Assembly: GCF_023264855.1 (NCBI RefSeq)
Contig: NZ_JAHFUW010000035.1
Coordinates: 1-46,614, forward strand
Reading direction: 5' to 3'
DNA length: 46,614 nt
Source of the DNA: Herbiconiux sp.
GTDB lineage: Bacteria; Actinomycetota; Actinomycetes; Actinomycetales; Microbacteriaceae
Part shown: piece by piece, positions 1-46,614 of the stretch
How the letters are laid out: each line of letters starts with the position of its first letter
Numbering within the stretch: position 1 is the first letter of the stretch
Made by a program: the position numbers and the translations under genes
The notes under the pieces: model-generated
What the model saw: the letters and a program-made list of their open reading frames with translations, nothing else
Database searches by the model: none
What the model was told of the DNA's origin: nothing

Positions 1-2336
1 CAGCCCGGCCCGGGCGCGACGGCGGCGGCATCCTGAGGCGCGGCCGCCGGTCCCCGCCCGGCCTGCGCACCCCGCCAGGCCGGCGAGCCCGGCCAGGCCG
101 GCGAGCCCGGAGAGGCCGGATCGAAGCGACGACGACGCCACCGGTCCTCGGCAGACTCGGGAATGGGCGTGGTCTCTCCGCCGGCGCCGGCATCCGGCCT
201 CCCGGCATGGCGTTCCCGCACCGCTCGCTCGGCGATCGCCTGGGCGCCGCCGAGGTCGCCCCACGCCGCCGCGACCTCGGCCTCGGCCACCAGGCGGCTG
301 TAGCGGTGCACTCGATGCTGCCGGGTGAGCTGCTCACCCACCTCGGCCAGAACGCGCTCGGCCTCGGCAGGCCGGCCCGCCCGGGCCAGCGCGGAGGCCC
401 GCATGTGCGCCACCAGCGGCCGCCAGACCGCGAACTCCAGTCGCTCGAAACGGCCGAGGGCGGCACGCAACTCGATCTCGGTGCGCTGCGGATCGCGCGC
501 GAGGGCCCCCCGCACCGTGCCCCACGCGATGCCGGCCAGCGCCAGCGCGGTGCGGTCGTCGCGCTCGGCGGCGAGCAGGGTGGCGGCCCGCAGCCGCGGC
601 CGCAGATCGCCGGGCCCGACACCGGCGAACAAGGCGGCTATGCCCTGCAACAGGATCACGGTGAGCTCGGCGACGATCGACACGGGCTGATCGGTCACCG
701 GATCGCGGTTGGCGCGCGCGGCGGCGTGGAAGGTCGCCTCGCCCTCGTCGGCGCGCCCGAGCTCCGACACGGCCAGCGCGGCGAGGAGGGAGCTGCGCAC
801 CCGCGCGAGGGTGTGCGCCGAGGGCTCGGCGACCACCGCCTCGGCGTGGGCCGACACGGCCGGCCAGTCCAGGTCGAGGCAGCCGGTCTCGGCCCGTTGC
901 ACCTCGATCTCGCAGAGGATGCTGGGGTCGTCGATGCCCGCCCGTTCCAGCCATCCGGCGATGTCGTCGAGGCTCGTCCCGAGCGCCGTCCACGCGCTGA
1001 GGCTCGACCACCAGCGCACCAGGCGGCGCAGATCGGCGACCGGCATCGCGGCGGGTTCCCGGCGGCGCAGTTCGGCCTCCGCCTCGGCGAAACGGCCCTC
1101 GCGGGCATGCGCCCGGGAGGCCTCGAGCTGCAGTGCGGGTGCGTCGCCGCTCTGCCGGGCCAGCTGCACGTAGGCCTCGGCGAGGTCGGCTCGCCCCAGG
1201 CCGTTCACGCTGCGGGCGGCGGCGGCGAGGATGCGGATGCGCAGGGCCGGATCGACCGCCTCCGGCCCGGGCACCCCCGGCCGCATCGAATGCCAGTTCG
1301 CGGCCAGCAGCCGGCAGATCGGCACGCTGGAGGCCGGATCGGCCGCGGCCAGCGCCCGCACGGCGGCGAGGTCGAGCGCGTCGTCGAGCTCTCCGTCGCC
1401 GAGCAGGCTCTCGGCCGCCTTGGCGAGGGAGTGGTTCGCGTACAGGCCTTTCAGTGAGGTGCGATCGGTGAACACGGCGCGCCTGGTGATCAGCGTGTCG
1501 ATCACGAAGGGCTCGATGGAGCGGGAGGCGGCGGCGAACTCGATTCCGCGCAGCCGGCCGATCACGGCCAGGGCGAGGCGCTCGTCCGGGGAGTACTCGG
1601 CGAGCACAGCGGTGAGCACATCGGCGAGGCGGGCGCCGGCGGGCAGTTCGCGCGCCGGGTCGAGCGGATCCAGCGACTCCTGGCTCGCGGCCAGGGCGTC
1701 GCGCACGAGCTCCCGCAGCAGCATCCGCGACCCGCCGGAGCGCACGAAGAGGGCCGCCTGGGTGACGGAGTCCAGATCGTCGCCACCGAACTGCGCGATC
1801 AGGTCGCCGGCGTCGTCGGACTCGAGCCGGTGCAGGTCGTAGCGCGCGGCGTCGCCCTCGAGCCAGAGGGCGGTGAGCGCCTCGGGCGCGCTCGGGCCGT
1901 GCCGCCCGGCCGGGTCGGCGGTCAGGGCCAGCAGGGCCGCCACCCGCCGGGAGGTGATCGCCCGGCCGAGCACGTCGACCGATTCGGCGTCCAGGGCCTG
2001 GGCGTCGTCGATGACGACGACCAGCGGGGGTGATTCCTCGACCGCGCGGGACGCCTCGGTCGCCAGGCGCACCAGGCGTTCGTCGCCCGAGGCGATCAGG
2101 GCGCCGAGCGGCACGCTGGTGAGCGGAGACGCCGCCCGCACGAGCGCCGGGTCGATTCCCGCCTGGCGCAGGCGCTCGGTGACGGCCCGGCAGAAGAAGC
2201 TCTTGCCCGAGCCGAGCGCTCCGGTGACGATGACGCTCCCGCCCGCGGCCAGCCGCCCGAACACCTCGTCGACGTGGCGGTCGGCCCCGACGACCCGCAT
2301 CCCCCGGCCGTCGCCGCCGTGCGCCCCACCTGTCAC
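1..2336 (-). CDS. Large AAA/P-loop ATPase regulator, probable LuxR family (LAL type), 3' end outside window
   Basis: Read on the minus strand this frame is open for 778 codons to the window edge. A P-loop GALGSGKS lies at residues 39-46 and a Walker B-like PLVVVIDDAQALD near residue 100. A long Ala/Leu-rich, helical-repeat-like middle follows, and then a Pro/Gly/Ala-rich linker running off the edge. This is the layout of the large ATP-binding LuxR regulators, whose C-terminal HTH would lie just outside the window, so the family call is not proven. I chose the GTG at 2336 because a GGGGGT stretch precedes it by a few bases; in-frame alternatives are GTG 2348 and ATG 2300. It is divergent from the secreted nuclease gene, and a role in controlling that gene is possible but not shown. 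Overlapping long frames in the other phases here are GC-driven shadows. Confidence 0.8.
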   Translation of the reverse strand, partial: MTGGAHGGDGRGMRVVGADRHVDEVFGRLAAGGSVIVTGALGSGKSFFCRAVTERLRQAGIDPALVRAASPLTSVPLGALIASGDERLVRLATEASRAVEESPPLVVVIDDAQALDAESVDVLGRAITSRRVAALLALTADPAGRHGPSAPEALTALWLEGDAARYDLHRLESDDAGDLIAQFGGDDLDSVTQAALFVRSGGSRMLLRELVRDALAASQESLDPLDPARELPAGARLADVLTAVLAEYSPDERLALAVIGRLRGIEFAAASRSIEPFVIDTLITRRAVFTDRTSLKGLYANHSLAKAAESLLGDGELDDALDLAAVRALAAADPASSVPICRLLAANWHSMRPGVPGPEAVDPALRIRILAAAARSVNGLGRADLAEAYVQLARQSGDAPALQLEASRAHAREGRFAEAEAELRRREPAAMPVADLRRLVRWWSSLSAWTALGTSLDDIAGWLERAGIDDPSILCEIEVQRAETGCLDLDWPAVSAHAEAVVAEPSAHTLARVRSSLLAALAVSELGRADEGEATFHAAARANRDPVTDQPVSIVAELTVILLQGIAALFAGVGPGDLRPRLRAATLLAAERDDRTALALAGIAWGTVRGALARDPQRTEIELRAALGRFERLEFAVWRPLVAHMRASALARAGRPAEAERVLAEVGEQLTRQHRVHRYSRLVAEAEVAAAWGDLGGAQAIAERAVRERHAGRPDAGAGGETTPIPESAEDRWRRRRFDPASPGSPAWPGSPAWRGAQAGRGPAAAPQDAAAVAPGPG

Positions 2337-2509
2337 AGCGACCCCCACGATCAGACAGTGATGTTTGCATGCCGCGAGCAGGCGGACCGGTGCGAGCGCC
2401 CGCCTCGATGCGGTCTCCACAGACTACCCAGGGTGCTCGCGCAGAGGTAGGGGCTTGCGCCACTCCCCGAGTGCGCGCGATCGGCGGCGCATCCGCGCGG
2501 CCCACGGAC

Positions 2510-2527
2510 GTTAACCGAAATGTAACC
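2510..2527 (+). promoter_or_regulatory. Candidate phosphate-regulator (PhoP/RegX3-like) direct-repeat operator
   Basis: Two copies of an [T/G][G/T]TAACC element occur as GTTAACC (2510-2516) and TGTAACC (2521-2527), exactly 11 bp apart. Direct repeats with an 11-bp period are typical of OmpR-family phosphate regulators (Streptomyces PhoP, mycobacterial RegX3). The site lies about 20 bp upstream of a plausible -35 element, and the downstream gene encodes a secreted nuclease/5'-nucleotidase, a classic phosphate-scavenging product. The repeats are seen directly; the regulator is inferred. Confidence 0.4.
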
Positions 2528-2546
2528 CGTCCGGGGGGCGTATTCC

Positions 2547-2576
2547 TTGCGTCCGGATGCCCCTCTGCGCTAGTCT
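2547..2576 (+). promoter_or_regulatory. Candidate sigma-A-like promoter of the nuclease/nucleotidase gene
   Basis: TTGCGT (2547-2552) and TAGTCT (2571-2576) are separated by 18 bp, giving a transcript start near 2583 and a leader of about 125 nt. The 2349-2707 gap holds no gene that I can support. Besides this promoter and the upstream direct repeat it contains a short ACCCCC-AA-GGGGGT hairpin (about 2580-2593), an AT-rich leader, and a strong AGGAG ribosome site (2699-2703) serving ATG 2708. Confidence 0.4.
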
Positions 2577-2707
2577 TTTGACCCCCAAGGGGGTGACATA
2601 TCTTCAGTTCCACTTAATTTACCTGAATGAAATGTTCAGTCTTCCTTTCGTTACTGGGGCCCCCTAGCATGGCCGAATCCGTGTGAGCCGTGACTGCTAG
2701 GAGTTCC

Positions 2708-5700
2708 ATGTCTGCATCCGCCTGGAGAACCGCGAAAGCGATTCTCGCGACGATCGCGGGAGGTGCGCTGTTCGCAGCACCCCTCGTCGGCGTCGCATCA
2801 TCCGCCTCCGCCAGTGTCGACGGGGCCGGCGTCATCATCAACGAGGCCTACCTCAAGGGCGGCAGCGCCGGCGCCCCGTTCGCCAAGAAGTTCATCGAGC
2901 TCTACAACCCGGGCGAGGCCGCGGTGTCGCTCGACGGCTGGTCGCTGCAGTACCGCTCGGCCGGCGGATCCGGCGCCGCGAACGGCGTCGCGCCGCTCAC
3001 CGGCAGCATCGCTCCCGACGGCTACTTCCTCGTGCAGATCGACGGCAACGCCGCGAACGGCGAGGCTCTGCCCACGCCGGATCTCGACCTCGGCGGCACC
3101 ATCAACCCCTCGGGCACGAACGGCACGCTGATCCTCGCCGACACCACAACCGCGCTGGCCCCGGCGACCGGATCGGTGACGGGCGCCGACGACATCGTCG
3201 ACCTGCTCGGCTACGGCACCTCCAACACCTTCGAGGGCGCGGTCGCGGTCGTCGACGGCCCCAACGGCACGCCCAACTCGCTCGCGCGCACCGGATTCGC
3301 CGACACCGACAGCAACGCGGCCGACTTCGTCTCCACCGCGACCGTGACGCCGCAGAACTCCGGCGGGGGCACGGATCCGACCGACCCGACGGATCCCACC
3401 GACCCGACCGATCCGACCGACCCGACGATCACCTCGATCGCCGACATCCAGGGCTCGGGCGCCGCCTCGCCCCTCGCCGGCCAGACCGTCACCACCACGG
3501 GCGTCGTCACGGCGGCCTACGGCACCGGCGGCTTCGCGGGCTTCTACCTGCAGACCGAGGGGACCGGCGGCGCGATCGACTTCGCCACCCACACCGCCTC
3601 GGACGCGCTGTTCGTCTACTCGCCGGCCACCGCCGCATCCGTCGCCGTCGGCGACTACGTGCAGGTCACCGGCCCGGTCAGCGAGTACTTCGACCTCAGC
3701 CAGATCAGCGTCTCGAGCGCCGACGGGCTGGTGAAGCTCGACGCCTCCACCGTCACCGCCCCGGAGCCCGCCACGGTGGCGCTGCCCGCCGACGCCGGCC
3801 AGCGCGAGTCGCTGGAGGGCATGCTGCTCGCTCCGCAGGGCGAGTTCACGGTGAGCAACACCTACTCCACCAACCAGTACGCCGAGATCGGCCTGGCATC
3901 CGGCAGCACCCCGCTGCTGACCCCCACCGAGATCGCGCGCCCCGGCACCCCGGAGTACACCGCAGCGGTCGCCGACAACGCCGCCCGCGCGGTGACGCTC
4001 GACGACGGCGCGAGCCTCAACTTCCTGGGCTCGACGGAGAACAAGAACACCCCGCTGCCGTACCTCACGCAGGACGCGGCGATCACGGTCGGTTCCGCGG
4101 TCTCGTTCACGAGCCCGGTGATCTTCGACTACCGCAACAGCACCTGGAAGTTCCAGCCCACCACGCAGCTCACGGCCGACGGCGCTCTGCCGGCGACCTT
4201 CAGCGACGTGCGCGAGCAGGCTCCGGCCACCCTCGGCGGCGACATCCAGGTCGCCGGCTTCAACGTGCTGAACTACTTCACCACCACCGGTGACACGCTC
4301 ACCGGCTGCACCTTCTACACCGACCGCGAGGGCGACAACGTCACGGTGAACTCCGGATGCGACGCCCGAGGTGCGGCGGAGGCCGACGACCTCGAGCGCC
4401 AGCAGGCCAAGATCGTGGCCGCCATCAACGGCCTCGGCGCCGAGGTGGTGTCGCTGGAGGAGATCGAGAACTCGGTCAAGTTCGGCGACGACCGCGACGC
4501 AGCGCTCAGCACCCTCACCGACGCGCTGAACGAGGCCGCCGGCAGCGAGGAGTGGGCCTTCGTGCCCTCTCCCGCGGCCGACCAGCTGCCCGCGCTCGAC
4601 GCGCAAGACGTCATCCGCACCGCCTTCATCTACCAGAAGGCGGCCGTGGAGCCCGTCGGCTCCTCGCACGTGCTGATCGACCCGGCGTTCTCCAACGCCC
4701 GTCAGCCGCTCGCGCAGGAGTTCAAGCCGGCCGGTGCCACCACCGACGACGACGCCTTCATCGCGATCGTCAACCACTTCAAGTCGAAGGGTTCCGGATC
4801 GGGCGCCGACGCCGACCAGGGCGACGGTCAGGGCGCCTCCAACGCCTCCCGCGTCGCTCAGGCGAACGCGCTGCTGGCCTTCTCCGACGACCTGCAGAGC
4901 GAGCTCGGCACCAGCGACGTCTTCCTGATCGGCGACTTCAACGCCTACACGCAGGAAGACCCGGCGGTGGCGATCACCGACGCCGGCTACGTCGACCAGG
5001 GCTCCAAGACCGGGTCGTACAGCTACTCCTTCGACGGCCAGAGCGGTTCGCTCGACCACATCTTCGCCTCGCCCTCGGCCGACGCGAAGATCGACGGCGT
5101 CGACATCTGGAACATCAACTCGGGCGAGTCGATCGCCAAGGAGTACAGCCGCTTCAACTACAACGCGACGAACTTCTACGACGAGAGCGTGTTCCGCTCC
5201 AGCGACCACGATCCGGTGATCGTCGGCTACTCGTTCGGGGAGGCCGCCCCGACGACCGTCGACCTGAACCTGATCGACATCAACGACTTCCACGGTCGCA
5301 TCGACGCCAACACGGTCAAGTTCGCCGGCACGATCGAGCAGCTGAAGGCGGAGAACCCGAACTCGCTGTTCATCTCCTCCGGTGACAACGTGGGCGCCTC
5401 CCTCTTCGCCTCGAGCGTCGCCCAGGATCAGCCCACGATCGACGTGCTGAACGCGCTCGACCTGAAGACGAGCGCCGTGGGCAACCACGAGTTCGACCAG
5501 GGCTTCGCCGATCTGACCGACCGGATCATCGGATCCGACGACGACCCGAACGCGAAGTGGGACTACCTCGGCGCGAACGTCTACCTCAAGGGCACCGAGA
5601 CCCCGGCGCTGCCGGAGTACGCCATCGAGGAGGTCGCGGGCCTGAAGGTCGCGATCGCCGGTGCGATCACGCAGGAGACCCCGACGCTGGTCACCCCGGC

Positions 5701-8098
5701 CGGCATCTCGGGTCTCGACTTCGGCGACCCGGTCGACGCGGTCAACCGCGTCACGGCCGAACTGACCGACGGCGACGAGAGCAACGGCGAGGCGGATGTC
5801 ATCATCGCCAGCTACCACGAGGGTGCCGGCGCGGGACTGGTCGAGGGCGCGACCCTCGAGCAGGAGCTCGCCCAGGGCGGCGCGTTCGCGAAGATCGTGA
5901 ACGACACCGACCCCGCGGTCGCGGCCATCTTCACCGGCCACACCCACAAGCAGTACGCCTGGGACGGGCCCATCGCGGGCACCGACAAGACCCGCCCCGT
6001 GCTGCAGACCGGCAACTACGGCGAGAACATCGGCCAGGTCGTGCTCACGCTCGACGCCTCGACCGGTGAGCTCGAGAGCTACACCGCGAAGAACGTGGCG
6101 CGGGTGAAGGCGGCCACGGGCGCCACGCCCGCCGAGCAGGCGGAGCTGGATGCCGCGCTCGACGCCCAGCTCGTGGCGGCCTACCCGGCCGTCGCCGAGG
6201 TGAAGCAGATAACGGATGCGGCCCTCGCGGTCGCCGCCGAGATCGGCAACCAGCCGGTCGGCTCGGTCTCGGCCGACATCACCACCGCGTTCAGCGGCGG
6301 CGCCTACACCGGCCCCGACGGCACCTACGCCGGCGGGGGGCGCGACGACCGGGCCTCCGAGTCCACTCTCGGGAACCTGGTGGCCGACTCGCTGGTCGAC
6401 AGCCTCAGCGACCCCGACCGCGGTGGCGCGACCATCGGCGTGGTGAACCCGGGCGGCCTCCGCTCGGATCTCACCTTCGCGCCCGACGGAACCGTCACCT
6501 ACGCCGAGGCCAACGCGGTGCTGCCGTTCGTGAACAACCTCTGGACCACGTCGCTCACGGGTGCGCAGTTCAAGACGGTTCTCGAGCAGCAGTGGCAGAC
6601 CGACGCGCAGGGCAACGTGCCGTCGCGCCCGTTCCTGAAGCTCGGCCTCTCCGACAACGTGCAGTACACCTACGACGCTTCGGCGGCGCAGGGGTCGCAC
6701 GTGACGGGCATCTGGATCGACGGCGAGCCGATCGACCCGGCCGCCTCGTACCGGATCGGCACGTTCAGCTTCCTCACCTCGGGAGGCGACAACTTCCGTG
6801 AGCTGGCCAACGGCACGGGTGCCCGCGACTCCGGTCTGATCGACCGCGATGCGTGGATCTCGTACATCGGCGCCAACTCGCCGCTGTCGCCCGACTTCGG
6901 TCGCCAGGCCGTTCAGGTCACGGGCACGCCCACCGCTCCGGTCGAGCTCGGTTCGACGCTGGCCTTCGAGGTGTCGGGTCTCGACCTGACCTCGCTCGGA
7001 AGCCCGCAGAACACCGAGCTGACGGCATCCTGGACCGGATCGGCGGCGACGTTCGACCCGATCCCGGTGACCGACGGTGCGGCTTCGGTCTCGCTCGAGG
7101 TTCCGGCCGATGCGCCGGCCGACAGCGAGCTCGTGCTCACGGCGGCGCCCTCGGGCACCGAGGTGCGCGTCCGTGTCGACGTGACCGTCGTCCCGGGCCT
7201 CGAGACCGACCGGATCGGCGGCGCCGACCGGTTCGAGGTCGCCGTGAACACCTCCAAGGCAGGGTTCCCCGACGGTGCCGACACCGTCTACCTCGCCTCG
7301 GGTGCGGTGTTCCCGGATGCCCTCTCCGCGGCCCCGGCGGCGGCGAAGGCCGACGGACCGATCCTGCTCACGACCTCGAACACGGTGCCGCCCGCGGTGC
7401 GTGCCGAGATCACGCGGCTGAACCCGTCGAACATCGTCATCGTCGGTGGCACGAACACGGTCAGCAACGCCGTCGTGATCGAGCTGGCGGCTCTGGCGAA
7501 GATCAGCCGGATCGGTGGAGCGGATCGCTTCGAGGCCTCGCGGAACGTCGCAGCAGCCACCTTCCCCGATGGCGCCGACGTGGCCGTGCTTGCCACCGGT
7601 GCGACCTTCGCCGATGCCCTCTCGGCGGGAGCGGCGATCGACGGTGAGGGTCCGGTCATCCTGGTCGACGGTTCGAAGCCGACGCTGGATCTGGCCACCG
7701 CGGCCCTGCTCGACGAGCTGGGCGTCTCGCAGATCGTCGTCGCCGGCGGGGAGCTGTCGGTCTCGGCCGGCATCTTCACCCAGGCGCAGTCGATCGCGGA
7801 CACGGTGCGCCTCGGCGGCGAAGACCGCTACGCGGCCACGCGGACGATCAACGGCTACTTCTTCGACGCAGCGGACCGCGTGCTGCTGGCCACCGGGGCG
7901 AACTTCCCCGATGCGCTGGCCGGCTCGGCCTTCGGCCCGAAGATCGACGCCCCGCTGTTCACGGTGCCCGGCACCTGCGTGCCGGCCACCACGCTGGCGC
8001 AGATCCAGGCCCTGGGAGCCACCCGGGTCACCCTCCTCGGCGGTGAGAACACCCTCACTCCCGCGGTAGCCGACCTGGCGGTGTGCCCCGCGGGCTAG
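2708..8098 (+). CDS. Secreted multidomain nuclease / 5'-nucleotidase with cell wall-binding repeats
   Basis: A 1,796-residue exported enzyme. The order is: signal peptide (1 to about 37, ending SASA); lamin-tail-like domain (about 40-165, VIINEAYLKG, FIELYNPG); a DPT repeat linker (about 222-242, 9-bp DNA repeat); an OB-like nuclease accessory region; an endonuclease/exonuclease/phosphatase domain (about 513-845: SLEEIENS, IGDFNAY, SDHDP); a metallophosphoesterase of 5'-nucleotidase type (about 853-1100: DINDFHGR, SGDN, GNHEFDQG, TGHTHKQY); the 5'-nucleotidase C-terminal domain (about 1175-1390); a beta-rich spacer; and three cell wall-binding repeat 2 units (from about 1500, 1599 and 1700, RIGGADRFE type). 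It would degrade extracellular DNA/RNA and dephosphorylate the nucleotides while held on the envelope. I chose ATG 2708 over GTG 2690 because the AGGAG site lies between them. Catalytic motifs of both enzyme domains are intact. Confidence 0.93.
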   Translation: MSASAWRTAKAILATIAGGALFAAPLVGVASSASASVDGAGVIINEAYLKGGSAGAPFAKKFIELYNPGEAAVSLDGWSLQYRSAGGSGAANGVAPLTGSIAPDGYFLVQIDGNAANGEALPTPDLDLGGTINPSGTNGTLILADTTTALAPATGSVTGADDIVDLLGYGTSNTFEGAVAVVDGPNGTPNSLARTGFADTDSNAADFVSTATVTPQNSGGGTDPTDPTDPTDPTDPTDPTITSIADIQGSGAASPLAGQTVTTTGVVTAAYGTGGFAGFYLQTEGTGGAIDFATHTASDALFVYSPATAASVAVGDYVQVTGPVSEYFDLSQISVSSADGLVKLDASTVTAPEPATVALPADAGQRESLEGMLLAPQGEFTVSNTYSTNQYAEIGLASGSTPLLTPTEIARPGTPEYTAAVADNAARAVTLDDGASLNFLGSTENKNTPLPYLTQDAAITVGSAVSFTSPVIFDYRNSTWKFQPTTQLTADGALPATFSDVREQAPATLGGDIQVAGFNVLNYFTTTGDTLTGCTFYTDREGDNVTVNSGCDARGAAEADDLERQQAKIVAAINGLGAEVVSLEEIENSVKFGDDRDAALSTLTDALNEAAGSEEWAFVPSPAADQLPALDAQDVIRTAFIYQKAAVEPVGSSHVLIDPAFSNARQPLAQEFKPAGATTDDDAFIAIVNHFKSKGSGSGADADQGDGQGASNASRVAQANALLAFSDDLQSELGTSDVFLIGDFNAYTQEDPAVAITDAGYVDQGSKTGSYSYSFDGQSGSLDHIFASPSADAKIDGVDIWNINSGESIAKEYSRFNYNATNFYDESVFRSSDHDPVIVGYSFGEAAPTTVDLNLIDINDFHGRIDANTVKFAGTIEQLKAENPNSLFISSGDNVGASLFASSVAQDQPTIDVLNALDLKTSAVGNHEFDQGFADLTDRIIGSDDDPNAKWDYLGANVYLKGTETPALPEYAIEEVAGLKVAIAGAITQETPTLVTPAGISGLDFGDPVDAVNRVTAELTDGDESNGEADVIIASYHEGAGAGLVEGATLEQELAQGGAFAKIVNDTDPAVAAIFTGHTHKQYAWDGPIAGTDKTRPVLQTGNYGENIGQVVLTLDASTGELESYTAKNVARVKAATGATPAEQAELDAALDAQLVAAYPAVAEVKQITDAALAVAAEIGNQPVGSVSADITTAFSGGAYTGPDGTYAGGGRDDRASESTLGNLVADSLVDSLSDPDRGGATIGVVNPGGLRSDLTFAPDGTVTYAEANAVLPFVNNLWTTSLTGAQFKTVLEQQWQTDAQGNVPSRPFLKLGLSDNVQYTYDASAAQGSHVTGIWIDGEPIDPAASYRIGTFSFLTSGGDNFRELANGTGARDSGLIDRDAWISYIGANSPLSPDFGRQAVQVTGTPTAPVELGSTLAFEVSGLDLTSLGSPQNTELTASWTGSAATFDPIPVTDGAASVSLEVPADAPADSELVLTAAPSGTEVRVRVDVTVVPGLETDRIGGADRFEVAVNTSKAGFPDGADTVYLASGAVFPDALSAAPAAAKADGPILLTTSNTVPPAVRAEITRLNPSNIVIVGGTNTVSNAVVIELAALAKISRIGGADRFEASRNVAAATFPDGADVAVLATGATFADALSAGAAIDGEGPVILVDGSKPTLDLATAALLDELGVSQIVVAGGELSVSAGIFTQAQSIADTVRLGGEDRYAATRTINGYFFDAADRVLLATGANFPDALAGSAFGPKIDAPLFTVPGTCVPATTLAQIQALGATRVTLLGGENTLTPAVADLAVCPAG

Positions 8099-8102
8099 CG
8101 TC

Positions 8103-8169
8103 CCCATCGAGAAGTCGCAATGTGCCCCTATTCCTTCGGTTTAGGGGCACATTGTGACGTCTCGGCGGG
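8103..8169. repeat. Intergenic palindrome, copy A of a dispersed family; likely bidirectional terminator
   Basis: Two 28-nt arms (8103-8130 and 8142-8169) pair at 24 of 28 positions around an 11-nt loop containing TTCG. The inner 13 bp are perfect. It lies between the stop of the nuclease gene and the convergent SDR stop, so a terminator role is natural. The outer arm (CCCATCGAGAAGTC) recurs in the element at 26255-26319 and, less exactly, in the one at 25501-25571. Confidence 0.8.
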
Positions 8170-8178
8170 ATGCCCGTG

Positions 8179-8931
8179 CTAGTGGGCGGAGTAACCGCCG
8201 TCGACGAGGTGGTAGCTGCCCGAGATGAAGGAGGCGGCGTCGCTGAGGAGGAAGAGGGTGAGCGCGGCGACCTCCCTGTCGGTGCCGAGGCGGCGCGAGG
8301 CGTGCTCGCTCTCGAGCGCGGTCAGGGCCTCGGGGGAGAGGCTCGAGCGCACCAGGGGCGTGTCGATGAAGCCCGGGCCGACGGCGTTCGTGCGCACGCC
8401 CTGCGCGGTGTACTCCAGTGCGGCCACCTTGGTGAGGCCGATCAGCGCGTGCTTGCTCGTGACGTAGGCCGCGTTCTGCGCGATGCCGACCGAGCCGAGC
8501 ACCGAGGCCATGTTGACGACGGCGCCGCCGCCGGCCGCCACGATCGCGGGCAGCTGGAACTTCAGGCCGTAGAACACGCCGTCGAGGTCGACCGACCGCA
8601 CCCGGTTCCAGGCCTCGATGTCGTAGTCGCCGATGGTCTGCGGTGCGGCGCCGATGCCGGCGTTGTTCACGGCCAGGTGCAGCCCGCCGAAGGTGGCCTG
8701 CGCGAACGCCACGACGGCCTCCGAGTCCTCCCACTTCGCGGTGTTCTGCGCGAACGCGGCGGCCGAACCGCCCGCGGCCACGATCTCGTCGACCACGGCC
8801 TTCGCCGCCTCGAGCTTGATGTCGGTCACCACCACGGAAGCGCCCTCCGCGGCGAGCTCGCGGGAGATCTCGGCGCCGATGCCGCTTCCGCCTCCCGTGA
8901 CGATCGCTACCTTGCTGTCGAATCTGGCCAT
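8179..8931 (-). CDS. SDR-family NAD(P)-dependent oxidoreductase
   Basis: A 250-residue classical short-chain dehydrogenase. The cofactor motif TGGGSGIG is at 12-19 and NNAG at 89-92. The catalytic Ser143 and the YVTSK motif (Tyr156, Lys160) are present, and so is the C-terminal GSYHLVDGGY typical of the family. Substrate cannot be told from sequence; the closest general shape is FabG-like/3-oxoacyl or alcohol dehydrogenases. I chose ATG 8931 (MARFDSKV) because the fold begins there; an in-frame ATG at 9033 would add a non-conserved leader crossing the regulatory region. It is divergent from the Fur-family gene across about 130 bp, with a palindrome TGTAATTACA (8977-8986) nearer to this gene. 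Confidence 0.92.
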   Translation of the reverse strand: MARFDSKVAIVTGGGSGIGAEISRELAAEGASVVVTDIKLEAAKAVVDEIVAAGGSAAAFAQNTAKWEDSEAVVAFAQATFGGLHLAVNNAGIGAAPQTIGDYDIEAWNRVRSVDLDGVFYGLKFQLPAIVAAGGGAVVNMASVLGSVGIAQNAAYVTSKHALIGLTKVAALEYTAQGVRTNAVGPGFIDTPLVRSSLSPEALTALESEHASRRLGTDREVAALTLFLLSDAASFISGSYHLVDGGYSAH

Positions 8932-8976
8932 GAGCGTTCTTCTTTCGATCTCGGAAACTTCATGCGTACGAATGGA

Positions 8977-8986
8977 TGTAATTACA
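8977..8986. promoter_or_regulatory. Perfect 10-bp palindrome upstream of the SDR gene
   Basis: TGTAATTACA is a perfect inverted repeat 46 bp upstream of the SDR start, in an AT-rich island of an otherwise GC-rich region. It could be an operator or part of a promoter. No regulator can be assigned. Confidence 0.3.
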
Positions 8987-9021
8987 GGTGTCCTGAGAAC
9001 ATTCCGGATGGATGCCTGATA

Positions 9022-9040
9022 TTTATGAATCATTCATAAA
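9022..9040. promoter_or_regulatory. Fur/PerR-type operator (perfect 9-1-9 palindrome)
   Basis: TTTATGAAT-C-ATTCATAAA is a perfect 9-1-9 inverted repeat, the architecture of Fur-family boxes. It ends 20 bp before the start of the Fur-family gene and overlaps the expected -35 region of that gene's promoter (-10 TAGGGT at 9048-9053). This implies autorepression of the regulator-catalase pair, and possible control of the divergent SDR gene. Confidence 0.75.
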
Positions 9041-9060
9041 TAGCCGCTAGGGTCGGAGGC

Positions 9061-9510
9061 ATGACCACCGAACTGGAGACGCGCATCCGCGATGCCGGCC
9101 TCCGGGTCACCGGTCAGCGACTGGCCGTGCTGGAGGCCCTCGAGGGTTTTCCGCACGCCGACGCCGACGCGGTCAACCGCCGTGTGCAGGCGTCGCTGCC
9201 GGGGTTCTCCCTGCAGGCCACCTACGTCGTGCTGAACGCGCTCACCGGCGCCGGCCTCCTGCGCCGCATCGAGCCCGCGGGGTCTCCCGCGCGCTACGAG
9301 CGCCGGGTGGACGACAACCACCACCACGTGGTGTGCACCGGATGCGGCGCCGTCGAAGACGTGGACTGCGTGCACGGGGCGGCCCCCTGCCTCGCGCCGT
9401 CCTCCACTGGCGGCTTCACCATCAGCACGGCCGAAGTGACCTTCTGGGGGCTCTGCCCCGACTGCCAGGCCCGGTCGCAGCATCCGATCACCGATACGCA
9501 AGCGGAGTGA
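9061..9510 (+). CDS. Fur-family transcriptional regulator, peroxide-sensor (PerR/FurA) type
   Basis: A 149-residue protein with an N-terminal winged helix (about 1-80) and a dimerisation domain with His87-89 and two CXXC pairs (Cys92/Cys95 and Cys132/Cys135) that form the structural zinc site. Extra cysteines occur at 103 and 110. It probably represses the adjacent catalase gene, whose ATG follows its stop by a single base, in response to peroxide or iron; PerR versus Fur cannot be settled from sequence alone. The ATG is only one base after GGAGG, too close for a normal ribosome site. A TAGGGT -10 box ends 7 nt upstream, so the message is probably leaderless. Confidence 0.9.
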
Positions 9511-9511
9511 C

Positions 9512-11053
9512 ATGACAGACACCACCCAGAACCCCATGGACGCGAATCCCACCGGCGCGAACTTCACCACCACCAATTCCGGCGCCCCCGTCGCCAGCGA
9601 CGAGCACTCGCAGAGCGTGGGCGCCGACGGCCCCGTGGTGCTGCACGACCACTACCTGGTCGAGAAGCTCGCCCAGTTCAACCGCGAGCGCGTTCCCGAG
9701 CGGGTCGTGCACGCCAAGGGCGGCGGTGCCTTCGGTACCTTCACCACCACCGGAGACGTCAGCGCCTACACCCGCGCCTCGCTCTTCCAGCCGGGCGCCT
9801 CCGTCGAGATGCTCGCCCGCTTCTCGACCGTCGCCGGCGAGCAGGGCAGCCCCGACACCTGGCGCGATCCGCGCGGCTTCGCCCTGAAGTTCTACACCGA
9901 CGAGGGCAACTACGACCTCGTGGGAAACAACACCCCGGTGTTCTTCATCCGCGACGGCATCAAGTTCCCCGACTTCATCCACTCCCAGAAGCGCCTGCCG
10001 GGCAGCCACCTGCGCGACCACGACATGCAGTGGGACTTCTGGACCCTCTCGCCCGAGAGCGCCCACCAGGTGACCTGGCTGATGGGCGACCGCGGCCTGC
10101 CCGCATCCTGGCGCCACATGGACGGCTTCGGCTCGCACACCTACCAGTGGATCAACGCCGCGGGCGAGAAGTTCTGGGTGAAGTACCACTTCAAGACCAA
10201 CCAGGGCATCGAGATCCTGTCGCAGGATGCCGCCGACCAGATCGCGGGCGAGGATGCGGACTTCCACATCCGCGACCTCTCCGAGGCGATCGCGCGCGGC
10301 GAGTTCCCCACCTGGACCCTCTCGGTGCAGATCATGCCCTACGCGGATGCGGCGACCTACCGCTTCAACCCGTTCGACCTCACCAAGGTGTGGCCGCACA
10401 GCGACTACCCGCTGATCGAGGTGGGCACCATGGAGCTCAACCGCAACCCGGAGAACTACTTCGCGCAGATCGAGCAGGCCACCTTCGCGCCCTCGAACTT
10501 CGTGCCGGGCATCGCGGCCTCGCCCGACAAGATGCTGCTCGCCCGCATCTTCAGCTACGCGGATGCGCACCGCTACCGCGTGGGAACCAACCACGCGCAG
10601 CTGCCGGTGAACGCCCCGCACGCGGCCACGGTGAACTCGTACTCGAAGGACGGCGCGATGCGCACCGACTTCCGGGACGCCTCGGCTCCCGTGTACGCGC
10701 CGAACTCGTTCGGCGGCCCGCACGCCTCGCCCGAGCGGCACGGCGACGACTCCGGCTGGGAGTCGGACGGCGAGCTGATGCGCACGGCTGCCACGCTGCA
10801 CCCGGAGGACGACGACTTCGGCCAGGCCGGCACCCTCGTGCGCGAGGTGCTGGATGACGCTGCGCGCGACCGTCTGGTCTCGAACATCGCCGGGCACGTC
10901 TCGAAGGTGACCATCCCGTCGCTCCGTGAGCGTGTGCTGCAGTACTGGGCGAACGTCGACCCGACCCTCTCGGCTCGCGTCGCCGCCGCCCTGGAGCCCT
11001 CGGCCCCGGGCGCGGACGTCGCCCCCGAGCAGGTCGGCATCGGCCAGGCGTAA
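9512..11053 (+). CDS. katA: Monofunctional haem catalase
   Basis: A 513-residue catalase that converts hydrogen peroxide to water and oxygen. The distal His67 ([12 protein letters not shown]) and Asn140 ([11 protein letters not shown]) are present, as is the haem-ligand Tyr349 in [15 protein letters not shown]. The spacings match small-subunit catalases. The first 40 residues are a polar, disordered-looking extension. It is co-transcribed with the Fur-family gene (one base between stop and ATG), with a GGAG site inside the end of that gene. The Fur-type palindrome upstream of the pair suggests peroxide-inducible expression. A GC-rich hairpin follows the gene. Confidence 0.96.
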
Positions 11054-11069
11054 CGTTCTCGCCTGCCCT

Positions 11070-11122
11070 CGACGGCGGCCGCGACCAGCAACCCGGACGG
11101 GTGCGGGTCGCGGCCGTCGTCG
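11070..11122 (+). terminator. GC-rich hairpin after the catalase gene
   Basis: Arms at 11070-11086 and 11106-11122 pair at 16 of 17 positions with a 19-nt loop, starting 16 bp after the catalase stop. There is no U-tract. The right arm runs directly into the TAGGGT -10 box of the next gene, so termination and initiation signals abut. Confidence 0.6.
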
Positions 11123-11136
11123 TTAGGGTGGCGCAC

Positions 11137-11637
11137 ATGAGCGCAGGGGAATCAGAAGACGCGGGGATGGCTCGGTACGTCGTCGGCGGGGTGGTCGGCG
11201 GACTGCTCGTCGGCGTGGTCGTCGGGATGCTGGTGCCTTCGATCGGCGCCGGATTCGGGATCGGCATCGGCATGGCCGTCGGCATCGTGGTGGCGGTGAT
11301 CGCCTGGGTCGCGCGGCGGCCCGGCCGCACGTCCGGCGCGCGCGACCGGTCGGATGCGGGCGGGGGAGCCGTCTTCGTCGACACCGGGAGTTCGGGCTCC
11401 GGCCCCTCGCACGGTCACCGCGGCGACGGTGACGGGGGTGGGCCCGGTGATGACAAGGGCACGCCAGGATTCTCCGGTGGCGGCGGCTTCCACACTCCGT
11501 CTCCTGACGGAGGCGGGCACAGTGGAGGCAGCGGCGGTGATTCCGGGGGCGGAGGCGGCTTCGGCGGTGATTCCGGTGGTGGAGGCGACTCCGGCGGCGG
11601 CGGTGGCGACGGCGGGGGTGGTGGCGGAGGCGACTGA
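11137..11637 (+). CDS. Small membrane protein with Gly/Asp/Ser-rich tail, unknown function
   Basis: 166 residues. A short polar N-terminus is followed by two closely spaced hydrophobic segments (about residues 10-32 and 38-58) rich in Gly and Val. The C-terminal half is made of GGGG, GDSGGGG and GGFGGDS repeats. I do not recognise a named family; the layout resembles small actinobacterial membrane proteins with flexible glycine tails. ATG 11137 is preferred over the upstream in-frame GTG 11101. A TAGGGT box ends exactly 7 nt before it (leaderless start), and there is no ribosome site. The opposite strand also has long open frames here, but none with family features. Confidence 0.6.
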   Translation: MSAGESEDAGMARYVVGGVVGGLLVGVVVGMLVPSIGAGFGIGIGMAVGIVVAVIAWVARRPGRTSGARDRSDAGGGAVFVDTGSSGSGPSHGHRGDGDGGGPGDDKGTPGFSGGGGFHTPSPDGGGHSGGSGGDSGGGGGFGGDSGGGGDSGGGGGDGGGGGGGD

Positions 11638-11678
11638 CCCGCCACGACCCCGCGATGACCTCGCGTGGTCGCGGCCCG

Positions 11679-11751
11679 GTTCACTCCAGCGAGTTTCAGC
11701 GCGAGCTCTGCCACAGTGGCGGAACTCGGCCCCAGGCTCGCTGGAGTGAAC
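11679..11751. repeat. Long nested hairpin between convergent genes
   Basis: Perfect 15-bp arms (GTTCACTCCAGCGAG at 11679-11693 and its complement at 11737-11751) enclose a second quasi-palindrome (about 11703-11727). A further hairpin around 11642-11674 precedes it. It sits between the end of the glycine-tail protein gene and the 3' end of the sugar-acid operon, so bidirectional termination is likely. The right arm is part of the first 60-bp tandem repeat unit. Confidence 0.75.
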
Positions 11752-11907
11752 AGGGCAGGCCGGCTCAGCCCTCGGGCAGCACCCGCCGGCCCCGGGCTCG
11801 CTGGGGTGGACGGGGCTGGCTGGCTCAGCCTTCCGGCAGCACCCACCGGCCCCGGGCTCGCCGGAGTGGGCGGGCTGGGTCGGCTCAGTCCTCGGGCAGC
11901 ACCAGCA
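11728..11907. repeat. Three tandem copies of a 60-bp unit that includes the 3' end of the adjacent gene
   Basis: Units start at 11728, 11788 and 11848, each GGCCCC(A/G)GGCTCGC at the left end and GGCTCAG(N)C(C/T)T(C)(C/G)GGCAGCACC near the right. The third unit contains the real stop codon of the semialdehyde dehydrogenase gene (11885-11887, protein end VLPED). Units 1 and 2 each carry a diverged copy of the same gene end, which would read VLPEG-stop. The period is exactly 60 bp. Confidence 0.85.
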
Positions 11908-13408
11908 CGCCGTCGACTCGGCGTGGGAAGGCGGCCGCGCCGTCGCGCAGTTCCGGCGGCAGCTCCGAGGCCGGGGCGTTCTGCCAGGCCACCGGTCGCA
12001 GGTAGCGGCGGATCGAGGTGGCGCCCACCGAGGTGTGCACCGAGTCGGTCGAGGGCCACGGGCCGCCATGGTTCTGCGCCCAGGCCACCGCGACGCCGGT
12101 GGGGTACTGGTCGTAGAGGATGCGCCCCACCCGCGCCGAGATCGCCGACCGCGCCGCGGGCACGCCGGTGTCGCCGGGCTCGAGGAAGAGCGTGCCGGTG
12201 AGGGCGCCCGGAAGCGAGGCGAGCATCCGGGCGGCGTGCTCGTCGTCGCGGTAGCGTGCCACGACGGCCACCGGGCCGAAGGTCTCCTCGGCCAGCTGCG
12301 GCGCGAGGTCGTCGCCGCTGAACTCGATCAGGGCCGGCGGCGTGGTGCCGGCCGCCGCGTCGGCGTCGACATCGGCGGCGCGGGACGGACCCGCCGCCAG
12401 CCGTGCCCCCGGAACGGCCCCGAGAGCCGTGAGCCCCTTCGCGTAGGCCGCCGCCATGCCCGCGGTCAGCGCCGGCTTGGCGGAGGCGTCGGCGATCGTG
12501 GCTGCGAGAGTCGCCACGAGGGCGTCTCCGGCAGGGCCCGCCGGCACGAGCGCCACGCCCGGCTTGGTGCAGAACTGGCCCCCGCCCAGGAGGATCGAGC
12601 CGGCGAGGCCGACGCCGATCGAGTCGGCGCGCGCGGCCGCGGCCTCCGGTGACACCAGCACGGGGTTGATGCTGCCCAGCTCCCCGTAGAACGGGATCGG
12701 CTCGGGCCGGCCGGCCGCAAGTTCGGCCAGTGCCCGCCCGCCTCCGGGCGATCCGGTGAAGCTCGCGGCCCGGATCGACGGATGCTGCACGAGCGCGATC
12801 CCCGCCTCGTACCCGTACACGACGCCGACGGCCGTGCCCACGAGCGGCGACGTCACCGAGGCGATGATCGCGCCGACGAGCGCGCTGGTGGCCGGATGCG
12901 CAGGGTGCGCCTTCACCACGACCCCGCTGCCGGCGGCGAGCGCGGCCGCCGTGTCCCCGCCCGGAACAGAGAAGGCGAGCGGGAAGTTGCTGGCGGCGTA
13001 GACGGCCACCGGGCCGACCGGCACGAGTATCCGCCTCAAGTCGGGCCGCGGTCCCATCGGGGTGTCGCCGGCGTGGTCGATGACGGCCTCGAGGTACGAG
13101 CCCTCGCGCAGCACCTCGCCGAAGAACCGCAACTGGTACGCCGTGCGGGTGAGCTCGCCGTTCAGGCGCACCGGCCCGAGGGCGGTCTCCGAATCGGCGG
13201 TGGCCACGATGTCGTCGCGCCGCGCCTCGAGGGCGTCGGCGATCGAGTCGAGCAGGTCGGCGCGCCCGAGCCGGCCGAGGGCGCCGAGGCGCTGGGTGGC
13301 CTGCTCGGCGCCGGCGACGGCCTCGGCGAGCGTCGCCGCATCCGTCTCCTCGAAGTCGAGCGGATGCTGCTGCCCGGTAGCCGGGTCGGTGCTGATGACA
13401 GCGGTCAT
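11885..13408 (-). CDS. 2,5-dioxovalerate (2-oxoglutarate semialdehyde) dehydrogenase
   Basis: A 507-residue aldehyde dehydrogenase of the KGSADH group. It oxidises 2-oxoglutarate semialdehyde to 2-oxoglutarate with NAD(P)+. The catalytic Cys280 lies in GGGQFCTKPG, Glu243 in ELGSINPV, and the cofactor-binding stretch YAASNFPLAFSVPGGD is near residue 140. It is the last gene of a minus-strand operon whose other enzymes dehydrate sugar acids, which fits this final step. ATG 13408 has AAGGAAAG about 10 bp upstream and lies 58 bp after the preceding stop. Its 3' end has been tandemly duplicated downstream (three 60-bp units). The gene-level reaction call is family-based; the exact upstream sugar is uncertain. 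Confidence 0.9.
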   Translation of the reverse strand: MTAVISTDPATGQQHPLDFEETDAATLAEAVAGAEQATQRLGALGRLGRADLLDSIADALEARRDDIVATADSETALGPVRLNGELTRTAYQLRFFGEVLREGSYLEAVIDHAGDTPMGPRPDLRRILVPVGPVAVYAASNFPLAFSVPGGDTAAALAAGSGVVVKAHPAHPATSALVGAIIASVTSPLVGTAVGVVYGYEAGIALVQHPSIRAASFTGSPGGGRALAELAAGRPEPIPFYGELGSINPVLVSPEAAAARADSIGVGLAGSILLGGGQFCTKPGVALVPAGPAGDALVATLAATIADASAKPALTAGMAAAYAKGLTALGAVPGARLAAGPSRAADVDADAAAGTTPPALIEFSGDDLAPQLAEETFGPVAVVARYRDDEHAARMLASLPGALTGTLFLEPGDTGVPAARSAISARVGRILYDQYPTGVAVAWAQNHGGPWPSTDSVHTSVGATSIRRYLRPVAWQNAPASELPPELRDGAAAFPRRVDGVLVLPED

Positions 13409-13466
13409 GATCGTGTCGCTTTCCTTGGGGAGGAGTGGGGGGAGGGTTGAAGGAGCGGAGCGTCTC

Positions 13467-14612
13467 TCACATCCAGGCCGTCGAGCCGTCGGGCTTCACC
13501 GGCACGCGTCGCTCCCAGTGCACCCAGTCGTCGCGCTGCAACGCCTGCTCGTCGATGGTGATTCCCCAGCCGGGCCGGTCGGGCCGCAGCTCGAGATGGC
13601 CGTCGACCGGCTCGTAGGGGTCGTGGCACCACGACACCGGGTCGGGCTTGAACTCCAGGATCGAGAAGTTCGTGGTGGCCGCCGCGAAGTGCACGTTCGC
13701 GGCGGTCGCCAGCGGGCCGAGCGGGTTGTGCGGCGCCACGGGCACGTAGTGCGCCTCGGCGAGGTGGGCGATCTTCACCATCTGGGTGAGCCCGCCCACC
13801 ACGCAGATGTCGGGCTGGATGATGTCGGCGCCCTGCACCGAGAGCAGGCCCAGGAACTCGTTCGGCGAGTAGAGGGACTCGCCGGTGGCCAGCGGCACGC
13901 CCACCGCCGACAGCTCCGAGCGGATGCGCGCCCACGCCGGCAGGTACTCTGGCCGGATCGGCTCCTCCAGGAAGAGCGGATCGTGCGGCGCCAGCGCCGC
14001 CCCGAGAGCCACGGCCTGCTGCGGCGACCACAGGCAGGCGTGCGCGTCGAACGCGAACTCCCAGTCCACCGGATGCGCCTCCCGCACTTCCCCGAAGTAC
14101 CGTCCCAGCTCCGCCGCGACGACACCGAAACGGTGCCGGTGGAGGTCGGCGCGGTACGGGCTCAGCTTGAAGGCAGTGAAGCCGTGGCTCTCGTTCAGCG
14201 AGGTCGTGCGATCGAGCAGCTCGGGCACATCCGGAGCCGAGTAGAGCCCGGCATACACCCGCACTCGGTCGCGAACCGCGCCACCGAGCAGCTGGTAGAC
14301 GGGGAGGCCCGCGGCCTTGCCCGCGATGTCCCACAGGGCGTGGTCGATCGCGGCCAGCGCGGCGAGGCCGAGCGCCCCCGGCGGGAAGCGCGAGGACTGC
14401 AGCAGCAGCTGCGCCACGAACGAGGTGCGCCGTGCGTCGATGCCCTTGATCTGCGCGAACAGGTACTCCAGCAGCGGCGGGAAGGCGAGGTCGGGCCCGT
14501 GGTTGTACACCTCGGCCCAGCCCTCCACGCCGTCGTCGGTGGTGATCTTCACCAGTACCCGCGGGCGGTCGCCCACCCGCTGCAGGTAGGTGTCGAGTCT
14601 CTCGATCCGCAT
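13467..14612 (-). CDS. Enolase-superfamily sugar-acid dehydratase (mandelate racemase/muconate lactonizing group)
   Basis: 381 residues with an N-terminal capping domain and a TIM barrel. Metal ligands are visible as Asp189 (FDAHACLW), Glu216/217 (FLEEP) and Glu245 (ATGESL). His295 (APHNPLGP) is the likely barrel-end acid/base, paired with the Asp of QPDICVVGG. The pattern is closest to galactonate/arabinonate-type dehydratases; I cannot name the substrate. It would remove water from an aldonic or aldaric acid to give a 2-keto-3-deoxy acid for the next enzyme. Its ATG at 14612 overlaps the preceding stop as ATGA, so the two are translationally coupled. Confidence 0.85.
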   Translation of the reverse strand: MRIERLDTYLQRVGDRPRVLVKITTDDGVEGWAEVYNHGPDLAFPPLLEYLFAQIKGIDARRTSFVAQLLLQSSRFPPGALGLAALAAIDHALWDIAGKAAGLPVYQLLGGAVRDRVRVYAGLYSAPDVPELLDRTTSLNESHGFTAFKLSPYRADLHRHRFGVVAAELGRYFGEVREAHPVDWEFAFDAHACLWSPQQAVALGAALAPHDPLFLEEPIRPEYLPAWARIRSELSAVGVPLATGESLYSPNEFLGLLSVQGADIIQPDICVVGGLTQMVKIAHLAEAHYVPVAPHNPLGPLATAANVHFAAATTNFSILEFKPDPVSWCHDPYEPVDGHLELRPDRPGWGITIDEQALQRDDWVHWERRVPVKPDGSTAWM

Positions 14613-15550
14613 CAGGCGCCCGCCCCCACGGGGGCACCGGCGGTGGCCCACTCGGCGATCGACTCGCGCACCTCGTCACGGGCGGCGGCGGTGAGCGGCG
14701 CGCTCGGCGGCCGCACCTCGCGGCGGCAGAGCCCCAGCTGCTGCATGGCCTCCTTCACCACCGACACGTTGTCGGCCGAGCGGTCGCGCGCCCGCAGGTA
14801 CTCGAACTGCCGGATGCTGCGCCAGAGCTCCTCGGCCCCGCCCGCGTCACCGCGCTGCAGGGCGGCGAGCATCGCCAGCGACTTTTCGGGCACCACGTTC
14901 ACCAGGCCGGAGGTGAAGGCGCGCGCGCCGCCCTGCCAGTAGGCGGGAGCGTACGACTCGGCGAGCCCGGCGATCCAGAGCACCTCGGATGCGGTGTGCT
15001 CGGCCACCTCGGAGCGGGTCGTGGCGAAGACGACCGGATCGGGCACCGAGTACTTCAGGGCCACCACGTTCGGTGCGCCGTCGATCAGCCGGGCGATCTG
15101 CCGCCCGGTCACGATCGGCGTGCTGAGGTAGGGCACGACGCCGATCTCGGGCACGGCGGCGGCGATCGCGAGGTTGTAGTCCACCCAGCCCTCGGGCGAG
15201 AGGTAGGGCAGCACCGGCTGGTGGATCATGATCGCGTCGGCACCGGCATCGCGGGCGAAGCGGGCATCCGCCACCGCCGTCGCGATGTCCAGGCCCACGC
15301 CGCCGATGATCACCGCGGAGCCGGCCGCCGCATCCGTCACCGTCTTCAGCACCGCCCGCCGCTCCTCGGGGGAGAGGGCGTAGAACTCGCCCGTGTTGCC
15401 GTTGGGCGTGAGCGCGGTCACGCCACGGTCGACCAGGCGGCGGATCAGGTCGGCGAGCAGCGGATGATCGATGGCTCCCGTCTCGTCGTAGGGGACGACG
15501 GGGATGCCGACGACGGTGGACAGGCGCGCGATGAGGGCGTCGCGGTTCAT
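14612..15550 (-). CDS. DHDPS-family keto-deoxy sugar acid dehydratase/aldolase
   Basis: 312 residues of the dihydrodipicolinate synthase superfamily. The Schiff-base Lys166 (VALKYSVPDP), the conserved Tyr141 (VVPYLSTP) and the substrate-binding TPNGNTGEFYALS near residue 48 (equivalent to the GTTGE loop) are present. In this operon the best role is 5-dehydro-4-deoxyglucarate dehydratase or 2-keto-3-deoxy-pentonate dehydratase, producing 2-oxoglutarate semialdehyde for the dehydrogenase at 11885-13408. An aldolase role is possible. It overlaps both neighbours by 4 bp or less (ATGA at 15547-15550), with AAAGGA upstream of the start. Confidence 0.87.
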   Translation of the reverse strand: MNRDALIARLSTVVGIPVVPYDETGAIDHPLLADLIRRLVDRGVTALTPNGNTGEFYALSPEERRAVLKTVTDAAAGSAVIIGGVGLDIATAVADARFARDAGADAIMIHQPVLPYLSPEGWVDYNLAIAAAVPEIGVVPYLSTPIVTGRQIARLIDGAPNVVALKYSVPDPVVFATTRSEVAEHTASEVLWIAGLAESYAPAYWQGGARAFTSGLVNVVPEKSLAMLAALQRGDAGGAEELWRSIRQFEYLRARDRSADNVSVVKEAMQQLGLCRREVRPPSAPLTAAARDEVRESIAEWATAGAPVGAGA

Positions 15551-16935
15551 GAGGGGGTCCTTTCGGTGGCCGGCGAAGACGGGGTGAGGGGGGTGCCGCC
15601 GGCGTCGACGTCGTCGAGCGCCACGACCGGCTTGATGCGCACCCAGAAGCCGTAGATCGCGGCGCTGATCAGGCAGCTGAGGGCGGCGAAGACCAGTGGC
15701 CCCATGTAGGAGTTGTTGCTGAAGGTGAGGAACAGGCCGATCGCGATCGGGCTGATCAGGTTGCCCAGCTGCGATCCGAAGTTCTGGAAGCCGGCCACCG
15801 AACCCACGGTGTCGCGCGACTCCGCCACCTCGGCGGGCAGGCTCAGGATGGCGGCGCCGGCGAAGGAGTGCGCGGCGCTGGAGACCGTGAGCACCACCAT
15901 CACGAGCACGTTCGACTCGATGAAGGGGCTGAAGCCGATGCAGGCGCTGAGCACGAGGCCGGCGATGATCGGGATCTTGCGCGCCGCCCCGGCGGAGACC
16001 TTGCCGGAGGCGAGCAGCCGGTCGGAGACGATGCCGCCGAGCACGGTGGCGCCGATGGCGATGACGGCCGGGATGGCGCCGACGAGGCCGAACTCCTCTT
16101 TCGAGAGCCCGCGGTCGTTCAGCAGGTAGCTGGGGTACCAAGTGAGGAAGAAGGCGCCGGCCAGCGAGCGGAAGACGTAGCCGAACATCAGCGCCCACAC
16201 CTGGTTGTTGCGCAGCAGTGCGCGCCACGGCTTCTTCTCGCCGGTCGCGGCCGCGGCCACCATCTCGCCCTGGTCGGAGTTGATGTACTCGAGCTCTTCG
16301 GCGTTGACCCGCTTGTGCTTCTCGGGGGCCCGGTAGACGGCCAGCCAGCCGACCACCCAGAGCGCGCCGATCACGCCGATCAGCAGGAACGCGAAGCGCC
16401 AGCCGGCGAACACCGCGAGGGCGGTGACGACCGGGATCGAGAGCGCCGTGCCGATCTGCTGCCCCATGTCGAACAGGCTCGAGGCGAAGGCGCGCTCGCG
16501 GCGGGGGAACCAGCGCGAGACGACCTTCACGTTCGCCGGCTGCACCGGGGCCTCGCCGATGCCGAGCCCGAGCCGGAACACGATGGTGGAGACGACGCCC
16601 GTCGAGAGCGCGGTCAGGGCTGTCCAGATCGACCACCAGCCGACGGCGATCGGGTAGATCACCCGCGGCCCGAACTTGTCCAGCAGCCAGCCGGAGGGGA
16701 TCTGGAACAGCGCGTAGGTCCAGAAGAACGAGGAGAGCAGCACGCCCTGGATGGCCGGGCCGATCTCGAACTCCTCGGCCATGAACGGCAGGGCCACCGC
16801 GAGGGCGGCGCGGTCGAGGTACGCGATGGTCAGGCCGAGGGCGGAGAAGCCCACGATCGTCCAGCGCATGTTCGACCGCCGGCGGCGGATCGCCGAGGCG
16901 GGTGTGGGGGCGGGCTTTGTATCATGGTGAAGCAT
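15547..16935 (-). CDS. MFS sugar-acid transporter (anion:cation symporter type, GudP/DgoT-like)
   Basis: 462 residues with about 12 membrane helices. The YLDRAALAVALPFMAEEF start and the IGEAPVQPANVKVVSRWFP segment after helix 4 are hallmarks of the glucarate/galactonate-type ACS family. It would import the organic sugar acid degraded by the downstream enzymes, driven by protons or sodium. ATG 16935 has a strong AAGGAG site 5 nt upstream. The 96-bp gap to the regulator gene contains two small hairpins, so some attenuation between regulator and transporter is possible. Confidence 0.92.
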   Translation of the reverse strand: MLHHDTKPAPTPASAIRRRRSNMRWTIVGFSALGLTIAYLDRAALAVALPFMAEEFEIGPAIQGVLLSSFFWTYALFQIPSGWLLDKFGPRVIYPIAVGWWSIWTALTALSTGVVSTIVFRLGLGIGEAPVQPANVKVVSRWFPRRERAFASSLFDMGQQIGTALSIPVVTALAVFAGWRFAFLLIGVIGALWVVGWLAVYRAPEKHKRVNAEELEYINSDQGEMVAAAATGEKKPWRALLRNNQVWALMFGYVFRSLAGAFFLTWYPSYLLNDRGLSKEEFGLVGAIPAVIAIGATVLGGIVSDRLLASGKVSAGAARKIPIIAGLVLSACIGFSPFIESNVLVMVVLTVSSAAHSFAGAAILSLPAEVAESRDTVGSVAGFQNFGSQLGNLISPIAIGLFLTFSNNSYMGPLVFAALSCLISAAIYGFWVRIKPVVALDDVDAGGTPLTPSSPATERTPS

Positions 16936-17031
16936 CGTTGCTCCTTCGTAAGCAATGGTGTCGCTCCATGCGGAGCGGTGAACGACGGGGCGGCTCGGGA
17001 ACTTGGCGGTGAACGAGCCGTCTCCTTTCTT

Positions 17032-17763
17032 CTAGCCGGATCCCCCTTCCGTGGCTTCGGTGCTGCCGGTGTCGGCGCGGGCGGTGTCGACGCGGTCCGT
17101 GCGGCCGCGGTCGGCGGGGGCGCCGATGATCTGGCGTCGGGCGAACCCGCCGATGTGCTGGTGCACGAGGCGTGCGGTGCCGTCGGCGTCACCGGACCGG
17201 GCGGCTTCCAGGATGCGTCCGTGCTCTAAGGCCTCGTGCTGCCACGAGGCGCTCCGGGCCCAGGATCCGGCCGAGATGAGCGCGATCTGGTCGCGCAGGC
17301 CGTCGAGGGTCTGCAGCAGCAGCGGGTTGCCGCAGTGCCGGTAGAGCGCCCGGTGGAAGTCGCGGTTGGCGATGCTGCGTTCGGAGCCGTCGGCCGCGGC
17401 CCGGGCGCGGGCCAGGGCGTCGGCCGCGTCGTCGAAGGAGGCTCCGGATGCGACGCTGCGGCGCACCGCCTCGGGCTCGAGCAGAAGCCGCACGTCGTAG
17501 ATCGCCACGGCGTCGTCGTCGGTGAAGGCGCGCACGGTCGTGCCGGTGTACGGGCGGATGACGACGAGTCCGGTGCTCTCCAGGGTCTTGAGCGCCTCGC
17601 GAACCGGTGTCTTGGAAACACCGAGCCGCCCGGCCAGCTCGGATTCGACCAGCGACTGCCCCGGTGCCAGCTCGCCGTTCAGGATGGCGCCCTTGATCAC
17701 CTCGAGCACGTGGGCCGTTCGGGAGCTCGCCGAGATCGGCTGCAGGGGCGACGACACTGTCAT
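17032..17763 (-). CDS. GntR-family regulator (FadR/FCD subfamily) of the sugar-acid operon
   Basis: 243 residues. The N-terminal winged helix (about 20-85, with ESELAGRLGVSKTPVREAL) is followed by an all-helical FCD ligand-binding domain (about 95-220, with the DFHRALYRHCGNPLL metal/ligand-site helix). It probably represses its own operon and is released by a sugar acid or pathway intermediate. ATG 17763 has AAGGAG 7 nt upstream; an in-frame upstream extension seen in the translation is not conserved-looking and is rejected. The candidate operator TCATATATGA lies 28 bp upstream. Confidence 0.92.
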   Translation of the reverse strand: MTVSSPLQPISASSRTAHVLEVIKGAILNGELAPGQSLVESELAGRLGVSKTPVREALKTLESTGLVVIRPYTGTTVRAFTDDDAVAIYDVRLLLEPEAVRRSVASGASFDDAADALARARAAADGSERSIANRDFHRALYRHCGNPLLLQTLDGLRDQIALISAGSWARSASWQHEALEHGRILEAARSGDADGTARLVHQHIGGFARRQIIGAPADRGRTDRVDTARADTGSTEATEGGSG

Positions 17764-17790
17764 GCGGATCTCCTTCGGCGACTCTCGTAC

Positions 17791-17818
17791 ATCATATATG
17801 ACCGCTCGGAAAGCGCAA
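17791..17818 (-). promoter_or_regulatory. Promoter with overlapping palindromic operator for the sugar-acid operon
   Basis: On the minus strand TTGCGC (17818-17813) and TATGAT (17796-17791) are 16 bp apart. The perfect 10-bp palindrome TCATATATGA (17792-17801) covers the -10. This is a typical place for autorepression by the GntR protein encoded immediately downstream. Confidence 0.5.
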
Positions 17819-17858
17819 TCGCCGCCTGCGCATCCGAACCCCCGAGCGGTCGGTGCGG

Positions 17859-18920
17859 TCAGGGGCGGGCGAAGGCCAGGAGGTCGTCGACGGCCCAGGT
17901 GGTGATGATGCGCTCGGGCGGGATGCCCGCCGTCTCCGCGCGGGCGGCGCCGAGGCCGAGGAAGCCGAGGTGGCCGGGGGCGTGCGCGTCGCTGTCGATG
18001 CTGAACAGGCATCCGGCGTCCAGGGCGAGCGCGATCAGCGGATCGGGCGGATCCTGCCGCTCCGGCCGCGCGTTGATCTCCACCGCGACCCCGTTGGCGG
18101 CGCAGGCGGCGAACACGCGCTCGGCGTCGAAGTCGGAGGGCGGCCGCGTTCCGCGCGAGCCCTTCACGAGCCGCCCTGTGCAGTGGCCGAGCACGGTGGT
18201 GCGCGGGTGCTCGATGGCGGCGAGCATCCGCCGGGTCATCGTCTTCTCGTCGGCGCGCAGCTTCGAGTGCACGCTCGCGACCACGATGTCGAGGCGCTCG
18301 AGCAGGTCGGGCTGCTGGTCGAGCTCGCCCGACTCCAGGATGTCGACTTCGATGCCCGAGAGCACCCGGATGTCGTCGTACCGTTCGTCGAGGGAGGCCA
18401 CGAGGTCGAGCTGCTCGCGCAGGCGCTCCGCGGTGAGCCCGTGCGCGATCGTGAGGTTCGGCGAGTGGTCGGTGACGGCCAGGTACTCGCGACCGAGCCG
18501 GCGCGCGGTGGCCACCATGAGCTCCACGGGCACCGTGCCGTCGGACCAGTCGCTGTGCGTGTGCAGGTCGCCGCGCAGCCGTGCCGCCAGGCCGGAGACC
18601 GCGTCGCCCGGTCCGCTGCCCGGATCCGCGCGATCGCGCAGCTTCTGCAGGTAGTCGGGTACGACGCCCTCGCTCGCCTGCTGCACCACCAGGAACGTCG
18701 AGTCGCCGATCCCCTTCGTGCGCCGCAGCCGCCCGTCGGCCACCCGGGCGGCGATGTCGTCGGCGGAGAGCGGATCGAGAACCGCCGCCGCACGCCGGAA
18801 CGCCTTCACCTTGAACGAGGGTGCCAGCTCCCGCTCGAGCCGGAACGCGATCTCGTCGAGGGCGTCGCCCGGCCCCGGAACCGCCGCCGATCCCGCCTGG
18901 TCACCGCGCGCATCCGCCAT
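17859..18920 (-). CDS. PHP-domain phosphoesterase, PolX C-terminal type
   Basis: 353 residues. An N-terminal helix-hairpin-like region (FKVKAFRRAAAVL, then RTKGIGDSTF) resembles the N-terminal part of PolX. It is followed by a full PHP domain: DLHTHSDWSDG, AVTDHSPN, SGIEVDIL, VASVHSKL, LGHCTGRL, VEINARPER and SIDSDAHAPG. All metal-binding motifs are intact, so it should be an active metal-dependent phosphoesterase or nuclease. The polymerase core of PolX is absent. It stands alone and is divergent from the mini-PadR gene; the substrate is unknown. Confidence 0.88.
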   Translation of the reverse strand: MADARGDQAGSAAVPGPGDALDEIAFRLERELAPSFKVKAFRRAAAVLDPLSADDIAARVADGRLRRTKGIGDSTFLVVQQASEGVVPDYLQKLRDRADPGSGPGDAVSGLAARLRGDLHTHSDWSDGTVPVELMVATARRLGREYLAVTDHSPNLTIAHGLTAERLREQLDLVASLDERYDDIRVLSGIEVDILESGELDQQPDLLERLDIVVASVHSKLRADEKTMTRRMLAAIEHPRTTVLGHCTGRLVKGSRGTRPPSDFDAERVFAACAANGVAVEINARPERQDPPDPLIALALDAGCLFSIDSDAHAPGHLGFLGLGAARAETAGIPPERIITTWAVDDLLAFARP

Positions 18921-18965
18921 GCCCTCCAGTGTGCACCCGGGCCCGCCTCCCGGCCGTCATCCGTA

Positions 18966-18971
18966 TAGCGT
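18966..18971 (+). promoter_or_regulatory. -10 box 7 nt before the padR start (leaderless)
   Basis: TAGCGT ends 7 nt before ATG 18979, matching the TANNNT consensus and placing the transcript start at or next to the start codon. No ribosome site is needed. The same arrangement precedes several other genes in the window. Confidence 0.45.
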
Positions 18972-18978
18972 GGGGCGC

Positions 18979-19242
18979 ATGGAACCGTTGCAGCGGGTGA
19001 CCGCGCCCACCCTCGACGTGCTCGCGATCCTGCTCTCCGCCGAGGCCGACCCGATCTTCGGCCTGGAGATCATGAAGCGCTCGGGCCGCCCCTCGGGCAC
19101 GATCTACCCCATCCTGGAGCGCCTGGAGCGCCAGGGCTGGATCACCTCCACCTGGGAGGAGAACACCACCACCCAGCTCCACCGCCGCCGCGTCTACACC
19201 TTCACCCCCGAGGGCGCCGCCGCAGCCCGAGCCCTCCTCTAA
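18979..19242 (+). CDS. Short PadR-like winged-helix regulator
   Basis: 87 residues, essentially only the DNA-binding part of the PadR family: LDVLAILLSAEADPIFGLEIM, SGTIYPILERLERQGWI, then a beta wing ending RRRVYTFTPEGAAAARALL. The usual C-terminal dimerisation helices are missing or very short. The target is unknown. An upstream in-frame extension into the divergent PHP gene is rejected because ATG 18979 is preceded by a -10 box at leaderless distance. Its stop codon overlaps the convergent IclR stop in the 4 bases CTAA (19239-19242). Confidence 0.85.
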   Translation: MEPLQRVTAPTLDVLAILLSAEADPIFGLEIMKRSGRPSGTIYPILERLERQGWITSTWEENTTTQLHRRRVYTFTPEGAAAARALL

Positions 19243-20036
19243 CGCAGCAGGGGCGCGAGACGGCGTGCACCCTCGGTCAGCAGCCCCAGCACCGCACCCG
19301 GCTCCTCGATGCGCACACGCGGCGCCGAGAGGGTCAGCCCGGCCACGAGCTCGCCGCGCGGGCCGCGGATGGGCAGCGCGAGGCATCCGAAGCCCGGGGT
19401 GAACGCGTCGAGCTGCCAGGCGCGTCCCTCCGCCGCGACCGTGCGGCACAGCGCCTCGAGTCGCGCGGGGGAGTCGCGCACCGCGGGCGAGATCGCGGCG
19501 GGCAGCGGCGTCCCCGTCGACAGCAGTTCGGCCACCAGCAGGCGCCCCATCGCCGAGGCGTCGAGCTCGCCGTGCAGGCGGCGCTCGTCGGCCAGCGGGA
19601 AGTCTGGATCGGCGTCGACCACCCGCATCCGGTCGCTCTCGTAGCGCACCAGATGCACACCGCCCCGGATGCTCGCGCGCAACTCCTCGACGACCGCCAC
19701 GGCCGCCTGGGGCGGCGGCGCGGGAACCACGAGGTGCGCGAGCTCGACCACCTTGCGGCCGAGCGTGAAGCCGCGGAGGTCGGGCATCCGCACCAGGTAC
19801 TCGTCCTGCACCAGCAGGTTGATCAGGCGGTACGTGGTGGCCCGGGGCATCCGGAGGTTCTCCGACACCTCCTGCGCGGTCACGCCGGCGCCGCAACGCG
19901 CCACCTCTTCGAGCACGGCGAGGGCGCTGTGCACGGCCTTCGGCTGCCGGGCGCGCAGATCGGCAGGAGGCGCCGGCGGCGCTCCCGCCCCCGATGCCCC
20001 CGCCGCCTCCGACCGCTCGCGCGCCGTCCCCGTCAT
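19239..20036 (-). CDS. IclR-family transcriptional regulator
   Basis: 265 residues. After a Pro/Ala-rich leader there is an N-terminal winged helix (about 33-95: VHSALAVLEEVARCG, VTAQEVSENLRMPRATTYRLI) and a C-terminal GAF-like effector domain (about 110-260, with FGCLALPIRGPRGELVAGLTLSAP). It follows the APC permease stop by only 5 bp, so it is in the same minus-strand operon. It probably controls this permease and the divergent permease-amine oxidase pair. The effector is unknown; an amine or its aldehyde/acid product is a reasonable guess. Confidence 0.9.
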   Translation of the reverse strand: MTGTARERSEAAGASGAGAPPAPPADLRARQPKAVHSALAVLEEVARCGAGVTAQEVSENLRMPRATTYRLINLLVQDEYLVRMPDLRGFTLGRKVVELAHLVVPAPPPQAAVAVVEELRASIRGGVHLVRYESDRMRVVDADPDFPLADERRLHGELDASAMGRLLVAELLSTGTPLPAAISPAVRDSPARLEALCRTVAAEGRAWQLDAFTPGFGCLALPIRGPRGELVAGLTLSAPRVRIEEPGAVLGLLTEGARRLAPLLR

Positions 20037-20041
20037 GCCGC

Positions 20042-21592
20042 TCAGTCCCACCGCCCGCTCTCGCCGGCCGGGGCGCGGCCGGCATCGCCCGCGCCCGCGC
20101 CCGCGCCTTCGCCCACCCATCCGCCCAGCACGTCGGAGGCCACGGGCACGTCGTACACGCCGATGGTGTCGCGCAGCCACGGATGCCGGCGACGCCGCAC
20201 CAGGTAGTAGCAGCATCCGGCGGCCAGCAGCAGCACGAACAGCAGGGCGCCCACCCAGCGCGTGCTGGCGAACTCCACCGCGAGGTACACCACGAGGCCG
20301 ACGCCGAGCAGCGCAGCCGCCGCCGCCGCCCGCACCGCCGCCCAGGGAGTGAGCTCGCCGATCCGGTGCAGGAACACCGGTGCCGCGACGCACACCAGCG
20401 CGTACGCCGTGATGTACCCGGCGGCGGCCACCACGATCAGCACCTGCATGGTCTCCCAGAGGCCCGATCCGAGCAGGATGGCGATCATCGGCACCACCGC
20501 GACCACCGGCACCGACACCACCGCAGCCACCCACGGGGTGCGGAAGCGCCGGTGCGTCGCCCCGAACACGGGCGGCACCACGCCCTCCCGGCCCATCGCG
20601 AACAGCACCCGCGCGAGCGCCGTCGTCGACGCGATCCCGCAGGCCAGGAACGAGGTGGCGATGCTCACGTCGAGCAGCAGCCCCATCCACTCCACCCCGT
20701 ACGCCGTCGCGAGGTCGTTCACCGGCGAGGCGCTGTCGACCAGCTGCAGTCCGAGCGCACTGAACCCCACGATCTGCGTGTACGTGGCCAGCAGATACAG
20801 CGATCCGGAGACGATGACGGTCCACACGATGGCGCGTGGGATGGCCGCGAACGGGCGCCGGGCCTCCACGCCGAGCGACGACGAGCTCTCGAACCCCACG
20901 AACGCCGTGAGCGCCAGCACCGACCCCACCGCGAACGTGGCGGGGGTCGATCCGGCCAGGCTGAAGGCGCTCCAGTCGATGCCCGGCCCGGTGTGCGCGA
21001 GGAGCGTCACCACGAGCACCAGGATGATCGCCACCGAGACGGTCTCGATCAGCAGCGTCACCCGCGTCGAGAGACGGATGCCGCGCACGATCACGATCAG
21101 CACCACGAGCGCCATCGCCGCGATCAGGCCGATCGCGAGCACGGGGGAGTCGCCGGCGCCCGGCCAGACCCGCGCCACCAGGATGGCGACGTAGTAGCCG
21201 GCCCCGGCCAGCGCGAACATCGCGATGAAGCCGTAGCCGATCAGCATCGCGGTGCCGACCACGAAGCCGGCGCCGGTGCCCAGGCCCCGCGAGACGTAGG
21301 TGTAGAGCGATCCGGTGGCGGCGATCCGGCGCGAGAACTGGTTCACGGTCGAGCCGACCAAGAGCGACAGCACCATCGCCAGGGCCAGAGCCCAGAGCGT
21401 GCCGCCACCGGCCACCACGGCCACCAGGATCGGGATGGTCGTGGCCGCTGCCGAGGGCGCCACCGCCGACACCGACTGCGAGAGCACGTCGATGAATCCG
21501 ACACTGCGGCGCTGCAGGCCGTCGACGGGGGAGCGGGTTCCGAAGCCCGCGACGGGGGCGGGGTCGGCGATCGCGCGTTCGAGGGCAGTCAT
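20042..21592 (-). CDS. APC-family amino acid/amine permease (first of two)
   Basis: 516 residues with about 12 hydrophobic helices. The start SVGFIDVLSQSVSAVAPSAAAT matches the helix 1 substrate-site segment of APC transporters, and GFESSSSLGVEARRPFAAIPRAI matches the conserved loop after helix 6. It is divergent from a second APC permease across a 255-bp gap. Coupling to an IclR gene and the nearby copper amine oxidase suggests import of amines or amino acids. Substrate not determinable. Confidence 0.9.
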   Translation of the reverse strand: MTALERAIADPAPVAGFGTRSPVDGLQRRSVGFIDVLSQSVSAVAPSAAATTIPILVAVVAGGGTLWALALAMVLSLLVGSTVNQFSRRIAATGSLYTYVSRGLGTGAGFVVGTAMLIGYGFIAMFALAGAGYYVAILVARVWPGAGDSPVLAIGLIAAMALVVLIVIVRGIRLSTRVTLLIETVSVAIILVLVVTLLAHTGPGIDWSAFSLAGSTPATFAVGSVLALTAFVGFESSSSLGVEARRPFAAIPRAIVWTVIVSGSLYLLATYTQIVGFSALGLQLVDSASPVNDLATAYGVEWMGLLLDVSIATSFLACGIASTTALARVLFAMGREGVVPPVFGATHRRFRTPWVAAVVSVPVVAVVPMIAILLGSGLWETMQVLIVVAAAGYITAYALVCVAAPVFLHRIGELTPWAAVRAAAAAALLGVGLVVYLAVEFASTRWVGALLFVLLLAAGCCYYLVRRRRHPWLRDTIGVYDVPVASDVLGGWVGEGAGAGAGDAGRAPAGESGRWD

Positions 21593-21654
21593 GGCGTCTC
21601 AGGATACGAACCGCGCGTTGCAGCCGCGCGACGTGCGTGTTTCGGTTGCGTGAT

Positions 21655-21694
21655 CCCCAAATGAGACACCGCGCGCGGGGTGTCTCATTCGGGG
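21655..21694. promoter_or_regulatory. 16-bp inverted repeat between divergent permease genes
   Basis: Arms CCCCAAATGAGACACC (21655-21670) and GGTGTCTCATTCGGGG (21679-21694) pair at 15 of 16 positions around GCGCGCGG. It lies in the shared upstream region of the two permease genes, where a terminator is not expected, so an operator (perhaps for the IclR protein) is as likely as a structural hairpin. The rest of the 21593-21847 gap shows nothing else that I can support. Confidence 0.5.
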
Positions 21695-21847
21695 TGTGCC
21701 GAACCTTCACGCGGCGGTGACAGGCCCGCAATCACGGTCGAGCACAGTGGGTTCCACCGCACCGCGCCGTCCTGCTCCGGATGCTCGCCCCGCAGCATCC
21801 GCCCCGCCTCGTCCTCTCTTCCCGCCTCGTCCGCAAGGAGCGACCCC

Positions 21848-23368
21848 ATGTCCGTCACCAAGGATCCCGCCGTCATCGGCACCGGCCCTTCGCACACCCG
21901 AACCCTCAAGGGTTCCCTCGGCGTCACCGCCATCGTGTTCATGGTGGTGGCCGCCGCCGCCCCGCTCACCGTGGTCGGCGGCGCCGCCCCGCTCGGCATC
22001 CTGCTCGGCAACGGCGTGGGCTTCCCGAGCCTCTACGCCATCTCGGCCGTGGTGCTGCTGCTGTTCGCGGTGGGACTCGCGGCGATGACCCGGCACGTGC
22101 CGAAGCCGGGCGCCTTCTTCACCTTCGTGGGCTACGGGCTCGGCAAGCCGGCGGGCCTCGCCTCCGCGTTCCTGGCGCTGCTCACCTACACCGCCATCCA
22201 GGTGAGCGTGCACGGCTACATCGGCTACATCCTGCAGGTGACCGTCACCGGGCTCGGCGGCCCCGACATCCCCTGGTACCTCTATTCGCTCGCGATGATC
22301 GCGGTGGTGGGGCTGCTCGGCTACCGGCACATCGACCTCTCGAGCAAGGTGCTCGGCGTGCTGCTGGTGGGCGAGGTCGGCATCGTGCTGGTGCTGGTCG
22401 CCGCGGTCGTGTTCTCCGGCGGCGCCGACGGCGTCTCGCTCGCGCCCTTTGAACCGAACAACATCTTCTCGGGGGCTCCGGGCGTGGGCCTGATGTTCGC
22501 CATCGCCGCGTTCATCGGCTTCGAGGCCACGGCCATCTTCCGCGACGAGGCCAAAGACCCCCGCCGCACCATCCCGCGGGCCACCTACGCCGCCGTGATC
22601 GGCATCGGCGTGTTCTACACCCTCGCCTCCTGGGGGCTCGTGATGGCCTGGGGCCCCGACAACGTGCTGGGCGTGGCCGCCGAAGACCCGGGCGCGATGA
22701 TCATCGTCACCACCGCCAAATACCTCGGCGTGGTGGGCGAGGTCATCATCAACGTGCTGCTGATCACGTCGATGTTCGCCTGCGTGCTGAGCTTCCACAA
22801 CGTCATCACCCGCTACCAGCACTCCATGTCGAACGCCGGCGTGCTGCCGAACGTGGTCGGCCGGGTGCACCCGAAGCACCTCTCGCCGCACACCTCCTCG
22901 CTCGTGCAGACCGTCACGGCGGCCGTGCTGATCGTGGTGTTCGCACTGCTCGGGCTCGATCCGGTGCTCCAGGTGTTCACCTGGTTCGCCGGGGTGGCGA
23001 CGCTGGCCATCGCCATCCTGATGGCCGTCACCTCCCTCGCCGTGATCGTCTACTTCGCCCGCACCCGGCAGGACACCCGGCTCTGGAACACCGTCATCGC
23101 CCCCGCCCTGGGATTTCTCGGACTGATCGGCTCGGCCGTCGTGATCATCGCCTACTTCCCGCTGCTGGTGGGCGACGTGGATGCCGCGGGCAACCCGGTC
23201 TTCGGCGGCGTCAGCGGCATCCTGCTCGCCCTGATCGTGCTCTTCCCCGCGTTCGGCCTGGTGCAGGCGCTCGTGCTGAAAGGCCGCCGCCCCGCGGTCT
23301 ACTCCGGCATCACCGAGGCCATCTCCGACTCCTCGGCCGCCACCGTCCCCGCAACGACGGAGCCGTAG
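21848..23368 (+). CDS. APC-family amine/amino acid permease (second)
   Basis: 506 residues with about 12 helices. GSLGVTAIVFMVVAAAAPLTVVGG is the helix 1 motif region of the APC superfamily, and IGFEATAIFRDEAKDPRRTIPRA the post-helix 6 loop. It precedes the copper amine oxidase by 77 bp on the same strand, so it most likely imports that enzyme's amine substrate. ATG 21848 has AAGGAG 8 nt upstream; the longer in-frame version starting at 21680 runs through the inverted repeat and is rejected. It is not a recent duplicate of the divergent permease: the sequences differ throughout. Confidence 0.9.
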   Translation: MSVTKDPAVIGTGPSHTRTLKGSLGVTAIVFMVVAAAAPLTVVGGAAPLGILLGNGVGFPSLYAISAVVLLLFAVGLAAMTRHVPKPGAFFTFVGYGLGKPAGLASAFLALLTYTAIQVSVHGYIGYILQVTVTGLGGPDIPWYLYSLAMIAVVGLLGYRHIDLSSKVLGVLLVGEVGIVLVLVAAVVFSGGADGVSLAPFEPNNIFSGAPGVGLMFAIAAFIGFEATAIFRDEAKDPRRTIPRATYAAVIGIGVFYTLASWGLVMAWGPDNVLGVAAEDPGAMIIVTTAKYLGVVGEVIINVLLITSMFACVLSFHNVITRYQHSMSNAGVLPNVVGRVHPKHLSPHTSSLVQTVTAAVLIVVFALLGLDPVLQVFTWFAGVATLAIAILMAVTSLAVIVYFARTRQDTRLWNTVIAPALGFLGLIGSAVVIIAYFPLLVGDVDAAGNPVFGGVSGILLALIVLFPAFGLVQALVLKGRRPAVYSGITEAISDSSAATVPATTEP

Positions 23369-23396
23369 CCGTCTTTCGGACTCAGACTCCGTCGTC
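23350..23396 (+). terminator. Hairpin and short direct repeat between permease and amine oxidase genes
   Basis: ACGACGGAG at the permease end can pair with CTCCGTCGT about 25 bp later. The right arm sequence GACTCCGTCGT is repeated once more about 30 bp on, just before the amine oxidase ribosome site. Alternative pairing of the two right arms could modulate read-through. Confidence 0.35.
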
Positions 23397-23445
23397 ACCC
23401 CCGAACCGCCCGAGACTCCGTCGTTCCCCTCACGTTAGGAAGCCC

Positions 23446-25485
23446 ATGACCATCACCGACACCGACCTCGCCGCCGCCGACGCCACCGGCGCGACCCCGC
23501 CGCACCCGCTCGCCAGCCTGAGCGCCGACGAGTTCACGCGCATCCGCGACATCGTCACCGCCGCCCCCGACTTCACCGAGACCACCCGCTTCGCCTACGT
23601 GGGCCTGGACGAGCCGCACAAGCGCGAGGTGCTCGCCTGGCAGAACGGCGACGGCCCGCTGCCCGACCGCCGTGCCCGCGTGATGCTGCTCGAGATGGCG
23701 ACCGGGCGCTCCACCGACACCGTGGTGTCGCTGGCATCCGGAGCCTTCGTCTCCACCGTCGTGCTCGACGGCTCGACCGGCCAGCTGCCCATCCTGGTGG
23801 AGGAGTTCGAGGCCATCGCGAGCATCGTGGCCGACGACGCGCGCTGGGTCGAGGCGCTCACCCGCCGCGGCCTCACGGTCGACACCGTGATCTGCGTGCC
23901 CCTCTCGGCCGGCTACTACGACTTCCCCGAGGAGGTGGGGCGCCGCATCCTGCGCGTGCTGGCGTTCCGGATGGATGCGCCGCACGATCACCCGTGGGCG
24001 CACCCGGTCGACGGCCTCTCGGCCTACGTCGACACCGCCACCCGCACGGTCACCCGTCTGATCGACGCCACCGATCTGCCCGTGCCGGAGACCTCCGGCA
24101 ACTTCGACGACCCCGAGCTGCAGGGGCCGCCGCTGGACACCCTCAAGCCGATCGTCATCACGCAGCCCGAGGGCCCGTCGTACACGGTCGAGGGCGAGAA
24201 CGTGTCGTGGGGCAACTGGACCTTCCAGGTGGGCTTCGACACCCGCGAGGGCCTGGTGCTGCGCCAGCTGGCGTGGACGGATGCCGCGACCGGTGCGTCG
24301 CGCCCCGTCATCTACCGGGCCTCGATCGACGAGATGCTCGTGCCCTACGGCGACCCCTCACCCGTGCGCTTCTGGCAGAACTACTTCGACACCGGCGAGT
24401 ACCTCTTCGGGCGGTTCACCAACTCGCTCGAGCTGGGCTGCGACTGCGTGGGCGAGATCCACTACTTCGACGCCACGATGGCCGACGAGCTGGGCAACCC
24501 CACCACCATCCGCAACGGCATCTGCCTGCACGAGGAGGACTTCGGCACGCTCTGGAAGCACTCCGACATGTTCACCGGATCCGACGAGGTGCGGCGCTCC
24601 CGGCGGCTGGTCATCTCCTTCTTCACCACGGTCGGCAACTACGACTACGGCTTCTACTGGTACCTCTACCTCGACGGAACGATCGAGTGCGAGGCCAAGC
24701 TGACGGGCATCCTGTTCACGTCGGCCTACCCGGGGCTGTCGGCCGACGGCGCCGACTACCCGTACGCCTCGGAGGTCGCTCCCGGACTCGGAGGCCCCTA
24801 CCACCAGCACCTCTTCTCGGCGCGGCTCGACATGACGGTCGACGGGATCGCGAACGCCGTCGACGAGGTCGACGTGGTGCGCGTGCCGGTGGGGCCGGGC
24901 AACGAGCACGGCAACGCGTTCACGAAGGGGGTGACGCGACTGACGACCGAGGGCTCGTCGGGCCGGGTGGCGGATGCCTCGGTGGCGCGTGCCTGGCACA
25001 TCGTGAACTCCGAGAAGACCAACGCGATGGGCCGCCCGACGGGCTACGTGCTGCTGCCGCAGGAGTCGCCGACGCTGCTGGCGGATGCCTCGTCGTCGAT
25101 CGCCAAGCGCGCCGAGTTCGCCACGAAGCACCTCTTCGTCACGGCCTACGACCCGGCCGAGCGCTACGCGGCGGGCGACTTCGTGCACCAGAACCCGGGC
25201 GGCGACGGCATCACGAAGTACATCGCCGACGACGCCTCGATCGACGGCGAGGACATCGTGCTGTGGCACACCTTCGGCCCCACGCACTTTCCGCGGCCCG
25301 AGGACTGGCCCGTGATGCCGGTCGACTACGCCAAGTTCACCCTGAAGCCCTACGGCTTCTTCGACCGCAACCCGGCCCTCAACGTGCCCGCCCCCGCCTC
25401 GTCGCACGCCGCACCCGGCGCCGCCGGTGCCGACGCCCACTGCGCGCACCACGCCGCCGCGGACCCCGCGCACCCGCACCACTGA
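23446..25485 (+). CDS. Copper-containing primary-amine oxidase (TPQ enzyme)
   Basis: 679 residues. It oxidises primary amines to aldehydes, ammonia and hydrogen peroxide. The cofactor tyrosine is Tyr399 in NYDYGFYWY. The catalytic base Asp315 (YFDTGEYLFG) lies 84 residues earlier, as in the Arthrobacter enzyme. Copper ligands are His453 and His455 (PYHQHLF) and His614 (GPTHFPRPEDWP), again with the family spacing of 161. No signal peptide is evident, so it is cytoplasmic like the Arthrobacter phenethylamine and histamine oxidases. Odd feature: the last 25 or so residues form a His/Ala-rich tail (HCAHHAAADPAHPHH) that could bind copper. AGGAAG precedes the ATG. Confidence 0.95.
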   Translation: MTITDTDLAAADATGATPPHPLASLSADEFTRIRDIVTAAPDFTETTRFAYVGLDEPHKREVLAWQNGDGPLPDRRARVMLLEMATGRSTDTVVSLASGAFVSTVVLDGSTGQLPILVEEFEAIASIVADDARWVEALTRRGLTVDTVICVPLSAGYYDFPEEVGRRILRVLAFRMDAPHDHPWAHPVDGLSAYVDTATRTVTRLIDATDLPVPETSGNFDDPELQGPPLDTLKPIVITQPEGPSYTVEGENVSWGNWTFQVGFDTREGLVLRQLAWTDAATGASRPVIYRASIDEMLVPYGDPSPVRFWQNYFDTGEYLFGRFTNSLELGCDCVGEIHYFDATMADELGNPTTIRNGICLHEEDFGTLWKHSDMFTGSDEVRRSRRLVISFFTTVGNYDYGFYWYLYLDGTIECEAKLTGILFTSAYPGLSADGADYPYASEVAPGLGGPYHQHLFSARLDMTVDGIANAVDEVDVVRVPVGPGNEHGNAFTKGVTRLTTEGSSGRVADASVARAWHIVNSEKTNAMGRPTGYVLLPQESPTLLADASSSIAKRAEFATKHLFVTAYDPAERYAAGDFVHQNPGGDGITKYIADDASIDGEDIVLWHTFGPTHFPRPEDWPVMPVDYAKFTLKPYGFFDRNPALNVPAPASSHAAPGAAGADAHCAHHAAADPAHPHH

Positions 25486-25500
25486 CCCCACCCCACCCTC

Positions 25501-25571
25501 CCCCCGTCGACCCGTCACGTTGTGCCGCTATCACGCTCTCCAAGCGGCACAACGTGACGGCTCGACGGGGG
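25501..25571. repeat. Intergenic palindrome, copy B of the dispersed family
   Basis: 29-nt arms (25501-25529 and 25543-25571) match at 28 of 29 positions around a 13-nt loop. Flanking C-rich and G-rich runs extend the pairing further. Its layout (CCCC-R-TCGA, GTC, TTGTGCC core) parallels the copies at 8103 and 26255. It begins 16 bp after the amine oxidase stop. It probably terminates transcription; its near-perfect symmetry suggests recent arrival or selection for structure. Confidence 0.85.
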
Positions 25572-25611
25572 TAGGGAGGGGTGGGGCGGGGCGGATGCTC
25601 CAGGAGAGGAC

Positions 25612-26220
25612 ATGAGGTGGATCGGGATGGGTGAGGTGCTGCACCTGGGCGCGCTGCTGCCTGCGGCGGTCGGCACCTGCTGCGTGCTGGGCTCGCGGCG
25701 GTCGGGCCGGGTGATCGCGGGGGTGTCGGCGCTCGTGATGCTGGCCGCGATGCTCGATGCGACCGTGCGGATGCCCGGACTCCCGACGTTCGTCTGGGCC
25801 GCCGTGCTCGTCTCGCTGGCGTTGCTCGGTGCATTCGGTGCTCGCCTCGCGACAGGCTCCGGCTCCGGCCCCGGATCCGGGCGCGGCCCGGCGGAGGAGG
25901 CCCGGATGGCGGGTCACACCGCGGGCATGGCCGTGCACGGGGGCGTCGGGCTCGTCGTCATGGCGGCGCTTCTGCTGGCGATGAGCGTGGGGTCGTCAGG
26001 GGACGCCGGGGTCGTGGCATCCGGTCACCATGGGGGTTCCGGATGGCTCGCTCCGCTCGCCGGAACCGTCGCCGTGGGATACCTGCTGTTCAGTCTCGTC
26101 TTCGCCCGCACGCTGCTGAGCGCCTCGGATCGAGGACTGCGCACCGCTCTCCCCGCGCTCGAGGTGGCTAGCATGGGCGTCTCCGCAGCCCTCATGGCCG
26201 CGGCCCTCCTTCCAGCCTGA
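25612..26220 (+). CDS. Membrane protein of unknown function, about 5 helices
   Basis: 202 residues with hydrophobic segments at about 8-28, 32-50, 60-78, 106-125 and 145-170 plus a short C-terminal one. A Gly/Ser-rich loop lies in the middle, and a His/Met-containing helix start (MAGHTAGMAVHGG) suggests possible metal contact. I do not recognise the family with confidence; it somewhat resembles DUF5134-type actinobacterial membrane proteins. ATG 25612 has AGGAGAGG just upstream. It stands between two palindromes of the dispersed family, so it is probably a single-gene unit. Confidence 0.65.
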   Translation: MRWIGMGEVLHLGALLPAAVGTCCVLGSRRSGRVIAGVSALVMLAAMLDATVRMPGLPTFVWAAVLVSLALLGAFGARLATGSGSGPGSGRGPAEEARMAGHTAGMAVHGGVGLVVMAALLLAMSVGSSGDAGVVASGHHGGSGWLAPLAGTVAVGYLLFSLVFARTLLSASDRGLRTALPALEVASMGVSAALMAAALLPA

Positions 26221-26254
26221 CTCCGCGCTCGCCCGCCGCCGCCCGGTGCCCCGA

Positions 26255-26319
26255 CCATCGAGAAGTCTCAGATGGCCGCTAAAACGTGTCGATAAGGGCC
26301 ATTCGGGACTTCTCGACGG
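26255..26319. repeat. Intergenic palindrome, copy C of the dispersed family
   Basis: Arms 26255-26277 and 26297-26319 pair at 19 of 23 positions. The outer CC(A/G)TCGAGAAGTC block is the same as in copy A at 8103. It lies between the convergent membrane protein gene and the Asp23-type gene, where a bidirectional terminator is expected. Confidence 0.75.
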
Positions 26320-26349
26320 ACTGGGCGCGGGAAGGACGCCGGGCGGGAG

Positions 26350-26805
26350 TCAGCCGATGGCGCCGACGTGCACCCGGATGCCGGCGGCCGGCGGCAGGCC
26401 GGCGGCGGCGAGGTGGTCGCGGAGGCGGTCGTGCACCGTGCGGCAGAGCTCGGCGGCCGAGGCGGAGGGGTCGACCCCGATGGTGACCGAGATGCTCAAG
26501 GCCTCGGGCGCGCCGGAGACGGCCACGGGTTCGGCGATGGCGGCGGCGGCGGTGGCGGGCCCGCGGGCCGCTGCGGCGAGAACCGCCGAGACCAGCGAGG
26601 CCGGCGCGCTGCGGGCCGGATAGAGAGCGGTCACGCCGGGAACGGCGCCCACCAGGGCGGCCAGTTCGCGCGCCAGGATCGTGTCGGCCGGGGCGCTGAC
26701 GGCCGCCTCGGCGACGGTCTCGGCCTCGGCCACTGCCACCTCGGCCAGGGTCACATCGCCCACCGCGGCCGCGGAGGGGTCGGGGGCGGGTGTCGTCGTG
26801 CTCAT
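26350..26805 (-). CDS. Asp23/Gls24-like small protein
   Basis: 151 residues. A low-complexity Ala-rich N-terminus is followed by an alpha/beta domain of Asp23 type (LARELAALVGAVPGVTALYPA, SISVTIGVDPSASAAELCRTVHDRLRDHL, GIRVHVGAI), which would belong to the envelope stress family. Its ATG overlaps the stop of the preceding gene (ATGA at 26802-26805). As the last gene of the sigma-factor operon it may work with the Asp23 proteins encoded divergently. The family call rests on domain shape, not on strong motifs. Confidence 0.65.
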   Translation of the reverse strand: MSTTTPAPDPSAAAVGDVTLAEVAVAEAETVAEAAVSAPADTILARELAALVGAVPGVTALYPARSAPASLVSAVLAAAARGPATAAAAIAEPVAVSGAPEALSISVTIGVDPSASAAELCRTVHDRLRDHLAAAGLPPAAGIRVHVGAIG

Positions 26806-27515
26806 GCGCGCTCGTCTCCGTTCGGTTCGCCGGGAACGGCGGCGGTGGTGCCGGCAGCCCCCTCGGGCGCGGTCGAAACCGGCGTCGGCGCCGGCAGCAG
26901 GTCGTGCACGATCACGTCGACTCCCGCCAGCACGAGTTCGGTGTGCCGGCCCAGCGCCGAGATCACGGCCTCGCGCAGAGCGGCCGCCGCATCCGGGATC
27001 GACGTTCCCCAGAGGGCGCTCGCCTCGATCCGCACCGTGATCGGCTCGCCCGGCAGCGTCACGTCCCCATCGAGGCTGCACCGCCCGATCACGAGCCCGG
27101 GGATCGCGTCGCCCGCGGCTCGCACGAGCCCGCGCACCGACCCCTCGGTGAGGGCCAGGTCGGCCGCCGGATCCGGATGCGACACCGGGATGCGCCGCCC
27201 GGCCCGGGCCTCGCGGCCGATGCTCTGCAGGATGCCGCTGATCCAGTTCTCGTCGGGGGCCGGCTCGGAGGAGGCCTCCGTCTCGAGCAGCGTGACCGAC
27301 ACCGCGCGCAGGCGGGCCAGCGCGGCGAGCGCGATCTGGCATCCGGCCGAACCCTCGATGGAGGGGTCGGCGGGCATCCGTCCGGCGTCGAGGTAGTCGC
27401 TCAGCTCGTCGATCGTGTGGCCGTCGAGGTCGTCGGGCTCGAACGACGAGAAGGCGGAGACGGCGGCAGCCGCCGAGGAGGGGTGGGATACGGATGCGTC
27501 GTGCGGTTCGGTCAT
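26802..27515 (-). CDS. Asp23-domain protein with N-terminal helical region; candidate partner (anti-sigma) of the ECF factor
   Basis: 237 residues. The N-terminal part (about 25-75: DLDGHTIDELSDYLDAGRMP, CQIALAALARLRAV) has the length and position of an anti-sigma helical domain, though no zinc motif is seen. The C-terminal part (about 115-205: LALTEGSVRGLVRAAGDAIPG, ITVRIEASALWG, AAALREAVISALGRHT) looks like an Asp23/Gls24 domain. No membrane helix is present. Its start (ATG 27515, with GGAGG 7 nt upstream) overlaps the sigma factor stop, so the two are coupled, the usual arrangement for a sigma/anti-sigma pair. The role is inference. Confidence 0.6.
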   Translation of the reverse strand: MTEPHDASVSHPSSAAAAVSAFSSFEPDDLDGHTIDELSDYLDAGRMPADPSIEGSAGCQIALAALARLRAVSVTLLETEASSEPAPDENWISGILQSIGREARAGRRIPVSHPDPAADLALTEGSVRGLVRAAGDAIPGLVIGRCSLDGDVTLPGEPITVRIEASALWGTSIPDAAAALREAVISALGRHTELVLAGVDVIVHDLLPAPTPVSTAPEGAAGTTAAVPGEPNGDERA

Positions 27516-28099
27516 CGCCATTCCTCCATCTCGCGGATCAGGTTCTTGCGGGCGCGGGCGATCAGGCCTCTCACGGTCGACGACGGCAGATCGAGCTCAC
27601 CGCCGATATCGAGGTAACTGTAGCCCGCCACCTCGCGCAGCACCCAGCATCGCCGCTGATCCTCAGGCAGCCGCGAGAGCGCTGCGGAGAGCGCCTCGTC
27701 GAGCGAGTGCACCTGGGCACGCGCCTCCGGAGCCTCCGAGGCGGGGGCCTCGTACTCGTGCTGGTCGATGTCGGCGTGCTCCCGGCGGGCCCGGATGCGG
27801 TCGACCGAGCGGTTGGCCACGATGCGCATCAGCCAGCTCTTCACCGAGGCCAGCTCCTCGAGCGAGGGCAGGTGCTGCCAGGCCTGCAGGAAAGCCTCCT
27901 GAACCACGTCGTCGACGTCGGCGTTCGAGCCCAGGATGCGCCGGGCGTACACCCGCATCAGCCGGCCGTAGCGGCGCACGAGCACCTCGAACGCGCGGAT
28001 GTCGCCGTCGGAGGCCCGGCCGGCGAGGGTGCGGTCGTCGGCCTCTTCCAGAGCGGGGCCGGGGGTGGCAGGCGAGACGGGCACGACCTCATCCAACAC
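27512..28099 (-). CDS. ECF-type RNA polymerase sigma factor
   Basis: About 195 residues. Region 2 is clear (AFEVLVRRYGRLMRVYARRI, DVDDVVQEAFLQAWQHL, SWLMRIVANRSVDRIR) and so is region 4 (ALSRLPEDQRRCWVLREVAG, SSTVRGLIARARKNLI). No extra domains are present. The start is uncertain: GTG 28099 is chosen, GTG 28084 is also possible, and no good ribosome site is seen for either. It heads a coupled three-gene operon with two Asp23-type genes and is divergent from a five-gene Asp23/DUF2273 operon, which is its probable target. Confidence 0.88.
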   Translation of the reverse strand: MLDEVVPVSPATPGPALEEADDRTLAGRASDGDIRAFEVLVRRYGRLMRVYARRILGSNADVDDVVQEAFLQAWQHLPSLEELASVKSWLMRIVANRSVDRIRARREHADIDQHEYEAPASEAPEARAQVHSLDEALSAALSRLPEDQRRCWVLREVAGYSYLDIGGELDLPSSTVRGLIARARKNLIREMEEWR

Positions 28100-28136
28100 C
28101 CCGGGCGGCACCCGCCAAAACTTTTTCCGCGATCTG

Positions 28137-28167
28137 TGTGACGAATCGCAGTCTCGTCTCGTCCTAC
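28137..28167 (+). promoter_or_regulatory. Candidate ECF-type promoter of the Asp23 operon
   Basis: TGTGAC (28137-28142) and CGTCCTAC (28160-28167) are 17 bp apart in the divergent region between the sigma gene and the Asp23 operon. A -10 containing CGTC is typical of several actinobacterial ECF groups. Whether the adjacent sigma factor uses it is inferred from position only. Confidence 0.35.
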
Positions 28168-28261
28168 GGGTAAGAGCCCCCAGTCCGGGGGTGCCGAACC
28201 ACCGGGATCCGGTGTCGCACCGAACACCGTGCGTCCGACCCCCGAACCTGAGGAGCCCACC

Positions 28262-28708
28262 ATGGCCAACGCCGCAACCCCCACCCCCGCCACCGTCGGG
28301 ACCACCGTCCCGACGACGACCACCCAGACCGCGCTCGGCAAGACCGTCATCAATGATGGTGTCGTGGCGAAGGTCGCCGGTATCGCCGCCCGCGAGGCCC
28401 GCGGCGTGTACGCCCTCGGTGGCGGAGCGGCCCGCGCGTTCGGCGCCATCCGCGAGGCCGTGGCCGGCACCGACCAGACCCAGGGCATCAGCGTGGAGGT
28501 CGGCGAGACCCAGGTCGCGGTCGACGTCACCATCGTCGCCGACTACCCCACCCCGCTGCAGGACGTCGCCGACGGTGTGCGTTCGAACATCATCCGCGCC
28601 GTCGAGACCATCGTGGGTCTTGAGGTCACCGAGGTCAACGTGACCGTCAACGACGTGCACCTGCCCTCCGATGACAAGGACGAGGCTGCTGAGGCGCGAG
28701 TCCAGTGA
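28262..28708 (+). CDS. Asp23/Gls24 family envelope stress response protein
   Basis: 148 residues. A Thr/Pro-rich leader is followed by a canonical Asp23 domain (about 30-135): GKTVINDGVVAKVAGIAARE, GVYALGGG, ISVEVGETQVAVDVTIVADY, DVADGVRSNIIRAVETIVG, EVNVTVNDVHLP. In Firmicutes this family coats the membrane under cell-wall stress and is held by AmaP. It is the first gene of the plus-strand operon; ATG 28262 has GAGGAG upstream. Its stop overlaps the next start (GTGA). Confidence 0.92.
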   Translation: MANAATPTPATVGTTVPTTTTQTALGKTVINDGVVAKVAGIAAREARGVYALGGGAARAFGAIREAVAGTDQTQGISVEVGETQVAVDVTIVADYPTPLQDVADGVRSNIIRAVETIVGLEVTEVNVTVNDVHLPSDDKDEAAEARVQ

Positions 28709-28902
28709 CCTCCTCCGCAACCCGCACCGGAATCCTGGTGGGGGCGGTCCTCGCCCTCACCTGGGTGATCGTCGGTTTCTGGGCCTTCTTCTTCGTCGCG
28801 ATCGCCATGGCGATCGGCGCGGTGGTCGGCCGGATCGTCGAGGGCAAGCTCGACGTGTCGGCCCTGGTCGGCGCGTTCCGCGGAAAGCGCTCCTCCTCGT
28901 GA
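28705..28902 (+). CDS. DUF2273-type small integral membrane protein
   Basis: 65 residues with two hydrophobic stretches (about 8-28 and 30-44) and a short basic tail (GKLDVSALVGAFRGKR). The size, the RTGILVGAVLALTWVIVGFW pattern and the place directly after Asp23 match the DUF2273 family. It starts with GTG overlapping the Asp23 stop. It probably anchors or organises Asp23 proteins at the membrane; that role is inference. Confidence 0.85.
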   Translation: MTSSATRTGILVGAVLALTWVIVGFWAFFFVAIAMAIGAVVGRIVEGKLDVSALVGAFRGKRSSS

Positions 28903-29294
28903 GCGCCGCCGCGATCCTGCCCGCCCCCGCCGAGGCCGCGCAGGCGCCCGACCGGGGCCGGAACCGGATCACGGCGAAGGCCCTCGACCGCATCGTCTCG
29001 GCCGTCGCCGCCGAGGCGCTCGAGGTCGACGCCCGCAGCGTCGGCGTCGAACTGGGCGATGACAAAGGCCTCCTCGCGGTGGCCGTCACCAGCCCCATCC
29101 GGGTTCCCTCGCTCGAGGGCATCCGCGCCGCCGGATCGCTGCCGGCCGGCACCGGCGGCACCGTGCTCGAGCGGGCCGCCGCGGCCCAGGAAAGCATCCG
29201 GGAACGCGTGCGCGCGCTGACCGGCTCCACCGTGGGCCGGGTGACGGTGCGGGTCGCCCGCGTCGACATCCGATCAGAGAAGAGAGTGCGATGA
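28899..29294 (+). CDS. Asp23-like protein (second in operon)
   Basis: 131 residues. The core RNRITAKALDRIVSAVAAEAL, VGVELGDDKGLLAVAVTSPI, VLERAAAAQESIRERVRALTG and GRVTVRVARVDI has the helix-strand-helix-strand order of the Asp23 family, though shortened between the two strands. The GTG start overlaps the DUF2273 stop, and its own stop overlaps the next ATG. No membrane segment. Confidence 0.75.
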   Translation: MSAAAILPAPAEAAQAPDRGRNRITAKALDRIVSAVAAEALEVDARSVGVELGDDKGLLAVAVTSPIRVPSLEGIRAAGSLPAGTGGTVLERAAAAQESIRERVRALTGSTVGRVTVRVARVDIRSEKRVR

Positions 29295-29995
29295 GCATCA
29301 CCCAGTCACCGGATGCGGCCACCGCCGCGGCATCCGGAGCCGGAGCCGGCGCCTTGTCGCCTGCAGGCGGGCCGGCCGCCGGCCGCGCACCCCTCGCTAC
29401 CGCAGACCCGAGCCGCCCCGACCACACGGCCGTGCACCGCCGGGTCAGCCGCCGTGAGACGCACTCGCCCCGGTCCCTCCTGGCCATCCTGCTGGCCGTC
29501 GTGCTCGTGGTCGTCTTCGCCTGGATCGGCACCGAGATCGCGCTGTCGCTGTTCGGCTTCGGCGCCCTCCTCGTGGCCCCCGCCGACATGTTCACGTCGG
29601 TGCTGAACCTGCCGGCGCTTCCCGTGGCGGTTCTCGCCGCCGCCGGGATCGTGGTGGCCGTGGTCGGCGTGCTGCTCGTCATCGCCGCGGTGTCGCCCGG
29701 TCGACGCCCCCGGCACACGCTCGCCTCCGAGCGCAGCGCCGTGGTGATCGACAACGAGGTGATCGCCTCGGCGCTCGCCCGGCACGCCTCGCTGGCCGCC
29801 GACGTCGATCCCGACAACGTGACCGTCTCGGTCTCGCACCGCCTCGCCGAGGTGCGGCTGGTGCCGAGCGCGGGCCGCCCCATCGACCGCGCCGCCGTGC
29901 AGACCGAGGTCGAGAAGCACCTCGCCGCGTACGACCTGCGGCCCCGCCTCCGGGCGCGGGTACGGGTGACCGAGCAGTCGAAGGTGGGCGCATGA
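29291..29995 (+). CDS. DUF6286-type membrane protein
   Basis: 234 residues. A disordered Ala/Gly-rich N-terminus (1-55) is followed by two membrane helices (about 61-85 and 108-135) and a soluble C-terminal domain (about 145-228: VVIDNEVIASALARHASLAAD, NVTVSVSHRLAEVRLVP, LRPRLRARVRVTEQ). This matches the DUF6286 proteins that accompany actinobacterial Asp23 genes. It is coupled at both ends by ATGA overlaps. Confidence 0.8.
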   Translation: MSITQSPDAATAAASGAGAGALSPAGGPAAGRAPLATADPSRPDHTAVHRRVSRRETHSPRSLLAILLAVVLVVVFAWIGTEIALSLFGFGALLVAPADMFTSVLNLPALPVAVLAAAGIVVAVVGVLLVIAAVSPGRRPRHTLASERSAVVIDNEVIASALARHASLAADVDPDNVTVSVSHRLAEVRLVPSAGRPIDRAAVQTEVEKHLAAYDLRPRLRARVRVTEQSKVGA

Positions 29996-30594
29996 ACGCC
30001 ACCAACCGGGCCCTGAACCGGATGCTCGTGCTCGTCATCGGCCTGCTGTTCGTGATCATCGGCGCCGGAGCTGCCGCCCTGGCCTTCGTGCCGATAGTGC
30101 GGGACGCCTGGGTCGCGGCATCCGGAACCGTCGCCTCGCAGGTCACCGGCTTCGTGCAGAGCAACCCGCTCGCCGGCACCGGTGCGAGCTGGCCGCTGGC
30201 CGCAGCTCTCGCGCTGCTGGTGATCGCGATCGTGCTGCTGATCGTCTTCGTGGTGCGCCAGGGCGGCGGGCACACCCGCACCGCCGTCACCGAGCGCGCC
30301 GACGACGGCACCGTCCAGATCGACTCCGCGGTCGCCGAGCACGCGCTCGAAGACGCGCTGGCCACGCATCCGGAGTTCGTCGCCTCGCACGTCTCGACCT
30401 ACGCCGTGCGCCGCACGCCGGTGCTGAAGGTCTCCGTCACCTGCCGTCGCGGGGTCTCGCCCGCCGACGCCTCGCGGATCGTCGACGACACCCTGACCGC
30501 GCTCGACCGGCTTCTCGGCCGGGAGCTGCCGGCCCTCGTCCAGCTGAGCGGCGGGTTCCGTGCCCGCGTCCGCTCCACCACACGGCTGCAGTGA
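29992..30594 (+). CDS. AmaP-like membrane anchor of the Asp23 cluster
   Basis: 200 residues. Two helices (about 10-34 and 60-85) flank a short loop, and a cytoplasmic domain (about 95-195: IDSAVAEHALEDALATHPEF, TPVLKVSVTCRRGVSPADA, DDTLTALDRLLGRELPALVQ) follows. The two-helix plus soluble-domain plan is that of the alkaline-shock membrane anchor AmaP. The ATG overlaps the preceding stop. A hairpin spans its own stop codon. Confidence 0.75.
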   Translation: MNATNRALNRMLVLVIGLLFVIIGAGAAALAFVPIVRDAWVAASGTVASQVTGFVQSNPLAGTGASWPLAAALALLVIAIVLLIVFVVRQGGGHTRTAVTERADDGTVQIDSAVAEHALEDALATHPEFVASHVSTYAVRRTPVLKVSVTCRRGVSPADASRIVDDTLTALDRLLGRELPALVQLSGGFRARVRSTTRLQ

Positions 30595-30613
30595 GTCCCC
30601 CGCCTCACTGCAG
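30586..30613 (+). terminator. Hairpin spanning the stop codon of the AmaP-like gene
   Basis: CTGCAGTGAG (30586-30595) and CTCACTGCAG (30604-30613) form a perfect 10-bp stem with an 8-nt loop; the stop codon is inside the left arm. Probably partial termination or mRNA end protection before the CsbD gene. Confidence 0.55.
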
Positions 30614-30703
30614 TCCCGACCACCCTTCCGGCCCTCACGCGGCCACGGAGGGCGCCATCGGGAACACCCCCGAAGAGAACACCCCAGAGAGAAGGAGCTC
30701 GAA

Positions 30704-30877
30704 ATGAGTGCATCCGACAAGATCAACAACGCCGCCGAAGACCTGAAGGGCAAGGCCAAGGAGGCCCTCGGCAAGGTCACCGGAGACGACCAGAAGGTCG
30801 CCAAGGGCAAGGGCGACCAGGTCTCCGCCGACGCCAAGAAGGCCGGCGAGAACGTGAAGGACGCCTTCAAGCACTGA
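30704..30877 (+). CDS. CsbD family stress protein
   Basis: 57 residues, very Lys/Asp/Ala-rich and free of aromatic residues except one Phe. The DKINNAAEDLKGKAKEALGK and DQKVAKGKGDQ repeats are diagnostic for CsbD, a general-stress protein family of unknown mechanism. A strong GAAGGAG site lies 6 nt before the ATG. Its position right after the Asp23 operon fits a common stress response. Confidence 0.93.
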   Translation: MSASDKINNAAEDLKGKAKEALGKVTGDDQKVAKGKGDQVSADAKKAGENVKDAFKH

Positions 30878-30899
30878 GCCGACTTCTCGTGCACGACTC

Positions 30900-30933
30900 G
30901 GATGCCCCGCGCCAGGATCTGGCCGGGGCATCC
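30900..30933 (+). terminator. Strong hairpin after csbD
   Basis: Arms 30900-30915 and 30919-30933 pair over 15 bp with one bulged base and a 3-nt loop (GAT), 22 bp after the CsbD stop. It separates the stress cluster from the next transcription unit. No U-tract is present beyond GTT. Confidence 0.65.
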
Positions 30934-30965
30934 GATCGTTAACCTTCGTCGTGCACAATGACCCC

Positions 30966-31295
30966 ATGTCCAAGAAAATCGATTCCGCGCTCGCGAAGCT
31001 GACGGAAGCGCTGAAGTACCATGCCGAGGTCGTCTCCGCCGACAAGGTGCGTGCCGACAAGGTCGCCCGGTCGAACGCGAAGGTGCGCCGCACGGCCGCC
31101 GCCTACGCCTCGGCCGTGTACTCGCGCACGGCGACCGAGAGCCCCTTCCTCGACATCCCCGACCCGCGGCTCGCCGAAGAGACCGTGGCGTCGCTGAAGG
31201 CCGAGCGCGACGCCATCAAGGCGCGCAAGGTCGCGAGCAAAGACGCCGCACACAAGGGCAAAGACGAGGCACCCCAGAGCGACTCCGGCTCGTGA
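30966..31295 (+). CDS. Small Lys/Ala-rich helical protein coupled to the peptide synthetase gene
   Basis: 109 residues, highly charged and predicted helical (MSKKIDSALAKLTEALKYHA, VRADKVARSNAKVRRTAAAY, then ASLKAERDAIKARKVASKDA). One short Pro-containing break (FLDIPDPRLAEE) sits in the middle and a KGKDEAPQSDSGS tail follows. I do not recognise a family. Its stop codon overlaps the GTG start of the synthetase (GTGA at 31292-31295), so it is translated with it. It might be an accessory or regulatory subunit. An in-frame GTG at 30951, 5 nt after a TAACCT box, is an alternative start. Confidence 0.7.
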   Translation: MSKKIDSALAKLTEALKYHAEVVSADKVRADKVARSNAKVRRTAAAYASAVYSRTATESPFLDIPDPRLAEETVASLKAERDAIKARKVASKDAAHKGKDEAPQSDSGS

Positions 31296-34200
31296 GCTCT
31301 GCCGCTCAGGCCCCCGGTCATCCTCAGGCCGTTCTCGACCGGAGTGCGCAGGCGGCGGAGCCGCGGACCCTCCTCGACGTCTTCCGCCAGTCGGTGGCCG
31401 AGCATCCGGAGGTCTCGGCGCTCGAAGACGCCCGCGGGGCGCTGAGCTACCGCGAGCTGATGGCGCGCGTGCTCGCCACCGCGGCCGAGCTGCACGCCGC
31501 CGGGGTGCGCCGCGGCGACCGCGTCGGCATCCGGATGGAGTCGGGGCGTCGCGAACTGTACATCTCCATCCTCGCCGTGCTCGCCGCCGGGGCCGCCTAC
31601 GTGCCCGTCGACGCCGACGACCCCGAGGAGCGGGCGACACTCGTCTTCGGCGAGGCCGCCGTCGCCGGCATCATCACGGGCACCGGGCACTACAGCCCGC
31701 GCACGGCCCGGCAGCCCGAGACGGTTCCGGATGCCGCCGGCGCGGTCGCCGCATCCGGTGCCGCCCCGTCATCCGAGGCCGACGTCGACGCCTCAGCTCC
31801 CGGGCCCGCTGAGGTCGTCGCATCCGGGGCCGACGTCACCGCCCTCACCCCCGCCGAGGCCGGCACCCGCCTCTTCGCCCGCGTCGAGCCGCCGCACGCG
31901 AGCACCGCGGCGCTGCCGATCCTCTCCCCGCCGCGGCCCCACGACGACGCCTGGATCATCTTCACCTCCGGCTCCACGGGCACGCCCAAGGGCGTCGCCG
32001 TGAGCCACCGCTCGGCGGCCGCCTTCGTCGACGCCGAGTCGCGCCTCTTTCTGCAGGACGAGCCGATCGGCCCGGGCGACCGCGTTCTGGCCGGCCTCTC
32101 GGTGGCCTTCGACGCCTCCTGCGAGGAGATGTGGCTGGCCTGGGCGCACGGCGCCTGCCTCGTGCCGGCCCCGCGCTCGCTCGTGCGCAGCGGCATGGAT
32201 CTCGGCCCGTGGCTGATCACCCGCGACATCACCATCGTCTCGACCGTGCCGACGCTCGCCGCCCTCTGGCCGGCGGAGTCGCTCGAGAACGTGCGCCTGC
32301 TGATCTTCGGCGGCGAGGCCTGCCCGCCCGAGCTGGGGGAGCGCCTGTCCTCCGGCGGCCGCGAGGTGTGGAACACCTACGGCCCCACCGAGGCGACCGT
32401 CGTGGCCTGCGCCGCCCCGCTCGGCGTGCCCGGCCCGGTGCGGATCGGACTGCCGCTGGACGGCTGGAACCTCGCGGTCGTCGATGCGTCTGGAGCGCTC
32501 GTGGGCGAAGGCGAGGTCGGTGAGCTGATCATCGGCGGCGTCGGCCTTGCGCGCTACCTCGACCCCGCGAAGGACGCCGAGAAGTACGCGCCCATGCCGA
32601 GCCTCGGGTGGGAGCGCGCCTACCGTTCGGGCGACCTCGTGCGCTTCGACACCGAGGGACTGGTGTTCCAGGGCCGGGCCGACGACCAGGTGAAGGTCGG
32701 CGGGCGGCGGATCGAGCTCGGCGAGATCGAGGCCGCGCTGCAGCAGCTGCCCGGGATCTCGGGCGCCGCCGTCGCCGTGCGCACGACCGCGGCCGGCAAC
32801 CAGATGCTGGTGGGCTATCTCGTGGCCGCCGATCCGCAGACCTTCGACCGCGACGACGCCGTGCGCCGCCTTCGTGAAGAACTCCCCGCGGCGCTCGTGC
32901 CCTTGCTCGCCGTGCTCGAGGACCTGCCCACGCGCACCTCGGGCAAGGTCGACAAGGCCGCCCTGCCCTGGCCGTTGCCCGGGATGGCCGGCAGCACCGA
33001 GGGCGTCGGCGACACCGGGAGCCTCGACGACCTCGACCCCGGGCTCCGGCAGGTGGCGGCGCTCTGGACGGCGGTTCTCGGCGCGCCCGTCGCCGATCCG
33101 GCCGCCAACTTCTTCGACCTCGGCGGAGGGTCGCTCGCGGCCGCGCAGCTGGTGGCCGGCCTTCGCGAGATCGACCCGGAGTTCACCGTGGCCGACGTGT
33201 ACTCGCACCCGCGGCTCGGGGCGATGGCCGCCGAGATCGCGCTGCGCGTGCCCGGCTTCGCCGATCCGTCGGGTGAGGGCCGCGCGGGCGGAACGGCCGG
33301 CGACGACTCCTCCGGTGCCGCCGTGCGCGAGACCCCGCTCCGGATGCGCGTGCTGCAGACCGTGCTCGGCGTGCCGCTCTTCGTGCTCGCGGGCCTGCGC
33401 TGGCTGGTCTATCTGCTCACGGCCTCGGCCATCCTGCAGCCCTTCGGCGACTTCGCGTTCCTCCCCGTCGTGCCGTGGTGGGCGCTGGTGATCGGCCTGA
33501 TCCTGTTCGCGACGCCCTTCGGCCGGATGGGCATCTCGGTGCTCGCCTCCCGTCTTCTGCTCAGGGGCCTCACCGGCGGCGACTACCCGCGCGGCGGCAG
33601 CTGGCACCTGCGGCTCTGGCTCGCCGAGCAGATCGCGCACCAGGTCGGCGCGGTCAGCCTGGCCGGCGCTCCGTGGATCAACTACTACGCCCGCGCGCTC
33701 GGCGCCCGCATCGCCGACGACGTCGACCTGCACTCGCTGCCCCCCATCACGGGCCTGCTCACCATCGGCCGCGGCGCCTCGATCGAGCCCGAGGTCGACC
33801 TCTCCGGTTACTGGATCGACGGCGACACCGTGCGCGTCGGCGCCGTGCGCATCGGGGCCGGCAGCACCGTCGGCGCCCGCAGCACGCTGCTGCCCGGCGC
33901 CCGCATCGGCAAGCGCGCCGAGATCGAACCGGGCTCCTCGGTGTTCGGGCGGGTGCCCTCCGGCCAGCGCTGGGCCGGCAGCCCCGCCCGCCGCGTGGGC
34001 AAGTCGCGCGAGTGGTGGCCCGCCGAGCGGCCCGCCCGCAAGACCGGCTGGCTCGTCGCCTACGGCACCTCCTCGGTGGCGATGTCCCTGCTGCCGCTGC
34101 TGGCCTTCTCGGTCGGCGGCCTCATCGTCGCGGCCTCCATCGAGGGCTCCGCGTCGCTCGGCGAGGCCGTGGCCCGCAGCGCCCTCGCGCTGGTTCCCGC

Positions 34201-35533
34201 CACCTTGGCCGCCGGAGTCGTGCTCGCCGGTCTCGTGCTGCTCGCCACGCGTCTGCTCGGCCTTGGCGTCACCGAGGGCATCCACGCGGTTCGCGGCCGC
34301 GTCGGCTGGCAGCTCTGGTCGACCGAGCGCCTGCTCGACCTCTCGCGCACCATCCTCTTCCCGCTCTACTCGGGCCTGTTCACGCCGGTCTGGCTCCGGA
34401 TGCTCGGGGCCGACATCGGCCGCGACGTCGAGGCCTCGACGGTGCTGCTCATCCCCGCCATGACCACCGTGCGCGACGGCGCGTTCCTCGCCGACGACAC
34501 TCTGGTGGGCGCCTACGAGCTCGGCGGTGGGCGGATGCGCGTGGCACGCGCCGAGATCGGCGAGCGGGCCTTCCTCGGCAACTCGGGCATGGCCGCGGCC
34601 GGTCACACGGTGCCGCGCGACGGGCTCGTGGCCGTGCTCTCCTCGGCTCCACGCAAGGCGAAGGCCGGCTCCTCGTGGCTGGGCTCGCCCGCCGTGCGCC
34701 TGCGCCGCACCGTCAACCAGGGCGACCCGAGCCGCACCTTCGCGCCGCCGGCCCGGCTGCGGGTGGCGCGCATCCTGTGGGAGCTGTGCCGCATCCTGCC
34801 CGTGTTCGTCACCTGTGCGATCGGTCTCGGCGTGCTGTTCGCGCTCGCCGCGCTCACGCTGACGTTCGGGGCGCTCGTGGCTGCGCTGCTCTCGGGTGTG
34901 GTGCTGCTGGTGGCCGGAGCGGTGGCCGCGTCCATCAGCACGGTCGCGAAATGGGCGCTGATCGGGCGTATCCGGGCGGGCGAGCATCCGCTCTGGTCGG
35001 GATTCGTGTGGCGCAGCGAGGTGTCGGACACCTTCACCGAGATGGTGGCCGCGCCCTGGTTCGCGCAGTCCGCGGCGGGCACGCCCGCGCTGGTGTGGTG
35101 GCTGCGCAGCCTCGGTGCGCGCATCGGCCGGGGCGTCTGGATCGACACCTACTGGCTGCCCGAGGCCGACCTCGTCACCCTCGCCGACGCCACGACGGTG
35201 AACCGCGGATGTGTGGTTCAGACGCATCTGTTCCATGATCGAGTCATGAGCTTGGACACGGTCATCCTCGAACGGGGCGCGACGCTCGGCCCGCACAGCG
35301 TCATCCTGCCGGCCGCGCGCATCGCCGCCGCGGGCACGGTGGGCCCGGCATCGCTCGTGATGCGGGGCGAACTGGTGCCGCGCGGATCGCGCTGGAGCGG
35401 CAACCCGATCGGGCCGTGGCGCGAGGTGCGCACCTCGGAGTACCGCTCGCCCGAGGCGATCTCGGCCGCTGTGGCGTCCGCCGCCGCGGCATCCGGCGCA
35501 TCCGCTGCCTCCGGCGCGCAGGGCGCCGCGTGA
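31292..35533 (+). CDS. Pls/PosA-type membrane-bound non-ribosomal peptide synthetase
   Basis: 1,413 residues. The adenylation domain (about 25-555) has IIFTSGSTGTPKGVAVSH (about 223), NTYGPTEATV, YRSGDLVRF, GRADDQVKVGGRRIELGEIE and the catalytic Lys near 550 (RTSGKVDK). The carrier domain has the phosphopantetheine Ser near 613 (LGGGSLA). About six membrane helices (near 687-757, 918-990 and 1160-1215) alternate with three hexapeptide-repeat-like segments. No condensation or thioesterase domain with classical motifs is seen. This is the plan of the epsilon-poly-L-lysine synthetase family. By manual alignment with GrsA the specificity residues read D-A-E-S-I-G-T-V-V-K; Glu at the third position fits a basic amino acid such as lysine. 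An Ala/Pro/Ser-rich stretch (about 140-215) lies between early and late A-domain motifs. Product unknown. Confidence 0.9.
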   Translation: MSSAAQAPGHPQAVLDRSAQAAEPRTLLDVFRQSVAEHPEVSALEDARGALSYRELMARVLATAAELHAAGVRRGDRVGIRMESGRRELYISILAVLAAGAAYVPVDADDPEERATLVFGEAAVAGIITGTGHYSPRTARQPETVPDAAGAVAASGAAPSSEADVDASAPGPAEVVASGADVTALTPAEAGTRLFARVEPPHASTAALPILSPPRPHDDAWIIFTSGSTGTPKGVAVSHRSAAAFVDAESRLFLQDEPIGPGDRVLAGLSVAFDASCEEMWLAWAHGACLVPAPRSLVRSGMDLGPWLITRDITIVSTVPTLAALWPAESLENVRLLIFGGEACPPELGERLSSGGREVWNTYGPTEATVVACAAPLGVPGPVRIGLPLDGWNLAVVDASGALVGEGEVGELIIGGVGLARYLDPAKDAEKYAPMPSLGWERAYRSGDLVRFDTEGLVFQGRADDQVKVGGRRIELGEIEAALQQLPGISGAAVAVRTTAAGNQMLVGYLVAADPQTFDRDDAVRRLREELPAALVPLLAVLEDLPTRTSGKVDKAALPWPLPGMAGSTEGVGDTGSLDDLDPGLRQVAALWTAVLGAPVADPAANFFDLGGGSLAAAQLVAGLREIDPEFTVADVYSHPRLGAMAAEIALRVPGFADPSGEGRAGGTAGDDSSGAAVRETPLRMRVLQTVLGVPLFVLAGLRWLVYLLTASAILQPFGDFAFLPVVPWWALVIGLILFATPFGRMGISVLASRLLLRGLTGGDYPRGGSWHLRLWLAEQIAHQVGAVSLAGAPWINYYARALGARIADDVDLHSLPPITGLLTIGRGASIEPEVDLSGYWIDGDTVRVGAVRIGAGSTVGARSTLLPGARIGKRAEIEPGSSVFGRVPSGQRWAGSPARRVGKSREWWPAERPARKTGWLVAYGTSSVAMSLLPLLAFSVGGLIVAASIEGSASLGEAVARSALALVPATLAAGVVLAGLVLLATRLLGLGVTEGIHAVRGRVGWQLWSTERLLDLSRTILFPLYSGLFTPVWLRMLGADIGRDVEASTVLLIPAMTTVRDGAFLADDTLVGAYELGGGRMRVARAEIGERAFLGNSGMAAAGHTVPRDGLVAVLSSAPRKAKAGSSWLGSPAVRLRRTVNQGDPSRTFAPPARLRVARILWELCRILPVFVTCAIGLGVLFALAALTLTFGALVAALLSGVVLLVAGAVAASISTVAKWALIGRIRAGEHPLWSGFVWRSEVSDTFTEMVAAPWFAQSAAGTPALVWWLRSLGARIGRGVWIDTYWLPEADLVTLADATTVNRGCVVQTHLFHDRVMSLDTVILERGATLGPHSVILPAARIAAAGTVGPASLVMRGELVPRGSRWSGNPIGPWREVRTSEYRSPEAISAAVASAAAASGASAASGAQGAA

Positions 35534-36864
35534 TTGGCCGCGGTGTCGCGTTCTCCGGAGATCCCTACACGCCGGGCGTCGGCACCTGGTCGTATCGGGT
35601 GCATTCCTACGACCTGACGCTCGACTACCGGGTCGAGACCAATCGCCTCGACGGCGTCGCGGTGCTGCAGGCCGAGGCCGTGGTGGAGCTGGACCGCATC
35701 ACGCTCGACCTCTCGAAGCTCAAGGCCTCGAAGGTCTGGCTCGACGGCCGGCGCCTGCCGCGGGTGAGCCAGAGCACGCACACGCTCACCGTCCGGCCGG
35801 AGGCGCCGATCGCCGCCGGAACCGCGTTCGAACTGCGGATCGAGTACGGCGGGCGCCCCGGGCCGCGCCGCAGCACCTGGGGTCACATCGGCTGGGAAGA
35901 GCTCGACGACGGAGTGCTCACGGCCTCGCAGCCCTCCGGATCCTCCACCTGGTTCCCCTGCAACGACCGGCCGGGCGACAAGGCCGCGTACCGCATCCGG
36001 ATCTCCGCCGAGCAGGACTACACCGTCGTCTGCAGCGGCGAGCTGCTCGAGAAGAGCACCCGCAGCGGCCGCACCTCCTGGCTCTACGAGCAGACCGCTC
36101 CGACCGCCGCTTACCTCGCGACGGTGCAGATCGGCCGGTATCAGCGACGAACAGATGCCCCGGGCCGCACGCGCAGCAAGCCGCCCGTCCCCGTCGACTA
36201 CGCCTACCCGGCCGCGCTCGACTCCCGCGCCCGCGCCGACTTCGACGGCCTCGCGCACATGCTGCGGTTCTTCGGGGCGACCTTCGGGCCCTATCCGTTC
36301 TCGCGGTACACGGTGGTGGTCACCGACGACGAGCTGGAGATCCCGCTCGAGGCGCAGGCGCTGGCGATCTTCGGTTCGAACCACGTCGACGGCGAGGGCG
36401 GATCGGAGCGGCTGATCGCGCACGAGCTGGCGCACCAGTGGTTCGGCAACAGCGTGGGGCTGGCCGCCTGGAAGGACATCTGGCTGAACGAGGGCTTCGC
36501 CTGCTACGCCGAGTGGCTGTGGTCGGAGGAGAACGGCGGGCCGTCGGCGGCGTCGCTCGCCGCGGAGCACCACGCGCGGCTGCGCGCGGCCCCGCAGGAT
36601 CTCGTGATCGGCGAGCCGGGTGCCGCCTCGATGTTCGACGACCGCGTCTACAAGCGCGGCGCCCTCACGCTGCACGCGCTCCGGCTGCGCCTCGGCGACG
36701 AACCGTTCTTCGGGCTGCTGCGCGCCTGGACGGCGGAGCACGCGCACGCGACGGCCGACACGGCCGCCTTCGTGGCGCTGGCCGAATCCCGCACGTCCCT
36801 CCCCCTGCACGACTTCTTCGGCGCCTGGCTGCACACGGAGTCCCTCCCCGCCCTAGCCCCCTGA
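35530..36864 (+). CDS. M1-family zinc aminopeptidase coupled to the synthetase
   Basis: 444 residues. An N-terminal beta domain (about 15-195) precedes the catalytic domain with zinc ligands His298 and His302 (HELAH, catalytic Glu299) and Glu321 (NEGFACYAEW), exactly the HEXXH-X18-E spacing. The usual GxMEN exopeptidase motif is replaced by EIPLEAQ with Glu274 kept. The C-terminal helical domain of PepN is largely missing. No signal peptide is seen. The GTG start overlaps the synthetase stop (GTGA), so it is co-translated with it. It may trim or degrade the polymer made by the synthetase; this is inferred from coupling and from the aminopeptidases known to degrade epsilon-polylysine in producers. 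Confidence 0.9.
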   Translation: MIGRGVAFSGDPYTPGVGTWSYRVHSYDLTLDYRVETNRLDGVAVLQAEAVVELDRITLDLSKLKASKVWLDGRRLPRVSQSTHTLTVRPEAPIAAGTAFELRIEYGGRPGPRRSTWGHIGWEELDDGVLTASQPSGSSTWFPCNDRPGDKAAYRIRISAEQDYTVVCSGELLEKSTRSGRTSWLYEQTAPTAAYLATVQIGRYQRRTDAPGRTRSKPPVPVDYAYPAALDSRARADFDGLAHMLRFFGATFGPYPFSRYTVVVTDDELEIPLEAQALAIFGSNHVDGEGGSERLIAHELAHQWFGNSVGLAAWKDIWLNEGFACYAEWLWSEENGGPSAASLAAEHHARLRAAPQDLVIGEPGAASMFDDRVYKRGALTLHALRLRLGDEPFFGLLRAWTAEHAHATADTAAFVALAESRTSLPLHDFFGAWLHTESLPALAP

Positions 36865-36883
36865 GGTCCCTTCCCCTCCCACC

Positions 36884-36912
36884 GCGACTTGCCATAACTT
36901 GTGGCAAGTCGC
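36884..36912. terminator. Bidirectional terminator hairpin between peptidase and PPTase genes
   Basis: GCGACTTGCCA (36884-36894) and TGGCAAGTCGC (36902-36912) form a perfect 11-bp stem with a 7-nt loop, 20 bp after the peptidase stop and 77 bp beyond the convergent gene's stop. Confidence 0.75.
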
Positions 36913-36920
36913 CTCTGAAT

Positions 36921-36976
36921 ACGGCAACTTCTGCGAAGTCGGCGCCCGTAGACGGCGACTTCTGCCAAGTCGTCGG
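36921..36976. repeat. Two 24-bp direct repeats, each a small palindrome
   Basis: ACGGC(A/G)ACTTCTGC(G/C)AAGTCG occurs at 36921 and again at 36952 (31 bp apart). Each copy is itself an ACTT-N5-AAGT palindrome, echoing the stem of the neighbouring terminator (GACTT, AAGTC). Confidence 0.7.
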
Positions 36977-36988
36977 CAGGCGTGCGGG

Positions 36989-37834
36989 TCAGGCAGGGGA
37001 CGGATGCGCCAGGTGGGCGGTGAGGTCGCCCAGGGGGAGGCGCTTCCAGTTGATGACCGGGACTACGGGCTTATCGGGCTTCTGCGCCTTGCCGTCCTTG
37101 CTGCTCGTGCCCTCCTTCGGCGCGCGAAGGCCGATGGCCACGCTCGCGCGCACGGCGGGATCCAGCCGCAGGTCCGCGATCGCGAAGCGCGGTGCGGGTT
37201 CCTCTCTCAGGCTCTCGGCCGGGGCGGTGCCCGGTGCGCTCGGCGCAGGCGGCAGCGTCGCCGTGATCGCCCCCTCGCCGGAGGCGATCCGCACCTCCGC
37301 CGGGTCGAGCGTCAGCCCTCGGCCGTCGGCCTTCAGCGCGGCCTCCATCCGGGTCCAGTGCTGCACCGGCTCCCAGTTGCGCCCGGCAGGCCGCGCGGCG
37401 GGCGGGATGAGCGCACTCACCGCGGCCAGCCCGGCGGTCGTCGCATCCGCGGGTTCGACGTCGATGCCCACGGGTCCGCGCCACATCGCCGCCACGGCGA
37501 CCCCCGCGGCGCAGTGCGCGATGCTCAGGCTGATCCGCCGGCCCTTGGCTGAGCGCAGCTCCGCCTCAGGCCGCCCGTGCGGCCCGCCGCACACGGCGCA
37601 GTGGGCGCTGACGACGATCTCGGCCGGCGAGAGCGCACCGTCGAGCAGCTCCGACGCCAGCATCCGGATGGCGGCCCGCCCCACCACGAACCGCCCGGCG
37701 GCGGACTCGTCCGCGGTCCCCGCGAACCGCTCGCGCTCCGGCGCGCTCAGCAGCGGCAGCAGCGCCTCCACCGCGTCGGGCGCGACGGCACCCGCCGAGA
37801 GCGGCGTCCACCGCACGTGCACCCGAGGAGTCAT
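36989..37834 (-). CDS. Sfp/EntD-type 4'-phosphopantetheinyl transferase
   Basis: 281 residues. It transfers phosphopantetheine from CoA to the Ser of carrier domains. Visible motifs are GRFVVGRAAIRMLAS (P1 region), LSIAHCAAGVAVA (SxxH type), VGIDVEPAD (Mg-binding Asp/Glu) and HWTRMEAALKADGRGL (W-x3-E-x3-K). A long Pro/Lys-rich insertion lies before the last strand. The start (ATG 37834) overlaps the PPK2 stop (ATGA). It is convergent with the carrier-domain synthetase operon and is its most likely activating enzyme, although it may serve other carriers too. Confidence 0.88.
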   Translation of the reverse strand: MTPRVHVRWTPLSAGAVAPDAVEALLPLLSAPERERFAGTADESAAGRFVVGRAAIRMLASELLDGALSPAEIVVSAHCAVCGGPHGRPEAELRSAKGRRISLSIAHCAAGVAVAAMWRGPVGIDVEPADATTAGLAAVSALIPPAARPAGRNWEPVQHWTRMEAALKADGRGLTLDPAEVRIASGEGAITATLPPAPSAPGTAPAESLREEPAPRFAIADLRLDPAVRASVAIGLRAPKEGTSSKDGKAQKPDKPVVPVINWKRLPLGDLTAHLAHPSPA

Positions 37835-38751
37835 CGCAGGGGCCGGTGCTCGCCGCGCTCGTAGACGTCGACGGCCGATCCCACGATCGACGCGTCGGGC
37901 ACCCCGGCGACCTCCGCATCCTTGTCGTCGTAGTCGAACAGGCTCAACACGTGCCGCATCGCCTCGATCCGGGCTCGCTTCTTGTCGTTGGACTTCACCA
38001 CCGTCCAGGGTGCCGTCGCCGTGTCGGTCGCGGCGAACATGGCTTCCTTCGCATCCGTGTACCGCTGCCACTTGTCGAGCGACTCGAGGTCCATCGGCGA
38101 GAGCTTCCACTGCCGCACCGGGTCGACCATCCGGATGGCGAAGCGGGTGCGCTGCTCGTCGGCCGAGACCGAGAACCACAGTTTCACGAGGTCGATCCCG
38201 GATCCGGTCAGCATCGACTCGAACATCGGCACCTCGCGGATGAACTCGGCGTACTCCGCGTCGCTGCAGAAGCCCATCACGCGTTCGACGCCCGCCCGGT
38301 TGTACCAGGAGCGGTCGAAGAACACCATCTCGCCGGCGGCCGGCAGGTGCTTCACGTAGCGCTGGAAGTACCACTGCCCGGCCTCGCGCTCGGTGGGCTT
38401 CTCGAGCGCCACCACGCGGGCGCCGCGCGGATTCAGATGCTCCATGAAGCGCTTGATCGTGCCGCCCTTGCCCGCGGCGTCGCGCCCTTCGAACACCACC
38501 ACGAGCCGGCGCCCGTCGCGCTTGATCCAGTTCTGCAGCTTCAGCAGCTCGATCTGCAGCAGCCGTTTGGTGCCCTCGTACTCGGTGCGGTCCATCCGCT
38601 GGTCGTAGGGGTAGCCCTCGCGCCAGGTGTCGACGGCGCTGCCGTCGGTGCGCACCAGCACGGGGTCGTCATCGTCGTCGTCGCGCACGCTGTAGCCGAG
38701 CAGGGAGTCCAACGCCGGGGGGACGGCCTGGCCGCCCGAGAGGATCGTCAC
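37831..38751 (-). CDS. ppk2: Polyphosphate kinase 2 family protein
   Basis: 306 residues. The P-loop FEGRDAAGKGGTIKRF, the FFDRSWYNRAGVERVMGF Walker B/lid region and the WKLSPMDLESLDKW segment are those of PPK2, which moves phosphate between polyphosphate and nucleotides. An acidic run (DDDDDD) lies near the N-terminus. Start: GTG 38751 is preferred because a TACTGT -10 box ends exactly 7 nt upstream (leaderless); GTG 38760 is the longer option. It is coupled to the phosphopantetheinyl transferase gene. Direction (ATP use or regeneration) cannot be told from motifs here. Confidence 0.94.
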   Translation of the reverse strand: MTILSGGQAVPPALDSLLGYSVRDDDDDDPVLVRTDGSAVDTWREGYPYDQRMDRTEYEGTKRLLQIELLKLQNWIKRDGRRLVVVFEGRDAAGKGGTIKRFMEHLNPRGARVVALEKPTEREAGQWYFQRYVKHLPAAGEMVFFDRSWYNRAGVERVMGFCSDAEYAEFIREVPMFESMLTGSGIDLVKLWFSVSADEQRTRFAIRMVDPVRQWKLSPMDLESLDKWQRYTDAKEAMFAATDTATAPWTVVKSNDKKRARIEAMRHVLSLFDYDDKDAEVAGVPDASIVGSAVDVYERGEHRPLR

Positions 38752-38758
38752 GCCCCGC

Positions 38759-38764
38759 ACAGTA
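38759..38764 (-). promoter_or_regulatory. -10 box 7 nt before the ppk2 start (leaderless)
   Basis: On the minus strand TACTGT ends 7 nt before GTG 38751, placing the transcript 5' end at the start codon. No ribosome site is present. Confidence 0.45.
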
Positions 38765-38865
38765 CCGCCCCCAGGCGAAGCGCAGGTGAACGGACGGGGT
38801 CGTCTCGCCGCGCCTGCGTCAAAGTGCTGCGAGGCCTCACCCCCGGGCCCCGATCAGCGGATGCG

Positions 38866-38920
38866 ACGCTGCGCTGTGCGGTGGATCGAACCCGAAACGA
38901 CCGGCCGCACAGCGCAGCGT
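38866..38920. repeat. 16-bp perfect inverted repeat upstream of ppk2 and the cell wall protein
   Basis: ACGCTGCGCTGTGCGG (38866-38881) and its exact complement (38905-38920) enclose 23 nt. The gap 38765-39027 separates divergent genes, so a terminator is not needed here. It may be a dispersed element or an operator. Confidence 0.7.
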
Positions 38921-38966
38921 TGCCACGAGAGTAGCGAGAAATGAATGGGACTCCCACTCCCATAAC

Positions 38967-38985
38967 TTGGGACGAATCGTCCCAA
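38967..38985. promoter_or_regulatory. Perfect 9-1-9 palindrome upstream of the cell wall-binding protein gene
   Basis: TTGGGACGA-A-TCGTCCCAA, 42 bp before ATG 39028. The -10 box TAAGAT (39015-39020) ends 7 nt before that ATG, so this palindrome lies just upstream of the -35 position, a usual activator or repressor site. Regulator unknown. Confidence 0.5.
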
Positions 38986-39027
38986 TGCTCGACGTAAAAC
39001 GATGAATGCTCATGTAAGATTCCGCGC

Positions 39028-40080
39028 ATGAGTCGCATGAGACGAAGTGCCGCCGCCGGACTCGTCTTGGCGCTCATCGCTGTGCTGTGGGGTGCGGGGG
39101 TGGCAGAGGCTGAACCCCCGGAAGGCGTCCGCGTCCAGCTCTGCCCTCTCAGTCCAACCATTCAGCCCAGTGTCGAGCGCATCGGCGGTGCCGATCGCTT
39201 CGAGGTCGCCGTCCATGCATCACAGCAGAGCTATCCAGACGGAGCGGACGTCGTCTTCCTCGCCTCCGGCTCGGGCTTCGCCGATGCCCTGTCGGGTTCG
39301 GCCGCCGCCGGGCACAAGGGCGGCCCGGTGCTCCTGGTCGCCAGAGACTCCGTGCCCTCGATCGTGACGGCCGAACTCCGGCGGCTCGCCCCGCGCGACA
39401 TCGTCATCCTGGGTGGGTTGGCGACGATCTCCGCAGATCTCGAGAAATCTATCGGGGGCCTGGCCTCGAACATCACCCGGATCGACGGCGCCGATCGCTA
39501 CGAGGTGTCTGCCACGCTCGCCGGGTGGGCCTTCGCCCCGAGCGACATCCTCTACGTCGCATCGGGTGAGAAGTACTCCGATGCCCTCTCGGCCAGCGCT
39601 GCCGCGGGAAACTGGGGTGTCCCGGTGATCCTCACGGCGCAGAGCAGTCTTCCGCCCGCCGTGCTGAGTTACATCCGAGACGATGCGGCGCTGGAGAACA
39701 TCATCGTGGTCGGCGGGCCGGCGACCATCAGTGACTCCGTCGTCGAGACCCTGTCGCAGTTCGCGCCGGTCAGCCGAACCGGAGGGGCGGATCGCTTCGT
39801 CGTGTCCGCGGCGACATCGGCTCAGGCATTCTGCAAGGACTTGCCCACGGTCTATGTGGCATCGGGCGAGGTATTCGCCGACGCCCTCTCCGGCTCATCC
39901 TCGGCAATCGCTGCAGCCGGCCCGGTACTGCTGGTGACGCGAGACGGCATCCCCGATGCGGTCGCCTCCGAGCTTCGACGGCTGCAACCGCAGCAGATCA
40001 AGGTGCTCGGAGGGCCTGCCACGATCTCGCAGAGCGTGGTCGACGACCTCGCGAACTACCTCCGCCCCCAAGCTCACTGA
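39028..40080 (+). CDS. Secreted protein of three cell wall-binding repeat 2 units
   Basis: 350 residues. A signal peptide (1 to about 29, ending AEA) is followed by about 20 linker residues and then three repeats starting near 51 (ERIGGADRFEVAVHAS), 150 (TRIDGADRYEVSATL) and 250 (SRTGGADRFVVSAAT). Each ends with a V(I/V)GG, LGG or VGG...ATIS strand. There is no enzyme domain. The repeats are of the same type as the C-terminal repeats of the nuclease at 2708-8098. It probably coats or anchors to the cell envelope. The start is supported by a TAAGAT box at leaderless distance (7 nt). Confidence 0.92.
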   Translation: MSRMRRSAAAGLVLALIAVLWGAGVAEAEPPEGVRVQLCPLSPTIQPSVERIGGADRFEVAVHASQQSYPDGADVVFLASGSGFADALSGSAAAGHKGGPVLLVARDSVPSIVTAELRRLAPRDIVILGGLATISADLEKSIGGLASNITRIDGADRYEVSATLAGWAFAPSDILYVASGEKYSDALSASAAAGNWGVPVILTAQSSLPPAVLSYIRDDAALENIIVVGGPATISDSVVETLSQFAPVSRTGGADRFVVSAATSAQAFCKDLPTVYVASGEVFADALSGSSSAIAAAGPVLLVTRDGIPDAVASELRRLQPQQIKVLGGPATISQSVVDDLANYLRPQAH

Positions 40081-40092
40081 GTCCGTACGCGT

Positions 40093-40446
40093 CTACGAGG
40101 CGTCTGCATCGAAGTAGAGGTGCGCGTGCAGCGAGCAGCCGGGGTTGAAGGGCGCGCGGCAGGCGGGGCAGCCGTCGCTGAGGCGGTACTCGGCAATGGT
40201 GAGTTCGGTGCCGCAGACCCCGCACAGCACTGCGAGCTCGTCGCGCGCCGAGGCCGGCCAGGTGCGCGACGGATGCCCCGCCGCCTCCTCGTGGCAGAGA
40301 TGGCACGGGTAGTACGAGCCGCAGCAGGCGAACCGGATCGCGATCACGTCCAGCGGCGAGCGGTAGTGCACGCACCGCGTCTGCGCGTCGATGACCGGGC
40401 CGAGCACAGGAGGCCGCGAGGGGTCGCCGGGAGCGCGCTCGAGCAT
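40093..40446 (-). CDS. CHY-type zinc finger protein
   Basis: 117 residues. Cys/His ligands are arranged as CVHYRSPLDV, CCGSYYPCHLCHEEAAGH, CGVCGTEL and CPACRAPFNPGC..H, the CHY zinc-finger pattern that binds three zinc ions. In eukaryotes the domain occurs in Pirh2; stand-alone bacterial versions have no known role. Its ATG lies 3 bp after the BioN stop, so it is the last gene of the biotin-uptake operon. The link with biotin transport may be only transcriptional. Confidence 0.9.
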   Translation of the reverse strand: MLERAPGDPSRPPVLGPVIDAQTRCVHYRSPLDVIAIRFACCGSYYPCHLCHEEAAGHPSRTWPASARDELAVLCGVCGTELTIAEYRLSDGCPACRAPFNPGCSLHAHLYFDADAS

Positions 40447-40449
40447 CCG

Positions 40450-41046
40450 CTACGCCACCCCTCGGGCGGTGAGCGCCTCGCCCAGGTCGTCGGCGTGCTT
40501 GAGCGACACCACCAGGAACGGGATCACGAACGCCCGCAGCCCTCCGCCGGCGCCGCGAGCCTTCTGCGCCTCGCGCACCCCCGACGCGAGCCGGATCAGC
40601 ACCGGCACCGTCGTGATCGCCACCGCGAGCACGAGCGCCACCCGCGCCGGGTCGACCCCGAACCGCGCGAACGGCTGCAGTCCGCGTTCGAAGGCGTCGA
40701 GCAGATCCGCCACCCGCGCGGTCAGCACGAGCATCGCGGCGAGCAGGATGGCGGCCAGCACCCGCGAGGTGTTCGCGATCGCCGGCTCGGTCTGCAGAAA
40801 GAGCAGCTGCGCACCGAGCGTGATCACGATCACCCACCGCACGCTCACGATCTGCCGGCCGAGCTCGCGCAGACCGAGTCCGGTCACGAGATAGCCGAGC
40901 ACCGTGACGGTGGCGGCGATCCCCGCGGCGAGGTAGGTCGAGGGCAGCAGCGACACCGCCAGGACCAGTACGAGCAGCACGAACGCCTTCGGGCCCGCGG
41001 GGGCACGGTGCATCCAGCCGGTTCCGGGGCGGTAGAGGGTCAGCAC
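40450..41046 (-). CDS. bioN: ECF transporter T component (BioN-like)
   Basis: 198 residues with about 5 membrane helices and the C-terminal coupling helix ending EALTARGVA (ARG motif that contacts the ATPase). It links the BioY substrate protein to the ATPase BioM. GTG 41046 overlaps the BioM stop by 7 bp and is chosen as the start; ATG further in (MHRAPAG) is possible but would cut the conserved N-terminus. Confidence 0.9.
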   Translation of the reverse strand: MLTLYRPGTGWMHRAPAGPKAFVLLVLVLAVSLLPSTYLAAGIAATVTVLGYLVTGLGLRELGRQIVSVRWVIVITLGAQLLFLQTEPAIANTSRVLAAILLAAMLVLTARVADLLDAFERGLQPFARFGVDPARVALVLAVAITTVPVLIRLASGVREAQKARGAGGGLRAFVIPFLVVSLKHADDLGEALTARGVA

Positions 41047-41753
41047 ACGAGGCTCGCCTCGTAGCGGTCGATGACCTCGGTGGGCGAACCCACCGCGGTG
41101 AGCCGACCGTCGTCGAACAGCACGGCCACGTCGCACCGCGCCGCCAGCGCGAGGTCGTGCGTCACGAGAACCAGGCGGTGGGCCCGGTCGCCGGCCTGGT
41201 CTTTCCCGTCGCGCAGCAGGTGGTCGGCGATCAGCCTGCTGTTGCGGGCATCCAGATACGCGGTCGGCTCGTCGGCGATCACGAGCGCCGGCCGCCGGAT
41301 GAGCGCCCCGCAGAGGGCGAGCAGCTGCTTCTGGCCGCCCGAGAGATCATGGGCCGGCCGGTCGGCCAGTTCGCTGAGCCCGAACTCCTCCAGGGCGGCG
41401 GATGCGCGCGCGGCGGCCTCGGCCTTGGGCAGCTTGTCGGCCCGCAGCGAGAACGCGGCGTCCTCCGCTACGGTCGGCATGATGATCTGCGCGTCCGGAT
41501 TGCTGAACACGAACCCCACCGCTCGCCGCAGTTCCTTAGCCTGCCGGGACGGATCCAGGCCCAGCACCGACACGGCCCCCGTCGTGGGCGCGACCAGGCC
41601 ACCGAGCAGCCGCGCGAAGGTGGACTTGCCCGATCCGTTGGCCCCGATCACCGCGATGCGCTGCTGGTCGAGCCGCACCGACACGTCGTCGAGGGCGAGG
41701 CGCTCGCCGAGGCGCACCGAGACGGCCTCGAGCAGGATCGGGGCGGAACTCAT
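41040..41753 (-). CDS. bioM: Biotin ECF transporter ATPase (BioM)
   Basis: 237 residues. Walker A GANGSGKST (about 37-45), the FVFSNPDAQIIMPTV Q-loop region, LSGGQKQLLALCGAL signature, LVIADEPTAYLD Walker B and VTHD switch His are all present. It powers biotin uptake with BioN and BioY. ATG 41753 overlaps the BioY stop (ATGA). Confidence 0.95.
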   Translation of the reverse strand: MSSAPILLEAVSVRLGERLALDDVSVRLDQQRIAVIGANGSGKSTFARLLGGLVAPTTGAVSVLGLDPSRQAKELRRAVGFVFSNPDAQIIMPTVAEDAAFSLRADKLPKAEAAARASAALEEFGLSELADRPAHDLSGGQKQLLALCGALIRRPALVIADEPTAYLDARNSRLIADHLLRDGKDQAGDRAHRLVLVTHDLALAARCDVAVLFDDGRLTAVGSPTEVIDRYEASLVC

Positions 41754-42466
41754 CGTTCGGGGGTGCCGGAGGAGACTCCGGGAGCGGTTCCGGATGCCGC
41801 GCCCGCGGTCGATTGCACGGCGGAGGCTCCGCCGGCCCCCACGAACCGGTCGGTGCGGAAGGCCCGCGGATAGGCCCGCTGCAGCGTCATCGTGATGACC
41901 ACCGCGATCACGGCCTTCACCAGGTCGCCCGGAACGAACACGAGGCTCTGCAGTGCCGTCTCGGGCAGCGGGATGCGCGTGACGAGCGCCTGCACCGGCA
42001 GACCGAAGGCGTAGATCACGAGGATGCCGCCCACCAGCACGCCCAGAATGGTGCGCGCCCAGGTGAGGCGGCGCCGCCCGGCGTGCACGATCGCGCCGAC
42101 GACGAAGGCCCCTGCGATCCAGCCCACGAGGTAGCCGGCGGTCGGGCCCACGAACACGCCTGCGCCGCCGTGGCCGCCCGCGAGCAGGGGCAGCCCGAGC
42201 GCGACCAGCGCGAGGAACACGACGAGCGCGATCGCCCCGCGCCAGGCGCCGAGGATGGCGCCGGCGAGCATCACGCCGAGGGTCTGCGCGGTGATCGGCA
42301 CCGAGCCGAACACGGCGAAGCCGCCGGGCAGCCCGAGAACGGCGATGAAGGCGGCGAACACCGCGATCCGAGCGATGTCGGTGGCGTCGATCGCCAGGCG
42401 GGATACCGGGCGTGCCGATCGCCGGGGGGTGATCTCGGCCGGTGCGGCTGCGGGTTCGCTTGTCAT
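41750..42466 (-). CDS. bioY: Biotin-binding ECF S component (BioY)
   Basis: 238 residues with about 6 helices. IARIAVFAAFIAVLGLPGGF, VPITAQTLGVMLAGAILG, and GPTAGYLVGWIAGAFVVG are the diagnostic BioY segments. N- and C-terminal tails are polar and Ala-rich. AGGAG lies 7 nt before ATG 42466. Directly upstream are two TGAAC-N3-GTTCA operators shared with the divergent TetR gene. Confidence 0.95.
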   Translation of the reverse strand: MTSEPAAAPAEITPRRSARPVSRLAIDATDIARIAVFAAFIAVLGLPGGFAVFGSVPITAQTLGVMLAGAILGAWRGAIALVVFLALVALGLPLLAGGHGGAGVFVGPTAGYLVGWIAGAFVVGAIVHAGRRRLTWARTILGVLVGGILVIYAFGLPVQALVTRIPLPETALQSLVFVPGDLVKAVIAVVITMTLQRAYPRAFRTDRFVGAGGASAVQSTAGAASGTAPGVSSGTPER

Positions 42467-42476
42467 CGTCGTCTCC

Positions 42477-42504
42477 TGAACGCTGTTCACCTGAACGGTG
42501 TTCA
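42477..42504. promoter_or_regulatory. Two BioQ-like operators (TGAAC-N3-GTTCA)
   Basis: Perfect copies at 42477-42489 (N3 = GCT) and 42492-42504 (N3 = GGT) lie 2 bp apart between bioY and the TetR gene. The BioQ repressor of Corynebacterium binds the near-identical motif TGAAC-N3-GTTAC upstream of biotin genes. Binding here would block both divergent promoters. Confidence 0.75.
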
Positions 42505-42511
42505 CTATAGT
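42504..42511. promoter_or_regulatory. Palindromic -10 (ACTATAGT) shared by divergent promoters
   Basis: ACTATAGT is its own reverse complement, so TATAGT can be read on both strands. On the plus strand it ends 6 nt before ATG 42518 (leaderless TetR mRNA). On the minus strand it would start the bioY transcript inside the operators. Confidence 0.5.
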
Positions 42512-42517
42512 GGTGAC

Positions 42518-43201
42518 ATGGCCTCGTCCGACAACCCCGGTGCGCGAAACGGTCGTCACACGCGTGACGACGTCGCCGAGGCCGCGCTGCGCATCCTCGA
42601 CGACCACGGCCTGCCCGACCTCACGATGCGCCGCCTCGCCGCCGCCCTCGACGTGCAGCCGAGTGCGCTCTACTGGCACTTCCCGAACAAGCAGACGCTG
42701 CTGGCCGAGCTCGCCGACCGCATCGCGGATCGAGCGCGCCCGCGGCCCGATCCGGATGCCGACTGGGCGGCCCTCGCCCGGGCAGAGGCCTTCGGGCTGC
42801 GCGACGCGTTGCTGGCCTATCGCGACGGCGCCGAAGTGGTGTCGAGCAGCTTCGCGCTGGGTCTCGGCGCCTCGACGCCGCTGACCCGCCTGCGCGCCGC
42901 CCTCGAGCGCGGCTTCGACGCCGCGACCAGCGCGCGGGCCGCCGCCGCCCTGCTGCACTTCGTGCTCGGCCACGTCTCGCACGAGCAGCAGCGCCTGCAG
43001 TACGACAGCCTCGGCGTCGTGACGGCCCCCGACCCCGCGGTCGCCGATACGGGCGCCGACACCGCCGAGGCCTTCGCCTTCGGCGTCGACCTCCTCCTCG
43101 AGGGCCTGAGCCACACCACCCCCGCTTCCGCCGACCCGACCCCCGCCCCCGTCCCCACCTCCGCCGACCCGTCCTTCAGTACCGCTTCGGCCCCCGAATA
43201 A
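42518..43201 (+). CDS. TetR-family regulator, BioQ-like by context
   Basis: 227 residues. The N-terminal HTH (about 12-60: AALRILDDHGLPDLTMRRLA, VQPSALYWHFPNKQTLLAEL) is of the TetR class, followed by a TetR_C-type domain (about 75-195) and a Pro/Thr/Ser-rich tail. It is divergent from bioYMN with two TGAAC-N3-GTTCA sites between, so it is the likely biotin repressor. The name BioQ is inferred from operator and context, not from close sequence comparison. Confidence 0.85.
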   Translation: MASSDNPGARNGRHTRDDVAEAALRILDDHGLPDLTMRRLAAALDVQPSALYWHFPNKQTLLAELADRIADRARPRPDPDADWAALARAEAFGLRDALLAYRDGAEVVSSSFALGLGASTPLTRLRAALERGFDAATSARAAAALLHFVLGHVSHEQQRLQYDSLGVVTAPDPAVADTGADTAEAFAFGVDLLLEGLSHTTPASADPTPAPVPTSADPSFSTASAPE

Positions 43202-43211
43202 CGGGATCACC

Positions 43212-43227
43212 TGACGGCTCGACGGGG
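43212..43227. repeat. Half-copy of the dispersed palindrome
   Basis: TGACGGCTCGACGGGG is identical over 16 nt to the right arm end of the palindrome at 25501-25571. No matching left arm is present. It lies just after the TetR gene stop. It looks like a decayed copy. Confidence 0.5.
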
Positions 43228-43313
43228 CACGAAAGCCCTCGACACGCGGATGCCCGCGGATTAGCCTGGGCGTGCTCGACACCTCTCGCCCGGCATCCTC
43301 CCGGAAGGCCATC

Positions 43314-45185
43314 ATGCGCCGTGCTCGGTCCGCTCTCGTCGCCCTGGTCGTCGTCGCGCTGCTGAGCGTGAGCGGATGCACCTCCTTTCCCTGGAGCAAG
43401 CCGGTCGCCTCGGCGGGACTCGACCTGACCCGCGAGCAGCTGCAGTCGGCCGGCATCACGATCGTGGCCGACGAGACGGCGGTTCCGGATGCGGCGACCT
43501 CCCTGACGGTGACCGAGATCCAGGCCGACCGCATGATCGCCGAGGCGGCGGCGGGCGTCGGCCGCACCGGCGCCGAGCTCGACGCCATCGCGCCCGTCGA
43601 CCCGAGCTATCCGCGGATGAGCTACCTGCTCGCCGCCTATCTCAGCGCCGACGATCTGCCGGGCGAGCATCCTGGAGCCGACCTCGCCCGCGGCCTCTAC
43701 GCCGCGAACGACGAGCGGCCCGAGCCGACGGACTGGACCCACCCCGAGTCGATCGTGTTCCCGATGGCCGTCGTGGCCCTGTTCGTGCAAGACCTGATGA
43801 CCGCCGCCACGGCCGAAGGCTCGTTCGAGGCCCAGGATCCGGCCGACGAGGGCGCCGGGCCGAGTGCACCGCCGGGAGCGACGGATGCGGCCCGGAGCGC
43901 GGTCGAGCCCGCCTCGTTCCGCCTCGCCGAGGCTGCGCCGCAGGCATCCGCCGACATCATCGATTCCCCCTGCAGCACCGTCACGGGCTTCATCTCGAAG
44001 ACCATCCAGGCCGTGTTCGACGTCTTGCGCGTCATCCCGGGCGAGATCTCGAAGATCAGCCCGCTCGGCATCTTCGGCGTGCTGCTCAGCGCGCTCGTGA
44101 ACCACGCGATCGGTCTCGCGCAGGGCGTGGTGGAAGGCCTGGTCTCGGTGGTCACCGCGCCCGTGCTGAACGCCCTGCGGATCGGCCTGTCGGGCCTCGG
44201 CACGGCCTCGCTGGTGCTGAGCTACTTCACCAACGAGCGGCTCGTGGTGAAACCGGGGCCCGCCGATCACACCGCCTTCTCGATCGATCCGGATCCCGGA
44301 ACGAAGGGCACCTTCACCGCCAGCACGCTCTCGCTCACGAAAGACTGGCCCGCGGCCCTGGTGGACTGCGCGAACGTGAGCGGGGCGAGCATCCCGCCGC
44401 TGATCAAGGCGGGCGACCCCGCCACCTGGACGATCCGGTCGGGCGTGACGTTGATCGCGCTCGAGAACACCGAGACGAAGATCCTGGCCGACAAGACGGC
44501 CGTCGTCGAGTTCACGACCGGGCATGAGGATGCCGAGACCGCGAAGGGGCCCGAGATCACGGAGGCCGCCCGGGTGAGCGTGACGGTGCCGCGCAAGGAG
44601 GTGGGCGACTTTCTCGACCTCGCCGCCAAGCAGGTCGAGAACGTGAAGAAGGACATCCTGGCGAAGGTGCCGTCGTTCCTGCAGAGCGCGGCGTCGGCCG
44701 TGCTGAACGCGGCGATCGACCCGGTGGTGGCGAGCGTGCGGGGCTCGCTCGAGGAGGTGGCGGGGGAGACCGCCATCCTGAACCTCAAGGGCGACGGGAT
44801 GGTGTGGGTCACCCATCACGAGCCCAAGGAACCGGATCCGGAGCCGGAGCCGGGTGCCGATCCCGATCCGGCCCCGGACGGCGAGGGGGACTTCTGCACG
44901 CAGTTCGACGAGCAGGCGGCGATCGGGGCCGCGTCGCTGCCCGGGGCGGCCGATCCGTTCAGCTGGGCGGCCGGGTTCGCGGCGGGCCTGCACTCGATCA
45001 CGGCGACCCCGCCGGCCGAGCTCGCCGGCGACTTCGGCACGGTCGTCGCCTTCTACGACATCGCCGCCACCAGCAGCTTCGGCGATGCCCAGGCGCTGGC
45101 CGACTTCGTCGACTCGCACGACATCGACGGCGCCCGCGTGCGCCTCTGGGCGGCCTGCGGCGCAACGCAGATCGACGGTTTCTAG
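43314..45185 (+). CDS. Large lipoprotein of unknown function
   Basis: 623 residues. The signal peptide with lipobox (LSVSGC, Cys about 22) is clear. A helical N-terminal half follows, then a hydrophobic helical core near 230-310 (ISKIQ-like, ISPLGIFGVLLSALVNHAIG, VVEGLVSVVTAPVLNALRIG). After this come a beta-rich part (about 320-420), an amphipathic helical segment and a Pro/Asp/Glu-rich spacer (PDPEPEPGADPDPAPDGE, about 504-521). A small C-terminal helical domain has two Cys (FCTQF, WAACGA). I recognise no family. ATG 43314 has GGAAGG 5 nt upstream, and a TAGCCT box (43262-43267) lies about 47 nt earlier. Its stop overlaps the convergent small gene's stop (CTAG). Confidence 0.8.
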   Translation: MRRARSALVALVVVALLSVSGCTSFPWSKPVASAGLDLTREQLQSAGITIVADETAVPDAATSLTVTEIQADRMIAEAAAGVGRTGAELDAIAPVDPSYPRMSYLLAAYLSADDLPGEHPGADLARGLYAANDERPEPTDWTHPESIVFPMAVVALFVQDLMTAATAEGSFEAQDPADEGAGPSAPPGATDAARSAVEPASFRLAEAAPQASADIIDSPCSTVTGFISKTIQAVFDVLRVIPGEISKISPLGIFGVLLSALVNHAIGLAQGVVEGLVSVVTAPVLNALRIGLSGLGTASLVLSYFTNERLVVKPGPADHTAFSIDPDPGTKGTFTASTLSLTKDWPAALVDCANVSGASIPPLIKAGDPATWTIRSGVTLIALENTETKILADKTAVVEFTTGHEDAETAKGPEITEAARVSVTVPRKEVGDFLDLAAKQVENVKKDILAKVPSFLQSAASAVLNAAIDPVVASVRGSLEEVAGETAILNLKGDGMVWVTHHEPKEPDPEPEPGADPDPAPDGEGDFCTQFDEQAAIGAASLPGAADPFSWAAGFAAGLHSITATPPAELAGDFGTVVAFYDIAATSSFGDAQALADFVDSHDIDGARVRLWAACGATQIDGF

Positions 45186-45370
45186 CTGTCGGAGCGGCCG
45201 GCCAGGCGACGGATCCAGGCGCGGAAGCGCGCGGTCTGGCCGTCGGTGTACTCGTTCGAGAGGCGGAGGGTCTCCTCGCCGAGATCGCCGCCGTGCAGGA
45301 TGGAGTCGAGCGCCTGCAGCGCGCGCTCCTCCTGGGCTTCGGCCCGTCGCATCCGCTCGTCGTCGTCCAT
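45182..45370 (-). CDS. Small acidic/basic helical protein, unknown
   Basis: 62 residues (MDDDERMRRAEAQEERALQA ... RFRAWIRRLAGRSDS), a single predicted helix pair without hydrophobic segments. ATG 45370 is supported by a TAGGCT -10 box ending exactly 7 nt upstream (leaderless). It is convergent with the lipoprotein gene; the two stops share CTAG. The family is not recognised. The in-frame GTG-type extension upstream is rejected because it would run past the -10 box. Confidence 0.65.
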   Translation of the reverse strand: MDDDERMRRAEAQEERALQALDSILHGGDLGEETLRLSNEYTDGQTARFRAWIRRLAGRSDS

Positions 45371-45405
45371 CGGGCTCAGCCTACGTCGCAGCCCTCGTTG
45401 CACGA

Positions 45406-45442
45406 TACCCAGTAGGGGTATAATCTATACCCACAGGGGGTA
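45406..45442 (+). promoter_or_regulatory. Two CsoR boxes flanking the csoR -10
   Basis: TACCC-N5-GGGTA occurs at 45406-45420 and 45428-45442, 22 bp apart (two helical turns). The -10 TATAAT (45419-45424) lies between them. This is the classic copper-repressor operator placed to block its own promoter. Confidence 0.85.
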
Positions 45443-45472
45443 CATCTCGGCCCCGACCAGTGGAGGAATCTC

Positions 45473-45754
45473 GTGCACGGATACGTCGACGACAAAGACG
45501 CGTTGCTGAAGCGCCTGCGCCGGGCCGAGGGGCAGGTGCGCGGCATCGCCCGCATGATCGAGGAAGACGCCTACTGCATCGACGTGCTCACCCAGGTGTC
45601 GGCCGCCACGAAGGCGCTCGAGACGGTCGCGCTCGCGCTGCTCGACGACCACCTCACGCACTGCGTCGCCGAAGCGGGAGCCCAGGGCGGGGTGGTGGCC
45701 GAGGAGAAGATCCGCGAGGCGTCGGCCGCGATCGCGCGCCTCGTGCGCTCCTGA
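45473..45754 (+). CDS. csoR: Copper-sensing repressor CsoR
   Basis: 93 residues of the DUF156 family. Cu(I) ligands Cys35, His60 and Cys64 (DAYCIDV, LLDDHLTHCV) match the M. tuberculosis protein (36/61/65). The N-terminal DALLKRLRRAEGQVRGIARM helix binds DNA. GTG start with GGAGG 6 nt upstream. It should derepress itself and the downstream chaperone and ATPase genes when copper binds. Confidence 0.95.
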   Translation: MHGYVDDKDALLKRLRRAEGQVRGIARMIEEDAYCIDVLTQVSAATKALETVALALLDDHLTHCVAEAGAQGGVVAEEKIREASAAIARLVRS

Positions 45755-45843
45755 GCGCCTCGCGCCCGCACCCAGCCCGAATCAGCCGACAGCGCGTCGC
45801 GGAGCCTCATTCCCGTGCCCTGCGCCAGACGAACAGGACCATC

Positions 45844-46212
45844 ATGACTGAGCCCATCCGCCCCGACCTCGGCCTCGTCGCGCGCGACGGGAGTGCCTGC
45901 GGCTGCGCCTCGCACGCCGAACCCGCCGGCACCGCCGCCCAGGTGCAGCCCGCCCCTCCGGGCCGAATCCCTCTGGGCCGAACCCCTGCGGAGGGGCCCG
46001 CCGTCGACTATCTCGTCACGGGGATGACCTGTGAGCACTGCGTCGCCAGCGTCACCGAAGAGGTGTCGGCGATCGACGGCGTCGATGGGGTGACGGTGCG
46101 GCTGAATGTCGGAGGAGAGTCGCTCGTGTCGGTGCGCGGGGCGGCCGCGGCGAATCGTGCCGCGGTGTCCGCCGCCATCGACGAAGCCGGATACGCGCTG
46201 GCCGGGGAGTGA
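45844..46212 (+). CDS. Heavy-metal-associated (copper chaperone-like) protein
   Basis: 122 residues. A Cys/His-containing N-terminal region ([11 protein letters not shown]) and a Pro/Ala linker precede a CopZ-type HMA domain (about 54-120: [19 protein letters not shown]). GMTCEHC is the Cu(I) site. Longer than the usual 65-70-residue CopZ because of the leader. It probably hands copper to the P-type ATPase encoded 5 bp downstream. AGGA precedes the ATG. Confidence 0.9.
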
Positions 46213-46217
46213 CGGCC

Positions 46218-46614
46218 ATGCCGCGCGAGCCCCGATCCGTCGCCCCGCCCTCTCCCTCGCCCTCGACCCCTCTCGCACCCGCACCCTCGCCTGCCACCGC
46301 TATCGCCACCGCGCCCGCACCCGCCCCCGAGGTCGAGCTCGTCATCGGCGGCATGACCTGCGCGTCCTGCGCCAATCGCATCGAGCGCAAGCTCAACCGC
46401 CTCCCGGGCGTCGAGGCCTCGGTGAACTACGCCACCGAGAAGGCGCGCATCCGCTCGGCTCCGGATGCCACGGGCGCACTCCCCGACTCCGCCGCCCTGA
46501 TCGCCGTGGTCGAGTCCGCCGGCTACCGCGCCACCGCCGCGCTACGCCCCGCCGCCGCGCAGTCCACCCGCGCCCACCTTCCGCTCACGGCGCCGCCGCA
46601 GGCACTCGCCCCCG
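46218..46614 (+). CDS. Copper-translocating P-type ATPase, N-terminal part (runs off window)
   Basis: 132 codons are visible. After a Pro/Ser/Ala-rich leader there is an HMA domain ([20 protein letters not shown], then [20 protein letters not shown]). GMTCASC is the typical N-terminal metal site of CopA-type ATPases; the membrane and catalytic parts lie beyond the window. ATG 46218 has GGGGAG 8 nt upstream; GTG 46209, overlapping the chaperone stop, is an alternative start. Final naming rests on context with CsoR and the chaperone. Confidence 0.85.

Follow-up and report, generated by a model that had tools for sequence, protein, structure and literature searches.

A putative epsilon-poly-L-lysine operon of Herbiconiux with a lysine-rich leading gene and a probable tie to phosphate status

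The window, a stretch of 46,614 nucleotides from the soil bacterium Herbiconiux sp., contains three overlapping open reading frames at 30966-36864 that encode proteins of 109, 1413 and 444 residues, in this order (Table 1). The 109-residue protein is referred to here as P109 and the synthetase gene as pls. Both gene junctions are 4-bp GTGA overlaps, and the coordinates and junctions confirm the preliminary description, in which the three genes were said to be joined in this way. The pattern GTTMACCTTCRN{4,8}CAYAATG has its sole exact match in the genome at the P109 promoter.

Table 1. Features of the pls locus and the adjoining gene pair, with positions in the window
Feature	Position	Strand	Remarks
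Promoter-like element GTTAACCTTCGTCGTGCACAATG	30938..30960	+	Lies before P109, with a single PHO half-site, GTTAACC; -10-like CACAAT near the ATG, leaderless-like
P109, Lys-rich three-helix protein (predicted), 109 aa	30966..31295	+	GTGA overlap with pls
pls, Pls/PosA-type synthetase, 1413 aa	31292..35533	+	Adenylation, carrier with Ser614, membrane/hexapeptide C-terminal half; TIGR02353 match at 33350-35410
M1 zinc peptidase, 444 aa	35530..36864	+	PldII-like by position
Sfp-type 4'-phosphopantetheinyl transferase (modelled)	36989..37834	-	Convergent to the operon; ATG overlaps the PPK2 stop (ATGA)
PPK2 polyphosphate kinase	37831..38760	-	First gene of the PPK2-PPTase pair; TIGR03707 377 bits, cut-off 302
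PHO-box-like tandem repeat GTTCACCTGCGCTTCGCC	38774..38791	-	2 mismatches; upstream of the PPK2 start

Judged by its sequence, the second protein is a full enzyme of the Pls/PosA family. It has the Pfam domains AMP-binding, AMP-binding_C, PP-binding and Hexapep, a carrier motif LGGGS that includes Ser614, and no Pfam match to a condensation or thioesterase domain at E<=0.01. The C-terminal half matches the full TIGR02353 model (1-695) with 722 bits against a cut-off of 423.1, which places this part in the Pls/PosA family and bears out the earlier assignment as a Pls-type synthetase that lacks condensation and thioesterase domains. The plan expected of an epsilon-poly-L-lysine synthetase is six transmembrane helices around three soluble segments; simple hydropathy gives five membrane segments in this half (691-709, 721-739, 932-950, 965-983 and 1194-1212) and does not resolve the family's expected sixth.

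The substrate pocket was read at ten positions chosen via GrsA anchors, which we take to be the pocket positions. The code is DAESIGTVVK; it is common to 22 of 22 aligned rows (the window and 21 relatives), and all ten aligned residues are identical to those of the epsilon-polylysine synthetase structure 7wew. The adenylation core is 72% identical to the 7wew fragment; compared with the adenylation fragment of S. albulus, no protein from the homologue searches exceeded 77% identity. Because the ten pocket residues equal those of 7wew, L-lysine is the predicted substrate of the synthetase. A cationic homopolymer had been proposed as the product; this is supported and is narrowed to poly-L-lysine by the code, while nothing was found that points to the capped peptide proposed as its alternative.

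The third protein matches Peptidase_M1 and Peptidase_M1_N in Pfam and carries HELAH-X18-E and the catalytic Tyr. In an alignment of 101 rows, two of which were dropped for stops, the active-site residues H298, E299, H302, E321 and Y374 are invariant in 99 of 99 rows, as are P272 and E274. GXMEN is the motif of exopeptidase-type M1 peptidases. It was not found in the window enzyme, which has IPLEAQ at the likely position as judged by eye, and neither a signal peptide nor a membrane segment was seen by hydropathy and inspection. The gene lies directly 3' of pls on the same strand in 80/80 named loci and in 21/21 further loci (three of these genomes were already among the named). Twenty more distant loci were selected from match lists for the class and the f35 family, and 19 of them show the same arrangement; no M1 match was found at the distant Pls locus L272 (37% identity). 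Of 119 loci examined for a 4-bp overlap between pls and the peptidase gene, pls was called in 117, and 62 of these have the overlap. Across genomes the orthologue linked to pls has 48-78% identity. The peptidase had been named as a partner of the synthetase, and the 80 named and 19 distant loci uphold this. Other M1 enzymes, with about 29-44% identity, are encoded elsewhere in many of the genomes.

The gene convergent with the operon is, on the evidence of its modelled structure, that of an Sfp-type phosphopantetheinyl transferase (PPTase), as the top Foldseek match of the model is 4mrt, Sfp with CoA and PCP (E 2.3e-11). An ACPS match was obtained for 23 of 28 homologues in the alignment, and the window copy scores 22.1 against a Pfam cut-off of 25. 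Of 101 loci, 69 have a PPTase gene no more than 4 kb from pls and the other 32 lack it; this neighbour is also missing in 19 of the 20 more distant loci.

P109 contains 11.9% Lys (13 residues), has a pI of 9.5 and is predicted to form three helices (pLDDT 85). Neither Pfam nor NCBIfam gave a match for it at E<=0.01, and assigning a function by fold was dropped, there being no PDB match at E<=0.001 (best 0.26). In the family sample, where presence of Pls was called at E<=1e-100 and counts were taken from listings, Pls is not matched in 21 of 58 genomes with P109, nor is P109 in 80 of 117 genomes with Pls. P109 lies away from pls in 13 other Herbiconiux. Of 37 genomes that have both genes, nine hold them no more than 10 kb apart (six of the nine belong to one genus); such proximity occurs in 4 of 11 genera, for which a rough chance estimate is 5e-5. 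The exact GTGA coupling recurs in one second genus. The 'linked' state needs at least three changes on the P109 tree, which has 100 columns and long branches, and five on the Pls tree. In many genomes P109 was seen, by eye, among housekeeping-like genes in aspS/proC/trk or purQ neighbourhoods. P109 had been proposed as a new accessory factor, with conserved neighbours as the check: the peptidase gene stays with the synthetase in nearly all loci, and the distribution of P109 is patchy. The coupling in a second genus speaks for the proposal, and the genomes that hold one gene without the other speak against it. An obligate subunit of Pls was rejected because of the patchy distribution.

In the closest relatives (L065, L066, L067/L085 and L068) the P109-type promoter sits directly on pls with no P109 in between, which looks like a clean loss; L068 keeps an ATGTCC start. 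An ancestral P109-pls pair that later lost P109 accounts better for these cases, and the shared promoter motif was rejected as proof of a regulon.

The slot upstream of pls is also occupied in other genera. Lys/Ala-rich basic proteins unrelated to P109 precede pls there, with tight coupling in Microbacterium; they include proteins with a GYSRLTKA tail in Microbacterium, Leifsonia and Rhodoglobus. The Lys/Ala thresholds for these proteins were set after the listing had been viewed. Homology between them and P109 was rejected, with no blastp match at 0.01 and no match of the P109 HMM at 1e-6 in the loci concerned. In Leifsonia L091 and L093 the Lys-rich gene is 44 and 63 bp away from pls, with a PHO-type site in the space between, and in Rhodoglobus the two genes are separated by 227 bp. 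With such gaps there is no tight coupling in these two genera, and a lysine gate was rejected as a general rule.

The Streptomyces PHO box is described as two GTTCACC units 11 nt apart (PMC4415409). The promoter of the window pls operon has one half-site, and its best tandem has 3 mismatches; the site before the PPK2-PPTase pair has 2. The latter repeat is similar in L069, L070 and L071, looser in L065, L066, L068 and L086, and was not seen in L089. Upstream of pls, 18 of 95 loci have a site with at most one mismatch at spacing 11 and the other 77 have none at this stringency; at the same tolerance no site was found at spacings 8, 9, 10, 13 and 14, and two were found at 12. A scan of 53 related loci, all centred on pls, gave 27 strong sites, of which 26 are at pls. 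Fourteen of the 27, in Microbacterium and its kin, face a divergent PstS-type gene, away from pls; this gene is PstS in L099 (TIGR00975 over the cut-off) and PBP_like_2 in L096, and like N-termini were seen in other loci. The repeats point towards pls in 11 loci (L072, L074, L080, L082, L086, L087, L088, L091, L093, L111 and L112). Among 809 regions upstream of genes other than pls, taken as a control, 23 come within one mismatch, and in a similar listing all but two (L084 and L140) fall in the pls intergenic region. The genome of the window has 10 sites within one mismatch, against one for the reversed pattern. The one perfect site precedes pstS, a likeness in sequence to the Streptomyces PhoP regulon; the pls operon differs in carrying a single half-site. 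Two of the 10 sites stand before pstS and a PHO4 transporter, and by eye none of the remaining eight precedes a phosphate gene. In many relatives pls is found downstream of a PHO box or next to a PstS-type gene, so a tie of the locus to phosphate status is probable; in the window it depends on weaker sites.

The core pls-peptidase pair is a known kind of system, because a pls-pldII pair in one operon with a 4-bp overlap has been published for Streptomyces albulus (PMC4361855). The window shares with it the synthetase family, the ten-residue lysine pocket and the adjoining 3' peptidase with its overlap, and differs in the Lys-rich gene coupled in front and the convergent PPK2-PPTase pair behind. 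A pls-peptidase operon is also described for Corynebacterium variabile, and its synthetase gave epsilon-polylysine when expressed in S. coelicolor (PMC8117764). This and other coryneform Pls are likewise non-Streptomyces actinobacterial enzymes with a linked peptidase, and Microbacterium is listed among the holders; the Results of that paper mention neither a Lys-rich gene upstream nor a PPTase or a PHO box. PosA, the delta-poly-L-ornithine synthetase of Acinetobacter baumannii, has the same adenylation, carrier and membrane C-terminal plan, but has Met at pocket position 2, where the window enzyme has Ala, and uses ornithine (PMC10522769). By position and literature the window peptidase is probably of the PldII type. 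Reports on how PldII cuts are in conflict: it is described as endo-type (PMC8506220) and as removing one residue after another from the N-terminus (PMC9223678). Inactivation of Pld and PldII is reported to leave production and chain length unchanged (PMC8506220).

We consider it likely that the operon makes and turns over epsilon-poly-L-lysine, with the M1 enzyme as a co-translated PldII-type depolymerase that would protect the producer. Pls would adenylate L-lysine and load its carrier domain, which would probably be primed by the neighbouring Sfp-type PPTase, and the C-terminal half, bound to the membrane, would polymerise lysine via side-chain amide bonds. Every residue of epsilon-polylysine retains a free alpha-amine next to the scissile carbonyl, and because of this an aminopeptidase-type site could cut the polymer internally. 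P109 would be a Lys-rich helical protein recruited before pls; a lysine-supply gate on pls translation, a polyanion binder and a passenger are its candidate roles.

Several observations count against the epsilon-polylysine reading: C. variabile made no epsilon-polylysine in culture (PMC8117764), and PldII is described as outside the membrane (PMC9223678), whereas the window peptidase has no visible signal peptide. To these come the conflicting reports on PldII and the unchanged production after its inactivation with Pld, the lack of an M1 match at L272, and the loci without a PPTase neighbour. It is very unlikely that the synthetase makes another cationic homopolymer or short lysine oligomers only. 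Related enzymes with other pockets do use ornithine, diaminobutyrate, diaminopropionate or beta-lysine (PMC10522769), but all ten pocket residues here match the lysine enzyme, Ala at the chain-length position among them, and a peptidase partner is described as typical of lysine enzymes and not of three others compared (PMC8117764). It is highly improbable that the peptidase serves general peptide turnover as an aminopeptidase with no connection to the polymer: the presence of other M1 enzymes in many genomes would fit, but the orthologue next to pls forms a closer set found directly 3' of it in nearly all loci, and its Streptomyces counterpart degrades epsilon-polylysine (PMC4361855, PMC8117764, PMC9223678).

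The place of P109 in an epsilon-polylysine operon is much less settled, and there is a little short of an even chance that it is a small family protein that has a separate function in the cell and happened to land, with its promoter, before pls. Its many occurrences apart from Pls, its housekeeping-like surroundings and the relatives that keep the promoter on pls without it all favour a passenger; its proximity to pls in four genera, the exact coupling in a second genus and the unrelated Lys/Ala-rich proteins in the same slot elsewhere do not. It is also possible, though rather unlikely, that the PHO signal is mostly a pstS promoter read beside pls and that pls itself is not phosphate-controlled. 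The sites that point to the divergent gene and the single half-site of the window operon are in keeping with this, but the repeats aimed at pls in 11 loci belong to other genera. A broader proposal, unlikely as a whole, is that epsilon-polylysine in Microbacteriaceae is a phosphate-starvation response and that the upstream slot is a functional module, a lysyl-tRNA gate and/or a polyanion cover. The PHO boxes or PstS-type genes at pls and the PPK2-PPTase pair near the window copy would fit the first part, and the gaps in Leifsonia and Rhodoglobus make the proposal somewhat less likely. Where slot proteins are translated directly ahead of pls (the window, G063 and Microbacterium), synthesis of Pls would require an ample supply of charged lysyl-tRNA, and/or the slot proteins would cover polyanions that the polycation would otherwise attack.

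Epsilon-polylysine is an antimicrobial polymer used as a food preservative and, to our knowledge, its natural role and control are poorly understood. In the literature searched, no report was found of a Lys-rich small protein joined before the synthetase gene or of the apparent response of pls genes to phosphate shortage in related bacteria. If pls belongs to the phosphate-starvation regulon of many soil and plant bacteria, the natural trigger could be tested with one growth medium. Coupled before a polymerase that consumes lysine, a Lys-rich gene would make a simple supply gate of an unusual kind, and the M1 partner suggests a way in which an aminopeptidase-type site may act along a side-chain-linked polymer.

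The three genes of the operon were described earlier as joined by GTGA overlaps, and the overlaps are present at both junctions. The central gene, pls, had been likened to the epsilon-polylysine synthetases. Its product has Pfam AMP-binding, PP-binding and Hexapep matches and no Pfam match to a condensation or thioesterase domain, and it matches TIGR02353 over the full model length with 722 bits (cut-off 423), the sole match above cut-off in its own genome.

Features of the window
Feature	Position	Strand	Basis or remark
1802-aa protein gene	2690-8098	+	LTD, Metallophos, 5'-nucleotidase C-terminal and CWB2 domains
Asp23-family gene and neighbours, then CsbD-like small protein	28229-30877	+	directly 5' of operon; Asp23 by Pfam, CsbD-like by eye
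P109, 109-residue Lys-rich protein	30966-31295		GTGA overlap with pls
pls, Pls/PosA-family synthetase	31292-35533		Pfam and TIGR02353 matches
M1 zinc peptidase	35530-36864		active-site residues intact; GTGA overlap with pls
Sfp-type PPTase (4'-phosphopantetheinyl transferase)	36989-37834	-	convergent to operon; fold, and ACPS in homologues

The ten residues of the adenylation pocket, D A E S I G T V V K, at positions that we take from the GrsA anchors, are all identical in the window synthetase and in the solved structure 7wew of an epsilon-poly-L-lysine synthetase adenylation domain (phmmer alignment, E 3.5e-186). The same code is common to 21 of 21 aligned relatives. Excerpts of a PosA study report that pocket position 2, Ala for lysine, sets chain length (PMC10522769). 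We accordingly predict L-lysine as the monomer. The adenylation domain also carries an Ala-rich low-complexity insertion (residues ~137-214), which is 78 residues long in the window protein, 13-64 in 18 of the 21 relatives, 73-168 in three and ~11 in 7wew. Several Pls matches or pieces occur in one order-level genome, G041 (contigs C1, C11 and C14), and a second frame at 13213 of locus L083, 22% identical to Pls, is perhaps another adenylating enzyme.

The M1 gene, which the preliminary description had coupled to the synthetase, proved to be a conserved neighbour. It lies 3' of pls on the same strand in all 80 named loci, the top-ranking 80 among at least 579 relatives, and in 21 of 21 others, with three genomes occurring in both sets. 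Among 20 more distant loci, hand-picked from Pls match lists of a class sample (34 genomes) and of family f35 (82 genomes), M1 accompanies pls in 19; the Pls of the exception is 37% identical. The 4-bp pls-M1 overlap was scored in 62 of the 117 loci having a called pls. As in the window, the peptidase gene of Streptomyces albulus, pldII, forms one operon with pls through a 4-bp overlap (PMC4361855), and the synthetase of a pls-peptidase operon of C. variabile gave epsilon-polylysine in S. coelicolor (PMC8117764). The pairing is thus already published, and the core of the operon belongs to a known type of system. Excerpts of further papers report that self-tolerance drops when PldII is repressed (PMC9223678) and that production and chain length are unchanged when Pld and PldII are inactivated (PMC8506220). 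They disagree on whether PldII cleaves inside the chain (PMC8506220) or from its end (PMC9223678). No signal peptide or membrane segment was seen in the pls-linked M1 sequence. At the place corresponding to what we take to be the GXMEN of M1 exopeptidases, this family reads IPLEAQ, and P272 and E274 of this region are invariant in 99 of 99 aligned rows. In epsilon-polylysine the carbonyl at each cleavable bond is flanked by a free alpha-amine, so internal cleavage could be within reach of an aminopeptidase-type site whose S1 pocket is open.

P109 is less constant. It contains 11.9% Lys (background median 1.6% in 993 called proteins), has a pI of 9.5 and is predicted to be three-helical; it has no Pfam or NCBIfam match and no significant match in a PDB fold search. 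In 299 genomes of the host family, P109 was found in 58, Pls (match at E<=1e-100) in 117 and both in 37, as counted by hand. The two genes lie within 10 kb in nine of these 37 genomes and in 4 of 11 genera (chance probability 5e-5 under a rough model), six of the nine belonging to genus g5, which includes Frondihabitans, with the genes 2-9 kb apart. The idea that P109 is a regular neighbour of pls holds in part: the identical GTGA overlap recurs in G063, from a different genus, but elsewhere the gene is distant or absent in many relatives. It stands 38 bp upstream of pls in L121/L195 and is divergent in L086. In 13 other Herbiconiux genomes a family member is far from pls or on another contig, although in fragmented drafts the apparent separation may differ from the true one, and Herbiconiux G002 and G003 gave no P109 match. 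In the near relatives L065, L066, L067/L085 and L068, where P109 is missing at pls, a P109-type promoter stands directly before pls, which would fit the loss of P109 from an ancestral P109-pls pair. The patchy yet recurrent linkage means that P109 is neither obligate nor a one-off.

The position before pls was readable in 113 of 124 loci, where 41 frames were called, some of them caller artefacts. By thresholds chosen after the data were inspected, 13 of these are Lys/Ala-rich and basic: three P109s (window, L195, L196), eight from Microbacterium, one from Leifsonia and one from Labedella. Among 969 other proteins in the 80-400 aa range just five qualify: three are P109s, and two likewise stand ahead of pls (L090 Rhodoglobus, L091 Leifsonia). 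The Microbacterium, Leifsonia and Rhodoglobus proteins have the C-terminal motif GYS[RK][LM]xKAxL in common; the Labedella protein does not match them, and P109 matches none of the others. Unrelated proteins of equally odd composition in one place suggest that the composition matters. They might bind polyanions, or the tightly coupled genes (gap <=4 bp or overlap; window, G063 and eight Microbacterium loci) might serve as a gate on lysyl-tRNA supply. Gaps of 44 and 63 bp in Leifsonia, with a PHO-type site between, and of 227 bp in Rhodoglobus speak against such a gate as a general rule. A DHA2/EmrB-type efflux gene just 5' of pls in L089 (3588-5060, above the TIGR00711 cut-off) and L086 (2984-4558, similar N-terminus, P109 intervening) might export the polymer or serve as a resistance pump.

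The PPTase start overlaps the stop of a polyphosphate kinase (PPK2) gene by ATGA. The predicted PPTase model (pLDDT 90.5) fits best to 4mrt, Sfp with CoA and carrier protein (E 2.3e-11), and Pfam ACPS is matched by 23 of 28 alignment members, the window copy falling slightly under the cut-off. The clade's enzyme reads WTR[MVLI]EA; relative to the motif that we take as reference, WxxKEA, it lacks the Lys that precedes the catalytic Glu, and the Glu and a later Lys are kept. In 69 of 101 loci (three genomes counted twice) pls has a PPTase gene within 4 kb, but just one of the 20 more distant loci has such a neighbour. PPK2 adjoins it in 8 of the 101: six Herbiconiux relatives, L086 and L089. Introducing PPK2 into S. 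albulus is reported to raise epsilon-polylysine yield (PMC10012588).

The Streptomyces PHO box is reported as tandem GTTMACC-type units 11 nt apart (PMC4415409). At this spacing, with <=1 mismatch, the repeat precedes pls in 18 of 95 loci; spacings of 8, 9, 10, 13 and 14 gave none and 12 gave two. Across 53 loci (0.89 Mb, all centred on pls) there are 27 such sites, with one place, L080, counted twice; 25 of them fall in the 1.5 kb ahead of the pls anchor, a stretch that makes up 8% of the bases. One of the others is just before pls at L091, and one is on the opposite strand, at the 5' end of a gene for a PHO4 phosphate transporter. Fourteen sites face a divergent gene, PstS in L099 and PBP_like_2 in L096, and 11 face pls. 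The genome of the window has just one perfect tandem site, which precedes pstS (L274, contig C73) and lies downstream of a frame that we read as PPK1; another site precedes a PHO4 transporter gene. The operon promoter has one half-site only and the box of the PPK2-PPTase pair has two mismatches, which counts against a phosphate link for the window itself. Titles and abstract openings of the papers listed, with passages of PMC9195005 and PMC10012588, gave no apparent tie between pls and PhoP. A site at 2510 (2 mismatches), ~180 bp upstream of the 1802-aa protein gene, suggests that this may be another phosphate-regulated gene.

The sequences, domains, pocket code, linkage and promoter repeats are observed, and from them we infer the product, the depolymerase action, the phosphate control and a role for P109. 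The window operon belongs to the known pls-pldII kind and very probably serves to make epsilon-poly-L-lysine. Its layout is a variant, with a Lys-rich gene coupled upstream of pls, and phosphate wiring of pls is probable in the family.
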